From Desulfocicer vacuolatum DSM 3385 (GTDB lineage: Bacteria > Desulfobacterota > Desulfobacteria > Desulfobacterales > Desulfobacteraceae), in NCBI RefSeq assembly GCF_900176365.1, contig NZ_FWXY01000005.1:124001-188000 (forward strand): a DNA stretch of 64,000 nucleotides, written 5' to 3'. Under the pieces are notes generated by a model that saw only the letters and a list, made by a program, of their open reading frames with translations, ran no database searches and had not been told where the DNA came from. Position 1 is the stretch's first letter; each line of letters starts with the position of its first letter. Shown one piece after another: positions 1 to 64,000 of this stretch. A program made the position numbers and the translations under genes.

Positions 1-211
1 TTTCGGTTTGTTAAACGATCCTGTCCCGATGCTGCCTATATTCTCTGTTTCAATCTTCAGCCGGTGGATACTTTGTTTGCTGCGTTTTCAAAAAAGTGTC
101 CACTGCTTTGTATCATGAACAGGCAGAAAGGGGGATTGCCAATATTTATTGCCTTTTTCATCGTGAATAGATATCCTTTTATAAAATCTTCAGGAAGTAT
201 AAGGGGGTATC
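1..211. other. Left-edge region, no assignable gene
   Basis: One forward frame is open from the window edge to base 225, but it has no visible start and its translation resembles no family I know, so it is either the tail of a gene cut by the edge or chance. A possible sigma-70 type site (TTGCCT, 17 bases, TATCCT) lies near 150-180, and an AAGGGGG ribosome binding site directly precedes the kinase ATG at 212. Confidence 0.3.
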
Positions 212-2998
212 ATGCTTACCATTGAAAAACTTTTTCTGCGAAATATGATCATCGCCATTTTCACGGCCATGGGATTTTTATATTTATTTTGGATTTACAC
301 GGAGTACACCGCTTTTGTGACGGAATCCCGTCAGATGAAAATTGAATATATCAAATCCCAGAAGAAAACCTTGAAACATCAGGTGACAATGGTACTCGAT
401 TATATTCAATACATGGAAGCGCAGACTGAAACTCAATTGAAAAAGACCATTCAAAACCGGGTAAAAGAAGCCCATGCCCTTGCCTCCAATCTTTATGAAG
501 AAAATAAAGAAGTAAAACCAAAGGCAGAAATAGTCAAAATGATTAAAGATGCCCTTCGACCCATTCGCTTTAACAACGGCAATGGGTATTTTTTTGCATT
601 TTCCATGGATGGAACTGAAATTTTATTTGCCGACCACCCGGAAATGGAAGGCAGAAACATGCTGTCCGTCCAGGGACCCGGTGGAGACTTTGTTGTAAAA
701 GATATGATTGAAATCCTAAAAGAAAAGAGCCGTGGATTTTATCAATATACCTGGACAAAACCCGGTGACACCGGCCGTTCGTTCCAGAAAATTGCCTATG
801 TAAAATATTTTAAACCCTATGGCTGGGGTATTGGGACAGGGATATATATACAGGACATGAAAGAGCAGATCCAAACGGATGTTCTGGAACGGGTCAGTAA
901 CATGCGGTTTGGACAGAACGGATATTTTTTTGGCAGTGAGTATGGGGGATTTCCATTGTTCACCAACGGAAAAATTACCCGGGGCGGAGATAATCTCTGG
1001 AATCTTACTGACAGCGATGGGGTCAAAATTATCCAGGAAATGGACCGGGTTTCAAAAAAGCCTGAAGGCGGGTTTATCCAATATTCCTGGCATAAACTTG
1101 ATTCCCAAATTCCCATCCCCAAGCTTGTGTATGTGCAAAATATTCCCGACTGGAAATGGATTATCGGTGCAGGTATTTACATTGATGCCATTGACAGCAC
1201 CATCCTGTCGTGGAAAAATACGCTTTACAAAAATTTTAGAAATAAAGCCGTTACAAGTTTTATTCTCTTTTTCGCAATGTCTCTGGTCATCTATTTCTGG
1301 GCCAGACATCTGGCGGGTAAGGTTCAGCAAAGCATTAAAACCTTTGGGAATTTTTTTGAAGAGGCCTCTTTAACATCCACCTACATTGATCCGGAATCCC
1401 TGCCTTTTTTTGAGTTCAGAAACATAGCCCTTGCCGCCAATCAAATGGTTGAAATACGAGAACAAACCCTTGAAGCCCTTGAACTCAGCGAAAAAAGGTA
1501 TGAAAAATCCCAGCTCATGGGCAAGGTGGGAAACTGGGAATATCATATTTCCACCCAGAATTTCTGGGGATCAAAGGGGACAAAACGAATTTACGGATTT
1601 GATCTGGACAAAGAGTTCCTGACAGTGGCGGATGTGGAGCGCTGCATACCCCAGAAAACAGACATACACCAAATTATGATGTCACAAGTTAATAAATCAT
1701 CCACAATACCGTTGGAATTTAATATCACCACCCAAAACACCGGTGAACAGAAAACCGTCATCACCATGATGGAACTGGAAGAAGATGATAAAGGTACCCC
1801 CCATAAGATCAACGGCGTGCTCCAGGATGTCACCCAGTTGAAAAATCTGGAAAAAGAACTTCGACAGGCCCATAAGATGGAGGCGGTGGGGACACTTTCC
1901 GGCGGTATTGCCCATGAGTTCAATAACATATTGGGCGTGATACTGGGCAATGCAGAACTTGCCATTGAAGATTTTCCCCAGGATGATCCCCGGGGTTATT
2001 TTCTGGAAGAGATTAAAAGCGCCAGTTTGCGGGGAAAAGAGATTGTTTCACAGCTGCTCAGTTTCAGTCGAAGGGATGAACAACACCCAAAGCAGCTGAT
2101 CAAGGTAAATGAAATAATTAATAATGCCATTTCTTTTCTCAGGGCTTCCCTTCCCAGTACCATACAGTTTAGTAAAAGCATTCAAACCGATTGTCATCCC
2201 ATTGTCGGAAATCCCACCCAGATACATCAGGTTATGATAAACCTTTGCAATAATGCGGCCCAGGCCATGGAAACATCCGGGGGAAGACTTTCCATTACAT
2301 TGGAAAATGTTTTTTTGACCAAACCGCTTCGATCCCAGGATTTACACATAGATCCGGGAAAATATGTTCGATTGAGCGTGTCAGATACCGGACAGGGGAT
2401 TTCCAGAGAGATTATGGATAACATATTTAATCCTTTTTTTACCACCAAACCCGTTGACAAGGGCTCAGGCATGGGCCTTAGCGTGGTTCACGGGATCATG
2501 AAGGCCCATGGCGGACTCATTAAAATATACAGTAGGCCCGACGAAGGAACCACCTGTGAATGTTATTTTCCCCCGGGAAACGGAAGGCCCGGAACAGAGA
2601 TTCACCCTGTGGGGAAAATAATAAAAGGAAAAGAAAACATTTTATTTGTGGATGACAATGTACATGTGGTTAAAGTGGGGGAGCAGATTCTGGAAAAACT
2701 GGGATACCGAGCCGTCACAGAAGAAAATCCTGAAAAAGCGCTGGCATTGTTTAAAAAAAATCCAGATGCGTTTGATCTGGTTATCACTGACATGACCATG
2801 CCCGGGATGACAGGTGATCAGCTCATTGAAAAACTTATTGAATTAAAACCCCATGTCAGGGTCATTATCTGTTCCGGGTACAGTTCCCGTATGAACAAAA
2901 AAGAAGCGGCCCGGGTGGGGGCCGCCGCATATCTAATGAAACCTTTTGAAATATCTGTACTGGCAGAGACCGTTCGAAGGGTGCTGGATACAAAATAG
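212..2998 (+). CDS. Double-Cache hybrid sensor histidine kinase
   Basis: Membrane-bound hybrid kinase of 928 residues. A membrane segment (about 14-33) is followed by a periplasmic sensor made of two Cache_2-like units, each ending in a Gly-Trp/Lys-Trp...GxGIY signature (about 35-335), and a second membrane segment (about 348-366). The cytoplasm holds a PAS-like domain (about 435-550), a HisKA phospho-acceptor helix with His568 in a GGIAHEFNN motif, an HATPase domain with DTGxG and GxGMGLS boxes, and a C-terminal receiver with phospho-acceptor Asp860 (ITDMTMPG) and a conserved Lys in MKPFE. Cache_2 domains commonly bind small organic acids, and the gene converges on a TRAP carboxylate transporter operon, so sensing of that substrate is a reasonable inference, not shown. 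No separate output regulator is adjacent. The start has a good ribosome binding site. Confidence 0.9.
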   Translation: MLTIEKLFLRNMIIAIFTAMGFLYLFWIYTEYTAFVTESRQMKIEYIKSQKKTLKHQVTMVLDYIQYMEAQTETQLKKTIQNRVKEAHALASNLYEENKEVKPKAEIVKMIKDALRPIRFNNGNGYFFAFSMDGTEILFADHPEMEGRNMLSVQGPGGDFVVKDMIEILKEKSRGFYQYTWTKPGDTGRSFQKIAYVKYFKPYGWGIGTGIYIQDMKEQIQTDVLERVSNMRFGQNGYFFGSEYGGFPLFTNGKITRGGDNLWNLTDSDGVKIIQEMDRVSKKPEGGFIQYSWHKLDSQIPIPKLVYVQNIPDWKWIIGAGIYIDAIDSTILSWKNTLYKNFRNKAVTSFILFFAMSLVIYFWARHLAGKVQQSIKTFGNFFEEASLTSTYIDPESLPFFEFRNIALAANQMVEIREQTLEALELSEKRYEKSQLMGKVGNWEYHISTQNFWGSKGTKRIYGFDLDKEFLTVADVERCIPQKTDIHQIMMSQVNKSSTIPLEFNITTQNTGEQKTVITMMELEEDDKGTPHKINGVLQDVTQLKNLEKELRQAHKMEAVGTLSGGIAHEFNNILGVILGNAELAIEDFPQDDPRGYFLEEIKSASLRGKEIVSQLLSFSRRDEQHPKQLIKVNEIINNAISFLRASLPSTIQFSKSIQTDCHPIVGNPTQIHQVMINLCNNAAQAMETSGGRLSITLENVFLTKPLRSQDLHIDPGKYVRLSVSDTGQGISREIMDNIFNPFFTTKPVDKGSGMGLSVVHGIMKAHGGLIKIYSRPDEGTTCECYFPPGNGRPGTEIHPVGKIIKGKENILFVDDNVHVVKVGEQILEKLGYRAVTEENPEKALALFKKNPDAFDLVITDMTMPGMTGDQLIEKLIELKPHVRVIICSGYSSRMNKKEAARVGAAAYLMKPFEISVLAETVRRVLDTK

Positions 2999-3042
2999 GG
3001 CTCTGCACAATAAGTTTATGGATTTTAAAACCGCTTATCGAA

Positions 3043-3531
3043 CTATTTTTTTGCAAGGGGAACCACGGTCACCGGTATTCTGGAGCGTCGTAGCACCCGC
3101 TTGGCAACGGTTCCCAGAAAAGTTTGTGAAAATCCTTTTTCATGGGCGCCCATGACAATGAGATCTGCGTCCATCTCCTTTGATATTTTCAATATCTGTT
3201 CTTCCGGATACCCCTTGGTCACCTTGATGGTGAGACGCTGGGGGTCAATGGGTTCTCCCCCCTCCAGGGGTGCTTCACACAGGCGCCTGACCCTGGCTTT
3301 CATTTCATCCATGGCACCTTGTTCCCTTTTTAAAAGAAGTTCTTTACGCACATCTTTACCAAAGTAAGAGGAAAAGGCCAGTTTTGCTTCCGGTGAAAGC
3401 TCTTCCATTACATGTAAACTGGTGAGGTGTGCGTTGAATTGATTGGCAAGGAAAAGCGCATATTGAAAAAAATGCGGTGCTGCCTGTGAAAGGTCTGTTG
3501 CGTATAAGATTTTTTTAATCTGATTTGTCAT
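3043..3531 (-). CDS. Universal stress protein UspA family
   Basis: Single-domain Usp of 162 residues. The N-terminus carries the KKILYATDLS strand typical of the family and the C-terminal third carries the nucleotide-loop region (VMGAHEKGFSQTFLGTVA). In ATP-binding members this reads GxxGx9G(S/T); here the second Gly is Glu, so ATP binding is uncertain. I chose the ATG at 3531, which has an AAGGA site six bases upstream; a start at 3570 would place the N-terminus in the T-tract of the terminator that ends the TRAP operon. Probably expressed from its own promoter or by read-through from dctM. Role in stress or energy limitation is known only for the family. Confidence 0.85.
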   Translation of the reverse strand: MTNQIKKILYATDLSQAAPHFFQYALFLANQFNAHLTSLHVMEELSPEAKLAFSSYFGKDVRKELLLKREQGAMDEMKARVRRLCEAPLEGGEPIDPQRLTIKVTKGYPEEQILKISKEMDADLIVMGAHEKGFSQTFLGTVAKRVLRRSRIPVTVVPLAKK

Positions 3532-3568
3532 TGTTTGTCCTTGGATTTGAATTAAGGCTGTTTGAGTC

Positions 3569-3614
3569 AAAAAAATAAAAATTGAACCCCCACGATCCTG
3601 GGATCGTGGGGGTT
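3569..3614 (-). terminator. Rho-independent terminator of the TRAP operon
   Basis: Perfect 14-base arms (AACCCCCACGATCC, 3585-3598, and its complement, 3601-3614) are followed on the minus strand by a T-rich tract (complement of 3569-3580). It lies between dctM and uspA and should end the dctPQM transcript. Confidence 0.85.
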
Positions 3615-3648
3615 GATATGGGCAAAAGTTAGTTAATCGCTGTTTTTC

Positions 3649-4989
3649 TTAATATCCTAATAATTTGGGGAACCACAGCGAAATCTGCGGAATGTATGCA
3701 ATGAGAAAAACAGCTGCAGTGGCTACAATGGAGAAGGGAATGGCTTTAAGTGAAATCTCTTCGATTGTGACATCCGCAATACCTGATGCGATGAATAGGT
3801 TTTCGCCCAGGGGCGGGGTTTGAAATCCAATTTCGCAGCAACATACAAGCACAATACCAAAATGAATGGGATCAATGCCAAGATTATACATGACAGGTAA
3901 AAGAACCGGGGTCAGAATCATAATGGTGGCAAGGGTTTCCATGAACATGCCCACAAACAGCAAAAAGAAAATAATCATGGCCCAGATCAGATAGGGGTTG
4001 CTGGTGAGGGATAACATGGCTTCAGCCACAATGGCAGGAATCTGATTTTCCACCAGAAGGCGCCCAAACACCGTGGCGGTGAACAAAATGAGCAATACCC
4101 GGCCGGTGAGCCAGGTGGTGGTTTCCAGGGCTGCCATGATATCTTTAAGTTTCAGTTCTCTGTGGATGGCAAATCCCACAAACAAGGTATAGAAAATTGC
4201 CACAATGGCTGATTCTGTGGGGGTAAACATACCGCTGTAAATTCCCCCGAGAATAACAACCGGGGCCAATATGGCCCAGAAACCGTTTTTAAAGGCCTTG
4301 CCGATGGTGGCAAGTGACCATTTGTCTGTTAAGCCTTTATAACCATGTTTTTTGCAGAGAAAATAATTCATCAACATAAGGCTTCCGGATATCACAAGAC
4401 CGGGCAGAAATCCTGCCACAAAAAGCTTGGGGATGGATACCGTTTGAAAGGCACCAAACTTGGCCACAGCCTCGGCCGGTGCCTGGATGCCCATGCCGGA
4501 AATGCCGAAAATAACCATGGGAATGGAAGGGGGAATAACAACACCAAGACCGCCGGAGGAGGCAGTGATGGCCGAGGCATACCCCTTGTCATAACCTCGA
4601 TTCATCATGGCCGGAATCATGAGCATGCCCACAGCGGCGGTGGTGGCCGGACCGGAACCGGATATGGCACCAAAGAACATGCAGGCCAGAACCGTGGCAC
4701 AGGAAATACCTCCGGTGACGGGACCGGCAAAGGATTCTGCCAGAATAACCAGGCGTTTTGACACCCCGGCGGCTTCCATTAAGGAACCTGCAAGTATAAA
4801 GGCAGGCAACGCCATAAGGGGAAATGAGCCGACAGATGTAAATGCAATCTGTACAAGTTTAATGGGGTTGTCGTCCAGGAAGATAAATGCTGCCATGGCC
4901 GAAACACCCAGGGATATTGAAATCGGAGCACCCAATAAGAGCAGGCCGATGAATGCGCCGAACAGGATATAAACTACTGTGGTTTCCAA
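3649..4989 (-). CDS. dctM: TRAP transporter large permease DctM
   Basis: Large membrane subunit of a tripartite ATP-independent periplasmic transporter; 446 residues, the usual DctM length, with about twelve hydrophobic segments. It moves carboxylate substrates using an ion gradient together with DctQ and the binding protein DctP. The conserved GAISGSGPATTAAVG region and the inverted-repeat architecture of the family are visible. It starts with TTG at 4989, 18 bases after dctQ, with AGGAG about 11 bases upstream. It is the last gene of dctP-dctQ-dctM. The substrate cannot be told from sequence; C4-dicarboxylates are the classic case, but this family also takes other organic acids. Confidence 0.9.
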   Translation of the reverse strand: METTVVYILFGAFIGLLLLGAPISISLGVSAMAAFIFLDDNPIKLVQIAFTSVGSFPLMALPAFILAGSLMEAAGVSKRLVILAESFAGPVTGGISCATVLACMFFGAISGSGPATTAAVGMLMIPAMMNRGYDKGYASAITASSGGLGVVIPPSIPMVIFGISGMGIQAPAEAVAKFGAFQTVSIPKLFVAGFLPGLVISGSLMLMNYFLCKKHGYKGLTDKWSLATIGKAFKNGFWAILAPVVILGGIYSGMFTPTESAIVAIFYTLFVGFAIHRELKLKDIMAALETTTWLTGRVLLILFTATVFGRLLVENQIPAIVAEAMLSLTSNPYLIWAMIIFFLLFVGMFMETLATIMILTPVLLPVMYNLGIDPIHFGIVLVCCCEIGFQTPPLGENLFIASGIADVTIEEISLKAIPFSIVATAAVFLIAYIPQISLWFPKLLGY

Positions 4990-5007
4990 ATCAATTCTTC
5001 TCCTGAA

Positions 5008-5565
5008 TTAGATGTCTTTGATCTCGTTTGCGCCTGATTCCAATGTTTTTTCCACCTCAATGGCATCGGGATCACGGATATCAATACCTTTAACCAATTT
5101 CAGGTAGTTGATCTGAAGCACCCGAACGGTCATGAAAACAAAGGAGATGGGGAGAACCATATAGACATACTTCATGGGAATTCCCATGGTTTGGGATTTC
5201 CAGAACAGATTCATTTTCACAAAGACAAATTGATAACTAAGATAGATAAAATAACAGTTGAAACCCACCCATATTAAATCTGAGAAAGCTTCAATCCACA
5301 TGGCCACTTTTTTGGGGAATATTTTAAATTGGAAGGTCACCCGGTTATGGGCCCCCAGCCTGCAGGCGTAACAGGCTCCAAAAAAAACAAACCACACAAA
5401 CATATAGGTGGCCAGCTCCTCACCCCATGACAGGGAGTATTCAAAAAATTCACGGAGAAGAATCTGGATAAAAAGGAGAACTACAAAAAATGCCAGCAGG
5501 AACTGACAAATATAATTTTCTAAGTTATCAAGGAATTTAAATATGATGCGGTGCTTCTTTTCCAT
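5008..5565 (-). CDS. dctQ: TRAP transporter small permease DctQ
   Basis: Small membrane subunit of the TRAP transporter, 185 residues with four predicted membrane helices (hydrophobic stretches near residues 16-35, 50-68, 90-110 and 130-150) and the WGEELATYMFVW motif typical of DctQ. It pairs with DctM in the inner membrane. The ATG at 5565 has an AAAGGA site. It is separated from dctP by 171 bases that hold three stem-loops, and is closely followed by dctM. Confidence 0.88.
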   Translation of the reverse strand: MEKKHRIIFKFLDNLENYICQFLLAFFVVLLFIQILLREFFEYSLSWGEELATYMFVWFVFFGACYACRLGAHNRVTFQFKIFPKKVAMWIEAFSDLIWVGFNCYFIYLSYQFVFVKMNLFWKSQTMGIPMKYVYMVLPISFVFMTVRVLQINYLKLVKGIDIRDPDAIEVEKTLESGANEIKDI

Positions 5566-5589
5566 GGTGGTTCCTTTTTTAGAAACAGG

Positions 5590-5632
5590 TTGTGCCGCCT
5601 GCCATGTGTGTATCGCATGGCAGGTGGCACAA
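5590..5632 (-). promoter_or_regulatory. Stem-loop in dctP-dctQ spacer (distal)
   Basis: Seventeen-base arms (5590-5606 and 5616-5632) with one G-T pair, and a nine-base loop. A T-run follows on the plus strand, not the minus strand, so on the operon mRNA it is more likely a partial terminator or a 3' stabiliser of the dctP message than a full stop. Confidence 0.65.
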
Positions 5633-5654
5633 TTTTTTACTGGATAATCCGGTG

Positions 5655-5729
5655 TTGGAAGGAATCGCTGCGCTCACCTTCCAACCAAAAGTTGCAACAG
5701 ACACACTTCGCACGCTGATGAACTTTTGG
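5655..5729 (-). promoter_or_regulatory. Two further stem-loops downstream of dctP
   Basis: Arms TTGGAAGG/CCTTCCAA (5655-5684) and CCAAAAGTT/AACTTTTGG (5685-5729) are each perfect. The second hairpin can extend inward on the minus-strand RNA only, through G-U pairs. They begin just after the dctP stop, as expected of structures that protect the binding-protein transcript. Confidence 0.55.
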
Positions 5730-5736
5730 TTATAGC

Positions 5737-6750
5737 TTAGATGCTTCGGCCCAGTGTGTTGAGAATTTTTTCCAGCTTATCTTTTCCACCAATGCTGTCA
5801 TAATATTTGGGCCATACGGCCTTTGTGGCTTTTTCAATCCACTCTTTTTCACCATCGGCAGCTTCATCAATAACCATGCCTTTGTCAACAAGGTCTTTTT
5901 TGATGGCATCTTCTGAAGCTCTCAGGTGGGCTGCACTGTGGAGTGTGGCCTCTTTTCCGGCTTCAATCAGGATGGCCTGCATTTCCTTGGATTGATCCTG
6001 GAAAAGACCCTCTGAAACAATGAGGGGCTCAAGGGAGAAGATATAGCGGATGGTGGTGATATATTTCTGAATTTCATAAAATTTCATGGAATGAACGGTG
6101 AGAAAGGGATTGTCCTGGCCATCCACAACCTTTTGCTGGAGAGCGGTAAAGGTTTCAGACCACGCCATGGGGGTGGGGTTGATGCCCCAGGCTTTATAAG
6201 AATCAATCATGATGGCATTTTTGGGAACCCGGATCACCAGCCCTTTAAGATCTTCCAATGTTTTAACCGGACGTTTGGAGTTGGTCAATACCCGGAATCC
6301 TGTGTAGGTCCAGCCAAGGATACGAACACCGGCATCCCGAATGGTGTTGGCGGCAAGCTCTTTACCCACTTCACCCTGGGTCAGCTGCTCTGCTTCTTCA
6401 AGGCTCTGGATGACATAGGGAAGAGAAAGGCTTCCCACAGTGGGGGAAAAGGGGGTGATATTATTGATGGCAAGGAGGGAAAAGTCAAGGGTTCCCATGG
6501 AACAGTCATTTACGGTGTCCTGCTCACTTCCCAGTTGACCGTTGAGAAAAAGATTTACTTTATATTTACCGTCGGTTTTTGACTCCAGTGCTTCAGCAAA
6601 CTTTTTTCCCATTTCGTGCTGGGCGCTGTTTGCAGCATCGCCCACAGCCACTTTCCAGGTTTTTGCAGAAACAGGCATTGCAAGGGTGACAATCAAAGTT
6701 AAAATCGCCAATCCGGTCAAAGGGGTTTTCCAGTTAGATAATTTCTTCAT
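5737..6750 (-). CDS. dctP: TRAP transporter periplasmic binding protein DctP
   Basis: Extracytoplasmic solute receptor of 337 residues with a Sec signal peptide (residues 1-29, ending near VSA-KTW). The mature part shows DctP-family features: the QLGSEQDTVNDCSMGTLDF segment and the LGWTYTGFRVLTNSKRPVKT region, where an Arg usually salt-bridges the ligand carboxylate. It captures the substrate in the periplasm and passes it to DctQM. First gene of the operon, with a strong AAGGAG site before ATG 6750. Binding proteins are needed in excess over the permease, which fits the stem-loops immediately downstream. Confidence 0.92.
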   Translation of the reverse strand: MKKLSNWKTPLTGLAILTLIVTLAMPVSAKTWKVAVGDAANSAQHEMGKKFAEALESKTDGKYKVNLFLNGQLGSEQDTVNDCSMGTLDFSLLAINNITPFSPTVGSLSLPYVIQSLEEAEQLTQGEVGKELAANTIRDAGVRILGWTYTGFRVLTNSKRPVKTLEDLKGLVIRVPKNAIMIDSYKAWGINPTPMAWSETFTALQQKVVDGQDNPFLTVHSMKFYEIQKYITTIRYIFSLEPLIVSEGLFQDQSKEMQAILIEAGKEATLHSAAHLRASEDAIKKDLVDKGMVIDEAADGEKEWIEKATKAVWPKYYDSIGGKDKLEKILNTLGRSI

Positions 6751-7032
6751 TGGTTCTCCTTGGATTAAGGTGTTTTAAATTTGTGCGACATCATTTCCAA
6801 AATCAGTGCATTTAAAAAAAACAAAATGAATGAATTTCAGCGTCGTCCATGGTTATTTTTAAAAAGAGCCTTACAAATCGCCTGATCTAAAAATAGCATC
6901 ATATCACAATGTCACACCTTTATTTATGATGTCTAAAATATCAGATTTTACACATCTGTCAAGATATATTTGTTTTTGATAAAACAATCGGTTCCGCCAC
7001 TTTATTGTAAGGCTTTTACAGGCTTGACGTAA

Positions 7033-7062
7033 ACAATACACGTTATGACGGTATGCGGTCAA
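7033..7062 (-). promoter_or_regulatory. Candidate promoter for dctPQM
   Basis: On the minus strand TTGACC (7062-7057) is followed after 18 bases by TATTGT (7038-7033). It would give a leader of roughly 280 bases to dctP. The match is moderate and the distance long. Confidence 0.3.
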
Positions 7063-7121
7063 TAATTTTATAAAATATTTTCGAATAATTTTCATAAAAT
7101 ATAGATTTTCAATATTCCTTC

Positions 7122-7149
7122 TTGACAGCAACGGCGATGGATATAAAAT
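7122..7149 (+). promoter_or_regulatory. Candidate sigma-70 promoter for the helicase gene
   Basis: TTGACA at 7122-7127 and TAAAAT at 7144-7149 with a 16-base spacer, about 140 bases before the helicase start codon. Confidence 0.45.
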
Positions 7150-7289
7150 CAATCCCGGTTCCATCAATCTCCATTTAACCATGGAAATATAAAATAAAAG
7201 GACCGGTTATCACTTGATGTTTTGAACCGTTTCGGATTATCTCTTCCCGGGTGGCGCTGTTTTTATCAACTTCATAATGAGGATTTTCA

Positions 7290-8681
7290 TTGAAATTTAT
7301 TTTAAATAACCAGGTAAACCTGCTGGGATTGAAGTCCCAAACCGCCGATATTATCAAACAACATTTGACTTTATTGAATCCAAAATATGAAGAAGCTCGA
7401 AAAATGGGGAGATATTCAGGCAATATACCAGAAAAATTAACATTCTTCAACAATATTGAAAATGGCCTTCAATGCCCCCGGGGATTTTCTGATCAAGCCT
7501 ATCGGATTTGCAGGCAAAATGAAGACAGGATAAAAGTGGAAGATAACCGAAGGGTGCTGCCCCCTGTTGATTTTAACTTCACCGGGACCCTCCGGGATTA
7601 TCAAGACACCGCCGTGTCTGCAATGATTCCCCACACCCATGGTACTCTTTTTGCGCCCACCGGAAGTGGAAAAACAGTCATGGCTTTGGCCATCATTGCC
7701 CGTCACAGTCAACCCACCCTTATTGTTGTCCACACCCGGGAGCTTTTAAATCAGTGGCTGGGGGCCATTGAACACTTTTTGGGTATTACGGATGTGGGTA
7801 TCCTGGGCGCAGGAAAATTCAAGCCGGGAAACATCATTTCTGTGGGATTGGTACAGACCCTGAAAAATAAGTATGCTGCAATCACAAAAAAGGTGGGGCA
7901 TGTGATTGTGGATGAATGTCATAAATGCCCGGCCAGGACATTCACGGATGTTATAACACAATTTGACGCAAAATTTTTTACAGGCTTATCTGCAACCCCC
8001 TGGCGCCGGGATAAACTGACCCTTTCCATCTATTTTCATCTGGGAGAACAGCGTCATCAAGTCCCCCGGGAGCAGTTATTCCAACAGGGGAACTTGATCA
8101 AACCCCGGGTGATTCCCCGGGAAACTGTCTTTGAAACCCCCACCGATCCGGGGCGCTATTACAGCATTATGATGAAGGAACTTTGCCGTGACCCGGAGCG
8201 AAATCGTCTTATTTGCAGGGATATTTCGCTGGACGATAATAAAGGAATAAAACTCATATTGTCCGATCGCCGGGAACATTGCCATGAACTGGCAAGAATT
8301 TTAGATGCGGATTATGGGCTGGCATCCATGGTGCTCACCGGCAGTACTCCCGCCGGAAAACGAGAAGAAATCGTTTCTTCCCTGAAAGAGTGCTCCTCTG
8401 CCATATTGATTTCCACCATTGCACTTTTATCCGAAGGTTTTGATCTTCCCCGCTTGTCAACCCTTTTTTTAACGACCCCCATCCGATTCAGCGGACGGCT
8501 GATGCAATGCCTTGGCAGGATACTTCGGCCTGCGCCGGGGAAGAATAAAGCAACGGTTTATGATTATGTGGATACCCGGGTGGGAGTATTGTGCAATGCC
8601 GCCGCCGCCCGGGAACAGATTTATATGGATCTTTTTGGCACAGGATTTACTTATCCTCCACAGCTAAGCTCCGGGGAATGA
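7290..8681 (+). CDS. Superfamily II DEAD/DEAH-type helicase, XPB/ResIII-like
   Basis: ATP-dependent nucleic acid helicase or translocase of 463 residues. Motif I (Walker A) PTGSGKT is at 123-129, motif II DECH at 208-211, motif III SAT at 234-236, and motif VI near QCLGRILRP in the C-terminal half, so both RecA-like lobes are complete. The short N-terminal part (1-95) matches nothing I recognise. Proteins of this type are called ResIII or RAD25/XPB-like; they occur as repair helicases or as parts of defence systems, but no nuclease or methylase lies next to it here. The start is TTG at 7290 with a GAGGA site; no better ATG is available in frame. Confidence 0.8.
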   Translation: MKFILNNQVNLLGLKSQTADIIKQHLTLLNPKYEEARKMGRYSGNIPEKLTFFNNIENGLQCPRGFSDQAYRICRQNEDRIKVEDNRRVLPPVDFNFTGTLRDYQDTAVSAMIPHTHGTLFAPTGSGKTVMALAIIARHSQPTLIVVHTRELLNQWLGAIEHFLGITDVGILGAGKFKPGNIISVGLVQTLKNKYAAITKKVGHVIVDECHKCPARTFTDVITQFDAKFFTGLSATPWRRDKLTLSIYFHLGEQRHQVPREQLFQQGNLIKPRVIPRETVFETPTDPGRYYSIMMKELCRDPERNRLICRDISLDDNKGIKLILSDRREHCHELARILDADYGLASMVLTGSTPAGKREEIVSSLKECSSAILISTIALLSEGFDLPRLSTLFLTTPIRFSGRLMQCLGRILRPAPGKNKATVYDYVDTRVGVLCNAAAAREQIYMDLFGTGFTYPPQLSSGE

Positions 8682-9502
8682 TTTTCCATGGCGTTAATGA
8701 TTTTTCGGGTGTTTTTACCCGGTTTACCGTTTCCCACAACCGTATCATTGATCTGAACCACCGGCACAACACCTTTGTTGGTTCCGGAGATAAACACCTC
8801 CCGGGCGTTGAGCAGTTCATCTATATGAAGTGTTCTGAATTCAATGGGAAAAAGAGGCTCTGCCAGGGAAAGAATCACCTTTCGGGTAATGCCTTCCAGC
8901 ACCCCGGTATCGGCAGTGACAAGGATATTGTCAATAAATGCAAAAAGATTGCTGGTGGTTCCTTCGGGAATATTTCCATCCCGATCCATGAGAAGGGCCT
9001 CCATGGCATTTTGTTCCCGTGCTTTTTTTAAAGCAAGGCTTGCTGAAATGTAGGAAATACTTTTGGCACCGGGAATGGAACGCTGGGAAAGGGTGGTGAT
9101 CACCTTAACCCCATGGGTATACCAATGGGCAGGAATGGAGGGCATCGGTGTCACCAGTATAATAAGCCTGGGTTCACCCCGGGGGGTCATAAAATCACTG
9201 CTGGAGCCACCGGTGATGATGATCCGGATATTGGCATTATCCATATCTGAATTTCGTTCCAGGGTTTCCAGGACTATTTTTTCAATGGTCTCCCCGGACC
9301 ATGGAAGGGTAAGTCCGATTTTTTCAGCAGAGGTTTCCAGGCGGGCAATGTGTTCTTCAAGAAAACAGGGCATTCCGTTAAATGTTCTCATGAGGTCACA
9401 CACTCCAAGTCCCCTTAAAACGGCAAGATCATCCACAGGAATAACGGCCTTATCCGCTTCAACAAATTTTCCATTCACATAATATATATTTTTTTTATCC
9501 AC
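8651..9502 (-). CDS. Class IV aminotransferase (BCAT/DAAT-like)
   Basis: PLP enzyme of fold type IV, 283 residues from the chosen start. The catalytic Lys is at about residue 147 (GAKSISY), followed by the EALLMDRDGNIPEG segment and the Asn of TTSNLF, which together define the branched-chain aminotransferase / D-amino acid aminotransferase / aminodeoxychorismate lyase group. Sequence alone does not separate these. I chose GTG at 9502 because it has a GGAG site and leaves eight bases after pepN; an upstream ATG at 9571 would overlap pepN. Its 3' end overlaps the convergent helicase gene by 31 bases. Co-transcribed with pepN, so it may act on amino acids released from peptides (inference). Confidence 0.82.
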   Translation of the reverse strand: MDKKNIYYVNGKFVEADKAVIPVDDLAVLRGLGVCDLMRTFNGMPCFLEEHIARLETSAEKIGLTLPWSGETIEKIVLETLERNSDMDNANIRIIITGGSSSDFMTPRGEPRLIILVTPMPSIPAHWYTHGVKVITTLSQRSIPGAKSISYISASLALKKAREQNAMEALLMDRDGNIPEGTTSNLFAFIDNILVTADTGVLEGITRKVILSLAEPLFPIEFRTLHIDELLNAREVFISGTNKGVVPVVQINDTVVGNGKPGKNTRKIINAMENHSPELSCGG

Positions 9503-9509
9503 TGTTTTT

Positions 9510-12125
9510 TTATTCTCCCAATGCCCGGGAAACAATTTCATAGACATCCCGGGAAAGTCCCCGGACGTCATGGATTCGTTTTAATTGATTTTTCATTAAT
9601 TCCCGCCTGCGGGCGTCATATCGCTTGTATCGATTAAAGACAGACACCATACGGGCTGTAATTTGAGGATTTATTTTATCCAGGTCAATGACTTTATCTG
9701 CAAAAAACTGATAGCCTGCACCATCGGCTTGGTGGAACACAAAGGGATTGGTCATACCAAACACACCGATCAGGGATCTGATGCGGTTGGGGTTTTTCCA
9801 GGTAAAATCAGGATGACGGCATAATGACTTAATTTTATCAAGGGTGCCCGGCACGGTGGCCCCTGCCTGTACACTGAACCATTTGTCCATGACAAGGGGA
9901 TCTGTGTGCCATTTTTCATAAAACTGCTCCAGGGCGGGCCCTGTAAATGGCGATGTCATGTCGCATAAAAGGGTCAGACTGAAAATTTCCCGGGTCATAT
10001 TGCCGGAGGATATAAAATGTTGATAAATGATCTCCTGGCTTTGTGGGCTTTCCAGGGCTGCCACATAGGATAAGGCTGCATTTACAAGACTCCTGTGGGC
10101 CATGGCATTGTGGGATAGATCCTTGGGATCCACGGCTGAACCACTGTCAATGATTTCCATGAACAACCCTTCAAGCTCTTTTGCAATGCTTTGTCTTAAG
10201 AACTGTCTGGCAGAATGGATGGCATCCACATCTATAATTTCATATTTTTCACCAATCTCATTTTCGTCGGGCAGGGTGATGGTTTTTGCCATTAAAGCCC
10301 GGTCCATGTGGGGATCTTTTAATGCTTTTTCAAGGGCATTGATCACATGGGAAGACACCGTGGGGGTGGCATGGGACTGCAAACCGGAAATAAGGGTGTC
10401 AATTTCCCGGAAATAAAGCTGTTGGGCTGCATCCCAGCGATTAAAGGCATCATTGTCATGGGCCATGAGAAATGAAAGTTCTTCACAGGTAAGGTCGGTG
10501 TCCATGATCACAGGGGCGGAAAATCCCCGGAACAGGGAAGGGACTGTTTCTGATGGGATGTCATCAAAGACCCATTCTTTTTCCAAAGATTTCAGTTCCA
10601 GAAGGTGGTGTTCCGGTGGGGTAATGTCTTTGCCGTTTTTGTCCAAAAGGCCGAATTTAATGGGAATATGAAGGGCCTTTTTCTGTTGTTGATTATGATC
10701 CGGAGGGGTTGTCTGAGCGATTTTTATTGTGAGCTGCCGACGTTTTTCATTGTAAGTGCGGCGCACAGTTACCCGGGGGGTACCCGATTGGGAATACCAC
10801 AATCGAAACCGGGAAAGATCCACCCCTGCCGCATCTTCCATGGTTTGGATAAAATCCTCGGTGGTGACTGCCCGGCCATCAAAACGGTGGAAATAGAGAT
10901 CCATTCCCTTGCGAAAGATTTCCCTGCCAAGGATTTCATGAATCATACGAATCACCTCGGCGCCTTTTTCGTAAACAGTCATTGTGTAGAAATTATTCAT
11001 TTCTATGTAGGATTCCGGACGTACCGGATGGGACATGGGACCGGCATCTTCAGGGAATTGCAGTGTTCTTAAATTTTTTACATCAGAAATGCGTTTTACG
11101 GCCCGGGAGTTTAAATCTGCGGTGAACTCCTGGTCCCTGAATACGGTCAAGCCCTCCTTCAGGCTCAATTGAAACCAGTTTTGCAAGGTCACACGGTTAC
11201 CGGTCCAGTTGTGGAAATACTCATGGCCGATGACCCCCTGGATGTTCATGAAATCCTGATCAGTTGCCGTTTCCGGGCGGGCAAGGACATATTTTGAGTT
11301 AAAGACGTTCAAGCCTTTGTTTTCCATGGCTCCCATGTTGAAATCATTTACCGCAACAATCTGGTAGAGATCCAGGTCATACTCCCGGCCAAACCGTTGT
11401 TCATCCCATGCCATGGATTGCTTCAGGGATGCCATGGCATGGCCGCATTTATCCTTGTTTTCTGCTTCCACATAAATGTGAAGATCGATTTCTCGTCCGG
11501 AACAGGTGGTAAAAGTGTCCTTTATGCACACAAGATCCCCGGCCACCAGGGCAAACAGGTAGCTTGGTTTTTTAAAGGGATCTTCCCATTTTACATAGTG
11601 GCGATTGTTTTCAAGCTTTCCCTTTTTCACAAGGTTGCCATTGGAGAGCAAAACAGGATATTTGTTTTCATCTGCAGTGATAATGCAGGAAAATCGGCTC
11701 ATGACATCGGGACGATCGGAGAAACAGGTGATTTTTCTAAAGCCTTCGGCCTCACACTGGGTGCAGAATGTGCCGCTGGATTTATAGAGTCCCTCCAGGG
11801 AGGTGTTGTTCTGGGGGGTTAATCTGTTTTTTATTTCCAGGGTGAATTGTTCGGGTACCCTGTTCAGTTTAAAATAATCCTCTCCCCGTTCATATTCACC
11901 GGGCAGCAGCACCATGTCCCCTGCAACCACATGGAGGATATCTGCATCTTGGCAATTCAGCACCAGGGGCGTATGTTCCCCTGCCTGTTCATTGTTTCGT
12001 TGAATTTTCATGAATGAGGTGACAATGACCTCTTTTTCATAAAGATCAAACTGGAGATCAATGGTATCAATCCAGTATGCCGGGGGCCTGTAGTCTTTTA
12101 GATATTTCGGTTCATGTTTTTTCAT
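9510..12125 (-). CDS. pepN: Aminopeptidase N
   Basis: Zinc metallopeptidase of family M1, 871 residues, the usual length of the E. coli type PepN. The exopeptidase motif GAMEN is at 265-269, the zinc site HEYFH at 301-305 with the third ligand Glu324 (LKEGL), and the long C-terminal helical domain of the PepN subgroup follows. It removes N-terminal residues from peptides in the cytoplasm. The aminotransferase follows directly. The ribosome binding site at ATG 12125 is weak, but the N-terminal KYLKDYRPPAYWID is conserved in the family, supporting this start. Confidence 0.93.
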   Translation of the reverse strand: MKKHEPKYLKDYRPPAYWIDTIDLQFDLYEKEVIVTSFMKIQRNNEQAGEHTPLVLNCQDADILHVVAGDMVLLPGEYERGEDYFKLNRVPEQFTLEIKNRLTPQNNTSLEGLYKSSGTFCTQCEAEGFRKITCFSDRPDVMSRFSCIITADENKYPVLLSNGNLVKKGKLENNRHYVKWEDPFKKPSYLFALVAGDLVCIKDTFTTCSGREIDLHIYVEAENKDKCGHAMASLKQSMAWDEQRFGREYDLDLYQIVAVNDFNMGAMENKGLNVFNSKYVLARPETATDQDFMNIQGVIGHEYFHNWTGNRVTLQNWFQLSLKEGLTVFRDQEFTADLNSRAVKRISDVKNLRTLQFPEDAGPMSHPVRPESYIEMNNFYTMTVYEKGAEVIRMIHEILGREIFRKGMDLYFHRFDGRAVTTEDFIQTMEDAAGVDLSRFRLWYSQSGTPRVTVRRTYNEKRRQLTIKIAQTTPPDHNQQQKKALHIPIKFGLLDKNGKDITPPEHHLLELKSLEKEWVFDDIPSETVPSLFRGFSAPVIMDTDLTCEELSFLMAHDNDAFNRWDAAQQLYFREIDTLISGLQSHATPTVSSHVINALEKALKDPHMDRALMAKTITLPDENEIGEKYEIIDVDAIHSARQFLRQSIAKELEGLFMEIIDSGSAVDPKDLSHNAMAHRSLVNAALSYVAALESPQSQEIIYQHFISSGNMTREIFSLTLLCDMTSPFTGPALEQFYEKWHTDPLVMDKWFSVQAGATVPGTLDKIKSLCRHPDFTWKNPNRIRSLIGVFGMTNPFVFHQADGAGYQFFADKVIDLDKINPQITARMVSVFNRYKRYDARRRELMKNQLKRIHDVRGLSRDVYEIVSRALGE

Positions 12126-12266
12126 AATAGGGACAAATTATTATTGAATACAGGTTTTGTCAAAGAGAAAGAAATCAAATCCATTGAGTTTTTTTCCAAT
12201 TTATGTCAGATAGAAGACTTTAAGAAATGGAAAATTAATTTGTCAATTAATCAGGAGAATCATGAT

Positions 12267-12818
12267 ATGAGCAATTATTCAGATGTTACACTGTTCAGTG
12301 GGGGACACCGGGGAGCCGAGGCAGAATTTGGAAAACTCGCAGAGAAATTTGGACTCAATGAAGTCAACTTTTCCTTTGAAGGCCATAACATTGAACGCAC
12401 CCGGGGCATGAAAGTCCTTTCCCCTGAAGAGTTGAAAAAAGGTGATATCAGCATGGATATTGTATCTGCCCGCATGGGAAGAAAATTTTCCCGGGTGGAT
12501 AAAATCAGAAAAGTGTTTCAATCTATCTTTCACATGGTAAACAACGGTTATCAGGTATTTGTGGTGGGCTGGATACTCCCGGACAACACCGTAAAGGGAG
12601 GTACCGGATGGGGCGTGGAGCTGGCTCGCTTGTTTAACCGACCGGTGTTTGTCTATGAGCAGGATCGACGGGCATGGTTTTCCTGGATTGACAGCAGCTG
12701 GCAGGAAGTGAACCCCACCATCAGCCATAAAACCTTTGCAGGTACCGGCACCCGGAATCTCACAGAGGATGCCCGGAAAGCCTTGAAAAAATTATTCAAA
12801 AAATCGTTTGATGCTTAA
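12267..12818 (+). CDS. Uncharacterised SLOG/LOG-like Rossmann protein
   Basis: 183 residues from the ATG at 12267, which has AGGAG seven bases upstream; a longer frame from 12114 lacks one. An N-terminal strand followed by FSGGHRGAEAEF resembles the nucleotide-binding loop of the SLOG/LOG/DprA-like superfamily, and GGTGWGVELARLF in the second half resembles the second conserved region. A Trp-rich stretch (RRAWFSWIDSSWQEV) is conspicuous. I cannot name a function; members of this superfamily bind nucleotides or sugar nucleotides. It stands alone, divergent from pepN and 154 bases before rfbB. Confidence 0.55.
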   Translation: MSNYSDVTLFSGGHRGAEAEFGKLAEKFGLNEVNFSFEGHNIERTRGMKVLSPEELKKGDISMDIVSARMGRKFSRVDKIRKVFQSIFHMVNNGYQVFVVGWILPDNTVKGGTGWGVELARLFNRPVFVYEQDRRAWFSWIDSSWQEVNPTISHKTFAGTGTRNLTEDARKALKKLFKKSFDA

Positions 12819-12972
12819 ATCCATAGACCCCGACACATGCCATGGGAACCTTTGATTTACAGATGCCCCCTGCCGGGATGTTGTTTGGGGTTTTGCGTGC
12901 TGTGTAAAAAAGCAAACCCTATACAATGAAATTTGCCGGGGACTTGGCGAGTCAAAAGAACAGGTGTAAATA

Positions 12973-14028
12973 ATGAAAAATATGTTAGTAACCGGTGGAA
13001 GTGGGTTTATAGGATCTAATTTCATACGATACCTGTTGGCGGAGTCAGAATTCACCGGCAGGGTCATCAATGTGGATAAGTTGACCTATGCCGGAAACCC
13101 TGAAAGTCTTGAGGATGTCCAGACAGCGTTTCCGGACCGTTACCTGTTTGAAAAAGCAGATATCTGTGATGCCGGGGAAATGGAGCGCATTTTCACCGCC
13201 CATGACATTGATACGGTGTGTCATTTTGCTGCTGAATCCCATGTGGATCGATCCATTTCATCCCCTGAAGTGTTCATAGATACCAATGTAAAAGGTACCT
13301 TTACCTTGTTGGAATGTGCCAGAAGGAAAGGTTCAGATCTTAAATTATTTCACCATGTGAGCACAGATGAGGTCTATGGAACCCTTGGGGAAACAGGGTA
13401 TTTCACAGAGGAAACGGCCTATAAACCCAATAGCCCCTATTCGGCATCCAAGGCCGCATCGGATCACCTGGTGCGTGCCTATCATGAAACCTATGGATTG
13501 CCGGTGACCATTTCCAACTGCTCCAACAATTATGGTCCGTTTCAGTTTCCTGAAAAACTCATTCCGTTGATGATTTTAAATGCCCTGGAGGGAAAAACCC
13601 TCCCCATTTACGGGGACGGCTCCAATGTCCGGGACTGGCTCTATGTGGAAGACCACTGCCGTGCCATCTGGTGTATCATGGAAAAGGGTGTCCGGGGGGA
13701 GACCTATAATATCGGTGGTGAATGTGAAATGAAAAACCATGAAATTGTGGAACGCATCTGCGGACTCATTGATGACACCGGTCGTACATCACCGGGGGTG
13801 AAGCGCAGCCTGGATTTGATCACCTATGTAAAGGACCGTCCCGGCCATGATTTCAGATATGCCATTGACTGCACTAAAATAAAAACCCAACTGGGATGGT
13901 GTCCCAGGGAATCCTTTGATACAGGTATAACAAAGAGTGTGAACTGGTATCTTGATAATCTCACATGGGTGGATCGAATTAAATCTGGTGCATACCTTGA
14001 CTGGATTAAAAGCCATTATGCAGATTAG
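12973..14028 (+). CDS. rfbB: dTDP-glucose 4,6-dehydratase
   Basis: Short-chain dehydrogenase-type enzyme of 351 residues that converts dTDP-glucose to dTDP-4-keto-6-deoxyglucose. NAD-binding GGSGFIG at 8-14, the STDEVYG signature at 130-136 and the catalytic Tyr156-xxx-Lys160 (YSASK) are intact. It starts the cluster rfbB-rfbA-rfbC for activated deoxysugars of lipopolysaccharide or other surface glycans. The 156-base gap to rfbA shows no gene. Confidence 0.93.
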   Translation: MKNMLVTGGSGFIGSNFIRYLLAESEFTGRVINVDKLTYAGNPESLEDVQTAFPDRYLFEKADICDAGEMERIFTAHDIDTVCHFAAESHVDRSISSPEVFIDTNVKGTFTLLECARRKGSDLKLFHHVSTDEVYGTLGETGYFTEETAYKPNSPYSASKAASDHLVRAYHETYGLPVTISNCSNNYGPFQFPEKLIPLMILNALEGKTLPIYGDGSNVRDWLYVEDHCRAIWCIMEKGVRGETYNIGGECEMKNHEIVERICGLIDDTGRTSPGVKRSLDLITYVKDRPGHDFRYAIDCTKIKTQLGWCPRESFDTGITKSVNWYLDNLTWVDRIKSGAYLDWIKSHYAD

Positions 14029-14184
14029 GCTAATGCCGGATAAAAATATACCGCAATGGGCAAGCGATAATCAGATCGGTATATTTTTTGACACAAATCG
14101 CCTGAATGCCAATGGGATAAACAGACCACCGGCAAGTATATCCATTATGTCCATAAGGAGCGTTAACATAAAACGGAGATATAT

Positions 14185-15075
14185 ATGAAGGGAATCATTC
14201 TGGCAGGAGGCTCGGGAACACGACTGTACCCCATTACAAAGGCAGTGAGTAAACAACTGGTGCCGGTGTATGATAAACCCATGATCTATTACCCGCTTTC
14301 TGTACTCATGCTGGCGGGTATCAGAGAAATCATGATCATTTCAACCCCCATGGATCTGCCCCGCTTTAAAGATCTTTTGGGGGACGGTTCTTCCCTGGGT
14401 CTTGAAATTTCATATAAAGAGCAACCTCGACCCGAAGGCATTGCCCAGGCCTTTGTCCTTGCCGGGGAATTCATTGCAGATCAGAGTGTCACCTTGATTC
14501 TCGGAGACAATATTTTTTATGGTTCCAGGCTCCAGGATGTCTTAAAAGAAGCGGTGACCATGAAAAAAGGCGGGCTTATCTTTGGATATCCGGTGAAAGA
14601 TCCAGAGCGATACGGTGTGGTGGAGTTTGATGCATCGGGCAAGGTCATGGGGATTGAAGAAAAACCGGACAACCCTAAATCCACCTATGCCGTGCCCGGC
14701 CTTTATATCTATGACAACCAAGTGGTTGACATTGCCCGGAATTTAAAACCGTCCCCCCGGGGGGAGTTGGAGATCACCGATGTAAACAATGTGTATCTGG
14801 CACAAAAAGAGCTCCGGGTGGAGCTTCTGGGACGGGGTTTTGCCTGGCTGGACACCGGCACCCACGAAGCCCTTCAGCAGGCGGCAGCCTATGTTCAGGC
14901 GGTGCAGAATCGTCAGGGCATGAAAATAGCCTGCATTGAAGAGATTGCTTATCGCTTAGGGTACATCAGCGACAGCACCCTTAAAGCCGTGGCTGCTGAT
15001 ATGTTGAAAAATGATTATGGACAATATCTAATGGGGCTTTTAAAGGATAAAATGCCCCTGGGAGAAGGGCTCTGA
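14185..15075 (+). CDS. rfbA: Glucose-1-phosphate thymidylyltransferase
   Basis: Forms dTDP-glucose from dTTP and glucose-1-phosphate, the first step of the pathway that continues with RfbB. 296 residues, standard for RfbA; the nucleotide-binding signature [11 protein letters not shown] is at 8-18, and [10 protein letters not shown] and EEKPDNPKS are conserved. Start ATG has an ACGGAGA site. The stop codon overlaps the rfbC start (TGATG). Confidence 0.93.
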
Positions 15076-15629
15076 TGGCCGTACGTTTTACTGAAACCCC
15101 GCTTAAAGGGGTTGTTATTATTGAACCGGATGTTTTTGGAGATGCCCGGGGATTTTTCATGGAAACCTGGCAAAAGATTCGATATAAGGACGGCGGTATC
15201 CATGCCGATTTTGTCCAGGATAACCATTCCCGATCGGAAAAAGGGGTGATCCGCGGCCTTCACTATCAACTGAAGCACGCCCAGGATAAGCTTGTATATG
15301 CAGTGCGGGGGACCATATTTGATGTGGCTGTGGATCTTCGAAAAGGATCTGCCACCTTTGGTCAATGGACCGGATGTCTTTTATCCGATGAAAATCGAAA
15401 ACAACTGTTTGTCCCCAAAGGATTTGCCCATGGATTTTCCGTATTAAGTGATGTGGCCGATGTCACTTATAAATGTTCGGATTATTATGCCCCGGGAGAT
15501 GAGTATGGCATATTGTACAATGACCCGGAGCTTGGCATTGACTGGCAGGTGAAAGCCCCCCTGGTATCGGATAAGGATCTTGTTCATCCCTGTTTAAAGG
15601 ACGTTTCTCCGGGACAGCTTTTTATTTAG
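15075..15629 (+). CDS. rfbC: dTDP-4-dehydrorhamnose 3,5-epimerase
   Basis: Cupin-fold epimerase of 184 residues acting on dTDP-4-keto-6-deoxyglucose. The catalytic His lies in the conserved GVIRGLHYQ segment, and KLVYAVRGTIFDVAVDLR and FVPKGFAHGF are typical. Translationally coupled to rfbA. The reductase RfbD, needed to finish dTDP-L-rhamnose, is not in the window; it may be elsewhere, or the product may be another dTDP-deoxysugar. Confidence 0.92.
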   Translation: MAVRFTETPLKGVVIIEPDVFGDARGFFMETWQKIRYKDGGIHADFVQDNHSRSEKGVIRGLHYQLKHAQDKLVYAVRGTIFDVAVDLRKGSATFGQWTGCLLSDENRKQLFVPKGFAHGFSVLSDVADVTYKCSDYYAPGDEYGILYNDPELGIDWQVKAPLVSDKDLVHPCLKDVSPGQLFI

Positions 15630-15670
15630 CGCCATCCATGGCAGTTATTCAAACAGGAATTAAATGTCAA

Positions 15671-16162
15671 ATGAATTTCAGGATTGGCTCAGGATATGAT
15701 GTTCATCAGCTGGTTTCCGACCGCAAACTGATTCTGGGGGGTGTCACCATTTCCCATGAAAAGGGGTTAAAAGGCCACTCTGATGCAGATGTTATTGTTC
15801 ATGCAGTGTGTGATGCCATGCTGGGCGGTGCAGGTCTTGGGGATATCGGGGAACATTTTCCTGATTCAGACCCCAGCTTTAAAGGCATTTCCAGCCTTGT
15901 TCTCATGGCGCACTGCCGACATCTGCTCCAGGAAAAAGGGTATGAGGTGGGCAACATTGACGGTACCGTTTTTGCGCAGGCCCCCAGAATATCACCTTAT
16001 AAAAAAGCCATGGAAGAAAATCTGGCACGGGCAGCCGGAGTTTCCGTGGACAGGGTAAACATCAAAGCCACCACCACAGAAGGGTTGGGCTTTGAAGGAA
16101 GAGGGGAGGGCATTGGTGCCCATGCCGTGGTTTTACTGCAAAAGCTTGTTCAGGAATCATAA
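15671..16162 (+). CDS. ispF: 2-C-methyl-D-erythritol 2,4-cyclodiphosphate synthase
   Basis: Fifth enzyme of the MEP isoprenoid pathway, forming the cyclic diphosphate in the cytoplasm as a trimer. The metal-binding DVHQ motif sits in the first ten residues, and GHSDADV plus DIGEHFPDSD are intact. 163 residues from ATG 15671, whose MNFRIGSGYDVH N-terminus fits the family; an upstream in-frame ATG at 15638 would add eleven unrelated residues. It follows rfbC closely, while dxs and ispA of related pathways are elsewhere in the window. Confidence 0.92.
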   Translation: MNFRIGSGYDVHQLVSDRKLILGGVTISHEKGLKGHSDADVIVHAVCDAMLGGAGLGDIGEHFPDSDPSFKGISSLVLMAHCRHLLQEKGYEVGNIDGTVFAQAPRISPYKKAMEENLARAAGVSVDRVNIKATTTEGLGFEGRGEGIGAHAVVLLQKLVQES

Positions 16163-16277
16163 CTGCAGAAATAACACTTGCACACCTTGACCGATCCTTT
16201 TTCAATGGTAAATATTCGGTTAACACCCCATCACCTGTTTTGGCCAATAGTATGCTACTGCATAGTCAAGGCTAAGA

Positions 16278-16340
16278 TTCAGGATGATACATTTTCCAGA
16301 CCGGTGTAGCTCCGGCCTGTTCAGAAGCAGTTATCCTGAA
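16278..16340. repeat. Nested inverted repeat
   Basis: Outer arms TTCAGGAT/ATCCTGAA (16278-16285, 16333-16340) enclose an inner hairpin CAGACCGG/CCGGCCTG (16297-16304, 16312-16319) with one mismatch and a seven-base loop. No T-run follows on either strand, so it is not a standard terminator. Confidence 0.5.
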
Positions 16341-16360
16341 ATTAAGATTTGACGTTGCAT

Positions 16361-16430
16361 TACGCAGTCCCAAACAGGTAAATATGGGACACTCTGCCCA
16401 AACATTTACATTACCAATCTGAATATTTAC
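16361..16430 (+). repeat. Degenerate short repeat, family 3, copy 1
   Basis: Shares TACGCAGT, a (C/T)ATTTACATTA(C/G)CAA block and a terminal ATATTTAC-like block, in the same order and spacing, with 23934-23997. Both copies follow a gene on the plus strand. The match is imperfect, so the relationship is tentative. Confidence 0.35.
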
Positions 16431-16509
16431 TATTAATGAATAGTTTTTTTATTATTTTCAAAGTATCCCCCGTGGAGTTGATCAAAATACCAAATCAAGG
16501 ACATATACC

Positions 16510-17946
16510 ATGAGCTTAAGAATTTATAATACACTAAAGGGAAAAAAAGAAGAATTCGTTCCTCTGGAACCGGGGAAGGTGGGAATGTATGTGTGCGGCC
16601 CCACAGTTTATGACACCAGCCACATCGGCCATGCCCGGTCTGTTGTGATTTTTGATGTGATCTTTCGGTGGCTCACGGCATCGGGATATGATGTAAATTA
16701 TGTCCGGAATTTCACAGATGTGGATGATAAAATCATTAACCGGGCCAATGAAAGGGGCATGAGCCCCACTGATATCTCTGAAAAGTACATTAAAGAATTT
16801 CACAATGAGATGGACGGGCTTAATGTGCTTCGCCCCACCATTGAGCCCAAGGCCACAGAGCACATTGATGATATCATTAAATTCATTGAACAGCTCATTG
16901 AACAGGGCAAAGCCTATTATGTGGAGGGAAGTGATGTGTTTTTCTCCATTGAATCCTTTGGAGAATATGGAAAACTCTCCGGCCGGAATCCTGATGACAT
17001 GATTGCCGGTGCCCGCATTGCCGTGGATTCCAACAAGCGAAGTCCCATGGATTTTACCCTTTGGAAACCGGCAAAACCCGGTGAACCGTCTTGGGACAGC
17101 CCCTGGGGACCGGGACGACCCGGCTGGCACATTGAATGTTCTGCCATGAGTAACCGCTACCTTGGCCAGAGCTTTGACATCCATGGCGGTGGTAAGGATC
17201 TTATTTTTCCCCACCATGAAAATGAAATTGCCCAGTCCGAAGCCCTTTTTGGCAAGCAGTTTGTGAAATACTGGGTTCACAACGGATTTGTGGATATCAA
17301 CAATGAAAAAATGTCCAAATCCCTTGGTAATTTCACCATGATCAAGGATGTTTTGGAAACCTATCACCCCGAGGTTATTCGGCTGTTTCTACTTTCCAAG
17401 CACTACAGAAGCCCCATTGATTTCAATGAAAATTCCATGGACGAGGTCATCACCAGCCTGGATAAAATCTATACATTTCTGGACCGGGCGGAAAAAGCCG
17501 GAGTGGATCTGTCCATTTCTCCGGATGCCGGAGAAGAGTGGCAGCTGTTTGCCCAGGCCATGGACGACGATTTTAATTCAGCCCGGGGCATGGCCACCAT
17601 TTTTGACACAGTGAAAAAAGGAAACCGTTTGCTGGACAAGGCAGGGGAGACGGTGTCAGCAGAAACCCTTTCCAAGCTTTCAGAAATTTGTTCTGATTTA
17701 AAGAAGATGGGAGAGATACTGGGAATTATTTCCCAGACCCCCACAGCCTATTTTAAAGGAAAAAAAGAGGCAGGCCTTGCCGGTGGGGATATTGATTCTG
17801 CCATGATTGATCAACTGGTCATGGAAAGAACCCAGGCCCGCAAGGATAAAAATTTTGCCAGGGCCGATGAAATCAGAGCCCGGCTGGATGAGTTGAACAT
17901 CATTCTGGAAGACGGGGCCGGTGGCACCACCTGGAAATTTTCGTAA
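16510..17946 (+). CDS. cysS: Cysteinyl-tRNA synthetase
   Basis: Class I aminoacyl-tRNA synthetase charging tRNA-Cys, 478 residues. HIGH at 38-41 (TSHIGHARS), the zinc-site Cys of MYVCGPTVYD near the N-terminus, GWHIECSAMS in the middle, and KMSKS at 267-271 are all present. The C-terminal anticodon-binding part ends with the usual (A)RADEIRxxL segment. It is convergent with glnS; the gap holds two repeat elements. Confidence 0.95.
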   Translation: MSLRIYNTLKGKKEEFVPLEPGKVGMYVCGPTVYDTSHIGHARSVVIFDVIFRWLTASGYDVNYVRNFTDVDDKIINRANERGMSPTDISEKYIKEFHNEMDGLNVLRPTIEPKATEHIDDIIKFIEQLIEQGKAYYVEGSDVFFSIESFGEYGKLSGRNPDDMIAGARIAVDSNKRSPMDFTLWKPAKPGEPSWDSPWGPGRPGWHIECSAMSNRYLGQSFDIHGGGKDLIFPHHENEIAQSEALFGKQFVKYWVHNGFVDINNEKMSKSLGNFTMIKDVLETYHPEVIRLFLLSKHYRSPIDFNENSMDEVITSLDKIYTFLDRAEKAGVDLSISPDAGEEWQLFAQAMDDDFNSARGMATIFDTVKKGNRLLDKAGETVSAETLSKLSEICSDLKKMGEILGIISQTPTAYFKGKKEAGLAGGDIDSAMIDQLVMERTQARKDKNFARADEIRARLDELNIILEDGAGGTTWKFS

Positions 17947-17970
17947 ACCGCCAATGCTCTTTTTTTATAG

Positions 17971-18060
17971 GCAATACTCAGCAAATCAGGTGTCTATGTA
18001 AGCTTTGTTGTGGGCAGATCCAGATCAGAATAGGTCTGCCCGTGACAGTTTTTATATACA
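17971..18060 (+). repeat. Interspersed repeat family 1, copy a
   Basis: About 90 bases with the blocks AATACTC-GCAAATCAGG, AAGCTTTGTTGTGG and GGTCTGCCCGTG, ending in a TATATA-rich edge. The same order of blocks recurs at 30761-30852 and, inverted, at 34228-34320 and 42361-42450. Lies between cysS and glnS, directly beside a family 2 palindrome. Confidence 0.7.
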
Positions 18061-18090
18061 ATGCAGCCTCTAAAGCAAGCTAAGGCAAAG

Positions 18091-18173
18091 CCGCCCCCCG
18101 ATGGGCAATAAGAACCGGACAATTGAGCTGTCTACAGTTCCGGTCCGGAACCATTGCCCATCGGGGGGGGCGG
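18091..18173 (+). repeat. Palindromic repeat family 2, copy A
   Basis: Long imperfect palindrome: outer arms CCGCCCCCCGATGGGCAAT and its near-complement enclose the core AATTGAGCTGTCTACA. Nearly the same sequence recurs at 54554-54636 and, shorter and inverted, at 49334-49401. In the cysS-glnS convergent gap it could act as a bidirectional terminator. Confidence 0.8.
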
Positions 18174-18217
18174 TATAATACCATTTTCTATATTCGTTGT
18201 GTTCCCCTGAAAATAGT

Positions 18218-19933
18218 TTATTTTTTTGCGTTTTTTGTTTTTTTAGGCCGGGGTTTTCCTTTGGGTTTCATTTTGGCCCAGGTATCCCGCAGGGTGACAG
18301 CACGATTAAAAACCAGTTTGTCCGGTGATGACTCCTTGGAATCCGTACAAAAATATCCGGTTCTTTCAAACTGGTACGCCTTTTCTGGAACCGCATTTAC
18401 CAAACTTTTTTCCACCCGGCTGTTTTTTAGCACCACCAAAGATTCCGGATTGAGATTTTTTGTGAAGTCATCGGTGTCTGCCTCGGGATCTTCATTGAGA
18501 AACAACCGGTCGTAAAGATTAATTTCGGCAGGCACAGATCCCTCCCGGGAAACCCAGTGCAGGGTACCCTTAACCTTTCTGCCGTCGGGTGAATCTCCAC
18601 CCCGGGTGGCAGGATCATAGGTGCAGATCAGTTCCGTAATCTGTCCGGTGTCATCCTTGATCACCTCTTTACAGGTGATAAAATAGGCATAACGCAGCCG
18701 CACTTCCCGGCCCGGGGCCAGACGGAAGAATTTTTTGGGTGCATCCTCCATAAAATCATCCTGCTCAATGAAGATTTCCCTTGAGAAAATCACTTCCCGT
18801 TTTCCCATGTCCGGGTTCTGGGGATGGTTTGCTGCATCCAGAGCCTCGGTTTTCCCCTCCGGCCAATTTTCAATGGTGACCTTCAACGGTTTTAGCACCC
18901 CCATGACCCGGGGGGCATGCTCATTGAGATCAGATCTCAGGCAGTCTTCCAAAAGCCCCACATCAATGCGGCTCTCCTTTTTACTCACCCCGATGATATT
19001 GCAAAAATTTCTAATGGATGCCGGAGTGTATCCCCGCCGTCGGATACCGGCAAGGGTGGGCAGACGGGGATCATCCCAACCCTCCACATGATGATTTTCC
19101 ACAAGTTTCTGGAGTTTTCGTTTACTTAAAACCGTGAAATTGAGGTTCATGCGGGCAAACTCAATCTGCTGGGGGTGGCAGGGCGCTGACACCTCGTCCA
19201 ATATCCAGTCATAAAGGGGACGATGGTCCTGGAATTCCAGGGTGCAAAGGGAGTGGGTTATCCCTTCAATGGCATCGGACAGTCCATGGGTGAAGTCATA
19301 CATGGGGTAGATACACCATTCACTGCCGGTTCTTGGATGATCCATTTTTTTTATGCGATAGATGATGGGATCTCTGAGATTGATGTTGGGGGAGGCCATG
19401 TCTATTTTTGCCCGGAGCACATACGCGCCTTCTTCAAACTCTCCCTTTCTCATGCTTTCAAACAACTTTAAATTTTCTTCCACAGAACGATTGCGATCTG
19501 GACTATCCTTGCCGGGCTCGGTGAGGGTTCCCCGGTATTTTCGCATTTCTTCGGCAGAAAGTGCGCACACATAGGCTTTATTCTTTTTGATCAGCTCAAT
19601 GGCAAAATCATAGAGCTGATGAAAATAGTCAGAAGCATAATGAATGGTTTCTCCCCAGTCAAACCCCAGCCAATGAACATCTTCAATGATGGCGTCTATG
19701 TATTTCTGCTCTTCTTTTTCCGGATTGGTGTCATCAAATCTAAGGTTGCATTTTCCGTTGAACTCCTTTCCAATGCCAAAGTTAAGACAAATGGATTTGG
19801 AATGCCCCATGTGCAGAAATCCGTTGGGTTCCGGTGGAAAACGGGTGACTACCTGTCCGTTGTTTTTTCCCTTTTCAAGATCTTCATTGATGATGGTTTT
19901 AATAAAATTATGCTTGATATTTTCGTCTTCCAT
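18218..19933 (-). CDS. glnS: Glutaminyl-tRNA synthetase
   Basis: Class I synthetase that charges tRNA-Gln directly, 571 residues. The signature [15 protein letters not shown] (HIGH box) follows the N-terminus, and the KMSKS equivalent is the GlnRS-type LSKRKL; the C-terminal beta-barrel anticodon domain is complete and ends in a Lys-rich tail. Start ATG 19933 has an AAAGGAC site; an upstream ATG at 20023 adds thirty residues foreign to the family. Only part of the bacteria possess GlnRS, others use tRNA amidation. Divergent from uvrB. Confidence 0.94.
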
Positions 19934-20068
19934 GGTAGTCCTTTTTTTTAAATTAAATTTGAATTTTAGAAAATAATCCTTACCATAATATGATGGAATT
20001 GACCACTCCATAATAGATGACATTTCCTTGATTTATAAATAAATTTTCATGCTAACTTCAGGAGCTTA

Positions 20069-22060
20069 ATGGGTCTGTTTAAGATAAAATCACAATTTCT
20101 ACCCACCGGTGATCAACCCCGGGCCATTAAATACCTTTCCCAGGGCATTCAACAGGGGGCTGCCCATCAGGTGCTTTTAGGGGTCACCGGGTCCGGCAAA
20201 ACATTTACCATGGCTAATATCATTGCATCGAATGAAAAGCCAAGTCTCATCATTGCCCCCAATAAAACCCTGGCTGCCCAGCTTTACAATGAGTTCAAAT
20301 TATTGTTCCCGGAAAATGCTGTGGAGTATTTTGTCAGTTATTATGATTATTATCAGCCGGAAGCCTATATCCCCTCCAGTGACACCTATATTCAAAAGGA
20401 CTCTTCCATCAATGAACTCATTGATAAGATGCGTCATTCCGCCACCCGGTCCGTACTTGCCAGAAAAGACGTCATTGTGGTGGCCAGTGTTTCTTGCATA
20501 TATGGACTGGGTGCCCCGGAGGATTACCTGGCTTTGCGAGTGGAAATTGAACAGGATATGGAAAAATCCCGGGAATCCCTGTTAAAAGAGTTGGTGGACA
20601 TTCAATACAGCCGCAATGATGTGGATTTCCACAGGGGAACTTTCCGGGTCCGGGGGGATCGGGTGGAGGTGTTTCCCGCCTATGAAGAGGAAATCGCGTT
20701 GCGCATTGATTTTTTCGGGGATGACATTGAAAGCATTGCCGAAATTGATCCTTTAAAAGGAACCGTGCTCCACACCATTAAAAAAACCGCCATTTTTCCG
20801 GCGTCTCACTACGTCACCCAGAGCCAGACCCGGAAACGGGCAGTAAAGGCCATCACCGAAGAATTAAAACAGCGTCTGGAATATTTTTACAAGGAAAATA
20901 AATTAATAGAGGCCCAGCGCCTGGAAGAGCGGACCCAGTACGACCTTGAAATGATGAATGAAATCGGTTATTGCAACGGCATTGAAAATTATTCCCGGCA
21001 CCTCACCGGCAGATCCCCGGGGGAGCCCCCCCCCACCTTGCTGGATTATTTTCCCGATGATTTTCTTCTTTTTTTTGATGAAAGTCATATCTCCGTGTCC
21101 CAGGTGGGTGCCATGTACAAGGCAGACCGATCCCGCAAAGAAAATTTGGTGAGTCACGGCTTTCGACTGCCCTCGGCCCTGGATAATCGCCCGTTAAAAT
21201 TTGAAGAGTTCAAGAAAAAAACTGCCTGTGTGGTGTATGTATCAGCCACACCGGCAGATTATGAAATGGACAAATCCCGGGGCAGGGTGGCTGAACAGAT
21301 TGTGCGCCCCACAGGCCTTCTGGACCCGGTCCTTGAGGTGCGAACCGCCAAAACCCAGGTGGATGATCTTTATGAAGAAATCATGAAGCGGGTGGAGGCC
21401 GATGAACGGGTACTGGTGACCACTCTAACCAAACGCATGTCCGAAGATTTGACCGATTATTTTGCGGATTTTGGCATGAAGGTGAAATACCTCCATTCCG
21501 ATATCGGCACTGTGGAGCGCATTGATATTATACAGGATTTAAGAAAGGGCATTTTTGATGTTCTCATTGGCATCAATCTTCTCCGGGAGGGGCTTGACAT
21601 TCCCGAGGTGTCCCTGGTGGCCATTCTGGATGCCGATAAAGAAGGCTTTTTGCGATCCTATCGTTCGTTGATCCAGACCTTTGGCAGGGCTGCCAGAAAT
21701 GCTGCCGGAAAGGTGATCATGTATGCTGATCACATCACACCATCCATGAAAAAAGCCATGGAAGAAACCCATCGACGTCGCAAAATCCAAAAGAGTCACA
21801 ATGAAAAGCATCACATCACTCCCTCCACCATAAAAAAAGAGTTAAGAACCTTTGATTATACCATGGAGAAAAACATCTCCGGTTCGGATGAAGGTATTGG
21901 GGAAGAAATACAGGGTTACGATGCCACGTCTGATAATCTGGAAGAGATCATCAAAGGCCTTACCATGGAAATGAAAAAAGCCGCGGATGAGATGCGATTT
22001 GAAAAAGCAGCGGATTTAAGGGACAAAATTAAAGAGCTCAACCGCATCAAGGAGTTATAA
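20069..22060 (+). CDS. uvrB: Excinuclease ABC subunit B
   Basis: Damage-verifying helicase-like subunit of nucleotide excision repair, 663 residues. Walker A GVTGSGKT is at 38-45, the beta-hairpin region [18 protein letters not shown] follows, the [10 protein letters not shown] box is intact, and a C-terminal UVR domain (about 626-660) binds UvrC. ATG 20069 has AGGAG seven bases upstream. It is followed after eight bases by uvrC. I found no SOS operator of a known type in the gap to glnS, though LexA sites vary in this group. Confidence 0.96.
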
Positions 22061-22067
22061 CCCTTCC

Positions 22068-23888
22068 ATGGACATCGCTTTACAGGAAAAATACAAAAAC
22101 ACCCCGGGTGCCCCCGGGGTATATCTCATGAAGGATGGCAAAGGCCGGATCATTTATGTGGGCAAGGCCGGAAATTTAAAAAAACGGCTGGCCGCTTATT
22201 TTATCAAAGAGACGGGACATGATCCAAAAACCGGCATTCTCATTAAAAATATTGTTGATTTTGATCTCATTGTCACGGCCGGTGACCATGAAGCCCTGAT
22301 CCTTGAATCCACATTGATCAAGAAACATAAACCAAAATACAATGTTATTCTCAAGGATGGCAAAAATTACCCCTGCCTGCGCCTGGATACCACGGACAAA
22401 TATCCCGCCCTCCAGGTGGTGAGAAAAATTAAAAATGACGGGGCCACCTATTTTGGTCCATACTCATCGGCCCACAGCGTCAGATACACCTTAAAGCAGG
22501 TCAATAGGATTTTTAAACTCAGAAAATGTAAAAATACCCAGTTTAACAACCGCTCCCGCCCTTGTCTGCAATATCAGATGAAAACCTGCCTGGGACCCTG
22601 CTGCCTGGATGTACCCCCTGAAGTGTACATGGAGATTGTCAATGATGTGACGCTTTTTTTAAAGGGCAGGGCACCGGAGTTGATCCAGCGCCTGAAAAAG
22701 GAGATGATGCACCAGGCAGATCTCCAGAACTTTGAAAAGGCAGCCCATCTGAGGGATACGCTGTTTGCCATTGAAAAAACACTGGAGCGGCAAATTGCCG
22801 TGAGCGCGGATATGATGGACAGGGATGTCATTGCCTGCCACGGAGATCAGGGCAGGGCAGTGGTGACCTTATTATATGTCCGTTCCGGTTATGTAAACGG
22901 TACCCGGCATTTTCATTTTGACATGATCTGGAACGCTATCCCGGAAATCATGGGGGCCTTTCTCATGCAGTATTATGAAAACAACACATTTATTCCCCCC
23001 CAGATTTTGTTATCCCATGGAGTGGAGGACCAAGAGATCCTTGAAAGGCGGTTCACAGAAAAAAAGGGCCGCAGGGTTTATTTACTCACTCCGGAACGGG
23101 GGGATAAAAAGAAAATCATGGACATGGCCCGTCTTAATGCAGAGAATGAGCTCTCCACCTCTTTGTCCCAACGGGCAGAGACCCGTGGGGTGCTTGTCAT
23201 GCTCCAGAACCTTCTGGAGCTACCCTGCCTTCCCCGGCGCATTGAATGTTATGATAACTCCAACATGGCAGGCACAGATCCGGTTTCCTCCATGGTGGTG
23301 TTTACCGATGGAAAACCGGACAAGGCAGCTTATAGAAAGTTCATTATTAACGGGGTAAAAGGTCCTGATGATTATGCCTGCATGACCGAAGTGCTCACCC
23401 GGCGGTTTGTTCCGGGCAAGAAAGAGCCTTTGCCGTTTCCCGATCTTCTGGTGGTGGATGGCGGGAAAGGACAATTGTCCATGGCCATGGCTGTGTTAAA
23501 GGACCTTGGAATGACAGGGCAGATTCCTGTGGTGGGACTTGCTAAAAAAGATGTGGAAAAAGGCGAAGAGCACGATAAAATTTATATTCCCCATCGCTCC
23601 AATCCCCTGAACACGGCCCGGGCAGTAAAGGCGCTGTATCTTTTACAGCAATTGCGGGACGAAGCCCACAGAGTGGCCATTGGATTTCAGAGAAAAAGGC
23701 GCAATAACAGAGCTGGGGGATCAATTCTGGATGATATCCCCGGTATTGGAAAAAAACGAAAAACGGTGTTGTTAGAGGCTTATAAAGGGATTTCTGCCAT
23801 GAAACTTGCACCCTTGGAAGAGCTTGCTGCATTGCCCGGAATGACATTGCCGTCGGCCCGGGCCGTGTTTGAGGTGCTGCACCCATAA
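22068..23888 (+). CDS. uvrC: Excinuclease ABC subunit C
   Basis: Dual-incision nuclease of nucleotide excision repair, 606 residues. A GIY-YIG domain opens the protein (GVYLMKD...IIYVGKAGNLKKRL, about 16-92), followed by the Cys-containing LRKCKN region, a UVR domain near 200-235, the RNase H-like second nuclease domain (ECYDNSN, LLVVDGGKGQL) and tandem helix-hairpin-helix motifs (DDIPGIGKKRKTVLLEA) at the end. Co-transcribed with uvrB, an arrangement that guarantees stoichiometric partners. Confidence 0.95.
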   Translation: MDIALQEKYKNTPGAPGVYLMKDGKGRIIYVGKAGNLKKRLAAYFIKETGHDPKTGILIKNIVDFDLIVTAGDHEALILESTLIKKHKPKYNVILKDGKNYPCLRLDTTDKYPALQVVRKIKNDGATYFGPYSSAHSVRYTLKQVNRIFKLRKCKNTQFNNRSRPCLQYQMKTCLGPCCLDVPPEVYMEIVNDVTLFLKGRAPELIQRLKKEMMHQADLQNFEKAAHLRDTLFAIEKTLERQIAVSADMMDRDVIACHGDQGRAVVTLLYVRSGYVNGTRHFHFDMIWNAIPEIMGAFLMQYYENNTFIPPQILLSHGVEDQEILERRFTEKKGRRVYLLTPERGDKKKIMDMARLNAENELSTSLSQRAETRGVLVMLQNLLELPCLPRRIECYDNSNMAGTDPVSSMVVFTDGKPDKAAYRKFIINGVKGPDDYACMTEVLTRRFVPGKKEPLPFPDLLVVDGGKGQLSMAMAVLKDLGMTGQIPVVGLAKKDVEKGEEHDKIYIPHRSNPLNTARAVKALYLLQQLRDEAHRVAIGFQRKRRNNRAGGSILDDIPGIGKKRKTVLLEAYKGISAMKLAPLEELAALPGMTLPSARAVFEVLHP

Positions 23889-23933
23889 AATCCTTTAAAG
23901 ATTCCACAGCTACCCTCTCACTCATTTTTATGC

Positions 23934-23997
23934 TACGCAGTTGCAAAGTGAATGTGGGCATTGGTTAAGTATTTACATTAGCAACCCGGGTATTTAC
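23934..23997 (+). repeat. Degenerate short repeat, family 3, copy 2
   Basis: Partner of 16361-16430: TACGCAGT, TATTTACATTAGCAA and GGTATTTAC blocks in the same order. Located between the ends of uvrC and mltF. Confidence 0.35.
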
Positions 23998-24063
23998 AAA
24001 TTCGTTGGGATTCCTGACACCAATTTTTTTTAAATCGAGAATGTTGTGGTTATGCCTGAAATT

Positions 24064-25539
24064 TTAAGCGTCTGCTCCGGGGGATTGATGGGGGATAATA
24101 CGTTTTTCCTCCGGCGGTGCCAGTTTCTTTTTTAAAATATCATAATACATTAAAATCTGTTGAACATGTCTGACAGGTTCCCATCCCCTGGCATAACCAT
24201 GCCTTGTTTTACGATAGTATTTCCGTTTACTTAAAAGAGGAAGGGTCTTTTCAAGGGATGCCCATTTTAACGGGTCCAGACTCTCTTTTATTGCCAGCCT
24301 TTGTGCGTCCCTTACATGACCATATCCCACATTATAACTGCCAATGGCAAAAAGCAGTTTTTCATCGGGGTCTTCAATGTCATCAAATTTTTGGTACATG
24401 ACATGGAGATATTTAATACCGGCCCGGAGACTTTGAACTGGATTCAGGCGATTGGATATACCCATTTCCCTGGCTGTGCTTGCTGTGACCTGCATCAATC
24501 CACGCACTCCTGTGAAACTTCTGGCCAGGGGATCAAAATGAGATTCCTGGTACACCAGGGCTGCCACGATCCGCCAGTCAAATCCATACTTAAAGGATTC
24601 TTGAATAATATATTTGCGATATTTAGGAAAACGTGTTTCCAGTCTTTTATGAAATTTTTTTACATCAAAGTAGTCAAAATTATCAAGATTTCCATAATAG
24701 GTCTGGACAAGTTTTTGATAGTATCCGGTTTTATTGATGCTGTAAAAAAAAAGATTGATGCGGTCCATGAGCTTTATCTCCCGAGGGTTAACAGCCCATC
24801 CAAGAAATTCCACCCCTTTAATCGCCATGCCGATGACAATGTCTGGATAATACCGGCGGTTGAGCTGGGCAATGTTGGAGTCTGCCACGGTATAGTCAAT
24901 TTTTTTTGCAGCCACCATGCCAATGATCTCCTCCGAGGGGGTGTTGTCCAGCAAGGCGATATTAAGATCAATACCGCTTTCTTTTAATTTTTCAAGACAA
25001 TCGTGGTAGGAAGTATTTCTGCGGACATGGACGGTTTTACCCTTGAGATCTTCAAGGGTTTTAATGCCAGGGGTTGTTTTATGATAAATCAGTTGTTGTT
25101 GAACCTGCATGTAAGGCTGGGAGAAAAGCAGGTTCACCTGCCGTCGCTGGGTAATGGTGAGGGCAGCCCCAATGAAATCCCCTTTGCCGGTTTCAAGCAT
25201 GGAAATCATGCTGTTCCATCCCGGTGTCAACACTTCCAGCTCCACATCAAGGAAATCGGCAAAGGCCCGGGCAAGTTCATATTCAAATCCCATGGATTCA
25301 CCGCGATAGGTGTAATAGGCATTGCCGTTGTTATCTGTGATGAATCGAATTTTTTTCTTTTTTAAGATCCTTGACAGTGCATTGGTGTCTGCATTTTTTT
25401 GGGGGGTTTCAATATAAATGCAAACCACCACAAGCCCGCTGATGAGCAGCAGAAAAAGGGCTAATAAAAAATAATTCTCAATGAATTTTTTCACACCCGC
25501 AAATGACTTTGGGCATTCAAAATTAAATTCAGGGATCAA
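24064..25539 (-). CDS. mltF: MltF-like membrane-bound lytic transglycosylase
   Basis: Two-domain periplasmic protein of 491 residues: a membrane anchor (about 24-46), a bacterial solute-binding family 3 domain (about 65-300) and a C-terminal SLT lytic transglycosylase domain (about 315-450). The catalytic Glu is about residue 332 (VYQESHFDP), followed by GLMQVTASTA and the SYNVGYGHV motif. It cleaves peptidoglycan between MurNAc and GlcNAc; the binding-protein domain is thought to regulate activity in the family. Starts with TTG at 25539, AGAGGA seven bases upstream, immediately after the parC stop, so it is probably translated from the parE-parC transcript. Confidence 0.9.
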   Translation of the reverse strand: MIPEFNFECPKSFAGVKKFIENYFLLALFLLLISGLVVVCIYIETPQKNADTNALSRILKKKKIRFITDNNGNAYYTYRGESMGFEYELARAFADFLDVELEVLTPGWNSMISMLETGKGDFIGAALTITQRRQVNLLFSQPYMQVQQQLIYHKTTPGIKTLEDLKGKTVHVRRNTSYHDCLEKLKESGIDLNIALLDNTPSEEIIGMVAAKKIDYTVADSNIAQLNRRYYPDIVIGMAIKGVEFLGWAVNPREIKLMDRINLFFYSINKTGYYQKLVQTYYGNLDNFDYFDVKKFHKRLETRFPKYRKYIIQESFKYGFDWRIVAALVYQESHFDPLARSFTGVRGLMQVTASTAREMGISNRLNPVQSLRAGIKYLHVMYQKFDDIEDPDEKLLFAIGSYNVGYGHVRDAQRLAIKESLDPLKWASLEKTLPLLSKRKYYRKTRHGYARGWEPVRHVQQILMYYDILKKKLAPPEEKRIIPHQSPGADA

Positions 25540-25542
25540 ATT

Positions 25543-27834
25543 TTATTCCTCTGGCGGTTTTTGTTCATTGGTCACCTCGGGGGGGATCACTTCCAGGTCT
25601 TTTACATTCTGAAATCCCCGGGGAAGCTTTCTGCCGCGAAGTCCGCGTTTCCCTGTGTAATTTTCCTGGTTCCCGGGTTTTAATCGCAAAAAATGTTTTC
25701 CCGCATGGATGACCAAGGTGGCTCCCCGGGGAATTATTTTCAGTATGTTGATGCGTTCCCCCCGACTATTTTCAATTTCCCCCTTGGTAATGCCGATGAT
25801 TTTATTCCCCTTTCCCTTTTCCAATTTCGGCATCTCCTGAACCGGAAAAATCAAGAAACGACCGGCCGTGGTGATCACTGCAATTAAATCCGTGGACGGT
25901 TGTTTTATTATTTCCGGCGTCATCAGTTGGGCCTGGGGGGAGAGATTAATGAGGACCTTTCCGTTTTTATTCCGGGTGATCAGGTTTTCAAAATCCGTGA
26001 TAAAACCAAATCCCGTATCTGAATAAATAAAATAAAGGGCATCATCTTCACCGGTTACCATATGACATATAAAGGCCTCCGGCTTCAGAGCCAGTCGTCC
26101 GGTCAACGGCTCTCCCATGCCCCTGGCCGACGGAAGAGAGTGGGCAGAGAGGGCATAGCTGCGTCCTGTGTTGTCCAGAAAGATCACTGGGCGGTTACTC
26201 ATGATTCTGGCATGGGTTCGCAGGGAATCCCCTGTTTTAAATTTAAGCTTTGACGGATCAATGTCATGGCCTTTGGCAGATCTGATCCAACCGTTGGTGG
26301 AAAGAATGACGGTCACAGGCTCTGTGGCAATGACCTCCTCCTCTGAAAAGGCTTCTGCCTCCTTTCGTTCACAGATGGGGGATCGTCTTTCATCTCCGTG
26401 GACCTTGATGTCCTGGCGGATCTCTTTTTTTATCAGATTGGTCAGCTGTTTTTTTGAGCCCAGTATTTTTTCAAGGGATTTGCGTTCCTTGTCAAGCTCC
26501 TCCTGCTCCCCCTTTATTTTCATCTCCTCCAGTCTGGCAAGATGGCGAAGTTTAATTTCAAGGATGGATTTTGCCTGGCGGTTTGAAAGATTGAAACGTT
26601 GCATCAAGGCATTTTCAGCATCGTCCCGGGTTCGGATAATCTCAATGACCTCATCAATGTTTAAAAAGGCGATGAGCAGCCCCTCCAGAATGTGCAGCCG
26701 ATCCAGAACCTGATCCAGGCGGTGGGTAATCCTTTTGGTTACAGTGTCCCGGCGGAATTTAAGCCATTCATGCAAAAAGGTCAGCATGGGTTTTACTTCG
26801 GGCTTGCCGTTTAAACCGATCATGTTCATGTTCACCCGATAGGAGCGTTCCAGATCCGTGGTGGCAAACAGATGGTCCATGAGGGCATTGAGATTGGTTC
26901 TGGCAGATTTTGGCACAATCACCAGACGGGTGGGGGATTCGTGATCAGATTCATCCCGGATATCTGACACCATGGGTAATTTTTTGGTCTCCATCTGACC
27001 GGCAATCTGCTCAAGGATTTTTTCACCGGAGGAGTGAAAGGGCAGTGCAGTGATGACAATGTCCCCACGGTCTTCAACATAGGTGGCCCGCATTTTAATT
27101 CTACCGTTTCCGGTGATGTACATTTCCCGGATTTCATGGGACGGAGTGATGATTTCGGCATCTGTGGGGTAATCCGGTCCCTGGAGAAATGCCATGACAG
27201 CATCTATGTCAGCCCCGGGATGATCCAGAAGGTAAATACAGGCTTTGCCCACCTCTGTTAAATTATGGGGGGGGATATCCGTGGCCATGCCCACGGCAAT
27301 ACCGGTGGTGCCGTTGAGAATCAGGTTGGGAAGACGGGCAGGGAGCAGAGTGGGCTCTTTAAGGGTACCGTCAAAATTGGGACGCCATTGGGTGGCTCCG
27401 GCATTGAGCTCTGCGAGCAATAACTCGCTGTACCGGGAAAGTCTGGATTCTGTATAACGCATGGCGGCAAAGGATTTGGGATCATCCGGAGCACCCCAGT
27501 TGCCCTGGCCGTCCAGCAGGGGGTAACGACAGGAAAACGGCTGGGCCAGAAGCACCATGGCTTCGTAGCAGGCAGAATCCCCATGGGGATGAAATTTACC
27601 CAGCACATCCCCCACGGTGCGTGCAGATTTTTTATATTTTGCTGTGGCTGAAAGCCCCAGCTGACTCATGGCATAGACAATTCTTCGCTGCACGGGCTTA
27701 AGTCCGTCGGCAATGTTGGGCAGGGCCCGGTCCAGAATGACATACATGGCATAGTTGAGATACGCTTTTTCCGCAAAATCCCCAAAGGGCATTTTCTCAA
27801 AATCATCCAACTCCACAGGTGAAACAGTTGTCAT
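25543..27834 (-). CDS. parC: DNA topoisomerase IV subunit A
   Basis: Breakage-reunion subunit of a type IIA topoisomerase, 763 residues. The catalytic Tyr127 lies in [11 protein letters not shown], preceded by [15 protein letters not shown] (the region equivalent to the quinolone-resistance region) and [15 protein letters not shown], which is of the ParC rather than GyrA type. The C-terminal beta-pinwheel part is short and lacks a clear GyrA box (QRRGGKG), again favouring topoisomerase IV. Start overlaps the parE stop by one base (TAATG). Confidence 0.88.
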
Positions 27835-29804
27835 TATTCCACCTCCATTAAATTGCCGTTTTCTTCGATCCAGCAGCGTCGATCCGAGGCCCGTTTTTTA
27901 CCCAGTAAAAGATCCATTATTTCAAAAACCCCCCGGGGCTTATTGTTGGCATTTTGCTTCCCGTTTTCTGCAACGGTGAGTTGAACCAGACGGCGGGTGT
28001 CCGGCGAAATGGTGGTTTCCCTGAGCTGAAGCGGGTTCATCTCTCCCAATCCCTTAAATCGCTGGACATTGATTTTACCATGTTTTTTCCTGCGTTCAAT
28101 CTTTTTGATGATACTTTCCTTTTCATCTTCATCCAGTGCATAAAACACCTCTTTGCCCACATCAATGCGAAACAGGGGGGGCATGGCCACAAAAATATGT
28201 CCCCGGCGCACCACCTCACTGAAATGACGATAAAACAATGCACATAATAGGGTGGCAATGTGAAGTCCGTCGGAATCTGCATCGGCCAGAATACAGATTT
28301 TATGGTAGCGAAGGCCTGAAATATCCTCTGTATCCGGGTCCACCCCCATGGCCACGGAGATATCATGGATTTCCCGGGATGCCAGGATCTGGGAGGGATC
28401 GGTTTCCCAGGTGTTTAGAATTTTTCCCCTCAGGGGCATGATGGCCTGGAACTGTCTGTCCCGGGCCTGTTTGGCCGAACCGCCGGCAGAGTCTCCTTCC
28501 ACCAGGAACAATTCGCTTTTTGCAGGATCATTGGAGGTGCAGTCGGACAATTTACCGGGCAGGGCAGGGCCGGCAGTGACCCGTTTGCGGGTGACGGTTT
28601 TGGCTTTTCTCAATCGACTTCTGGCATTTTCCAGGGCTGCTGCCGCCAGTTTTTCACCCACTGCTGTGTTTTGATTTAGCCACAGGCTGAATGCATCTCT
28701 CACGGCGGTATTGACAAAACCACTGCAATGACGGGAGGATAGGCGTTCCTTGGTTTGGCCGGAAAACTGAGCATCGGAAAGCTTTACCGATAAAATAAAT
28801 CCAATGTTTTGCCAGATATCCTCCGGTGCAATGTGAACCCCTTTGGGCAACAGATCGTGGAACCCGCAAAATTCCCGTATGGATTCCAAAAGCCCGGACC
28901 GGAATCCATTGACATGGGTACCCCCCTGGCGGGTGGGAATTAAGTTGACATAACTTTCACACAGATTGTCCCGTTTTTCTTCACTCCAGTCCACGGCCCA
29001 GTCCACAGCGGCATCCTCGGTCTTTTTTGTTCCGGTAAAGGGATCTCCCAGCAAGGTATCACAGCCGTCAAAGGATTCTGTGAGATAATCAAGCAAACCG
29101 TTTTCAAATTGCCATTCATCCCGGGTCCCGTTTTTTTTATCCAATAGAGTAATTAAAAGACCGGGACAGAGAACCGCTTTGGCTTTCAAAACATGTTTCA
29201 ACGTTTTTTTGGAAAATTTTGGCACATCAAAATAGGAGGTGTCCGGATAAAATCGAATGGTGGTGCCGGATTTTTTTGTTTTGGTTTCTTTTATGATTTC
29301 AAGATCCCGGTCCTTAAAACCATCTTTAAAGGTAATCCTGTAAAGGGTACCCCCCCGGAGAATTAAAACCTCCATGAACGTGGAAAGGGCATTTACAACA
29401 GAAACACCGACCCCGTGAAGGCCGCCGGAAAAATCATAATCTTTGCTGGAAAATTTGGCACCGGCATGGAGGCGGGTCATGATGAGCTCCACCCCGGATA
29501 TTTTTTCCACGGGATGAATATCCACGGGCATGCCGCGTCCATTGTCACGGACCTCAAGGGCGTTGTCGGTGTGCATGATTACGTCAATGCGATTGGCATG
29601 CCCGGCAATGGCTTCATCCACGCTGTTATCAATCACCTCCTGGGCCAGATGGTCCGGGCTTGCAGTATCGGTATACATGCCGGGACGACGCTTGACAGGA
29701 TCAAGGCCCTTGAGAACTTCTATGGATTCAGCATTATAACCGGCGGACCCGACGTCCTTATTTTTGCCGTTGTCCGTGTCAATTTCAGATTTAAACAGCT
29801 CCAT
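27834..29804 (-). CDS. parE: DNA topoisomerase IV subunit B
   Basis: ATPase and TOPRIM subunit that pairs with ParC to decatenate chromosomes, 656 residues. Early residues show [17 protein letters not shown], the GHKL ATPase box [15 protein letters not shown], and the TOPRIM motifs [15 protein letters not shown] and [10 protein letters not shown] place the start at ATG 29804, because a longer reading frame to 29972 would translate through the terminator hairpin at 29901-29956; the ribosome binding site at 29804 is weak. Part of parE-parC-mltF. Confidence 0.88.
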
Positions 29805-29900
29805 GATCAGGGCGAGAACTCCTTGTTTTTTATATGAAACTCCGGCTGCCGGGTCACAGCAGGCAGCTGTAATTGATTTTGGGGTGGTTTTGAAAATAAA

Positions 29901-29956
29901 AAAACAGCAGAAAAGCCACCAGACAAGGCCCATGGCCCTGTCTGGGATCTGCTGTT
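29901..29956 (-). terminator. Rho-independent terminator after the BI-1 gene
   Basis: On the minus strand AAACAGCAG...CAGACAGGGCC pairs with GGCCTTGTCTG...CTGCTGTTT, closing a long stem around CATGG, and is followed by TTTTTTTATTTT. It ends transcription of the Bax-inhibitor-1 gene ahead of parE. Confidence 0.85.
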
Positions 29957-29989
29957 TAATTTGTGATTGCAAGTATTGTTTTGAAAATA

Positions 29990-30697
29990 TTAATCCCTTG
30001 ATACACCAAAAATATGAAGCAGCATGATGAACAGATTGATAAAATCCAGATACAGGGAAAGGGCACCCATAATGGCACCTTTTCTGACCATGGCCCCACT
30101 GGCATCTGCCGGCTGGGTCAGGGCCATTTGTTTGAGTTTTTGAGTATCATAGGCGGTGAGTCCCACAAAAACCAGCACACCCACATAGGAAATAACCATG
30201 CTGACGCCGGGACTTCTAAAAAACATATTAACCAAAGAGGCAATGATAATACCCATGAGGCCCATCATGAGGAAACCACCCATGGAGGTGAGATCACGTT
30301 TGGTCACCATGCCGTAAATGCTGCATGCCCCAAAGGTTAAGGCGCATGCAATAAAAGTGCTGGCAATGGATGAAGCAGTATAAATAATAAAAATGGATGC
30401 CAGGGTGGCACCGTTGAGTATGGAATAAAAGACAAACAGTGCCGTGGCTGTGGATGCACTCATTTTTTGTACCCGGGCAGACAGGTAAAAGACCATGCCA
30501 AGTTCACCAATGATCATGCCAAAAAGAACCAGTTGGTTTCCAAAGATAAACTGAAGCAGTGCAGGGGTGGTGGCCACATAAAAAGCAGTGAGGGCGGTTA
30601 AGCCAAGGCCAATGGCCATCCAGTTGTACACGCTCCTGATAAATGCGTTAACGCGAACCAGTGAGCCGGCCTGGGAAAAGGAAGATGAAAGATTCAT
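29990..30697 (-). CDS. Bax inhibitor-1 / YccA family membrane protein
   Basis: Integral inner-membrane protein of 235 residues with seven hydrophobic segments and the UPF0005/BI-1 signature GLTAYDTQKLKQMA near the C-terminus. The conserved Asp residues that line the proposed ion path (YDTQKLK and YLDFINLFIMLLHIFG) are present. Bacterial members are proton-sensitive calcium leak channels or FtsH modulators; which applies here is unknown. ATG 30697 has an AGGAG site, and a terminator follows, so it appears monocistronic. Confidence 0.88.
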   Translation of the reverse strand: MNLSSSFSQAGSLVRVNAFIRSVYNWMAIGLGLTALTAFYVATTPALLQFIFGNQLVLFGMIIGELGMVFYLSARVQKMSASTATALFVFYSILNGATLASIFIIYTASSIASTFIACALTFGACSIYGMVTKRDLTSMGGFLMMGLMGIIIASLVNMFFRSPGVSMVISYVGVLVFVGLTAYDTQKLKQMALTQPADASGAMVRKGAIMGALSLYLDFINLFIMLLHIFGVSRD

Positions 30698-31699
30698 TTT
30701 AAAATATCTCCTGTATTATTTTAGAAAAATTAAAACAATTGTCGTTCAGTTCAGTTGGCATATGAAATACTCCGCAAATCAGGGAGGGTATTTCAAGCTT
30801 TGTTGTGGCCAGGGCCGGATCAGAATACGGTCCGCCCGTGGCGATTATATAAAAATATAACACAGCCCATGGACATTTCAACTTAAATTTATAAATACGA
30901 TTTTTAGAAAATCATCCATTGATTTTTTGGTCACTAAAAAATTCAAATTAGAATTACAATTTTAATAAAGGAATCCCGATGAGTCAAAAATTTTTTAAAA
31001 CTTTGCTGTAAGGCCCACAAATGCAGTCCTAAGCATATCAAACTTGAAATAAGTTTGGATGAAATTTAAAAAGTTCAGGATATTTTTCATGCACAGACAA
31101 TTTATGTGAATAGGGGAGAGAGATTTATAATTTGTGTATTTAACTTTTTACTTAAGAAAAAAGTTAACATAATATATATTATCAGCATCAATAAATCGAA
31201 AATAATATTTATCTCCATTTGTCCCGGTTTTCCCATAAATAAGTTTACATAACGTATGCCGTATGATTTTTGGATTATCCCTGTGCGCCTGCGCCACCAA
31301 CATCAAACCAATCATGCCCGTGTTGGCATAGTACCCATTTTCAATATTCGTTGCTTCTGACAAAATATGCCAGATTATTTGTCAATGTTTTTTTTGCAGT
31401 GCCCGTATTTTTACACAAGTCATTAAGTATTTTTATTATGCCAGCCTGTGCTCAAATGGCATAAAATTACAGAGAGGAATTTAAAACAGCAGATTTCACA
31501 GCCATTCCGGTTTGTGGAGAATGATTTGGTATTGTCATTCCGCTCCGTCTGTTCTATTATCCCCTTTGATTAATTTTCCGGTTCTTATGTGCGCCCCATG
31601 TGATTTGCTGGAATGAAAATATTCCAACGGCAAATTAAAAAACCGGGAATGTATTGAGGTCCCGGGGTGTGGGCAAATTTAAATAATTATGGATATATA
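30698..31699. other. One-kilobase gene-poor region before xseA
   Basis: A+T-rich, with no convincing gene. It holds a family 1 repeat (30761-30852), a hairpin-forming inverted repeat TTATGCCA/TGGCATAA (31436-31464), and another around TTGCTGGAAT/ATTCCAACGGCAA (31605-31633). At 30979 a good AAAGGA site precedes an ATG whose frame stops after ten codons, and a 71-codon minus-strand frame (31148-31363) lacks a ribosome binding site; both could be relics of decayed genes. Confidence 0.5.
30761..30852 (+). repeat. Interspersed repeat family 1, copy b
   Basis: The clearest copy: TGAAATACTCCGCAAATCAGG, then TATTTCAAGCTTTGTTGTGG, then ATACGGTCCGCCCGTGGCG, then a TATATAAA edge. Upstream of the BI-1 gene. 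Confidence 0.75.
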
Positions 31700-33058
31700 A
31701 TGAACAGCAAGAATTCTCCACAGATTTACACAGTTTCAGGCTTGACACGTCAGCTCAAGCAATTGATTGAGTCCACATATCCCTTTGTATGGCTCACCGG
31801 AGAAATTTCTAATCTGTCACGCCCGGCCTCAGGCCATTGTTATTTTTCCTTAAAGGATGACGGTGCACTCATCAATGGTGTAATGTTTCGCAACCAATTA
31901 AAGCGTATGCCCTTTAATCCGGAAAACGGCATGCGCATCACCGGCATGGGCAGATTATCCCTGTATGAACCCCGGGGAAATTATCAAATTATTTTTGAGC
32001 ACATGGCTCCGGACGGTGCCGGGCTTTTACATGCAAAATTTGAATTGCTAAAAAAACAGCTGGCCGCAGAAGGGCTTTTTGACAAATCCCATAAAAGCAC
32101 CCTGCCCTTTTTACCTTTAAAAATCAGCATCATAACCTCTCCCACCGGAGCCGTGGTTCGGGATATCATACAAGTTTCCCAACGACGGTTTTCCGGAATT
32201 CACCTGGAGGTTGTACCGGTAAAAGTCCAGGGAGACGGTGCAGAAACAGACATTGAGCAAGCCATTGAAACAGTAAATAAATGTGCAACTTCCCAGGTGA
32301 TTATCGTGGCCCGGGGGGGCGGTTCCCTGGAAGATCTGGCTGCCTTTAACTCCGAAAGGGTTGCAAGGGCTGTTTTTGCATCCTCGATTCCTGTTGTATC
32401 TGCTGTGGGACATGAGACAGATTTCACCATTTGTGATTTTGTTTCAGATCTTCGGGCACCCACGCCGTCGGCGGCCGCAGAACTTGTTTTGCCTGAAAGA
32501 AAAAAATTACACCGGGATATTATTACCTATGAAAACGCCCTGGAGACGGCATTGAAACGTGGTCTGAAGCACTTGAAAACCCAGGTAAAAACTCTTAATT
32601 CCCGTCTGAAAAATCCCCGCTCCCGGGTGGATGATCTTCGAATGCGACTGGAAGATCTTGAGAAGCGTCTCACCGGTCGGATGCAGGGGCAGTTAAAAGC
32701 CCATGGAGAAAGGCTGTCATGGTATACCAATGCCCTGTATGCAGCATCTCCCCTGCGACGGGTGTCTGAGCAAAAGGAAACCTGCCGGTTTCTGCACCGG
32801 CAACTTGTGCAGAGCATGGTATCTACTCTGACGTCAGCCCGGTCAAAAATCCATGAAAATCATTCAAAACTGGGAGCATTAAGCCCCCTTGCCGTGCTTC
32901 ACAGAGGTTACAGCATTACCCGAACCCGGGATTCAAAACAAAAAATTATCACAGACAGTACAACAACTAAAAACGGAGATTCAGTCGAAGTTCTTCTTTC
33001 CAAAGGTCGGCTGATCTGTCAGGTGGAAAAACAATATGCCCAGAAAGAAAACATTTGA
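31700..33058 (+). CDS. xseA: Exodeoxyribonuclease VII large subunit
   Basis: Catalytic subunit of the single-strand DNA exonuclease ExoVII, 452 residues. The N-terminal OB-fold begins with YTVSGLTRQLKQLIE and WLTGEISNLSRPASGHCYFSLKD; the catalytic domain carries GDGAETDIEQAIE, ARGGGSLEDLAAFN and SAVGHETDFTICDFVSDLRAPTPSAAAE, followed by a long coiled-coil. I use ATG 31700, where family similarity begins. First gene of xseA-xseB-ispA-dxs-tlyA. Confidence 0.94.
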   Translation: MNSKNSPQIYTVSGLTRQLKQLIESTYPFVWLTGEISNLSRPASGHCYFSLKDDGALINGVMFRNQLKRMPFNPENGMRITGMGRLSLYEPRGNYQIIFEHMAPDGAGLLHAKFELLKKQLAAEGLFDKSHKSTLPFLPLKISIITSPTGAVVRDIIQVSQRRFSGIHLEVVPVKVQGDGAETDIEQAIETVNKCATSQVIIVARGGGSLEDLAAFNSERVARAVFASSIPVVSAVGHETDFTICDFVSDLRAPTPSAAAELVLPERKKLHRDIITYENALETALKRGLKHLKTQVKTLNSRLKNPRSRVDDLRMRLEDLEKRLTGRMQGQLKAHGERLSWYTNALYAASPLRRVSEQKETCRFLHRQLVQSMVSTLTSARSKIHENHSKLGALSPLAVLHRGYSITRTRDSKQKIITDSTTTKNGDSVEVLLSKGRLICQVEKQYAQKENI

Positions 33059-33266
33059 ATCAACACTGATGCAATTGGAAGAGATTGTCAGGGAACTGGA
33101 GTCCGGCACCCTGACCCTGGAAGAATCCATTAAAAAATTTGAAACAGGCATGGCATGTTCCAAATATTGTCTTCAAACACTGGATAAAACCGAAAAAAAA
33201 ATAACCTTATTAATGAAGGACAGCCAGGGAGATCTGGTTGAAGAGCCGTTTAACCATGAATCCTGA
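33036..33266 (+). CDS. xseB: Exodeoxyribonuclease VII small subunit
   Basis: 76-residue partner of XseA with the family pattern FESTLMQLEEIVRELESGTLTLEESIKKFETG. Several copies coat the coiled-coil of one XseA. Its start overlaps the end of xseA by 23 bases and its end overlaps ispA, typical of translational coupling. Confidence 0.94.
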   Translation: MPRKKTFESTLMQLEEIVRELESGTLTLEESIKKFETGMACSKYCLQTLDKTEKKITLLMKDSQGDLVEEPFNHES

Positions 33267-34176
33267 TGCATTTGATCTGTCAGAATACCTGGCAAAAAAA
33301 CGAAATTTACTTGACAGCACGCTTCTTAAAATCCTTTCCATGCAGAGTGCTGAACTTGAATTAACCCGGGCCGTGAGCCACTCCCTCATGGCCGGAGGTA
33401 AACGCCTTCGACCTGTTTTGTGCATGGCCGCAGCCCAGGCTCTGGGGGGGGATTATCATCTTGCTCTGCCTCCGGCCTGTGCCATTGAGATGATACACAC
33501 CTACTCCTTGATCCATGATGATCTGCCAGCCATGGATGACGATGATCTTCGCCGGGGGGTTCCCACCTGTCATAAAGCATTTTCCGAGGCCACGGCTGTC
33601 CTTGCCGGAGACGCCCTTTTGACCCATGCGTTTACCGTTTTGGCCCACCCTGCCCCGTATTTTAATATTGTCCCGAATAATGCCACCTTGCTTGAACTTG
33701 TGTTCATGATTTCCCGGGCCGCCGGTGTCAATGGCATGGTGGAGGGGCAAATGATGGACATGCTGGCACCGGACATGGATATGCCCAGGGAAAATGCTTT
33801 GAATTACTTAAAAAAACTGCATTGGCTTAAAACCGGTCAAATGATAAAGGTTAGCGTTCAGGCCGGTGCTGTTGCCGTGGGGGGCTCAAGGGAAATGGTG
33901 GATCAGCTGGGGCGGTATTCAGAAAAAATAGGGCTGGCATTCCAAGTGGTGGATGATATCTTAAATGTGGAAGGAGACCCGGCCGTCATGGGCAAAGCCA
34001 CCGGTTCCGACGCCGAACATGAAAAATTAACCTTCCCTGCCCTTCTGGGGCTTGAACCGTCCAGAAAATTTGCAAAAGAGCTTGTGGCGGATGCAAAAGA
34101 CTCACTGATCTCTTTTGGGGAAAAAGCCCGGCCGTTAATGGCCATAGCAGATTATATAATAACAAGAAAAAGATAA
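33256..34176 (+). CDS. ispA: Polyprenyl synthetase (geranyl/farnesyl diphosphate synthase)
   Basis: Head-to-tail prenyltransferase making C10-C15 diphosphates from IPP and DMAPP, about 306 residues. The first Asp-rich motif is in DDLPAMDDDDLRRG and the second is DDILN; GGKRLRP lies upstream of the first. Start ATG 33256 lies inside the xseB end; a TTG at 33238 is possible but less likely. It sits directly before dxs, the first enzyme of the MEP pathway, so precursor supply and chain elongation are co-expressed. Confidence 0.92.
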   Translation: MNPDAFDLSEYLAKKRNLLDSTLLKILSMQSAELELTRAVSHSLMAGGKRLRPVLCMAAAQALGGDYHLALPPACAIEMIHTYSLIHDDLPAMDDDDLRRGVPTCHKAFSEATAVLAGDALLTHAFTVLAHPAPYFNIVPNNATLLELVFMISRAAGVNGMVEGQMMDMLAPDMDMPRENALNYLKKLHWLKTGQMIKVSVQAGAVAVGGSREMVDQLGRYSEKIGLAFQVVDDILNVEGDPAVMGKATGSDAEHEKLTFPALLGLEPSRKFAKELVADAKDSLISFGEKARPLMAIADYIITRKR

Positions 34177-34227
34177 CTGCCCTGCCCACAACGAACCATG
34201 AAAGAATGTTAGATTGAACTGTTCTTT

Positions 34228-34320
34228 CATATAAACCGCCACGGGCGGACCGTATTCTGACCTCGTTCCGCCCACAACAAAGGTAGAAATATTCCCCGGA
34301 TTTGCGGGGTATTTCATATA
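34228..34320 (-). repeat. Interspersed repeat family 1, copy c
   Basis: Inverted copy: complement of the TATATGAAAGAAC edge, then CGCCACGGGCGGACCGTAT, CCCACAACAAAG, and GGATTTGCGGGGTATTTCAT. Lies between ispA and dxs within the operon. Confidence 0.72.
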
Positions 34321-34389
34321 AAAATAACTGCCTTTAATATTTGTTGTGTCCGTGGGGACATACTCGTTATTTTTAAGGAGAATAAAGAA

Positions 34390-36285
34390 GTGAGCCTGCT
34401 TCAACAGATTCAAAACGGTGATGATCTCAAAGCGTTTTCCCGGGATGAACTGCCCATTCTGGCCAATGAAATCAGAGAAAGAATTATTTCTGTGGTGTCA
34501 AAAACCGGCGGTCATCTGGCTTCCAGCCTGGGGGCGGTGGAGCTGACCCTGGCCATCCATTACGTATTTAATCTGCCCGTGGACAGTCTTATCTGGGACG
34601 TGGGGCACCAGGCATATGCCCATAAATTGCTCACCGGAAGGGATAAAGAGTTTGACACACTGAGATCGTACAAAGGCATTTCCGGATTCACTAAAATCAG
34701 TGAAAATCCCTGTGATGCCTTCACTGTGGGCCATGCCAGCACCTCCATTTCCGCAGGACTTGGCATTGCCAGTGCCAAGCACCTGAAGCAGGACAGATCC
34801 AAAGTGATTTCTGTCATTGGAGACGGTTCCCTCACGGCAGGACTTGCCTATGAAGGATTGAACCAGGCTGGGGATTCTGACCGGGATCTTATTGTGATAC
34901 TCAACGACAATGACATGTCCATTTCTCCCAATGTGGGGGCCATTTCTTCTTTTTTAAGCAGGAAATTATCAGCCCACTCCCTCCAGAGCATGAGAAAAGA
35001 GTTTGGTGTCTTTTTAAAATCTTTACCGGGTATTGGGGATGATGTTTATAAACTTGCCAAACGCTCCGAAGACTCCTTTAAAACCTTTGTCACCCCGGGC
35101 ATGCTGTTTGAAGCGTTTAATTTTGACTATTTTGGTCCCATTGACGGCCATCGGTTAAATCATCTCATTGATATTTTGGAAAATATTAAAAAGCATGATG
35201 AACCGGTGTTGCTCCATGTCATTACCACCAAGGGAAAAGGATATCCTCCGGCGGAGAAAAATCCCGTGTACTACCATGGTGTGGGGGCCTTTGATGTTGA
35301 AACCGGTGGCAGTCCGCCTCAAAAAGAGACACCGGCCCCAAATAATAAAATACCTTCCTACACCCAGGTGTTTGGCAGTACCATGATGGACATTGCGGCC
35401 ATGGATGAGCGGGTGGTGGCCATCACCGCTGCCATGCCCGAAGGTACCGGGTTAAAAGGCTTTTCAGAAAAATTCCCCCATAGATTTTTTGATGTGGGCA
35501 TTGCCGAACAGCATGCCGTCACCTTTGCCGGAGGCATGGCATCCCGGGGCATGCGACCGGTGGTGGCGATTTACTCCACCTTTATGCAACGGGCCTATGA
35601 TCAGATTCTCCATGATGTGTGCATTGACAGTCATCCTGTTATTTTTGCCCTGGATCGCGGCGGAATTGTGGGGGAAGACGGGCCCACCCATCACGGGCTT
35701 TTTGATTATGCATTTCTAAGAAATATTCCCAATATGACCATCATGGCTCCCAGGGATGAGAACGAATTGGGCATTATGCTAAGAACCGCCGTTAATCATG
35801 ACGGTCCCATTGCCCTGAGATATCCCCGGGGCCCAGGGGAAGGTGTCGATATTATTAAAGATGCGCCCATTCTGGACATTGGCAAGGGTGAATGCATCCG
35901 GGACGGCAGGGATATTTTAATCCTGGCTGTGGGACGGGTGGTTCAAGAGGCCATAAAAGCTGCTGATGTGCTGGAGCAGGAAGGTCATTCTGTGGCCGTT
36001 ATCAATGCCAGGTTCATCAAGCCTCTGGACCGGGAACTCATATTGGAGACGGCTGCAAAAACCCAAAACATTGTCACCGTTGAAGAACATGTCCTGGACG
36101 GTGGGTTTGGCAGTGCCGTTCTGGAACTTCTGGCAGACAATGATATCTTTCATTGCAGGGTCAGACGGGTGGGCATACAGGATACCTTTGTGGAACACGG
36201 TCCCCAGAAAATTTTACGCAAAGAATATAAGGTGGACGCCGCAGCGGTGATATCAGCGGCAAAGGAACTGCTGAACCATGGTTAA
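34390..36285 (+). CDS. dxs: 1-deoxy-D-xylulose-5-phosphate synthase
   Basis: Thiamine-diphosphate transketolase-like enzyme condensing pyruvate and glyceraldehyde-3-phosphate, entry to the MEP pathway; 631 residues. The ThDP site GDGSLTAGLAYEGLNQAG...NDN, the SLGAVELTLAIHYVFN region, GIAEQHAVTFAGG, and the transketolase C-terminal domain are complete. Starts with GTG at 34390 with AAGGAG nine bases upstream. The 213-base spacer from ispA contains a family 1 repeat, so some independent expression is possible. Ends overlapping tlyA by eight bases. Confidence 0.95.
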   Translation: MSLLQQIQNGDDLKAFSRDELPILANEIRERIISVVSKTGGHLASSLGAVELTLAIHYVFNLPVDSLIWDVGHQAYAHKLLTGRDKEFDTLRSYKGISGFTKISENPCDAFTVGHASTSISAGLGIASAKHLKQDRSKVISVIGDGSLTAGLAYEGLNQAGDSDRDLIVILNDNDMSISPNVGAISSFLSRKLSAHSLQSMRKEFGVFLKSLPGIGDDVYKLAKRSEDSFKTFVTPGMLFEAFNFDYFGPIDGHRLNHLIDILENIKKHDEPVLLHVITTKGKGYPPAEKNPVYYHGVGAFDVETGGSPPQKETPAPNNKIPSYTQVFGSTMMDIAAMDERVVAITAAMPEGTGLKGFSEKFPHRFFDVGIAEQHAVTFAGGMASRGMRPVVAIYSTFMQRAYDQILHDVCIDSHPVIFALDRGGIVGEDGPTHHGLFDYAFLRNIPNMTIMAPRDENELGIMLRTAVNHDGPIALRYPRGPGEGVDIIKDAPILDIGKGECIRDGRDILILAVGRVVQEAIKAADVLEQEGHSVAVINARFIKPLDRELILETAAKTQNIVTVEEHVLDGGFGSAVLELLADNDIFHCRVRRVGIQDTFVEHGPQKILRKEYKVDAAAVISAAKELLNHG

Positions 36286-37024
36286 AGGACTTAAGACAAG
36301 GCTGGACAGCCTCATGGTGGAACGGGAACTGGCACCTTCCCGGGAACGGGCCCGGGCCATGATCATGGCCGGTAATGTGCGGGTCAATGATGTGGTGGTG
36401 GACAAGGCCGGCACAAAATTTTTACCTCATGTAACGGTGTCATTAAAAGAAAAAGACATCCCCTATGTCAGCCGGGGGGGACTGAAGCTGGAAAAGGCCT
36501 TGAATGTACTTTCCCTGGATCTGTCCGGACTTACCTGTCTGGACATCGGGGCATCCACCGGAGGCTTCACCGACTGCATGCTCCAGAACGGTGCGGCAAA
36601 AGTGTATGCCGTGGATGTGGGATATGGCCAGATGGCCTGGTCCCTGCGACAGGATAAACGGGTAAAGGTCATTGAACGTACCAATATCAGATATATTGAT
36701 TTTGACACCATTGGTGAGTCAGTGGATCTCATTAGCATTGACACCTCATTTATATCTTTGAAACTGGTGGTACCGGCGGCGGAACAGTTCATGGAACCCG
36801 GCACCTTGATTCTGGCTTTAATTAAACCGCAGTTTGAAGCAGGCAAGGAACGCATCGGTAAAGGTGGGGTGGTCAGGGACCCTCTGTTACGCCGGGAAAT
36901 TGTGGAAGAAATTGTATCCTTTTTTGTTCAGCGTGGGTATGAAACCCAGCCTGTTATTGAATCCCCCGTGCCCGGTCCCAAAGGAAATATTGAATTTATA
37001 CTTCCCATGAAAAAAACAATTTAA
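36278..37024 (+). CDS. tlyA: TlyA-family rRNA 2'-O-methyltransferase
   Basis: 248 residues: N-terminal S4 RNA-binding domain (about 6-65, TRLDSLMVERELAPSRERA) and an FtsJ/RrmJ-like methyltransferase domain with the SAM site CLDIGASTGGFTD. TlyA modifies cytidines of 16S and 23S rRNA in characterised bacteria; older annotations call it hemolysin A. Last gene of the operon. Confidence 0.92.
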   Translation: MVKGLKTRLDSLMVERELAPSRERARAMIMAGNVRVNDVVVDKAGTKFLPHVTVSLKEKDIPYVSRGGLKLEKALNVLSLDLSGLTCLDIGASTGGFTDCMLQNGAAKVYAVDVGYGQMAWSLRQDKRVKVIERTNIRYIDFDTIGESVDLISIDTSFISLKLVVPAAEQFMEPGTLILALIKPQFEAGKERIGKGGVVRDPLLRREIVEEIVSFFVQRGYETQPVIESPVPGPKGNIEFILPMKKTI

Positions 37025-37355
37025 TTTTAAAATGCGTTTAAGCATCAAAAAGATAATTTCACAAAAGGAGTCAAGGTGTTCTGATTTACCACATCAATTT
37101 TTCAATGAATCTTGCATTCGGGTAAAACTATCCTTGCATCATTGATATAAATTGATATATGTAAATTCTTGATTCAATTTATTAATCACTCAAATTTTGA
37201 AGTTGGCAGATTCTATGGTATCAGACATGATTTATTGCAGTTGAAACAAGGGTCAAAGCACGTCTGCCCAATGAAAATTTAAATGAAAATGTCTGAGTTC
37301 ATTTTTAAAAAGCATATTTCTAAAACTTGAGTCAATCACTGGAAAAGGAGCTGTA
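37025..37355. other. Intergenic region tlyA / EF-G-like gene
   Basis: 331 A+T-rich bases. I see no gene, repeat, strong hairpin or clear promoter, only the AAGGAG site directly before 37356. Confidence 0.4.
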
Positions 37356-39425
37356 ATGACGGAACAAATCGCAAAATTGAGAAACATCGCTCTGGCAGGT
37401 CATGGGGGTGCGGGTAAAACTTCTCTGGCTGAATCAATGCTTTTCAGCGCTGGGGTTATCAAGCGTCTGGGTAAGGTTGAAGAGGGCAACACCGCCATGG
37501 ATTTCCAGCCGGAAGAAGTGAGAAAACAGCAAAGTGTAAGCAGTGCTTTCCACAAATATACCTGGAAAAAGCACCATATTACCCTGATGGATACCCCGGG
37601 AGACCAGAACTTCTTTTCCTCTGCAAAAACCTGTATCCCCGCTGCCGACGGTGTTATCATAGTTGTGGACGGCGTGGATGGTCCCAGTGCCATGACCGAA
37701 GAGGTGGCCGTATGTGTGGAAGAGCATTCCCTGCCATCGGTACTTTTCATCAATAAGATGGATAAAGAGCGGGCCAATGTGGATGAAATGGCCGTTACCT
37801 GTGAAAACACCCTTAAAAGAAAAACCATTATTGTTCAGCTCCCCATTGGTCAAATGGATGATTTCAAGGGCATTGTGGACATCATTTCGGGCAAAGCCTA
37901 TATCTATGATGATAAAGGCAAATCCACCCAGACCGATATCCCGGCAGAAATGGCAGATGCCTATGAAACCGCCCGGGAATCCTTTGTGGAGAACATTGCA
38001 GAACTTGATGATGATCTGCTGGAAAAATATCTCGAAGGTGAAGAGCTCACAGAGGATGAATTAAAAGCCACCTTTAGAAAAGGCATTCTGGCCTGTGATT
38101 TCTCTCCGGTTCTGTGCGGTTCTGCCACTAATTTTGTGGGCATTGATCTTCTCTTTGATTTCATTAACACCAGCATGCCCTCCCCCCTGGATCGCGGTGC
38201 ATGGATTGCCAAAGATGACGCAGGAGAACCTGTGGAAATCGCTCCTGATCCCGACGGTGCGTTTTATGGTTATGTTTTTAACACCATTGTTGATCCCTAT
38301 GCCGGCAGACTGTCCCTGTTCCGGGTTATTTCCGGTACCCTGGGCAAAGAGGGAAATTTTCTTAATGTAAATAAAAACACTAAGGAACGATTTACACAGC
38401 TTCTGGAAATCCAGGGCAAGGAACAGACCCCCATCACCGAAGCCCTGCCCGGTGCCATCGTGGCCGTTGCAAAGCTCAAAGAAACTTTCACCGGTGACAC
38501 CATGAGTGATGATAAAGAGATTACCTTTGAGGCCCCTGCTCCCATGCCTCCGGTGATTTCCTTTGCGGTTTATTCCAAAAACAAGGGCGATGAAGATAAA
38601 ATCCATGGAGCCCTGAGAAAAATTCTTGAGGAAGACACAGGCCTTCAGCTCAAACGGGAAGCAGAGACCAACGAAACCATCCTTTCCGGCCGCGGTCTTG
38701 TGCACATTGAAACCACCATTGAAAAAATCAAGCGAAAATTCAATGTGGAAATGGGCATTAAAACCCCCAAGGTGCCCTATCGGGAAACCTTTAAAAGAAA
38801 AATTCGGGTCCAGGGAAAACATAAAAAACAGTCCGGCGGCCATGGACAGTTTGGCGACTGCTGGATCACTTTGGAGCCCATTGCCAAAGGGAAAGGATTT
38901 GAATTTGTGGATGCCATTGTGGGCGGCTCCATTCCCAGAACCTATATCCCTGCCGTGGAAAAAGGTGTGGTGGAAGCATCTGAAAAGGGACTTCTGGCAG
39001 GATTCCCCTGTGTGGATTTCAAGGTGACCGTGGATGACGGTAGCTACCACTCTGTTGATTCATCGGAAATGGCTTTTAAAATGGCGGGCTCCATTGCCTT
39101 TAAAAAAGCAGCGGAACAGGCCAAAGCAGTTCTTTTGGAACCCATCATGAATGTGTCCATTGTGGTTCCCGATGAGTTCACCGGTGATATTATGGGAGAT
39201 CTCAATTCCCGACGGGGTCGTGTGCTTGGTATGGATACCCTGGGAGAAAAACAGGTGATTAACGCCAATGTTCCCATGGCGGAATTCCTGAGATATGCGC
39301 CGGATCTGAGATCCATGACCGGCGGCCGGGGAACATTTACCATGGAATTTGGTCATTATGACGAGGTTCCGGGCGAACTTTCCCAGAAGGTCATTGATAA
39401 AATCAAGGCAGAAGAGGAAGAATAG
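37356..39425 (+). CDS. Elongation factor G-like GTPase (EF-G2 type)
   Basis: 689-residue translational GTPase with the five EF-G domains. The P-loop is GHGGAGKT (15-22) instead of the canonical AHIDAGKTT of EF-G1; G2/G3 reads DTPGDQNF rather than DTPGHVDF; G4 is NKMDKE. These changes mark the EF-G2 / FusA2-like paralog group, found beside a normal EF-G in many delta-lineage bacteria and of uncertain role, so I do not assign fusA. It is monocistronic and followed by two terminator-like hairpins. Confidence 0.85.
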   Translation: MTEQIAKLRNIALAGHGGAGKTSLAESMLFSAGVIKRLGKVEEGNTAMDFQPEEVRKQQSVSSAFHKYTWKKHHITLMDTPGDQNFFSSAKTCIPAADGVIIVVDGVDGPSAMTEEVAVCVEEHSLPSVLFINKMDKERANVDEMAVTCENTLKRKTIIVQLPIGQMDDFKGIVDIISGKAYIYDDKGKSTQTDIPAEMADAYETARESFVENIAELDDDLLEKYLEGEELTEDELKATFRKGILACDFSPVLCGSATNFVGIDLLFDFINTSMPSPLDRGAWIAKDDAGEPVEIAPDPDGAFYGYVFNTIVDPYAGRLSLFRVISGTLGKEGNFLNVNKNTKERFTQLLEIQGKEQTPITEALPGAIVAVAKLKETFTGDTMSDDKEITFEAPAPMPPVISFAVYSKNKGDEDKIHGALRKILEEDTGLQLKREAETNETILSGRGLVHIETTIEKIKRKFNVEMGIKTPKVPYRETFKRKIRVQGKHKKQSGGHGQFGDCWITLEPIAKGKGFEFVDAIVGGSIPRTYIPAVEKGVVEASEKGLLAGFPCVDFKVTVDDGSYHSVDSSEMAFKMAGSIAFKKAAEQAKAVLLEPIMNVSIVVPDEFTGDIMGDLNSRRGRVLGMDTLGEKQVINANVPMAEFLRYAPDLRSMTGGRGTFTMEFGHYDEVPGELSQKVIDKIKAEEEE

Positions 39426-39471
39426 GTTTTATAAGAAACTGCTTAAAAACCGGTAAATCAAAGTAAAGTCC

Positions 39472-39517
39472 CATGGGAACGAGAACCGATTTTTTAAAAT
39501 CCGGGTTCGTTCCCATG
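39472..39517 (+). terminator. Terminator-like hairpin 1 after the EF-G-like gene
   Basis: CATGGGAACGAGAACC (39472-39487) pairs with GGTTCGTTCCCATG (39504-39517) with a two-base bulge. A T-rich run starts about 15 bases later, so termination may be partial. Confidence 0.5.
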
Positions 39518-39554
39518 AGACTGTAGTGGTTTTGTCTTTTTTTAAACAAACTCT

Positions 39555-39587
39555 AAAGGTGCCAGGCATTTGCCTGTCACCTTTTTT
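39555..39587 (+). terminator. Rho-independent terminator after the EF-G-like gene
   Basis: AAAGGTG-C-CAGGC / GCCTG-T-CACCTTT stem with one mismatch, followed directly by TTTTTT. Confidence 0.8.
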
Positions 39588-39864
39588 AATGCAATATCTT
39601 GGCATCTTTCACATGGGAGCATTACCTGTTTTTCCCAACCGTCATATTTTATGCTCGTAGGACAGGGCATCCAGCTCAAATTCAATTGTTTTTGAGTAAA
39701 GATTAAAGATTAATGCTTTATGCGCTCAAAAGATACACTGGGGAGAAACGGGTAATATTCCCCTTTTTCATCAAGTTTTCCCGGGAAATGGGTACATCTG
39801 CCTGAAAAGTGTAAACTGAAAAATGAAACATGCCGATATATTAAGCAAATCCCCGGATATTTTT

Positions 39865-40746
39865 TTATCCCGTGATAAGCCCAAGAACTTCCATGTATTT
39901 TTCCGAGGTGTGTTTAATGACCTCTGCGGGAAGTTCGGGACCGGGCGCTTTTTTATCCCAGCCGGAGGATTCCAGCCAATCCCGGGTGAATTGTTTGTCA
40001 AAACTTTTCTGGGCACCGCCGGGGCAGTAAGTTGCCTGGGGCCAGAATCGGGAAGAATCCGGGGTCAGCACTTCATCAATGAGAATAATTTCACCGTCCA
40101 CCACACCAAACTCAAATTTGGTGTCGGCAATGATAATATTTTTTGCAAGGGCTTTTTCCACGCCTCTGTTATAGATGGCCAGGCTAAGGTCCCTTAGTTT
40201 TTCCGCACGCTTTTTTCCAAGAAGTTTCACAGTGTGATCAAAATCCACATTAATGTCGTGATCTCCCACCTCCGCCTTGGTGGATGGGGTATAAAGGGGC
40301 TGGGGCAGCTTATCAGATTCTTTTAATCCATCGGGCAGGGCAATGCCGCAGACATGTCCTTCTTTTTGATATGATTTCCAGCCTGAACCGGAGATGTATC
40401 CCCGGACAATGCATTCCACAGGAAGGGGCTCTGCCTTTTTCACCAGCATGCTTCTGCCCTCAAGTATTTCTGCATAGGGCTTGCATATTTCCGGGAACTG
40501 ATCCACTTCATGGGTGATGAGATGATTGCCAATGAGATCTTCCATCTCCTTGAACCAGAATGCGGAAATTTGTGTCAAAACCTTTCCTTTATCGGGAATG
40601 CCGTTGGGAAGCACCACATCAAAGGCGGAAAGTCTGTCTGTGGTGACCATGAGAAGGGTGTCCCCCAGGTCATATATGTCCCGGACTTTGCCTTTTCTCA
40701 CCATGTTAAGATTTTCAAAATTTGTTTCAAGTATCGGTTGGGTCAT
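39865..40746 (-). CDS. purC: SAICAR synthetase
   Basis: Purine biosynthesis: ligates aspartate to CAIR with ATP hydrolysis, 293 residues. The family motifs [13 protein letters not shown] near the N-terminus, [19 protein letters not shown], and [11 protein letters not shown] / [15 protein letters not shown] are intact. ATG 40746 has an AGGAG site; an upstream in-frame codon at 40788 adds unrelated residues. No other purine gene is nearby. It is convergent with the EF-G-like gene. Confidence 0.94.
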
Positions 40747-40993
40747 TTGAGACTCCTGTATTTTAATTTTGAATGTCAGCATCTTCATGCATTAGCTGTT
40801 TTCAGAAAAATTTGTTCGAAAAATATACACTTACCTTCCCGTCAGTGTAATTTTCAGACTATATGAAGGATGAATGGCTGTTAAGTTTTTAAATTGATTA
40901 TTTTTACCACATTATAGTTGGATAAGCAGAAATGAATCATACCACAATGCCTTTTTTTTTTCCACTCCAAAGGCTTATCCACCATTCAGGGAA

Positions 40994-42127
40994 TTAAAAT
41001 TCCCCCACAGGACGAACTACTGCATTAATTTTAAAATCATTTTGAAGCTTTTCAACTGTTTTTTTTGCCAAAAGCGCACTTTGAAACCCACCTGTTCTCA
41101 CAAGGGTCCATAGGCGATTTTTTTTATCCTTTAGTTTAAGTACCCGGGGTTCATACCCTTTTCGTTTAAGATTCTCAACCAAATTCTCTGAATTTTTACT
41201 GTCTAAAAATGCTCCCAGCTGTACAGTGAATTTGGGTGTTTTTATCTTTTTATCAGGAAGAGGTACTGGTGTTTTGGTGGATACAGTGGAGATTTCAATA
41301 TCATTTTTTTGCGGAATAGTAGCATTCATCTTTTTCATGGAACTCTTTTTTTTAAAATTGGCTGTGGACATAGCAGATTTTGACGCATTGTTTGATGCGC
41401 TTGTAAAGGAATGTGAATTGTTAATTTTTCCAGATTTTGTAACAAGCTCATTAAGAGATAAAAGTTTTTCCCGTGCGTATTGATTCTCAGGGTTTAACTC
41501 CATGGCTGCAAGATAAGACTTTCGGGCCAATTCAGAATTATTTGTATCAGCATAAATATCTCCTTGATAGGCAATAGCCCAATATTCATCAGGTTTGATC
41601 ATTAATACCGATTGCAAGTCCCTTAATGCATTTTCATATTCCTTAAGTTCCACCCAGGCAATTGCCCGGTTAAAAAAAGCGCTATGATTTTCAGGGTGTT
41701 TTTCGATTTCTTTTCCATATTCAGCAATTGCTTTTTCATAATCACCCTTATAATACCAAGCTACACCCATATTGCTATGTATTCCTTCAAGTTCTGGATC
41801 CAAGTTCAGTGCACTGTTGAAATCCTCCAAGGCTTTGATATATTCTTCATTATACAGCGAATTTGAATGATTAGATTTGTCATCAATGCCACCTCTGCCG
41901 ATATCATAACTTTGAAGACTTAATCTCGCCACCCCTCGGTTCTTATATGCCTTGGCATTAAAGGGTTCCTGTTCAATGAGTTTGGTGAACCAAAAAACTG
42001 CATCCTGATATCGACCTTTTTGGAATTCTGCAATACCATTGTCAAACAAGGTACTTCCTGATTCTGAATACCCATTGCAGGTTGAGATCAAAAGGAAAAA
42101 GAGAACTATAATAATGTGGTAACCCAT
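40994..42127 (-). CDS. Exported TPR-repeat protein with SPOR domain
   Basis: 377 residues from ATG 42127 (AGGCGG site). An N-terminal signal segment (about 1-20) is followed by about four to five tetratricopeptide repeats (LFDNGIAEFQKGRYQDAVFWF, AKAYKNRGVARLSL, YIKALEDFNSALNLD, YEKAIAEYGKEIEKHP, YENALRDLQSVLMIKP), a Ser/Lys-rich linker and a C-terminal SPOR domain (KFTVQLGAF...LWTLVRTG, last 80 residues). SPOR domains bind denuded glycan strands at septa, so a cell-envelope or division role is likely; the TPRs suggest a protein partner. The start region matches a Sec signal; a lipobox is not convincing. Confidence 0.75.
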   Translation of the reverse strand: MGYHIIIVLFFLLISTCNGYSESGSTLFDNGIAEFQKGRYQDAVFWFTKLIEQEPFNAKAYKNRGVARLSLQSYDIGRGGIDDKSNHSNSLYNEEYIKALEDFNSALNLDPELEGIHSNMGVAWYYKGDYEKAIAEYGKEIEKHPENHSAFFNRAIAWVELKEYENALRDLQSVLMIKPDEYWAIAYQGDIYADTNNSELARKSYLAAMELNPENQYAREKLLSLNELVTKSGKINNSHSFTSASNNASKSAMSTANFKKKSSMKKMNATIPQKNDIEISTVSTKTPVPLPDKKIKTPKFTVQLGAFLDSKNSENLVENLKRKGYEPRVLKLKDKKNRLWTLVRTGGFQSALLAKKTVEKLQNDFKINAVVRPVGEF

Positions 42128-42501
42128 GATAAAGACCGCCTTTTCAAAATATTGAGTCTGTTTTGCCATATTATCGAATTTGCAGGATACTATGAAGATA
42201 AAAACTTTTCAACACTCAGATTTTAAGAAATACCATTCCAGTATGGACATTAAACATCCCTGAATGCATGGGGTCCCCGGGGAAATACCCTTTACAAAAA
42301 AAATCTATATGCTATGAAGCAAAAGAACATTTACTATTTAATGCCGCATCATCCTTTTAACAACTGCCACCGGCAGATTTTATTTTGATCCGGCTCTGCC
42401 CACAGCGAAGTTTGAAATACGCCCCTGATTTGCGGAGTATTTCGTATAAAAACCTTTCGATGAAATTTAACCTTGCTTTTTTCACTTAGGAGCACCTTAA
42501 C
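42128..42501. other. Divergent intergenic region SPOR gene / tmc operon
   Basis: 374 bases carrying a family 1 repeat (42361-42450) only about 50 bases before tmcD. The tmc promoter must lie here or inside the repeat; I found no clear consensus. Confidence 0.45.
42361..42450 (-). repeat. Interspersed repeat family 1, copy d
   Basis: Inverted, more diverged copy: GCCACCGGCAGA, GGCTCTGCCCACAGCGAAG, TGAAATAC, and CTGATTTGCGGAGTATTTC before a TATAAA edge. Immediately upstream of tmcD. Confidence 0.65.
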
Positions 42502-43779
42502 ATGAGCAACAACAACAGCTGGGATTGGGACACAGGCAAACGCCTGGTGGCCGATCTTGAACCATGGCACAATGAATTTTCCTACATGGAGGAGGCACGA
42601 ATCAGTCCCCACGGGGAAAATATCGCTGCCATTGTAAAAAATGAAGACATGGAATTCACCATATGTTCCCAGGGAGCGGATGGAAGTTTTATCACATGGG
42701 AAAACAGTTATGATAAAATATGGAATCTCAAGTATGGGCCGGACAATCGATTGTCTGCCCTGATTTCAGACATGGCTGAATGGACGGTTTCCACCGATGA
42801 TACCCCCTGGGAAAACACCTATGATTTTGCATGGGATATGACCTTTAACCCCGCAGGGACTCACGTTTCTGTTTCCACCCAGAAGGAACTGCAATATTCT
42901 GTTATCACCAATGATGTGCCCTGGGAAAACAGTTATTCGCGTTTGACAGATATGGCCTTGAGTCCGGATGGAAACCACACTGCCGCAGTGGTGGAAACCA
43001 TTCCTGTGCTTGAAAGTGAAATTTTTAAATTCAGAAAAGGGTGTTACTCCGTGGCGGTGGACGGTACCCCCTGGGGCACCAATTTCATGAATGTCTGGGA
43101 CCCTGTCTTTTCTTGGGATAATGCACGGGTGGCCGCATCTGTACGAACCAATTATCAGGACTATTTCATTGCCGTGGATGGTAAAACCTGGAACAAATCC
43201 TTTACCTCTGTATGGATGCCCCGCTTTTCTCCTGTGGATAAATCAGTGACCGCTCCTGTGAAAACCAATGGGAAATGGTTTTTGGCAAAGGACGGTGATA
43301 TTGTATGGGATCGGGGATATCATCAGTTGTGGCATCATTTTTATTCCCGGGATGGATTAAAAATAGCCGCCATTGTGGCCAGTGAATTTGGTAAATGGAC
43401 CCTGGCTGTGGATGATACTCCCTGGGAGATCACTTTTTCCCAATATCTTACAGATGCGGTGTTAAGTGATGACGGCAAACGGGCTGCCTGCGTGTTTAAA
43501 GATGATAACAAGTGGGGTATTGCCGTGGACGGCGGGGCCTGGGAAGATAAATTTGACATGGCCTGGAAACCGGTTTTCAGTCCAGATGGCCGCAAAGTGG
43601 CTGCCAAAGTTGAAATCAACGGTGCCTACCATGTGGTGGTGGATGGCACTGTTTTTAAAACCGCATATGATCACCTGGAATCTCCTGTTTTCAGTTCCGA
43701 CGGATCAAAATTATTGATAAAAGGAATTGAAAAAAATAGATACCACAGAGAGATTATTTCAGTAAAAGGAGGGTTGTAA
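42502..43779 (+). CDS. tmcD: TmcD-like tryptophan-rich repeat protein
   Basis: 425 residues built almost wholly of about ten repeats of 40-44 residues with the pattern D-(G/D)-x-P-W-(E)-x5-8-W-x3-F-(S)-x-D-G-x3-A-(A), visible for instance at DDTPWENTYDFAW, NDVPWENSYS, DGTPWGTNF and DDTPWEITFSQ. The high Trp content and position match TmcD of the Desulfovibrio Tmc complex, whose role is unknown; a beta-propeller fold is my inference. It has no signal peptide, so a cytoplasmic location is expected. AGGAG precedes ATG 42502. First gene of tmcDCBA, whereas the order described for Desulfovibrio is tmcABCD. Confidence 0.75.
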   Translation: MSNNNSWDWDTGKRLVADLEPWHNEFSYMEEARISPHGENIAAIVKNEDMEFTICSQGADGSFITWENSYDKIWNLKYGPDNRLSALISDMAEWTVSTDDTPWENTYDFAWDMTFNPAGTHVSVSTQKELQYSVITNDVPWENSYSRLTDMALSPDGNHTAAVVETIPVLESEIFKFRKGCYSVAVDGTPWGTNFMNVWDPVFSWDNARVAASVRTNYQDYFIAVDGKTWNKSFTSVWMPRFSPVDKSVTAPVKTNGKWFLAKDGDIVWDRGYHQLWHHFYSRDGLKIAAIVASEFGKWTLAVDDTPWEITFSQYLTDAVLSDDGKRAACVFKDDNKWGIAVDGGAWEDKFDMAWKPVFSPDGRKVAAKVEINGAYHVVVDGTVFKTAYDHLESPVFSSDGSKLLIKGIEKNRYHREIISVKGGL

Positions 43780-43780
43780 T

Positions 43781-44440
43781 ATGCATTCCATTTATTCCTT
43801 TGTCACCGGCCCTCTGGCCTGGCTGGCCTTCATTGTTTTCATTGGCGGGAGTGCTTTCCGGTTTTATTCCCTTTATTCACTGGCCCGGAAAAAAGATGCC
43901 CTGGTATTTGAGTACATGAATCTTAAATTTGCCCTTAGATCCATTGGGCACTGGCTCACCCCGTTCGGTACCCGGAACATGAACTTGAACCCGGCCATGA
44001 CCGTTGTCACATTTGCCTTTCATATCTGTCTGTTTCTGGTGCCTCTTTTTGTTTTTGCCCATGTCATCATGTGGAAGGAAAGTTTTAATATCAGCTGGTT
44101 CACCCTCCCCGGTGTTTTGGCCGATCTCATGACGCTTGTTGTTATTTTTTCCTGCGGTTTTTTTCTTTACAGACGGATCATGCTGCCCGAAGTAAGATAT
44201 TTAACCACTGCTGTGGATTATCTTATTCTTTTTATAGTTGCGGCCCCATTTATAACCGGATTCTGGGTGTATCATCAATGGGCCGGTTTTCCCACCATGA
44301 CAATACTGCACATCCTTTCCGGTGAAATTATGCTGGTTGCCATTCCCTTTACAAAACTTTTTCACATGTTTTTGTTTCCCTTTACCCGGGGATATATGGG
44401 GTCTGAATTTGGAAGTGTCCGGATGGCAAAAGACTGGTAG
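43781..44440 (+). CDS. tmcC: TmcC-like membrane cytochrome b subunit
   Basis: Integral membrane protein of 219 residues with five hydrophobic helices (about 7-27, 72-96, 112-135, 145-165, 172-196), the NarI/DsrM-like layout. His residues suited to two b-hemes sit in FAFHICLF, FAHVIMW, TILHILSGE and KLFHMFL. In Tmc it carries electrons or equivalents between the periplasmic cytochrome and the cytoplasmic HdrD-like subunit. AAGGAGG precedes its ATG, one base after the tmcD stop. A 179-base gap with a CCCATATGGG palindrome (44529-44538) separates it from tmcB. Confidence 0.82.
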   Translation: MHSIYSFVTGPLAWLAFIVFIGGSAFRFYSLYSLARKKDALVFEYMNLKFALRSIGHWLTPFGTRNMNLNPAMTVVTFAFHICLFLVPLFVFAHVIMWKESFNISWFTLPGVLADLMTLVVIFSCGFFLYRRIMLPEVRYLTTAVDYLILFIVAAPFITGFWVYHQWAGFPTMTILHILSGEIMLVAIPFTKLFHMFLFPFTRGYMGSEFGSVRMAKDW

Positions 44441-44619
44441 AATAGAGCCTGGTATTTCCCGTATTTTTTTTAGGGATAAATGTCGGGAGAATCCGGGTTA
44501 CTCCCATAAAACATCAAATAAGCAGCTATATGCCCATATGGGATATGATTGGACTGACTTTATCCATTTCAGGTTTTTAAACAAAATTTAAATTTTATTA
44601 TATATTAAAGAAGGTTGCC

Positions 44620-45954
44620 ATGACTGAATCAAAGGCAGTCAAAGACACTGCCATAGACGACCAGGGGATTATAAAAGGTATAGAACAACTCTCCCCTGAA
44701 AAAATAGAACGCGTTATTAACCAAGTCCTGAAAAGTGAAACAGGCGCCAGGCTTAAAACTTATGTGGATACCTGTGTTCATTGTGGGCTTTGCAGCGACG
44801 GATGCCATTATTTTCTGGCCCATGACAGAGATCCCAAATACTCCCCTGCAGCCAAGGTAAAGCAGACCCTGTGGGAAATCATCCGTAAAAAAGGAAAGGT
44901 GACCCCGGAATTTATTGAAAATGCCGCTGTGGTTGCTTACACCCAATGCAATCTTTGTAAAAGATGCGCCATGTATTGTCCCTTTGGCCTTGACATTGCT
45001 TATGTCATGTCCGTTATGCGTCGCATCTGCCATAAACTGGGTGTGGTTCCCCTGTATATCCAGGACACGGCCCACAGTCACTCTGTTACCAAAAATCAGA
45101 TGTGGATCAAGGATGACGAGTGGGTGGATACCCTCATGTGGCAGGAAGAAGAGGCACAGGATGAGGTGGAAAATTTAAGAATTCCCCTGGACAAGGAAGG
45201 GGCCGATGTTTTTTATTCCGTCATCGGTCCGGAACCCAAGTTCCGGGCCCAGCTCATCTACCAGGCTGCTGTGATCATGAATGCCGCAGGAGAAAACTGG
45301 ACCATGCCCTCCATGCCGGGATGGGACAACAGCGACATGTGCATGTACACCGGTGACTATGAAATGATGGAACGATTGAAAAAAGCCCATTTTGAGGCCG
45401 CCGCAAATTTGAAAGTAAAAAAAATTGTCATGGGAGAATGCGGCCATGCATTTCGATCGGTCTATGACATGGGAAACCGTGCATTGGGATGGAAAATGCC
45501 CCCCTTGGAAGTAATCCACGCCATAGAGTATTATAATGATCTTTTTGTGAAGGAAAAAATCAAAATCAAAAAGAAGTTTGACCGTCCCGTGACCCTCCAT
45601 GACCCCTGCAACATTGTCCGGGGCCGGGGACTGCATGAGATGTCCAGAAATATTGTTAACGCCACCTGTAAAAACTTTATTGAGATGACCCCCAACCGGG
45701 AGCACAATTATTGCTGCGTGGCCGGTGGCGGTGTTATCAACTGCGGCCCTCCCTTTAAAAATGCCCGGGTGGACAGCGGAAAAATCAAGGCAGAACAGTT
45801 ATTTGCAGCCAAGGCAAAGGGGGCAGAGGTGGTCATTGCACCGTGTCACAACTGCCACGGCGGTCTGGAGGACATCATCCACCACTATGGCATTGACATG
45901 GAGTTGAAGTTCTTTGGAGATATTATTTATGAAATCCTGGAACTTCCAGAATAG
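44620..45954 (+). CDS. tmcB: TmcB-like HdrD-type iron-sulfur protein
   Basis: 444 residues, HdrD/DsrK type. Two [4Fe-4S] ferredoxin motifs, CVHCGLCSDGC (Cys52, 55, 58, 62) and CNLCKRCAMYC (Cys109, 112, 115, 119), are followed by a CCG domain: GECGH, HDPCNIVRGRG, NYCCVAGGG and CHNCHG supply the Cys set for the special catalytic cluster of thiol/disulfide chemistry. As the cytoplasmic catalytic subunit of Tmc it would act on a thiol partner such as DsrC (inference from DsrK). AAGAAGG precedes ATG 44620. Confidence 0.88.
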   Translation: MTESKAVKDTAIDDQGIIKGIEQLSPEKIERVINQVLKSETGARLKTYVDTCVHCGLCSDGCHYFLAHDRDPKYSPAAKVKQTLWEIIRKKGKVTPEFIENAAVVAYTQCNLCKRCAMYCPFGLDIAYVMSVMRRICHKLGVVPLYIQDTAHSHSVTKNQMWIKDDEWVDTLMWQEEEAQDEVENLRIPLDKEGADVFYSVIGPEPKFRAQLIYQAAVIMNAAGENWTMPSMPGWDNSDMCMYTGDYEMMERLKKAHFEAAANLKVKKIVMGECGHAFRSVYDMGNRALGWKMPPLEVIHAIEYYNDLFVKEKIKIKKKFDRPVTLHDPCNIVRGRGLHEMSRNIVNATCKNFIEMTPNREHNYCCVAGGGVINCGPPFKNARVDSGKIKAEQLFAAKAKGAEVVIAPCHNCHGGLEDIIHHYGIDMELKFFGDIIYEILELPE

Positions 45955-45971
45955 GCCAAAGGAGATTTAAA

Positions 45972-46355
45972 TTGAAAATAAGACCCAGAACCTTTAAAAT
46001 AGTAGCCATGATATTTGCCATAAGTCTGATCTCCTTTGCTGCCTGGTGCAATGACTGCATGGATATTGATGCCGACGTTTTTGAAAATAACAAAAGACCT
46101 TTTGTCTGCTTTTCCCATGATGATCACAACGACAATGCAGGCATTGAAGATTGTGCCGTATGTCACCATGTATATGAAGACGGTAAGCTTGTGGCGGATG
46201 AGACCTCAGAAGATTCCACCTGTTCAGAATGCCATGCGGTTGAAGGTGATTCAAAGCAGATGGCGTTGATTGCCCGTTACCATGATCGGTGTCGCGGTTG
46301 TCATCTGGAACGTAAGAGCGGTCCTGTGACCTGTGGTGAATGTCATAAGAAATAG
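45972..46355 (+). CDS. tmcA: TmcA-like acidic tetraheme cytochrome c3
   Basis: 127 residues with an N-terminal export signal (about 1-25) and four CXXCH heme sites at 61-65, 84-88, 107-111 and 121-125; additional His (FSHDDHN, CHHV, RYHDRC) can serve as axial ligands. The many Asp/Glu residues agree with the acidic type II c3 of the Tmc complex, which accepts electrons from periplasmic hydrogenases through type I c3. It starts with TTG at 45972 preceded by GGAG; an in-frame ATG at 46008 would cut the signal peptide. It follows tmcB after 17 bases. Confidence 0.85.
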   Translation: MKIRPRTFKIVAMIFAISLISFAAWCNDCMDIDADVFENNKRPFVCFSHDDHNDNAGIEDCAVCHHVYEDGKLVADETSEDSTCSECHAVEGDSKQMALIARYHDRCRGCHLERKSGPVTCGECHKK

Positions 46356-46389
46356 AATTCAATGAAAACAGAATTCAAGGGAGGCTGAA

Positions 46390-46746
46390 ATGACTAAAAA
46401 AATACTTGTGGTGGATGATGATCCCACCATCGTAAAGTACCTGACCAATATTTTTAATGACAACGGCTATGAAACCTGTTCCGCCAATGAAGGTGGAGAG
46501 GCATTTGAAGTGATGAAACAGGAAAATCCGGACCTTATCACCCTGGATCTTGAAATGCCCAATGGAGAATGGGGGCCTAAATTTTTTCGCAGGCTGTCCA
46601 AACAGGAAAAATTCAAAGACATTCCCGTGATTGTTATCAGCGGGCTTGCCAGTCGTCACCTTTCCATTGACAAAGCCATTACCTGGCTTTCCAAACCCTT
46701 TGATCCTGAAAAACTGGTGGGTATTGTTAAAAACACCATTGGATAA
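46390..46746 (+). CDS. Single-domain response regulator
   Basis: 118-residue CheY-like receiver without an output domain. The acidic pocket VVDDDP, phospho-acceptor Asp53 (TLDLEMPN), a Ser in VISG, and Lys in LSKPFD are intact. GGGAGG precedes the ATG. It follows tmcA by 34 bases and precedes a heme-motif kinase, so it probably receives phosphate from one of the two neighbouring kinases or bridges them in a phosphorelay. Confidence 0.88.
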   Translation: MTKKILVVDDDPTIVKYLTNIFNDNGYETCSANEGGEAFEVMKQENPDLITLDLEMPNGEWGPKFFRRLSKQEKFKDIPVIVISGLASRHLSIDKAITWLSKPFDPEKLVGIVKNTIG

Positions 46747-46958
46747 AATGATATCATGTGCCCCGACGGTGAATGGCTCCGGTCCCAAAACCGTCGGAGG
46801 TACATAAACCTGTTTTTAAGGAACAAAGTTTGATGATTTCGTAAAAAGTCTTAATGTCCATTCTTAATGTTGTGGATAATAGATTCCAAGCCTGTGCATA
46901 ACGTCGCCGGGATTTCATGGGCCGAGCTTTTACAGGTTCATCAAATTTTGATGCTCCA

Positions 46959-49250
46959 ATGAAAAAAATAATCAGCCAAATACAGCACAGCCTTGTTTTT
47001 AAGCTTATTTTAATAATGGGGTGTATCTGTCTTGTGGCCATTGCCACCTGGGCCTTTTTCACCATCCGGTACCAGCGCAATAAATCCCTGGATGACAATA
47101 CTGATATTGCCGATCGTATCAGCAAAACAATCCGCCTGGGTACCCACTACTCAATGATGCTCAACTCCAGGGATGACATCAATCAGATCATTAAAAACAC
47201 CGCCACCCAAAAGGGCATTGAAAATGTCCGCATCACCAATAAAAGCGGCGAAATTAAATTTTCCAATATTCCCTCGGAGGTGGATCGCACCGAAGAGATG
47301 ACCTCCTGGACCTGCCAGGTGTGCCATCAAACATCCCCTCCCCTGGTGAAACTTTCCCTTGCCCAGCGCCGCCGCCTGTTTCAAACATCTGACGGTGAAC
47401 GTCAGCTGGGTATTATCACACCCATTTACAACGAGCCGGGCTGTTCGGAAAAGTGTCATTTTCACAACAGTGAAGATAAGGTATTGGGAGCCCTGGATGT
47501 GGTCATCTCCCTGAAAGACACCGATGCAGAAATCATCAAATATGAACAAAGTATTTTTCTGCTGGCTGTGGCCATCATCATTGTTCCCTCCCTGTGTATT
47601 TTTTTATTTGTATATAAATTTGTCATCCATCCCCTTGGTCTGCTCACCGAGGAGACCCGTCACATCACAGACAGAAACGGACGTCATCTGATAAAAACCG
47701 ATCCTCACAGTGAAATCGGGCAACTGGCCACGGCATTTCACACCATGCGCCGGCGTATCTTTGACAACCAAATGGAACTGACCAAACAGAAAAACGAATA
47801 TCAGACTTTGTTTGAAAATGTCCCCTGCCTCATCACGGTGCAGAATCGGGATTTTAAATTGATTAATTTTAACCGGGAATTTTACACCAAATATAACCCC
47901 AGTCCCGGAGATTATTGTTACCAGGCATATAAAGGCAGAAAAACCAAATGCGATAATTGCCCGGTGGAAAAAACCTTTGCCGATGGAAAGTCCCACTATT
48001 CCGAAGAACTGGGCCGGGGCCGGGACGGCACCATGGAGCACTGGATTGTCAGAACTTCCCCGGTGCGTGACACCCGGGGCAACATCGTGGCAGCCATGGA
48101 GATCAACCTGGATATCACCCAGCGCAAATTGTTGGAACAGCGGGCCGAAGCCTCTGAAAAAAAGTACCATGCCATATTTAACAATATTCCCAACCCGGTG
48201 TTTGTGCTGGATTATGATACCCTGAAAATTCTCAACTGCAATGAGAGTGTCAAACAGGTTTACGGGTACCCAGAAAAGGTGTTACTTGGCAAATCTTTTA
48301 TTACACTTTTTGCCCAACATGAGGATACCCCCCTGGAAGATCCCCAGACATTAATGGAGACCATTAAGAAAACCCGGATCATGAACAAAGCCTGGCATAA
48401 AAAAAATGATGATGTTATTATCCCCGTGGATATCTGGATTTCCCTGTCGGAATATCCCGGGCAAAAGGTGCTTCTGGTGACCACTTCGGATATCACCCAT
48501 CGCTTGGAAACCGAAGCGCAATTTAACCAAGCTGCCAAGCTTGCCACCTTGGGAGAGATGGCCACCGGGGTGGCCCATGAGTTAAACCAACCCCTTTCGG
48601 TGATTAAAACATCCTCCAGTTTTTGTCGATCCAAAATTGAAAAAGAAGAGTCCATTAAGCCGGATATTCTCCATCGTCTGCTTGTTAAAATCGATTCCAA
48701 TGTGGACCGGGCCTCCAGAATTATTACCCATATGCGGGATTTTTCCCGAAAATCCGACACCAACCTCCAGCCCGTGGAGGTCAATGGCATATTACGCAAT
48801 GCCTATGAAATATTCAGCCAGCAACTCAAGGTCCGGGGCATTGAGGTATCCTGGGATCTGGGAAAAGATCTGCCCAGTGTCATGGCCGATCCCGGTCGAT
48901 TGGAACAGGTGTTTATTAATTTACTCATCAATGCCCGGGATGCCATTGAAGAAAAAACAAAAATGGAATACCACGGACTCAACCGGCAAAAAGAGATATC
49001 CGTTAAAAGTTATAATTTTGTTAATCATCAGCTTATCATTGAGATTAAAGATACCGGCACCGGCATTCCCGACCAGGTGGCTGAAAAAATATTCCAGCCT
49101 TTTTTCACCACCAAGGAGGTGGGTAAGGGAACCGGTCTGGGGCTTTCCATCAGCTATGGTATCATCAAGGAGAGTAAGGGAACCATTAAAATCAAAGAGA
49201 CATCGCCGGAAGGGACATTGTTTCAGATTGTTCTGCCGGGTGTGGCATGA
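46959..49250 (+). CDS. Membrane histidine kinase with periplasmic heme-c type motifs
   Basis: 763 residues from ATG 46959 (an upstream ATG at 46917 is possible; neither has a strong ribosome binding site). A membrane helix (about 15-35), a periplasmic domain of about 175 residues, a second helix (about 205-227), HAMP, a PAS with CDNCP (Cys331, Cys334), a second PAS, HisKA with His540 ([10 protein letters not shown]) and an HATPase ([16 protein letters not shown]). The periplasmic domain holds a CQVCH heme-attachment motif (119-123) and a CSEKCH stretch with one extra residue (162-167). Covalent heme there would make it a redox or gas sensor. Placed downstream of tmc, it is a likely regulator of redox genes. 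Confidence 0.82.
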
Positions 49251-49258
49251 GTATAACA

Positions 49259-49296
49259 GGAGGTTAAAATGTTTGTTTTTTTTAGTTATAACCTCC
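49259..49296. repeat. Inverted repeat after the heme-motif kinase
   Basis: GGAGGTTA/TAACCTCC arms around a T-rich 22-base loop. Possibly a weak transcription stop. Confidence 0.3.
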
Positions 49297-49333
49297 AGCC
49301 ACAACAAATACTGAAGATAGAAAATGGCATTAT

Positions 49334-49401
49334 GCCGCCCCCCCGAGGGGGCAATGATGTAGACAGCTCAATTGGCCGGTTCCCATTGCCCTTCGGGGGG
49401 C
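49334..49401 (-). repeat. Palindromic repeat family 2, copy C
   Basis: Inverted, shortened copy: GC-rich arms (GCCGCCCCCCCGAGGGGGCAAT and the complement near 49386-49401) around TGTAGACAGCTCAATT, the complement of the family core. Lies between the two kinase genes. Confidence 0.7.
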
Positions 49402-49444
49402 TCTGTAGGAAATAAGCTTGGAGAATTGTTTAAAAAAGAGGATA

Positions 49445-51076
49445 ATGAATCCAATGAATCTAAATTCTGATAATAATATCACCGACCTGCCCCAACGGAT
49501 TCTGCTTGTGGATGATGAAGAAGATATCCGGGATGTCCTCACCATTGCCCTGGAAGATATGGGATACGATGTCACCACTGCTGAAAACGGCAAGGACGCA
49601 TTGGAACAATTTGTCGCAGCTGATTTCCCCATGGTGCTCACTGATATTAAAATGCCGGGCATGGACGGTATTGAGCTGTTGAAAAAAATCAAACAGATTT
49701 CTCCGGAAACTGAAATCATCATGATCACCGGCCATGGAGACATGGACCTTGCCATTGAAAGTTTTAGAAATGAGGCCGTGGAGTTCATCACCAAGCCGGT
49801 GGATGTCACCACCCTTGAGATTGCCATTTCCCGGGCAAAGAAAAAACAAAAAATCCGTCAGGGGCTGAAAGCCTACACAGAAAGCCTTGAATCCATGGTA
49901 TTGGAAAAATCCAATGCCCTTGCAAGCCACCCTGCCCGGGGGGATGATAAAAAAGAGATTCTTGAATCCATGGAAAATCTTCCCCTGATTGTTTTTGTGG
50001 TGGACCGGACATTTAAAATTAAAACCGGTAATGCCCTGTTTAAAAAGACCTTTGCAATTGGGAACAAAACCTTGAAAAGCACCGGTGCTGATCCTGAAAG
50101 CTGTGACGGGACTTCACAAATCAATGGAGAATTATTTGAAAATAATTCTGAACAATTTTGCCATCGGGTGTGTCGAAATAACGCCCTGCCCTGCCCCGAA
50201 TGCCCTGCCCTTGCCACCTTTCAAGATGGTGAATCCCATCAGATAGAGGTCAGTTACACCCTGGCCAATGAAGAACAATTGCCCTGCCTTGCCTGGGCCG
50301 CCCCCATTGCTGTGGATGGGGATGGAACCGTTTCTGAGGCAATTATCATGGCAACGGACATTCAAAAGGTGATGGACATTAAAGATCATCTCACCTCACT
50401 GGGATTGATGATCGGCTCGGTATCCCATGGGATTAAAGGGCTTCTCACCGGTCTTGACGGAGGGGTTTATCTTTTAAATTCAGCCCTGAAAAAAGAAGAC
50501 CAGGACCAGGCCCGGGAGGGACTGCAGATGGTGCAGCAGATGACCGCCAAAATCAAAAAAATGATTCTGGATATTCTGTTTTATGCAAAGGATAGGAAAC
50601 TTCAGAAAGAAAAGGTATCAGCAAAGAATTTTGCCGGGGATCTTTTAAATACCATGGATTCCCGGGCGAAAAACCTTTCCATTGAACTCAAGTCAAAATT
50701 GCCGGACCCGGATTTTAACTTCATGGCCGATGCCGGGGCCCTGGATTCTGCCCTTATTAATATATTGGACAATGCCCTTGATGCCTGTGTGACTGACGGC
50801 AAAAAAAATGAAAGCCCCAAAGAAAAATATTTTGTTGAATTATCGGTTTCCTGCACACCTTCAAAGCTAATATTTACCATCACAGACAATGGTATTGGAA
50901 TGGAAAACCAGGATATGGAAAAGGCCTTTTGCCTTTTTCATTCAGGCAAGGGAAAAGGCGGTACAGGATTGGGGCTTTATATTTCCAAGCATGTCATTGA
51001 TCAGCATGGAGGCACTATTAAAATAGATTCTGAAAAAAACAAAGGTACCACATTTACCGTGACTCTTCCCAAATGA
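49445..51076 (+). CDS. Receiver-PAS-histidine kinase hybrid
   Basis: Soluble protein of 543 residues. The N-terminal receiver has VDDEED, Asp67 (LTDIKMPG) and Lys in ITKPVD; a coiled linker leads to a PAS-like domain with a Cys-rich insert (FCHRVCRNNALPCPECPAL, about 238-256), then a divergent phospho-acceptor helix with His328 (IGSVSHGIKGLL) and an HATPase (DNALDA, DNGIGM, GKGGTGLGLY). ATG 49445 is preceded closely by GAGG; a TTG at 49418 with AGGA is an alternative. The Cys cluster resembles that in the PAS of the kinase upstream, suggesting a common cue or a metal site. Confidence 0.82.
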   Translation: MNPMNLNSDNNITDLPQRILLVDDEEDIRDVLTIALEDMGYDVTTAENGKDALEQFVAADFPMVLTDIKMPGMDGIELLKKIKQISPETEIIMITGHGDMDLAIESFRNEAVEFITKPVDVTTLEIAISRAKKKQKIRQGLKAYTESLESMVLEKSNALASHPARGDDKKEILESMENLPLIVFVVDRTFKIKTGNALFKKTFAIGNKTLKSTGADPESCDGTSQINGELFENNSEQFCHRVCRNNALPCPECPALATFQDGESHQIEVSYTLANEEQLPCLAWAAPIAVDGDGTVSEAIIMATDIQKVMDIKDHLTSLGLMIGSVSHGIKGLLTGLDGGVYLLNSALKKEDQDQAREGLQMVQQMTAKIKKMILDILFYAKDRKLQKEKVSAKNFAGDLLNTMDSRAKNLSIELKSKLPDPDFNFMADAGALDSALINILDNALDACVTDGKKNESPKEKYFVELSVSCTPSKLIFTITDNGIGMENQDMEKAFCLFHSGKGKGGTGLGLYISKHVIDQHGGTIKIDSEKNKGTTFTVTLPK

Positions 51077-51174
51077 ATATATTTGTCTATCTTTGTAGTG
51101 AAAAAAAGTAGGATTATCATTCAGGTTGGAATACGAGCGCAGTAACACCTTTTAAAAAAACCTTGAACATCGAC

Positions 51175-51279
51175 TTACAACACTTCAAGAAAGGTATCCG
51201 CCACAGCAAGAGTCTTATGAAGCATAACCGTTTCTTCAGAAAGCCCCATGGCAAGTCCAAGAAGCTGGGGCAGATACAA
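51175..51279 (-). pseudogene. Duplicated 3' end of hdrB (remnant)
   Basis: 105 bases identical to 53038-53142 except at two positions. They encode the last 34 codons and stop of HdrB in the same orientation but have no start. Together with the intact gene end they bracket the hipBA genes as direct repeats. Confidence 0.85.
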
Positions 51280-51311
51280 TTTCCCGGTTTCTTTGAGACT
51301 TTTTTTGAATA

Positions 51312-52550
51312 TTAATTGATCTTTGCCCCTTTGATGTTTCGGTTGATGATCTGCTCTATTTTATTTTTACTTGTTTCCATCACATGGGCGATTTGGGCGT
51401 GATTCCGCCACTTTTTTACTGCAAGTAAAACCCGTTCCAGGCAGTGATTGATTTCGTTGGTTGATAACCCGAATTCCTTACCCAATCGAATGAAATCCCC
51501 TGATCCTGGTTGTTGCCCCTCCCCGGCCACTGTCATGGAATGCTCTCCCCCCGGCCCCGGGGAATAGGTTAAATCATAGGCCGGAGTCAGGGTCCATTCC
51601 CGGGATTCATTGATCATAAATGCAAAATTCTTAACGTGGTCATCTCTATTGTTGGAAAGCACATTAAAAATCATTTGGCGGAATCCCCGAAGCAGATCTT
51701 GATGATTTTTCGTCAGCACTTTAATGACCTTAAAGAACGCCTGGTAATCCATGGAGGGGATCCTATAATTAACATGGAGCATATTCCCCAGAGTATGAAC
51801 ATGGTACCTGCGGTTTACCTGCCTGTCAAATCGCTTTATCCCAAAAAATAATTCGCCTGTCTTTGTCCGAAAAAGACGGGTTTCCGGCATGATAATCCCA
51901 GCGTCCTTGGCCATCAACGAATATGCATATTCCACGGCACCGGCGTCGGGCAGATCATTTCCAGAGTTGAACTTGACAATCCAGTGCTGATATCCCACGG
52001 GCAGATCTTCCTCACCGGATATGATCTTTTCTCCACCTACACCCACAAGAACTTTGGGCCGGGCACCACCAGGGCTACCGCCTGCCCGCATGAGCTGGGG
52101 AAGCACTGTCTCACTTTGACCTTTTAAAATTTGTCGGGACTGTTCTGCGAGCAACTGAAGATCAAATGCGCTGGAAGAATTTTTTTCATGGGTCAGAGCA
52201 GGCTCGTAGGTGAGCGCTCCCATGGTGGCAGTGCCCAAAAAGGCCAGGCGATGGAGTATGGACACACCGGCCGCATCAATGCCCTGTTTTGTAAAAAAAC
52301 GATCCATGAGCATTAATCCCCACCCATCGGGCAGCGAATCATCAAACAAACCAAATAACGGTCCAAAATTTCGATCTGTATGTTCAAAAAGCCCTGGTTT
52401 TGGCGGCAATTTAAATGGGGATAACCACAGAGGATCCGCAAGAAAGGAAGAGTCATACTCAAAATAAACCTTATGTCCGGACACTGCCAATTGCCCAACA
52501 GGAAAAGTATCGTTTTTTCCCCTGCGATAAATTACATTGACTTTTTTCAA
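51312..52550 (-). CDS. hipA: HipA-type Ser/Thr kinase toxin
   Basis: 412 residues of the HipA family, which in E. coli phosphorylates glutamyl-tRNA synthetase and slows growth. The N-terminal subdomain (YRRGKNDTFPVGQLA...YDSSFL) is followed by the nucleotide loop GSPGGARPKVLVG and, in the C-lobe, the catalytic NNRDDHVKNFAF and metal-binding TPAYDLTYSPG motifs; all key residues appear intact. It starts with TTG, overlapping the hipB stop by four bases (TTGA). Targets here are unknown. Sits inside the duplicated hdrB end. Confidence 0.9.
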   Translation of the reverse strand: MKKVNVIYRRGKNDTFPVGQLAVSGHKVYFEYDSSFLADPLWLSPFKLPPKPGLFEHTDRNFGPLFGLFDDSLPDGWGLMLMDRFFTKQGIDAAGVSILHRLAFLGTATMGALTYEPALTHEKNSSSAFDLQLLAEQSRQILKGQSETVLPQLMRAGGSPGGARPKVLVGVGGEKIISGEEDLPVGYQHWIVKFNSGNDLPDAGAVEYAYSLMAKDAGIIMPETRLFRTKTGELFFGIKRFDRQVNRRYHVHTLGNMLHVNYRIPSMDYQAFFKVIKVLTKNHQDLLRGFRQMIFNVLSNNRDDHVKNFAFMINESREWTLTPAYDLTYSPGPGGEHSMTVAGEGQQPGSGDFIRLGKEFGLSTNEINHCLERVLLAVKKWRNHAQIAHVMETSKNKIEQIINRNIKGAKIN

Positions 52551-52846
52551 ATGGTTCCCCGCCTGGGCTTTTTCTGCTCAATTTGTTCGAGTTCTTTTAT
52601 GGAGTTTGGCACCGCAGGTTGGAGGATTGCCTGCATTTCGTCAAGCCTGTCCAAGGCAAAAACAAGCTTTAAAAAATTTTCCAGGGAAACTTTTCCCGTC
52701 TGCTCAAATCGCTTCAATGATGCCTCGGTCACATTGGAACGTATTGCCAATGTACTGCGTTTCCACCGTTTTTGCAGGCGCAGGGCTTTAAGCTTTTGGG
52801 CAAGCTCTTGGGATATTTCTTCTGGTGTATACAAAGAATAGAGCAT
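52547..52846 (-). CDS. hipB: HipB-type antitoxin, XRE-family DNA-binding protein
   Basis: 99 residues from ATG 52846 (or 102 from GTG 52855). A helix-turn-helix of Xre type spans about 15-65 (LAQKLKALRLQKRWKRSTLAIRSNVTEASLKRFE). HipB proteins bind HipA and repress the operon. The strong promoter and a palindrome overlapping its -35 element lie 50-75 bases upstream, fitting autoregulation. A C-terminal Lys/Arg-rich tail (EQKKPRRGTI) is present. Confidence 0.85.
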   Translation of the reverse strand: MLYSLYTPEEISQELAQKLKALRLQKRWKRSTLAIRSNVTEASLKRFEQTGKVSLENFLKLVFALDRLDEMQAILQPAVPNSIKELEQIEQKKPRRGTI

Positions 52847-52894
52847 AATTCTCACAAAAAATAATGGCTAATTTTTTATCAAATAAATGCTTTT

Positions 52895-52923
52895 ATTTTA
52901 GACTATAGACAATATTTTGTCAA
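52895..52923 (-). promoter_or_regulatory. hipBA promoter with overlapping palindrome
   Basis: Near-consensus sigma-70 promoter on the minus strand: TTGACA (52923-52918), 17 bases, TAAAAT (52900-52895). The perfect inverted repeat GACAATATTTTGTC (52908-52921) overlaps the -35 box and is a candidate HipB operator. Confidence 0.75.
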
Positions 52924-53037
52924 TTAAAACAACTACCATGAAGCCGCAGCCCATTAATTAGAGATACCGGACTCTGGTGAACTAAGTGAGTCAGATTCGG
53001 TTGATTTCAAATTCTGACGTCATTATTCCCATAAAAT

Positions 53038-53901
53038 TTACAACACTTCAAGAAAGGTATCCGCCACAGCAAGATTCTTATGAAGCATAACCGCTTCTTC
53101 AGAAAGCCCCATGGCAAGTCCAAGAAGCTGGGGCAGATACAAAACAGTGATGGAAAGATCTTCACTGGTTCCCCTGGCAACACTTTTCTGGAATCCCTCC
53201 AGATTCATCTGACACATGGGACACACAGTTACAATGGCATCGGCTCCCCTGGCATCCATCAAAATTTTCTGCACCAGCTTACCTGACACCTCCCGTTTGG
53301 TGTTCATGCCCGAAGCTCCGCAGCAGACGGCCGACGAATCCCAGGGAAAAACATCTGCACCGCAGGCCTCAATAAGGCCTGTCATGGTGACAGGTTCCTC
53401 CGGATCATCAAATCCGCCATAGGGACGAAGGCATTGACACCCGTAATAGGGGGCAATTTTAAGACCCTTCAAAGGATTCATCACTCCTTGTGCAATCCTT
53501 GCGGCACCGATATCATGGGCCAGAACATCCAGCAAGTGCCGAACCCGGCGGGTTCCCTTTATCTTTAAATCGTCCACGGCCAGGGCCTCATCAATGTTAT
53601 GGCTCAAATTTTCATCCTTGTCCCTTTCCACCATAACCTTTTTAAGATTAAGGTAACAGGCACTACAGGGCACCAGGATATCCCCGGCGTTTTTTATTTT
53701 TTCGGCCAGGGCAATGTTGCGGGCAGGCAGCACAAAGGAAAGCAGCTCACTCATGGGTTCAGCCGCAGTGGCACCACAGCAGTTCCAATCTTCAATATCA
53801 ATGAGTTCTTCGCCCAGTTCCGCCATAAGTGCCCGGGTGGCACCATCATATTCAATGGCAGATTCTTCAAGGGAACAACCCGGATAATAAATATATTTCA
53901 T
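53038..53901 (-). CDS. hdrB: HdrB-like heterodisulfide reductase subunit
   Basis: 287 residues with two CCG domains: YYPGCSLEESA, NCCGATAAEP, CSACYLNLKK, then YYGCQCLRPYG, VCCGASGMNTKR and VCPMCQMNL. In methanogen HdrB these Cys sets hold two unusual [4Fe-4S] clusters that reduce CoM-S-S-CoB; bacteria lack those thiols, so the physiological disulfide is unknown (DsrC is a candidate). GAGGAAA precedes the ATG. Last gene of the hdr operon. Its final 105 bases recur at 51175-51279. Confidence 0.9.
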   Translation of the reverse strand: MKYIYYPGCSLEESAIEYDGATRALMAELGEELIDIEDWNCCGATAAEPMSELLSFVLPARNIALAEKIKNAGDILVPCSACYLNLKKVMVERDKDENLSHNIDEALAVDDLKIKGTRRVRHLLDVLAHDIGAARIAQGVMNPLKGLKIAPYYGCQCLRPYGGFDDPEEPVTMTGLIEACGADVFPWDSSAVCCGASGMNTKREVSGKLVQKILMDARGADAIVTVCPMCQMNLEGFQKSVARGTSEDLSITVLYLPQLLGLAMGLSEEAVMLHKNLAVADTFLEVL

Positions 53902-53923
53902 GGTTTCCTCTTACAATTTAAAG

Positions 53924-53951
53924 TCAAAATACGGTCTGCCCCTGGCAGTTA
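53924..53951 (+). repeat. Fragment of repeat family 1
   Basis: AAAATACGGTCTGCCCCTGG followed by CAGTTATTA resembles the right-hand third of family 1 copies. Lies in the 68-base hdrC-hdrB gap. Confidence 0.4.
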
Positions 53952-53969
53952 TTAAGAATTTACAAAGTA

Positions 53970-54497
53970 TTAAGCTCTATCCTCAATTTCCCTTACTTTC
54001 TGGAACAAACGATCCAGGTTGGACCCATCCGCACGGGAGGGCAGCTGGATGGCCACCTTGTTTTTTTTCATGAGCTTTAAGCCGATACCGGTAAATTCCA
54101 GGGGCAGCAAAGGGTTTTTCATGGCCATGAAGTAAAGGGTCATGAACTCAGTTTCCCGGACCCTGCCATGGCGGCGGACACTTTCCATGAAACTGCCATA
54201 AAATGCGGTCCCTTTTTTATATCCAGGGGTTTTTGCCTTAAATGCCTGTTCCTTTAAAAGGGACATGGCCCGGGTCAGTGGCAACCCCCTGGGACACCTT
54301 AAAGTGCAGAAATAACAGGTGGAACAAAGGGCAAATGTATTGCTGTTAAAAATATCTTCGGTGCGGTCCATGAGCACCAGGCGCCACAGCTTCCGGGGGG
54401 GCATGTCCATGGCAAAGGCATTGGGGCAGGATGCCGTGCAAGTACCGCATTGCATGCAGGTACTGAGTAACTCCTTTATGTGGGTTGTGGTGATCAT
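53970..54497 (-). CDS. hdrC: HdrC-like iron-sulfur subunit
   Basis: 175 residues with two [4Fe-4S] motifs, CMQCGTCTASC (Cys14, 17, 20, 24) and CSTCYFCTLRC (Cys58, 61, 64, 68). HdrC passes electrons from HdrA to HdrB in the cytoplasm. AAGGAAC precedes ATG 54497. A 251-base insertion of repeat elements separates it from the upstream hdrA gene, unlike the 12-13 base gaps elsewhere in the operon. Confidence 0.9.
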   Translation of the reverse strand: MITTTHIKELLSTCMQCGTCTASCPNAFAMDMPPRKLWRLVLMDRTEDIFNSNTFALCSTCYFCTLRCPRGLPLTRAMSLLKEQAFKAKTPGYKKGTAFYGSFMESVRRHGRVRETEFMTLYFMAMKNPLLPLEFTGIGLKLMKKNKVAIQLPSRADGSNLDRLFQKVREIEDRA

Positions 54498-54553
54498 ATT
54501 TTTTGTTCCTTTTTTTTTATGAGAAAATACAGCCTCCGCCCTACCTCAGCAGA

Positions 54554-54636
54554 GCCTCCCCCGACGGGCAATAGGAACCGGACAATTGAGCTGTCTACAG
54601 TTCCGGTCCGGGACCATTGCCCGTCGGGGGAGGCGG
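54554..54636 (+). repeat. Palindromic repeat family 2, copy B
   Basis: Almost identical to copy A: arms GCCTCCCCCGACGGGCAAT and ATTGCCCGTCGGGGGAGGC around AATTGAGCTGTCTACA. Here arm changes are compensated on both sides, which keeps the pairing. Located within the hdr operon between the second hdrA and hdrC. Confidence 0.8.
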
Positions 54637-54688
54637 CATGATAGCATTTGGCTCCGCGTCTACTACCCTATATTCCTTGTATCCGGCA

Positions 54689-54742
54689 GGACATGGCCGT
54701 TATATGAAATACTCCGCAAATTTGAGGCGTATTTCTACGATA
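54689..54742 (+). repeat. Partial copy of repeat family 1
   Basis: TATATGAAATACTCCGCAAA and a following GGCGTATTTCTA match the left half of family 1; the right half is missing. Next to family 2 copy B, the same pairing as at 17971-18173. Confidence 0.6.
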
Positions 54743-54748
54743 TCCCAT

Positions 54749-57700
54749 CTAAAAACCAATGGCTGCATCAATAATGTCAAGCATCTGTCGATCCTTAAAT
54801 CCATTTAAAAAAGATGCACTGCTGGGGCAGATGGAAGCACAGGCCCCGCATCCCTGGCACATGACAGGGTCCACCTCAACTACCATGCGCTCAGAATTAA
54901 GGGACCTTGCCCCATAGGGACAGGCCCCGATGCAAAGCTCACAAAGACTGCAAAGGCTGGTTTTTACACCGGCTGTAACCGTTGCCGCCATTAAATGCTC
55001 TTTATTTAATATGCGAAGGGCACGCACGGCAGAAGCCTCTGCCGAGGCCATACTTTCTTCCACATTACGGGGACCAAGGGCCATGCCACAACCAAAAATT
55101 CCCTCTTTAATGCTGTCCACCGGCCTGAACTTGTCATCTGCCTGATCAAAAAATCCATATTCATCAAGCTCCATATTCATCAGTTCAGCAGGAGCCTTGA
55201 CCCGGGAGGGAACAACACCGGTGGCCAGCACCAAACGCTGGGGTTCAATGGCAATGATTTGGTTTATAATGGGCTCAAAAACCTCCACCCTTACCCCATT
55301 GTCATTGGTGGAAACATCCGGTTTTTTATCCAATGTGTATTGAATAAAAATAATGCCTGCCTTTCTTGCCTCATTGAAAAAAGGCTCGGCAAAACCATGG
55401 GCCATCATATCCCGGTACAATACAAAGATATGCATGTCAGGATTTTGTTTTTTCACGGCAAGGGCATGTTTTAAAGCAGATGTGCAGCAGACACGGCTGC
55501 AATAGGCCTTGTGCTCGTCCCGGCAGTCCACACATTGAATCATCACCATGCAATCAACTTCTGCCAGGGGTTCACCGTCATTATCCAGGGATTTTTCAAA
55601 TTCTTTCAAGGTCATAATGGCAGGATGCTGCCCATATCCCATGGACCGGGTAGCGGCCTCCTTTCCTCCGGTGGCAATAATACTGACCCCATGTTCCACC
55701 ATGACGGCATCACCCTCTTCCGGCTCAATGGTGGACACAAAATGCCCCACATGGCCAAAGGTATCTGCAACAACAGCATTTGTGATGACCTCAATACCGG
55801 GATGTGCCCCAAAGGCCTGGGTGGTTTCTTCCAAAAGCTTTGGAAAATCAGTTCCCGTGATATTTTTTTTCAACCATTTAAGATTACCCCCAATATCTGA
55901 TGTTTTTTCCACCACCACCACATGGGTATTATTTTGCGCCAGGGCAAGGGCCGCTGTCATTCCGGCAATGCCTGCTCCCACCACCAGGGCGGTTTTTTTA
56001 ACTTCCCTTGGAACAGTGATGTCCGGAGTGCGATGACGAATATCAGAAAGTGCCATGTCCAGACTGGAGGTTGCCTCTTTAACTTCTTTTTTAAAAATAT
56101 CCACCACATCAAAATAATGGGGATGCAGGGACATTTTTTGGGACAGATCTTTAATTTTTTTTGCAAAAAGATGAGGCAGACAGGCCCCCACCACCACCCT
56201 GTTTACCTTAAGATCACCTGTCTTTGATACAAAATCATCCCACCCTTCCCGGGTGCACAGATTTTTCGCTGCAATGCAATGGGACACATGGGGCAATGTT
56301 TCAAAATGGGCTTTCATCTCTTTAACTGCAGCTTCATTGTCTTCTGCCCCGCATTGGCATAACACCAGGGCCGTTGAGGGCAATTCCATGGAAACATCCC
56401 TGAAGGAAACAGGATTATCCAAAGTATCATCCAAAGCTACCTCCGCCACAGGAGAAATTGTTTTCTCCAACAGACTCAAGGCCCTTAAACTGGCTGAAGA
56501 GGCATGGATAAGGGTATCATGGATGTCCATGGGACCTGCTGCACTGCCCCCCACAAAAACCCCCTGTCCGGGTACCGGGGGAAACTCCATGGCAGGAAAC
56601 CCATGGTCATTTAGTTTGATATTTCCCATTTCACAAAGCCGGGACATGTCCTGCCGAGGTCTGACCCCCACGGAAAGAACCACCATGTCAAAGAGTTCAT
56701 CGGTTTTCTCTGTGAACATGTCTGCCACAAAAATACGCAGCTTGCCAAGGGCATCATCCCATCGGACAGAATGGGGCCTGGCCCTTTTCAAGATCACCTG
56801 GTGATCTTGAAGTGCCCTGGTTTTATAGGCTTCATAGGTCTTGCCAAAACAGCGCATATCCATGTAATAAATTACAGTTTCAATGGAGTGATTGGATTTT
56901 TCCCGGGTGAGCACGGCTTCTTTTAAGGCATGCATGCAGCAGATGGAAGAGCAATAGGGGACATCACTCTCCAGGGTGCGTGATCCCACACATTGAATCC
57001 AGGCAATTCTTTCCGCCACCTTGCCGTTGGAGGGTCGCAAAAGCCGGCCGTCCGTGGGACCTGTGCCGCTTATCAGGCGTTCAAATTCCCGGGCCGTGAC
57101 CACATCGGGGTAAACTCCGTAACCATAGGTGTTTTTCCCTGTGGATGGATCATAAAAATCCGTGCCGCAGGTCAGAATCACCGTGGCAAATTCCATAAAA
57201 TTTTGAGACATCCCAAGGGGTTTGTTTTTTTTGTAGAGCTTGTCCACCATCCCCACAACATTATCCGGCTCAAAGGGTTTTACAATGTATTCAAGGGCTC
57301 CCCTGGTAAGGGTTTCCACTGCGGTTTCCACCGTGGCATAGGCCGTCATCATGATCACCTTAAGATCCGGATGACTTTCTTTTACCTGTTTTAATACCTC
57401 AGTGCCGTCCATCTGCCCCATTTTAATGTCCAGGAACATCAGATCATAGGAATTTTCTTCCACCTTTTCCAGAGCTGCTGCACCGGAATCAGCCATGTCA
57501 ACGCTATACCCTTCAAACTCAAACCATTCTTTCATGGAATCCCTGACAATGAGTTCATCATCCACCACCAGAATACGAAAATTCTTCCGGGGATCTTCAG
57601 GAAGGGAAATGGCACCCACCGGGCAGACAGGTTCACAGGCCCCGCAAAGGGTGCAGGCATCCATATCAATGGTATAAATATTGGGAAGGGCATGGGGAAG

Positions 57701-58147
57701 CGGCAGATGGGCAGCCTTAAGGATTCCCATGTTCATATTGAATTTATTGGGAATATCCACAGGACAAACAGAAGCACAGGCCCCGCATCCATTGCATTTT
57801 TCAGGATCAACGGCCGTTATCTGCCTGTCCAGACGGGCCGTGTAATTGCCTGCCTCTCCTTCAAGATCTGCAAGGGTGGTGGACAGCATGATATCAATGT
57901 TTTCATGGAACAATCCCCGCCTTAAACAGAACTGGGCAGATTGATCCCGATCCACCAGGGGCAGCATCCGGCACATGCCGCAACCGTCGGTGGGAAATTG
58001 ATAATCCAGCCGGGATAAAATCCCTCCCATGTGGGTTGCGGCATCTATCAATGTGACATGGTGGCCAGCTTCAGCCAGATCAAGTGCCGAGCGGATACCG
58101 GCAATACCGGCCCCTACCACCAGAGCGTTTCCCTGTTTCTGGGTCAT
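54749..58147 (-). CDS. Double HdrA-like flavoprotein with internal receiver domain
   Basis: 1132 residues. The first HdrA-like part has FAD motif VGAGIAG (11-17), the Cys-containing DGCGMCRML and two ferredoxin motifs (CNGCGACASVC, CTLCGACEPVC, 118-175). A complete CheY-like receiver follows at about 189-312: acidic pair Asp196-197, phospho-acceptor Asp240 (FLDIKM), Thr268 and Lys290 (VKPFE). The HdrA fold then resumes (WIQCVGSR, YMDMRCFGK). A second HdrA-like part starts at about 717 with VGAGIAG and ends with two ferredoxin motifs (CSLCELCIGAC, CQGCGACASIC). Such a protein could carry two flavins for electron bifurcation, with phosphorylation altering it; both points are inference. AGGAGG precedes its ATG, 12 bases after the frhB-type gene. 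Confidence 0.88.
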   Translation of the reverse strand: MTQKQGNALVVGAGIAGIRSALDLAEAGHHVTLIDAATHMGGILSRLDYQFPTDGCGMCRMLPLVDRDQSAQFCLRRGLFHENIDIMLSTTLADLEGEAGNYTARLDRQITAVDPEKCNGCGACASVCPVDIPNKFNMNMGILKAAHLPLPHALPNIYTIDMDACTLCGACEPVCPVGAISLPEDPRKNFRILVVDDELIVRDSMKEWFEFEGYSVDMADSGAAALEKVEENSYDLMFLDIKMGQMDGTEVLKQVKESHPDLKVIMMTAYATVETAVETLTRGALEYIVKPFEPDNVVGMVDKLYKKNKPLGMSQNFMEFATVILTCGTDFYDPSTGKNTYGYGVYPDVVTAREFERLISGTGPTDGRLLRPSNGKVAERIAWIQCVGSRTLESDVPYCSSICCMHALKEAVLTREKSNHSIETVIYYMDMRCFGKTYEAYKTRALQDHQVILKRARPHSVRWDDALGKLRIFVADMFTEKTDELFDMVVLSVGVRPRQDMSRLCEMGNIKLNDHGFPAMEFPPVPGQGVFVGGSAAGPMDIHDTLIHASSASLRALSLLEKTISPVAEVALDDTLDNPVSFRDVSMELPSTALVLCQCGAEDNEAAVKEMKAHFETLPHVSHCIAAKNLCTREGWDDFVSKTGDLKVNRVVVGACLPHLFAKKIKDLSQKMSLHPHYFDVVDIFKKEVKEATSSLDMALSDIRHRTPDITVPREVKKTALVVGAGIAGMTAALALAQNNTHVVVVEKTSDIGGNLKWLKKNITGTDFPKLLEETTQAFGAHPGIEVITNAVVADTFGHVGHFVSTIEPEEGDAVMVEHGVSIIATGGKEAATRSMGYGQHPAIMTLKEFEKSLDNDGEPLAEVDCMVMIQCVDCRDEHKAYCSRVCCTSALKHALAVKKQNPDMHIFVLYRDMMAHGFAEPFFNEARKAGIIFIQYTLDKKPDVSTNDNGVRVEVFEPIINQIIAIEPQRLVLATGVVPSRVKAPAELMNMELDEYGFFDQADDKFRPVDSIKEGIFGCGMALGPRNVEESMASAEASAVRALRILNKEHLMAATVTAGVKTSLCSLCELCIGACPYGARSLNSERMVVEVDPVMCQGCGACASICPSSASFLNGFKDRQMLDIIDAAIGF

Positions 58148-58159
58148 ACCTTACCTCCT

Positions 58160-59290
58160 TTACGAAATCCCGGTGATATCTTGGAATTCATTTTCCATGA
58201 AAACAGACAAAGGCGGGGCCTCATCCACATCTTTACCGGGAATATAGGAAAATCCCTTCTGGGCCTTTTCTCCCACCAGTTTAAAAAGCTGGGCCAGGGG
58301 AATATCATTGGGGCAGGCATTGGAACACTGGCCGCATCCCACGCAGGAAAGCCCCATGTGAATCATGCGGGTGATGTGAAAAAACATGGTATCCGTGGGC
58401 ATTTTAAGCCCTCCTTTGGCCCTGGCCCATCCCTGGTATTGAAAGGGCTCATAATCCACCACATCGGTGTTAAATACACATTCTTTGCAAAAGCAAACCG
58501 GGCAGGCCACCCGGCAATTATAGCAATTAATGCAGTTTGACAGGTATTGACCAAGATCCGGCAGGGTTCCTGTCTGGGCTTCCAGCTTCTGGAACACTTG
58601 TTTTTCATGGGATTTTCGAGCCGAAATAACCTGGCTTTTATCCTTATTATCTTCCCCGGCCTCAATGGTTTCCAATGTCATTGCTTCCAGGATTTTTGCA
58701 CCTTTTTCGCTTGTTCCCGTAAGGGTAATTCCCTTGTTTCCGGGATGAAAAAGCCCAAGGGTTATATCAGCAGTTTCAGGAAAGGGCCGGGTACAGATGG
58801 TGCAGGCCGTTGCAATGCTGTCATCCATGGTATCAGAAAGATTGGAACCAAGACGTTTATCCAGAAAATCCCGGGTGAATTTTTCTTTTCCATCCATGGC
58901 CTTTTCCCTGAAATCACGGTTGGAAAAGGCCCCTGCACAATCTGAAGAAATAATAATCAGATTATCCCAGTTGGCCTGTTTGATTTTCACAAGTTCCACA
59001 AAGGCCCTGACTTCACAGGGTCGTAAAAAAGCAGCCATGGGTTCCCCTGAGCTTTTTCGGGTAAGCTTGGAAACCAGTTTGGCGCTGTTCATGGGAAAGG
59101 CCGGAGAAAAGGGGTCTGCCTGATCCAGCAGATCCGGATCTGTCACCAGGGAAGGCATGACAGTATTGGTATTTTCCGATCTCAGTGGAACAAGCAAAGC
59201 CCTGTCTTCTTGGGTTTTTAAAAAGGCCTTTAGAAAGGTTCGTACCGACCCAAGATGTGTGGATTTTTCTATTTTATAAATGGGGTCCAT
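58160..59290 (-). CDS. FrhB/FdhB-type iron-sulfur subunit of the Hdr complex
   Basis: 376 residues. The central RPCEVRAFVELVK...IIISSDCAG region is typical of the F420-hydrogenase beta / formate dehydrogenase beta family, and the C-terminus holds ferredoxin-like motifs CINCYNCRVACPVCFC and CVGCGQCSNAC. In related complexes this subunit carries FAD and handles NAD(P)H, F420H2 or formate-derived electrons. The exact donor is not evident. GGGAGAAG precedes its ATG; 13 bases from mvhD, 12 bases from the next hdrA. Confidence 0.82.
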   Translation of the reverse strand: MDPIYKIEKSTHLGSVRTFLKAFLKTQEDRALLVPLRSENTNTVMPSLVTDPDLLDQADPFSPAFPMNSAKLVSKLTRKSSGEPMAAFLRPCEVRAFVELVKIKQANWDNLIIISSDCAGAFSNRDFREKAMDGKEKFTRDFLDKRLGSNLSDTMDDSIATACTICTRPFPETADITLGLFHPGNKGITLTGTSEKGAKILEAMTLETIEAGEDNKDKSQVISARKSHEKQVFQKLEAQTGTLPDLGQYLSNCINCYNCRVACPVCFCKECVFNTDVVDYEPFQYQGWARAKGGLKMPTDTMFFHITRMIHMGLSCVGCGQCSNACPNDIPLAQLFKLVGEKAQKGFSYIPGKDVDEAPPLSVFMENEFQDITGIS

Positions 59291-59303
59291 GATCCCTTCT
59301 CCC

Positions 59304-59726
59304 TTATATTACCTGTTTTAAATCTGTGTGAAGCGGCCCTTCGGCCTTTATTTCCCTGACCATGGCATCAATGGTTTCGGCAAATTCAATGCCGTCACTT
59401 GCGCCGATCCAGGTAAGACGAAGCCGTTTTTTATTAATGCCGAAATTTCCCAGAACACTGTGGAGCAGTTTTATACGTCGCCTTGCCTTGTAATTACCGT
59501 TGATATAGTGGCAGTCTCCGGGATGGCAACCGGATACCAGGACAGCATCGGCCCCCTGAAGAAAGGCCTTTAAAACATACTTGGGGTCCACCATACCGGT
59601 GCACATAACCTTGATTAATCGTACATTTTCCGGATATTTTTTCCGGGAGGTGCCGGCAAGATCCGCTGCCGTGTAAGTGCACCAGTTGCAGACAAACGCG
59701 ATGATTGTGGGTTCGAAATTTTCCAT
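59304..59726 (-). CDS. mvhD: MvhD-like [2Fe-2S] hydrogenase delta subunit homologue
   Basis: 140 residues from ATG 59726 (AAGGAG site). Conserved Cys at 13, 16, 42, 67 and 72 in FVCNWCTYTAADLAG, VMCTGMVDP and SGCHPGDCHY bind the [2Fe-2S] cluster through which electrons enter HdrA in methanogens. No hydrogenase large or small subunit is nearby, so the donor here is presumably the FrhB-type subunit or the NAD(P)H module of the first HdrA. Confidence 0.9.
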   Translation of the reverse strand: MENFEPTIIAFVCNWCTYTAADLAGTSRKKYPENVRLIKVMCTGMVDPKYVLKAFLQGADAVLVSGCHPGDCHYINGNYKARRRIKLLHSVLGNFGINKKRLRLTWIGASDGIEFAETIDAMVREIKAEGPLHTDLKQVI

Positions 59727-59739
59727 GAAACACTCCTTC

Positions 59740-62700
59740 CTATATTCCAATGGCATGGATGGCATCCATGACCCCGTTGAGTTCACTGAACAATTGTTTT
59801 TCATTAAAATGACGCACCTGGGCAGCTCCGCTGGGACAAAACCCCGAGCAGGAACCGCACCCCTTGCAAAGGGCCTCATTTACCACGGAAATTCTGCGAT
59901 TTTCGTCAAAACTTATGGCAGTGTAAGGACAAAGACCAATGCAGGTCTTGCACCCGGCACAAAGTTCCTCATCAATGTGGGACACGGTGGAGGGAATTTC
60001 CACCTCCCCCCGGGCCGCAAGCTGTAAGGATTTTGCTGCGGCCCCCGAGGCCTGGGCCACGGCATCGGGGATATCCTTGGGACCCTGGCAGGCTCCTGCA
60101 ATAAATACCCCGTCCGTTGCAGTATTCAAGGGGCCGAGTTTTGGATGTTCTTCCAGGAAAAAACCGTCGGCTCCCTGATTGATACCCAATGTGCGGCCAA
60201 TGTCCCTGGCATCCTTGCGGGCCTCCATGGCAGTGCATAAAATAACCATGTCCACCCGGGTTTTAATGACCTCTCCCAGCAGGGTGTCTTCACTGATTAC
60301 CAGGAGTTTTTCACCATGGTCCTGGGTATTTTCTCCATTTTCACCACCGGGTTGATCCTCATCCAAAGGAGCCCGGGTGATGGATGCCACCTTACCCCGG
60401 ATAAACCGGGTGCCCTCTTCCTGGCATTGAATGTAAAATTCTTCATACCCCTTTCCAAAGCATCGCATGTCAATGTAATAATTATAAACAATGGCATCGT
60501 GGCCTGCTTTTTCATGGATAAGATGTCCGTATTTCAGGGCATACATGCAGCATACCCGGGAACAATAGGTGTGATAATTAATATCCCGGCTGCCGATACA
60601 GTGTAAAATGGCAACACTTTTGGGGGTCCTGGTCAGTTCTCCCTTACTATCCCGGATGAGAATCTGTCCCCCGGTGGGGCCGGTGGCATTGCTGAGCCGT
60701 TCAAATTCAAGATTGGTGAACACATTGGGAAATTTACCATACCCATAGGGCTTCATGGGGGTGGGGTCCAGGGCGTCAAACCCTGTGGCAGTAATAATGC
60801 TGCCCACCTGTATCTCCACCGGTTCATCCTGATCCCGGTGGTTTATGGCTTCCGGTTTGCAGGCACTGACGCACTGCATGCATTCACAGCAACCACCGCA
60901 GTTGATGCAGCGCTGGGCTTCAATACGGGCACTGACCTCATCCAAACCCAGATCCACCTCTTCAAAATTGGCCACCCGGGAACCGGATGCCGTTAAAACC
61001 GGTTTGCGGCGGGGCATGATGGTGGGATTTTTGGGAAGATCAGACCACACAGGGTCAGGTTCCGGGTCAAATATGCCGGGAAAATTCTCTGCCATGGTCA
61101 TGTGAATTTTCTTTTTTATAATGTCCGGGGATTCATCTGCCGAGTTTTTAAAACGGGTATCAATGGCACACACCACCCGGTGACCGGCGGCCACTGCTTC
61201 CACCACGGTGGCAGGCCCTGTGACCGCGTCTCCTGCGGCATACACCCCGGGAACAGAGGTTTCCAGGGTTTCCGGATCCACAGTCATGGTTCCCCGTACT
61301 GTTAATTCAATGGGGCACTCACTGTCCTGCCACAGGCTGTCCACCCGCTGGCCAATGGCCGGAATCACCATGTCGCAATGAATGGTAAATTCTGAATCTG
61401 CAATGGGCACAGGTCGTCTGCGACCGCTCCCGTCGGCAGGCCCCAGTTTATTTTTTATGCACTTAATGCCTGTCACCCTGCCCTCTTCTTCGCAAATGGC
61501 CATGGGTGTTGTGAGATGTACAAACCAGATCCCTTCATCTTCTGCGCCAATAATTTCTTCTTCTTCGGCGGGCATCTGGGCCTTGCTCCGTCGATACACC
61601 ACGGTGACGGCATTGGCACCGGAACGAATGGCCACCCGGGCCGCATCCATGGCCACATTACCCCCGCCAATGACCACCACATGACCGGAAACAGGCATTT
61701 CTCCCTTTAAATTGATTTTTTTAAGAAAAGATACAGCATCCACCACCCCATGGACCGTTTCATTTTCAATGTTCATGCCCATGGGCAACTGGGCACCGAT
61801 GCCCAAAAATATCGCTTTAAATCCCTGTTCTTTCAGGGATGAAAGGGTGAAATCGCGCCCCAGACGCTGTTTGGTTTTAAGGGTGATTCCTGTGGATAAA
61901 ATATGATCAATCTCCCGGTCCAGGATCTCCGGGGGCAGACGATAATCGGGAATACCCGTGCGCAGCATGCCGCCGGGTTTATCCATGGCCTCAAAAATGG
62001 TCACCGGATATCCCTTTTGCCTTAAATAATAGGCCACGGTGAGCCCGGCAGGGCCAGAACCCACAACGGCAACGGTTTCTTTTTTTTCAGGAACCTTTGG
62101 CAGCACAATTTTACCCAAATCACCATGGTCGGCAGCCACGCGCTTTAAGTTACGAATGGAGATGGGAGCATCAATCAATGCCCTTCTACAGGCAGTTTCA
62201 CAGGGATGGGGGCAAACTCTTCCAAGAACACCGGGCAGGGGCAGACGTTCCATGATAATGGACAGGGCTTCCTGGTATTTGCCCTGTTTCACCATTTGAA
62301 CATACCCCTGGATATTGGTACCGGCAGGACAAGAGGTGCGACAGGGGGGCGTGGATTTCTTATCAATGGCAAAAGTAATGGGAACGGCCTGGGGAAAGGC
62401 CCGGTATATGGCTGTTCGATTCTGGAGTCCCACATCCCATTCACTGGGAAGTTCCACCGGACAGACTGTGGTGCACTCACCGCACCCGGTGCATTTTGAA
62501 TTAACATACCGGGCCTTTTTGCGCACGGTCACCGTGTAATTGCCAATATATCCGGACACATTTTCCACCACTGCATTGGACAATAAATTAATGTGATCGT
62601 TCTGGGCCGTTTCCACCATTTTAGGGGTACCGATGCAGGCCGCGCAATCCAGGGTGGGAAAGGTTTTATCAAACTGGAGCATGTGACCGCCAATGGTGGT

Positions 62701-63219
62701 ATCTTTTTCCACAAGCCAGGCAGTGAGGCCGGAATTGCCAATATCAATGGCCGCCTGCATGCCTGCAATGCCCCCGCCCACCACCATGATATCCGGATGA
62801 ATGGCCACCTTTCTCTGGGCCAGGGACTGATGAAAGTTCACCCGGGCCAGGGCCGCTGCTGCCAGGGTTTTTGCCTTTTTGGTGGCACTGTCCCTGTCAT
62901 CGGTGACCCAGGAGACCTGCTCCCTCACCGAGGCCATTTGAAATTGATAGGGATTAAGGCCGGATCGGGATAAAACACTTTGAAATGTTTTTTCATGGAG
63001 ACGGGGGGAACAGGATGCCACCACCACCCGGTTGAGCTTGTAATCCCGGATATCCTTTTCTATGAGCTCCTGACCGGGATCGGAACACATGAATTTGTAG
63101 TCCCTGGATATCACCACGTTTTTAATGGTTTTGGCATAGGCTGCCACCTCTTCCACGCGGACCATACCGGCAATGTTGATGCCGCAGTGACAGACATAAA
63201 ATCCTATTCTGATATTCAT
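59740..63219 (-). CDS. hdrA: HdrA with inserted GltD/NfnB-like NAD(P)H module
   Basis: 1159 residues. The N-terminal HdrA part has YVCHCGINIAG, the FAD site VGGGIAG (147-153), DCAACIGTPKM and a ferredoxin motif CTGCGECTTVC. At about 290 a module of about 410 residues begins: PPCRTSCPAGTNIQGY, CPHPCETACRR, a FAD site VVGSGPAGLTVAYYLR and an NAD(P)-binding VVIGGGNVAMDAARVA, the architecture of glutamate synthase small subunit or NfnB. HdrA sequence then resumes (CINCGGCCECMQCVSAC, HCIGSRD, YIDMRCFGK), ending with CAGCKTCIGLC and CKGCGSCSGFC. It likely oxidises or reduces NAD(P)H within the Hdr complex. GGGAGA precedes its ATG; first gene of the operon. Confidence 0.88.
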   Translation of the reverse strand: MNIRIGFYVCHCGINIAGMVRVEEVAAYAKTIKNVVISRDYKFMCSDPGQELIEKDIRDYKLNRVVVASCSPRLHEKTFQSVLSRSGLNPYQFQMASVREQVSWVTDDRDSATKKAKTLAAAALARVNFHQSLAQRKVAIHPDIMVVGGGIAGMQAAIDIGNSGLTAWLVEKDTTIGGHMLQFDKTFPTLDCAACIGTPKMVETAQNDHINLLSNAVVENVSGYIGNYTVTVRKKARYVNSKCTGCGECTTVCPVELPSEWDVGLQNRTAIYRAFPQAVPITFAIDKKSTPPCRTSCPAGTNIQGYVQMVKQGKYQEALSIIMERLPLPGVLGRVCPHPCETACRRALIDAPISIRNLKRVAADHGDLGKIVLPKVPEKKETVAVVGSGPAGLTVAYYLRQKGYPVTIFEAMDKPGGMLRTGIPDYRLPPEILDREIDHILSTGITLKTKQRLGRDFTLSSLKEQGFKAIFLGIGAQLPMGMNIENETVHGVVDAVSFLKKINLKGEMPVSGHVVVIGGGNVAMDAARVAIRSGANAVTVVYRRSKAQMPAEEEEIIGAEDEGIWFVHLTTPMAICEEEGRVTGIKCIKNKLGPADGSGRRRPVPIADSEFTIHCDMVIPAIGQRVDSLWQDSECPIELTVRGTMTVDPETLETSVPGVYAAGDAVTGPATVVEAVAAGHRVVCAIDTRFKNSADESPDIIKKKIHMTMAENFPGIFDPEPDPVWSDLPKNPTIMPRRKPVLTASGSRVANFEEVDLGLDEVSARIEAQRCINCGGCCECMQCVSACKPEAINHRDQDEPVEIQVGSIITATGFDALDPTPMKPYGYGKFPNVFTNLEFERLSNATGPTGGQILIRDSKGELTRTPKSVAILHCIGSRDINYHTYCSRVCCMYALKYGHLIHEKAGHDAIVYNYYIDMRCFGKGYEEFYIQCQEEGTRFIRGKVASITRAPLDEDQPGGENGENTQDHGEKLLVISEDTLLGEVIKTRVDMVILCTAMEARKDARDIGRTLGINQGADGFFLEEHPKLGPLNTATDGVFIAGACQGPKDIPDAVAQASGAAAKSLQLAARGEVEIPSTVSHIDEELCAGCKTCIGLCPYTAISFDENRRISVVNEALCKGCGSCSGFCPSGAAQVRHFNEKQLFSELNGVMDAIHAIGI

Positions 63220-63495
63220 TTACATCTCCCTTTTTATCGTACATTTTTGTATCATTTTAGAAATCAATCTTAAAGAATAATAACTTCGCAAATTCTACGT
63301 TGGCCGGGATTTCAACAAATATATTGTGATTCAGATACAAGTCTTGACACAATATAGAATTATAACTGCCAAAATTTACATCGGGTTTAAATGCTGAATA
63401 AATTGATCCTTTTTATATATCAGGGAATCTGGACGTCTCGTGTGCATGTCCGCAGGTGTTATCATGGCGCGGACGATACATCCAAGCTCCCACCT
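63220..63495. other. Leader region of the hdr operon
   Basis: 276 bases between the lone receiver gene and hdrA, A+T-rich, containing the inverted repeat at 63321-63355. I could not identify a clear promoter. Confidence 0.45.
63321..63355. promoter_or_regulatory. Inverted repeat upstream of the hdr operon
   Basis: ATATTGTG and CACAATAT, perfect eight-base arms separated by 19 bases, about 100 bases before the hdrA start. It could be an operator with sites two helical turns apart, or a hairpin in the leader. Confidence 0.4.
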
Positions 63496-63900
63496 TTAAG
63501 TTATTTCGGAGTCAATCCTTAACATGAGCTGATTTATCTGCTCTATGAGTTCGTCTTCCTGCAAGGGTTTTTCAAGAAATGGAATTTCCGCAGGAGAGAT
63601 GTAAAGTCCTGTTCCAAGTTGCAATTTATGACGGAAAAAAAGAACTTTTAACGGAATGGCAGAGATGAACAGTATGGGTGTTTTTTTTGCGTGGGTTAAC
63701 AGCGTCTGCATGCCCTGGTGGGGCAACATGGCATCCAGAATAAGCATATCCGGTTCCAGGGCCTGAAATTTATCAATACCTTCCTGCTCATCGACTGCCA
63801 GGGTCACCTCAAACTGCCTGTTGGTCAACACTGTTTGAAGAAATCCGCGAATGTCTGCTTCTTGATCCACAACAAGTATCTTAGTTAATTTTTGATCCAT
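63496..63900 (-). CDS. Lone receiver-domain protein
   Basis: 134 residues, receiver only. VVDQEAD replaces one acidic residue of the usual DD pair with Gln, the phospho-acceptor is in LILDAMLP, the Ser of FISA and the Lys of FLEKPL are conserved. A segment between (LKVLFFRHKLQLGTGLYISPAEIP) is longer than in CheY. ATG 63900 follows GGCGGAG closely. It precedes the hdr operon in the same direction and may share regulation with it. Confidence 0.78.
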   Translation of the reverse strand: MDQKLTKILVVDQEADIRGFLQTVLTNRQFEVTLAVDEQEGIDKFQALEPDMLILDAMLPHQGMQTLLTHAKKTPILFISAIPLKVLFFRHKLQLGTGLYISPAEIPFLEKPLQEDELIEQINQLMLRIDSEIT

Positions 63901-64000
63901 GATCTCCGCCAATTAAATATTAACAGTTAGATGCAACATTCATATTGATGGTATGTTTTTTTAATGAATGCAATTTAGGAGCCACTTTTTTTCTACATGG

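Follow-up and report, generated by a model that had tools for sequence, protein, structure and literature searches.

The stretch analysed here, referred to throughout as the window, comprises 64,000 nucleotides of the Desulfocicer vacuolatum DSM 3385 genome. Its minus strand carries an operon for a putative HdrABC-type electron-transfer complex, which includes HdrA-REC, an electron-handling flavin enzyme of bacteria of the sulfate-reducing type, built as a double HdrA with an embedded two-component receiver, and its plus strand carries a histidine kinase gene beside the tmc genes. The features are as follows, with counts out of 81 giving the neighbourhoods in which the gene family is found.

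46390-46746, plus: solo receiver adjoining tmc, an alternative kinase target (PF00072, E 2.2e-22)
46917-49250, plus: candidate partner kinase, non-hybrid, with periplasmic sensor, HAMP, two PAS, HisKA and HATPase domains
49418-51076, plus: receiver-kinase protein (REC ... HATPase) that accompanies the kinase (Pfam domain matches)
53038-53901, minus: HdrB-like, two CCG domains (PF02754; TIGR03288 173.8 bits, below the cut-off of 345; 47/81)
53970-54497, minus: HdrC-like, operon-downstream of hdrA-REC (TIGR03290 68 bits, below the cut-off of 160; 48/81)
54749-58147, minus: HdrA-REC, 1132-residue reading frame
54752-56398, minus: second half of HdrA-REC, with HdrA N-terminal domain (~584-713), second FAD domain and C-terminal ferredoxin (~1055-1132)
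56459-57196, minus: residues ~318-563, where the first FAD/thioredoxin-reductase-like domain resumes (5odc alignment from its residue 318)
57224-57580, minus: receiver domain, residues ~190-308 (PF00072; model; D196, D197, D240, T268, K290)
57602-57814, minus: inserted two-cluster ferredoxin domain, residues ~112-182 (Fer4 matches; 5odc alignment)
58160-59290, minus: FdhB/FrhB-like iron-sulfur protein (PF04432, E 4.2e-8; 64/81)
59304-59879, minus: MvhD/FlpD, true start probably internal (PF02662, E 4.4e-52, residues 59-179; 43/81)
59740-63219, minus: HdrL, an HdrA with inserted GltD-like NAD(P)H module (NF040770 and PRK12771 matches; 54/81)
63496-63912, minus: single-domain receiver upstream of hdrL (PF00072, E 5.8e-11; 26/81)

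An HdrA with a receiver at an inter-domain joint

The hdrA-REC reading frame starts with ATG and has no internal stop, and the FdhB/FrhB-like gene lies 12 bp upstream of it. The first-pass annotation had described an intact, in-frame receiver inside a 1132-residue double HdrA, a description that is confirmed by the reading frame, by the Response_reg match (PF00072, residues 192-301, E 2.5e-31, 108.6 bits against a cut-off of 30.2) and by the predicted fold, with the acidic pair D196/D197, the phospho-acceptor D240, T268 and K290 all at the positions it had given. The term double HdrA holds in that there are two HdrA halves, but these differ in domain make-up, the first consisting of a FAD domain, the inserted ferredoxin, the receiver and the FAD return, and the second of the HdrA N-terminal domain, a FAD domain and the C-terminal ferredoxin. 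HdrA-type domains surround the receiver in the Pfam search (Fer4, FAD/Rossmann and second FAD/Fer4 matches), and the protein's profile matches methanogen HdrA (PDB 5odc) over four stretches (E 1.3e-166), with homology spanning the FAD, inserted ferredoxin and N- and C-terminal iron-sulfur domains. HdrL matches NF040770, as do residues 318-563 of HdrA-REC, which at 612.5 bits falls below that NCBIfam profile's cut-off of 1100 and also below those of NF041778 and NF041891; by its sequence, HdrA-REC is a relative of the curated HdrA/HdrA2 models and not a member. Electron bifurcation would be expected of it from its homology to HdrA and from its HdrB, HdrC and MvhD neighbours.

What kind of domain is the insert, and where exactly does it sit? 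An AlphaFold2 model built from 56 aligned sequences (mean pLDDT 86.0, pTM 0.84; a single-sequence run gave an unusable pLDDT of 35) has HdrA chains as its top fold matches and shows residues 191-308 as five alternating strands and helices, the (beta-alpha)5 receiver fold, at a pLDDT of 70-92 per ten-residue block and so confidently structured. In this model D196/197 follow strand 1, D240 ends strand 3, T268 ends strand 4 and K290 follows strand 5. The receiver replaces the short HdrA linker between the inserted ferredoxin domain, which directly precedes it, and the returning FAD domain, and the insertion point is exact, as the alignment to 5odc stops at residue 313 of the latter and resumes at 318. 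The closest relatives without a receiver connect the same flanks with 8 residues. HdrA-REC shares with the HdrA of methanogen HdrABC (PDB 5odc, 7bkb and 8rvu/8rvy) the FAD domain, the inserted two-cluster ferredoxin and the terminal iron-sulfur domains, but it fuses two unequal HdrA halves in one chain and has, with the receiver, ~130 residues where the three aligned solved methanogen chains have a linker of ~5.

Response regulators with enzymatic output are familiar, for instance CheB and PleD, in which a phospho-receiver is fused to an enzyme. There the receiver stands at an end of the protein, whereas in HdrA-REC it interrupts a multi-cluster redox enzyme. HdrL resembles HdrA-REC in carrying a foreign module in or beside the inserted ferredoxin of an HdrA, but its insert is the GltD-like NAD(P)H module, placed before the second cluster and, judged by eye, ~25 residues earlier. 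Locus VIII of Desulfobacterium autotrophicum HRM2 has HdrA4/HdrL in an hdrL-hdrA tandem with fdhB, hdrB and hdrC, and the figure key gives a CheY-like regulator, a response regulator and a histidine kinase as separate genes (PMC2702500). It is likely the same operon type as that in the window; the description of HdrA4, as far as consulted and compared here as a description and not as sequence, mentions no receiver (PMC2702500). No account of a receiver inside HdrA was found in the openly licensed PMC literature as far as searched, a scope that implies nothing about descriptions elsewhere.

Conservation and decay of the receiver

The HdrA-REC architecture is matched at E <= 1e-200 in 53 of 146 sampled genomes of the order. 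Because the same arrangement recurs in-frame in dozens of genomes, it is far beyond chance, and an assembly or frame artefact is ruled out. The acidic pair, Asp240, Thr268 and Lys290 are intact in 52/52 readable receivers of the order sample (in G003 the receiver region lies beyond the contig end) and in 81/81 of the named-genome loci with the window, the intact receivers of L061, L081 and L098 included; these sets share members, and each of the searches leans toward proteins with a receiver. Five further copies from the phylum (L118-L122) also have an intact active site. Across the 81 loci the receiver equals the N-terminal FAD/ferredoxin part in conservation (identity 0.68 for each, and 0.52 for the remainder). 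The proposal that the receiver is under selection for phosphorylation is strongly supported by these counts and by this level of identity, and Asp240 and Lys290 are kept together in all 52 order-sample copies.

Loss of Asp240 or of the acidic pair is not common among the copies read, the one exception being family f112 (G184, G412 and G520), in which the receiver has decayed, with the acidic pair changed to DP or TP and the Thr to Ala. These relatives resemble the pseudo-receivers treated in PMC12632262, from which the window receiver differs in keeping all key residues; a decayed or pseudo-receiver in the window is ruled out. Since f112 keeps the domain without a full active site, the receiver might be mainly a docking or spacing domain in which phosphorylation is secondary or absent, but every order-sample copy beyond f112, and L118-L122 as well, has an unbroken active site, and this reading seems improbable.

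Do the relatives lose the kinase together with the receiver? G412 and G520 give no sensor kinase match at 1e-20, and in G184 the sensor kinase lies ~219 kb away. The same threshold yields no sensor match in 6 of 15 intact-receiver genomes (G059, G072, G118, G131, G178, G186), a set that deliberately included six order-sample exceptions and in which three genomes (G118, G131, G186) have a completeness of only 67-76%. The absence in G412 and G520 proves little because intact-receiver genomes can also be without a sensor match, and joint loss was dropped as an argument. Four of five receiver-less genomes have a weaker relative (E 1e-45 to 1e-75), lying in one of them (G202) 2.4 kb from hdrA.

A kinase family at the receiver-bearing loci

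The kinase at 46917-49250 (HisKA E 1.7e-10, HATPase E 1.1e-19, Pfam) stands between the HdrA operon and tmc, outside the operon, on the strand opposite to hdrA and 6.9 kb from it. Its sensor, whose match to Pfam Mcp40H-20_sensor is below the cut-off (22.2 against 27), has the motifs C-x2-CH (133) and C-x3-CH (176); C-x2-CH with C-x3/4-CH is present in 25/25 aligned sensors, a set chosen for having these motifs. The sensor may bind heme, and it may read the periplasmic redox state.

What is new here is the association of one orthologous, non-hybrid PAS histidine kinase family with HdrA-REC loci. Among the 49 receiver loci with enough downstream DNA, window included, 34 have the core of the orthologous kinase no more than 10 kb downstream, against 0/26 control loci, whose HdrA either lacks a receiver or has a decayed one. 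In this comparison the kinase profile was derived from receiver loci and is biased toward them, 20 controls were picked as receiver-free and confirmed so, and 20 of the 26 are paralogues with an identity of only ~33-37%. The scores are bimodal, being either at least 350 or at most 242, and the orthologous kinase was not found nearby in the other 15 receiver loci. It lies on the hdrA strand in 31 of the 49, starts within 2.2 kb of hdrA in 30 and has the sensor in 29, each with a periplasmic domain bearing two heme-c-like motifs; at some loci only hdrC-hdrB separate it from hdrA. A chance neighbour is unlikely, because the genome has one HATPase match per ~49 kb (102 in 5.04 Mb), whereas a kinase-core match (E 1e-10) occurs downstream in 42/49 loci. 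In the order sample the sensor kinase is present in 47/53 HdrA-REC genomes, as against 28/93 genomes without HdrA-REC, and was not found in the remaining six at 1e-40. Co-variation of receiver and kinase beyond shared ancestry was not significant for the DHp part (partial r 0.11, p 0.08), the corresponding values being 0.05 (p 0.29) for the kinase core and 0.18 (p 0.05) for the sensor. The earlier suggestion of a histidine kinase as partner gains support from gene position.

Could the receiver instead obtain its phosphate from a different kinase or from acetyl phosphate, with the heme-motif kinase serving tmc/hmc and the solo receivers and standing near through a shared redox island? The kinase family also adjoins tmc and hmc-like genes, relatives of the solo receiver adjoin tmc genes in other genomes, and in the window and several genomes kinase and solo receiver stand together beside tmc; some intact-receiver genomes are without the sensor kinase, and the 102 HATPase matches of the genome are other possible partners. 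Such an arrangement is very unlikely, however, given the orthologous kinase's strand and closeness to hdrA, including the loci with only hdrC-hdrB in between.

A further question is in which direction the signal would flow. The His box HELNQPL is present in 41/41 kinases and an own receiver in 0/41, and in 33/41 loci the next gene after the kinase encodes a receiver-bearing protein, a 380-aa REC-HATPase in those scanned. This kinase and REC-HATPase pair is found away from HdrA too, and an NtrC-type family occurs in 34/81 neighbourhoods (one member domain-scanned). The HdrA receiver might accordingly be a phosphate sink or relay node: the kinase's true output would run through a transcription factor or through the REC-HATPase protein, the signalling would be tuned by HdrA or its amount, and information would pass from enzyme to kinase instead of from kinase to enzyme. 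That role would not require insertion at one exact enzyme joint, and in 3 loci HdrA holds the sole receiver of the kinase's same-strand run, so that we judge it unlikely. In the L105-type operon, where HdrA has the run's single receiver, the kinase is without a membrane sensor.

A putative phospho-switch at the electron exit

Many anaerobes produce their low-potential ferredoxin through flavin-based electron bifurcation, a process known to be governed mainly by redox potential, substrate supply, conformational gating and gene expression. A phospho-switch in HdrA-REC is well supported by comparison, because the active site is conserved and the orthologous kinase lies downstream at receiver loci and at none of the controls; phosphorylation itself is predicted. 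For methanogen Hdr, PMC12350162 treats the inserted ferredoxin domain as a docking site for a partner and as the point at which electrons are anticipated to leave. The reading we favour, and hold to be rather probable on these comparative grounds, is that the kinase phosphorylates the receiver at Asp240 and so alters the position of the ferredoxin domain and electron exit from the complex.

In this scheme HdrL, MvhD, FdhB, HdrA, HdrC and HdrB would form a cytoplasmic HdrABC-type electron-transfer complex, the HdrA subunit of which appears to have acquired a working two-component receiver where its inserted ferredoxin and FAD domains meet. The co-encoded non-hybrid PAS kinase, in many cases equipped with a periplasmic sensor that has two cytochrome-c-like motifs, would phosphorylate Asp240, thereby changing the output face of the receiver, and the neighbouring ferredoxin domain would shift or re-dock. 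Electron exit through the ferredoxin would then be raised or lowered, this presumably being the gated branch. More tentatively, and less probably than not, the system may provide transmembrane redox feedback, in which a heme-bearing periplasmic kinase would sense the electron pressure of the cytochrome pool and phosphorylate the HdrA receiver, directly gating electron exit from the bifurcating complex without transcription, with Tmc possibly tuned in parallel via the solo receiver.

The receiver-less and decayed-receiver relatives represent natural controls, and the kinase/HdrA-REC pair is compact and present in many Desulfobacterota records, the named strains among which include Desulfosarcina widdelii, D. 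alkanivorans and Desulfospira joergensenii. If the favoured reading is true, the receiver in HdrA would represent direct two-component control of a bifurcating enzyme.

Architecture of the receiver-bearing HdrA relative

The minus-strand frame at 54749-58147 runs stop-free for 1132 residues, and Pfam places Response_reg at residues 192-301 (E 2.5e-31), flanked by ferredoxin and FAD parts, with a further set of FAD and ferredoxin matches C-terminal to it. This bears out the first-pass description of a complete receiver between ferredoxin and flavin parts. That description had also called the 1132-residue protein a double HdrA, and both the length and the two HdrA halves stand, although the halves are unequal on alignment to solved HdrA chains. 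The comparison used a profile of 56 relatives, its positions within a few residues of those in the window protein, and gave four aligned stretches.

Stretches aligned between methanogen HdrA (5odc) and the profile
5odc 151-313, profile 13-185: FAD and inserted ferredoxin
5odc 318-511, profile 315-509: FAD return
5odc 2-180, profile 584-762: N-terminal domain
5odc 501-647, profile 991-1135: C-terminal ferredoxin end

Read from this sequence alignment, the chain consists of two unequal HdrA halves. Where methanogen HdrA has a linker of about five residues, the receiver-bearing protein (HdrA-REC) has about 130 residues at the same joint. In an AlphaFold2 model from 56 sequences (mean pLDDT 86.0, pTM 0.84) the receiver is predicted to be folded rather than unstructured, as an ordinary (beta-alpha)5 domain at 191-308, and the top fold matches of the model are HdrA chains. 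As HdrA-REC reaches none of the curated NCBIfam HdrA cut-offs (best 612.5 vs 1100 bits), it is named, by homology, an HdrA relative, and heterodisulfide reduction is not claimed.

Conservation, decay and absence of the receiver

HdrA-REC has matches at E <= 1e-200 in 53 of 146 genomes of the same order, a strict threshold that favours receiver-bearing copies (in G085, also of this order, a relative lacking the receiver matches at 3e-174). The receiver could be read in 52, G003 being cut by its contig, and all 52 keep D-D, D, T and K-P at the active-site positions. A scan of named-species genomes, from which the best 80 of 336 relatives were taken as loci, gave six identical active-site residues in 81/81 loci with the window included, though the two samples are not independent, having assemblies in common, and receiver-bearing proteins supplied the patterns used for scanning. 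Asp240 and Lys290 are accordingly co-conserved in both surveys. Pairwise identity among the best 80 of 336 plus the window averages 0.68 in the receiver, the same as in the N-terminal FAD/ferredoxin part (0.68), and 0.52 in the remainder of the protein.

Common loss of Asp240 or the acidic pair, which the first-pass annotation had set against a phospho-switch, was not found among the homologues. Among the copies read, decay of the acidic pair was confined to one family of three genomes (G184, G412 and G520; loci L166, L167 and L168), where the pair reads TP or DP, Thr is replaced by Ala and, in two of the three, Lys by His, with Asp240 kept throughout; the G412 domain scores 22.3 bits against the Pfam cut-off of 30.2. 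This would be a pseudo-receiver inside an enzyme, a term taken from PMC12632262. The phylum search covered 395 genomes, 117 of them matching at 1e-150, and in the closest insert-free relatives (L131, L132, L133, L135) the same flanks are joined by 8 residues. A quick tree of 48 proteins with the receiver columns removed groups together the 29 receiver-bearing proteins, two decayed ones included, except that receiver-less L135 joins the window protein with SH-aLRT 98, each on a long branch, which would mean either one gain and one loss of the receiver or a long-branch error.

Gene neighbourhood and the associated histidine kinase

Across the 81 neighbourhoods (best 80 of 336 plus the window, many on contigs that end early) the recurring neighbours are FdhB-like (64), HdrL (54), HdrC (48), HdrB (47) and MvhD (43). 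HdrL itself (59740-63219) holds a GltD-like NAD(P)H module within its inserted ferredoxin, just ahead of the second cluster, and HdrA therefore seems tolerant of inserts in that stretch. Upstream of hdrL lies a solo receiver (63496-63912) whose acidic pair reads DQ rather than DD; 26 of these 81 neighbourhoods contain a member of the family, the L039 one with DD. At locus L050, from an Eth-SRB2 genome, a second HdrA-HdrB-HdrC cluster (1-3095, opposite strand, cut by the locus end) adjoins the receiver HdrA operon. Other HdrA copies of the source genome (G000:C27, C29, C37, C54 and C67) contain an in-frame TGA within the match, perhaps selenocysteine, as the part of PMC2702500 seen reports for Hdr proteins of Desulfobacterium autotrophicum.

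Signalling genes likewise recur across the 81 loci, the most telling being a kinase of about 770 residues with sensor, HAMP, PAS, HisKA and HATPase domains, whose sensor carries C-x2-CH near 119 and C-x3/4-CH near 162 (133 and 176 in the window copy). Scored with a profile of the kinase core, neighbouring kinases split into two groups, at >=350 or <=242 bits. A high-group kinase lies within 10 kb downstream of hdrA in 34 of the 49 loci (from the best 80 of 336 plus the window) whose downstream DNA extends for 9 kb or more; of the 34 kinases, 31 are on the same strand, 30 start within 2.2 kb of hdrA and 29 have the sensor. None lies near 26 control HdrA loci, namely 20 paralogous loci of this and other genomes (receiver absence checked in 20/20), three with decayed receivers and three receiver-less close relatives; both the choice of receiver loci to train the profile and the use of distant paralogues for 20 of the controls favour this contrast.

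At any position, 41 loci from the same set have a high-group kinase, all with the His box HELNQPL and none with a receiver of its own, so that an outside partner is needed. If short ORFs on the opposite strand are disregarded, the kinase shares a same-strand run with hdrA in 34 of the 41, and in three of these (L101, L103, L105) no receiver other than that of HdrA occurs in the run; the 48-protein tree, which does not include L103, pairs L101 with L105 as sisters. The next gene after the kinase encodes a receiver-bearing protein in 33 of the 41, a 380-aa REC-HATPase protein in both loci scanned.

At genome level the sensor kinase (E <= 1e-40) occurs in 47 of the 53 order-sample genomes with HdrA-REC and 28 of the 93 without (odds ratio 18, Fisher p 3e-12, with no correction for common descent); in G093, which is among the 28, the kinase adjoins a short frame resembling HdrA-REC. 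The two genes are within 10 kb in 34 of the 53. At least one sensor-less exception keeps the kinase core: L069, where a PAS kinase of 503 residues follows hdrA at a distance of 45 bp. Among 23 selected genomes, which deliberately included the six order-sample exceptions, no sensor match at 1e-20 was found in 6/15 with an intact receiver (G059, G072, G178, and G118, G131 and G186, which are 67-76% complete), 2/3 with a decayed one (G412, G520) and 1/5 without (G085). The link thus appears to be a tendency, not a rule. Joint loss of receiver and kinase was dropped as an argument, given those six intact-receiver genomes. Decayed-receiver G184 has a sensor kinase match about 219 kb away, and in receiver-less G202 a distant relative (E 2.7e-69) lies 2.4 kb away from hdrA.

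Proposed control of HdrA and other redox complexes

In methanogen Hdr, electrons are anticipated to leave through the inserted ferredoxin-like domain, where polyferredoxins also dock, and electron transfer seems to be gated by the motion of an arm that MvhD/FdhB-type subunits form with the N- and C-terminal domains of HdrA (PMC12350162). In the window protein the receiver is directly C-terminal to the inserted ferredoxin domain, and so, when phosphorylated, could plausibly move or mask it; the sign of the effect, the signal and the heme are all putative. Searches of openly licensed PMC papers, and the parts seen of PMC5109826, PMC10553843, PMC5296606 and PMC11887813, gave no description of a receiver-HdrA fusion. 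D. autotrophicum has a similar hdrL/hdrA4/fdhB/hdrB/hdrC locus, and the part of PMC2702500 seen makes no mention of a receiver in its HdrA4. On comparative sequence grounds the domain insertion in HdrA-REC is genuine, strongly conserved and associated with a kinase. The favoured and somewhat probable reading is an HdrA under phospho-control; a bolder redox feedback, in which a putative-heme periplasmic sensor kinase reads the cytochrome pool and gates HdrA through the receiver, is doubtful.

Kinase locus in the window
44620-45954: TmcB (NCBIfam 830.7 vs cut-off 735)
46390-46746: solo receiver beside the kinase pair
46917-49250, plus strand: kinase
49418-51076, plus strand: REC-HATPase protein

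The remaining tmc gene names are putative and based on gene order. The HdrA operon is oriented opposite to the kinase and REC-HATPase pair, and between hdrB and the kinase genes lies what we take to be a HipA/HipB-like pair (51312-52855), matched only in the window and L110 among the 81 neighbourhoods (best 80 of 336 plus the window). At 46390-51076 of the window and in L147, L151, L153 and L159, tmc has as neighbours the heme-motif kinase and a solo receiver that is conserved (about 56-60% identity), a hint that the Tmc complex may also be under receiver control. Among 20 loci read, the kinase and REC-HATPase pair was found elsewhere beside tmc with the solo receiver (e.g. L151, L153) and beside hmc-like genes (e.g. 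L150, L152, L161, L162). Several redox complexes seem to draw on this module, with the receiver built into the enzyme itself in the case of HdrA.
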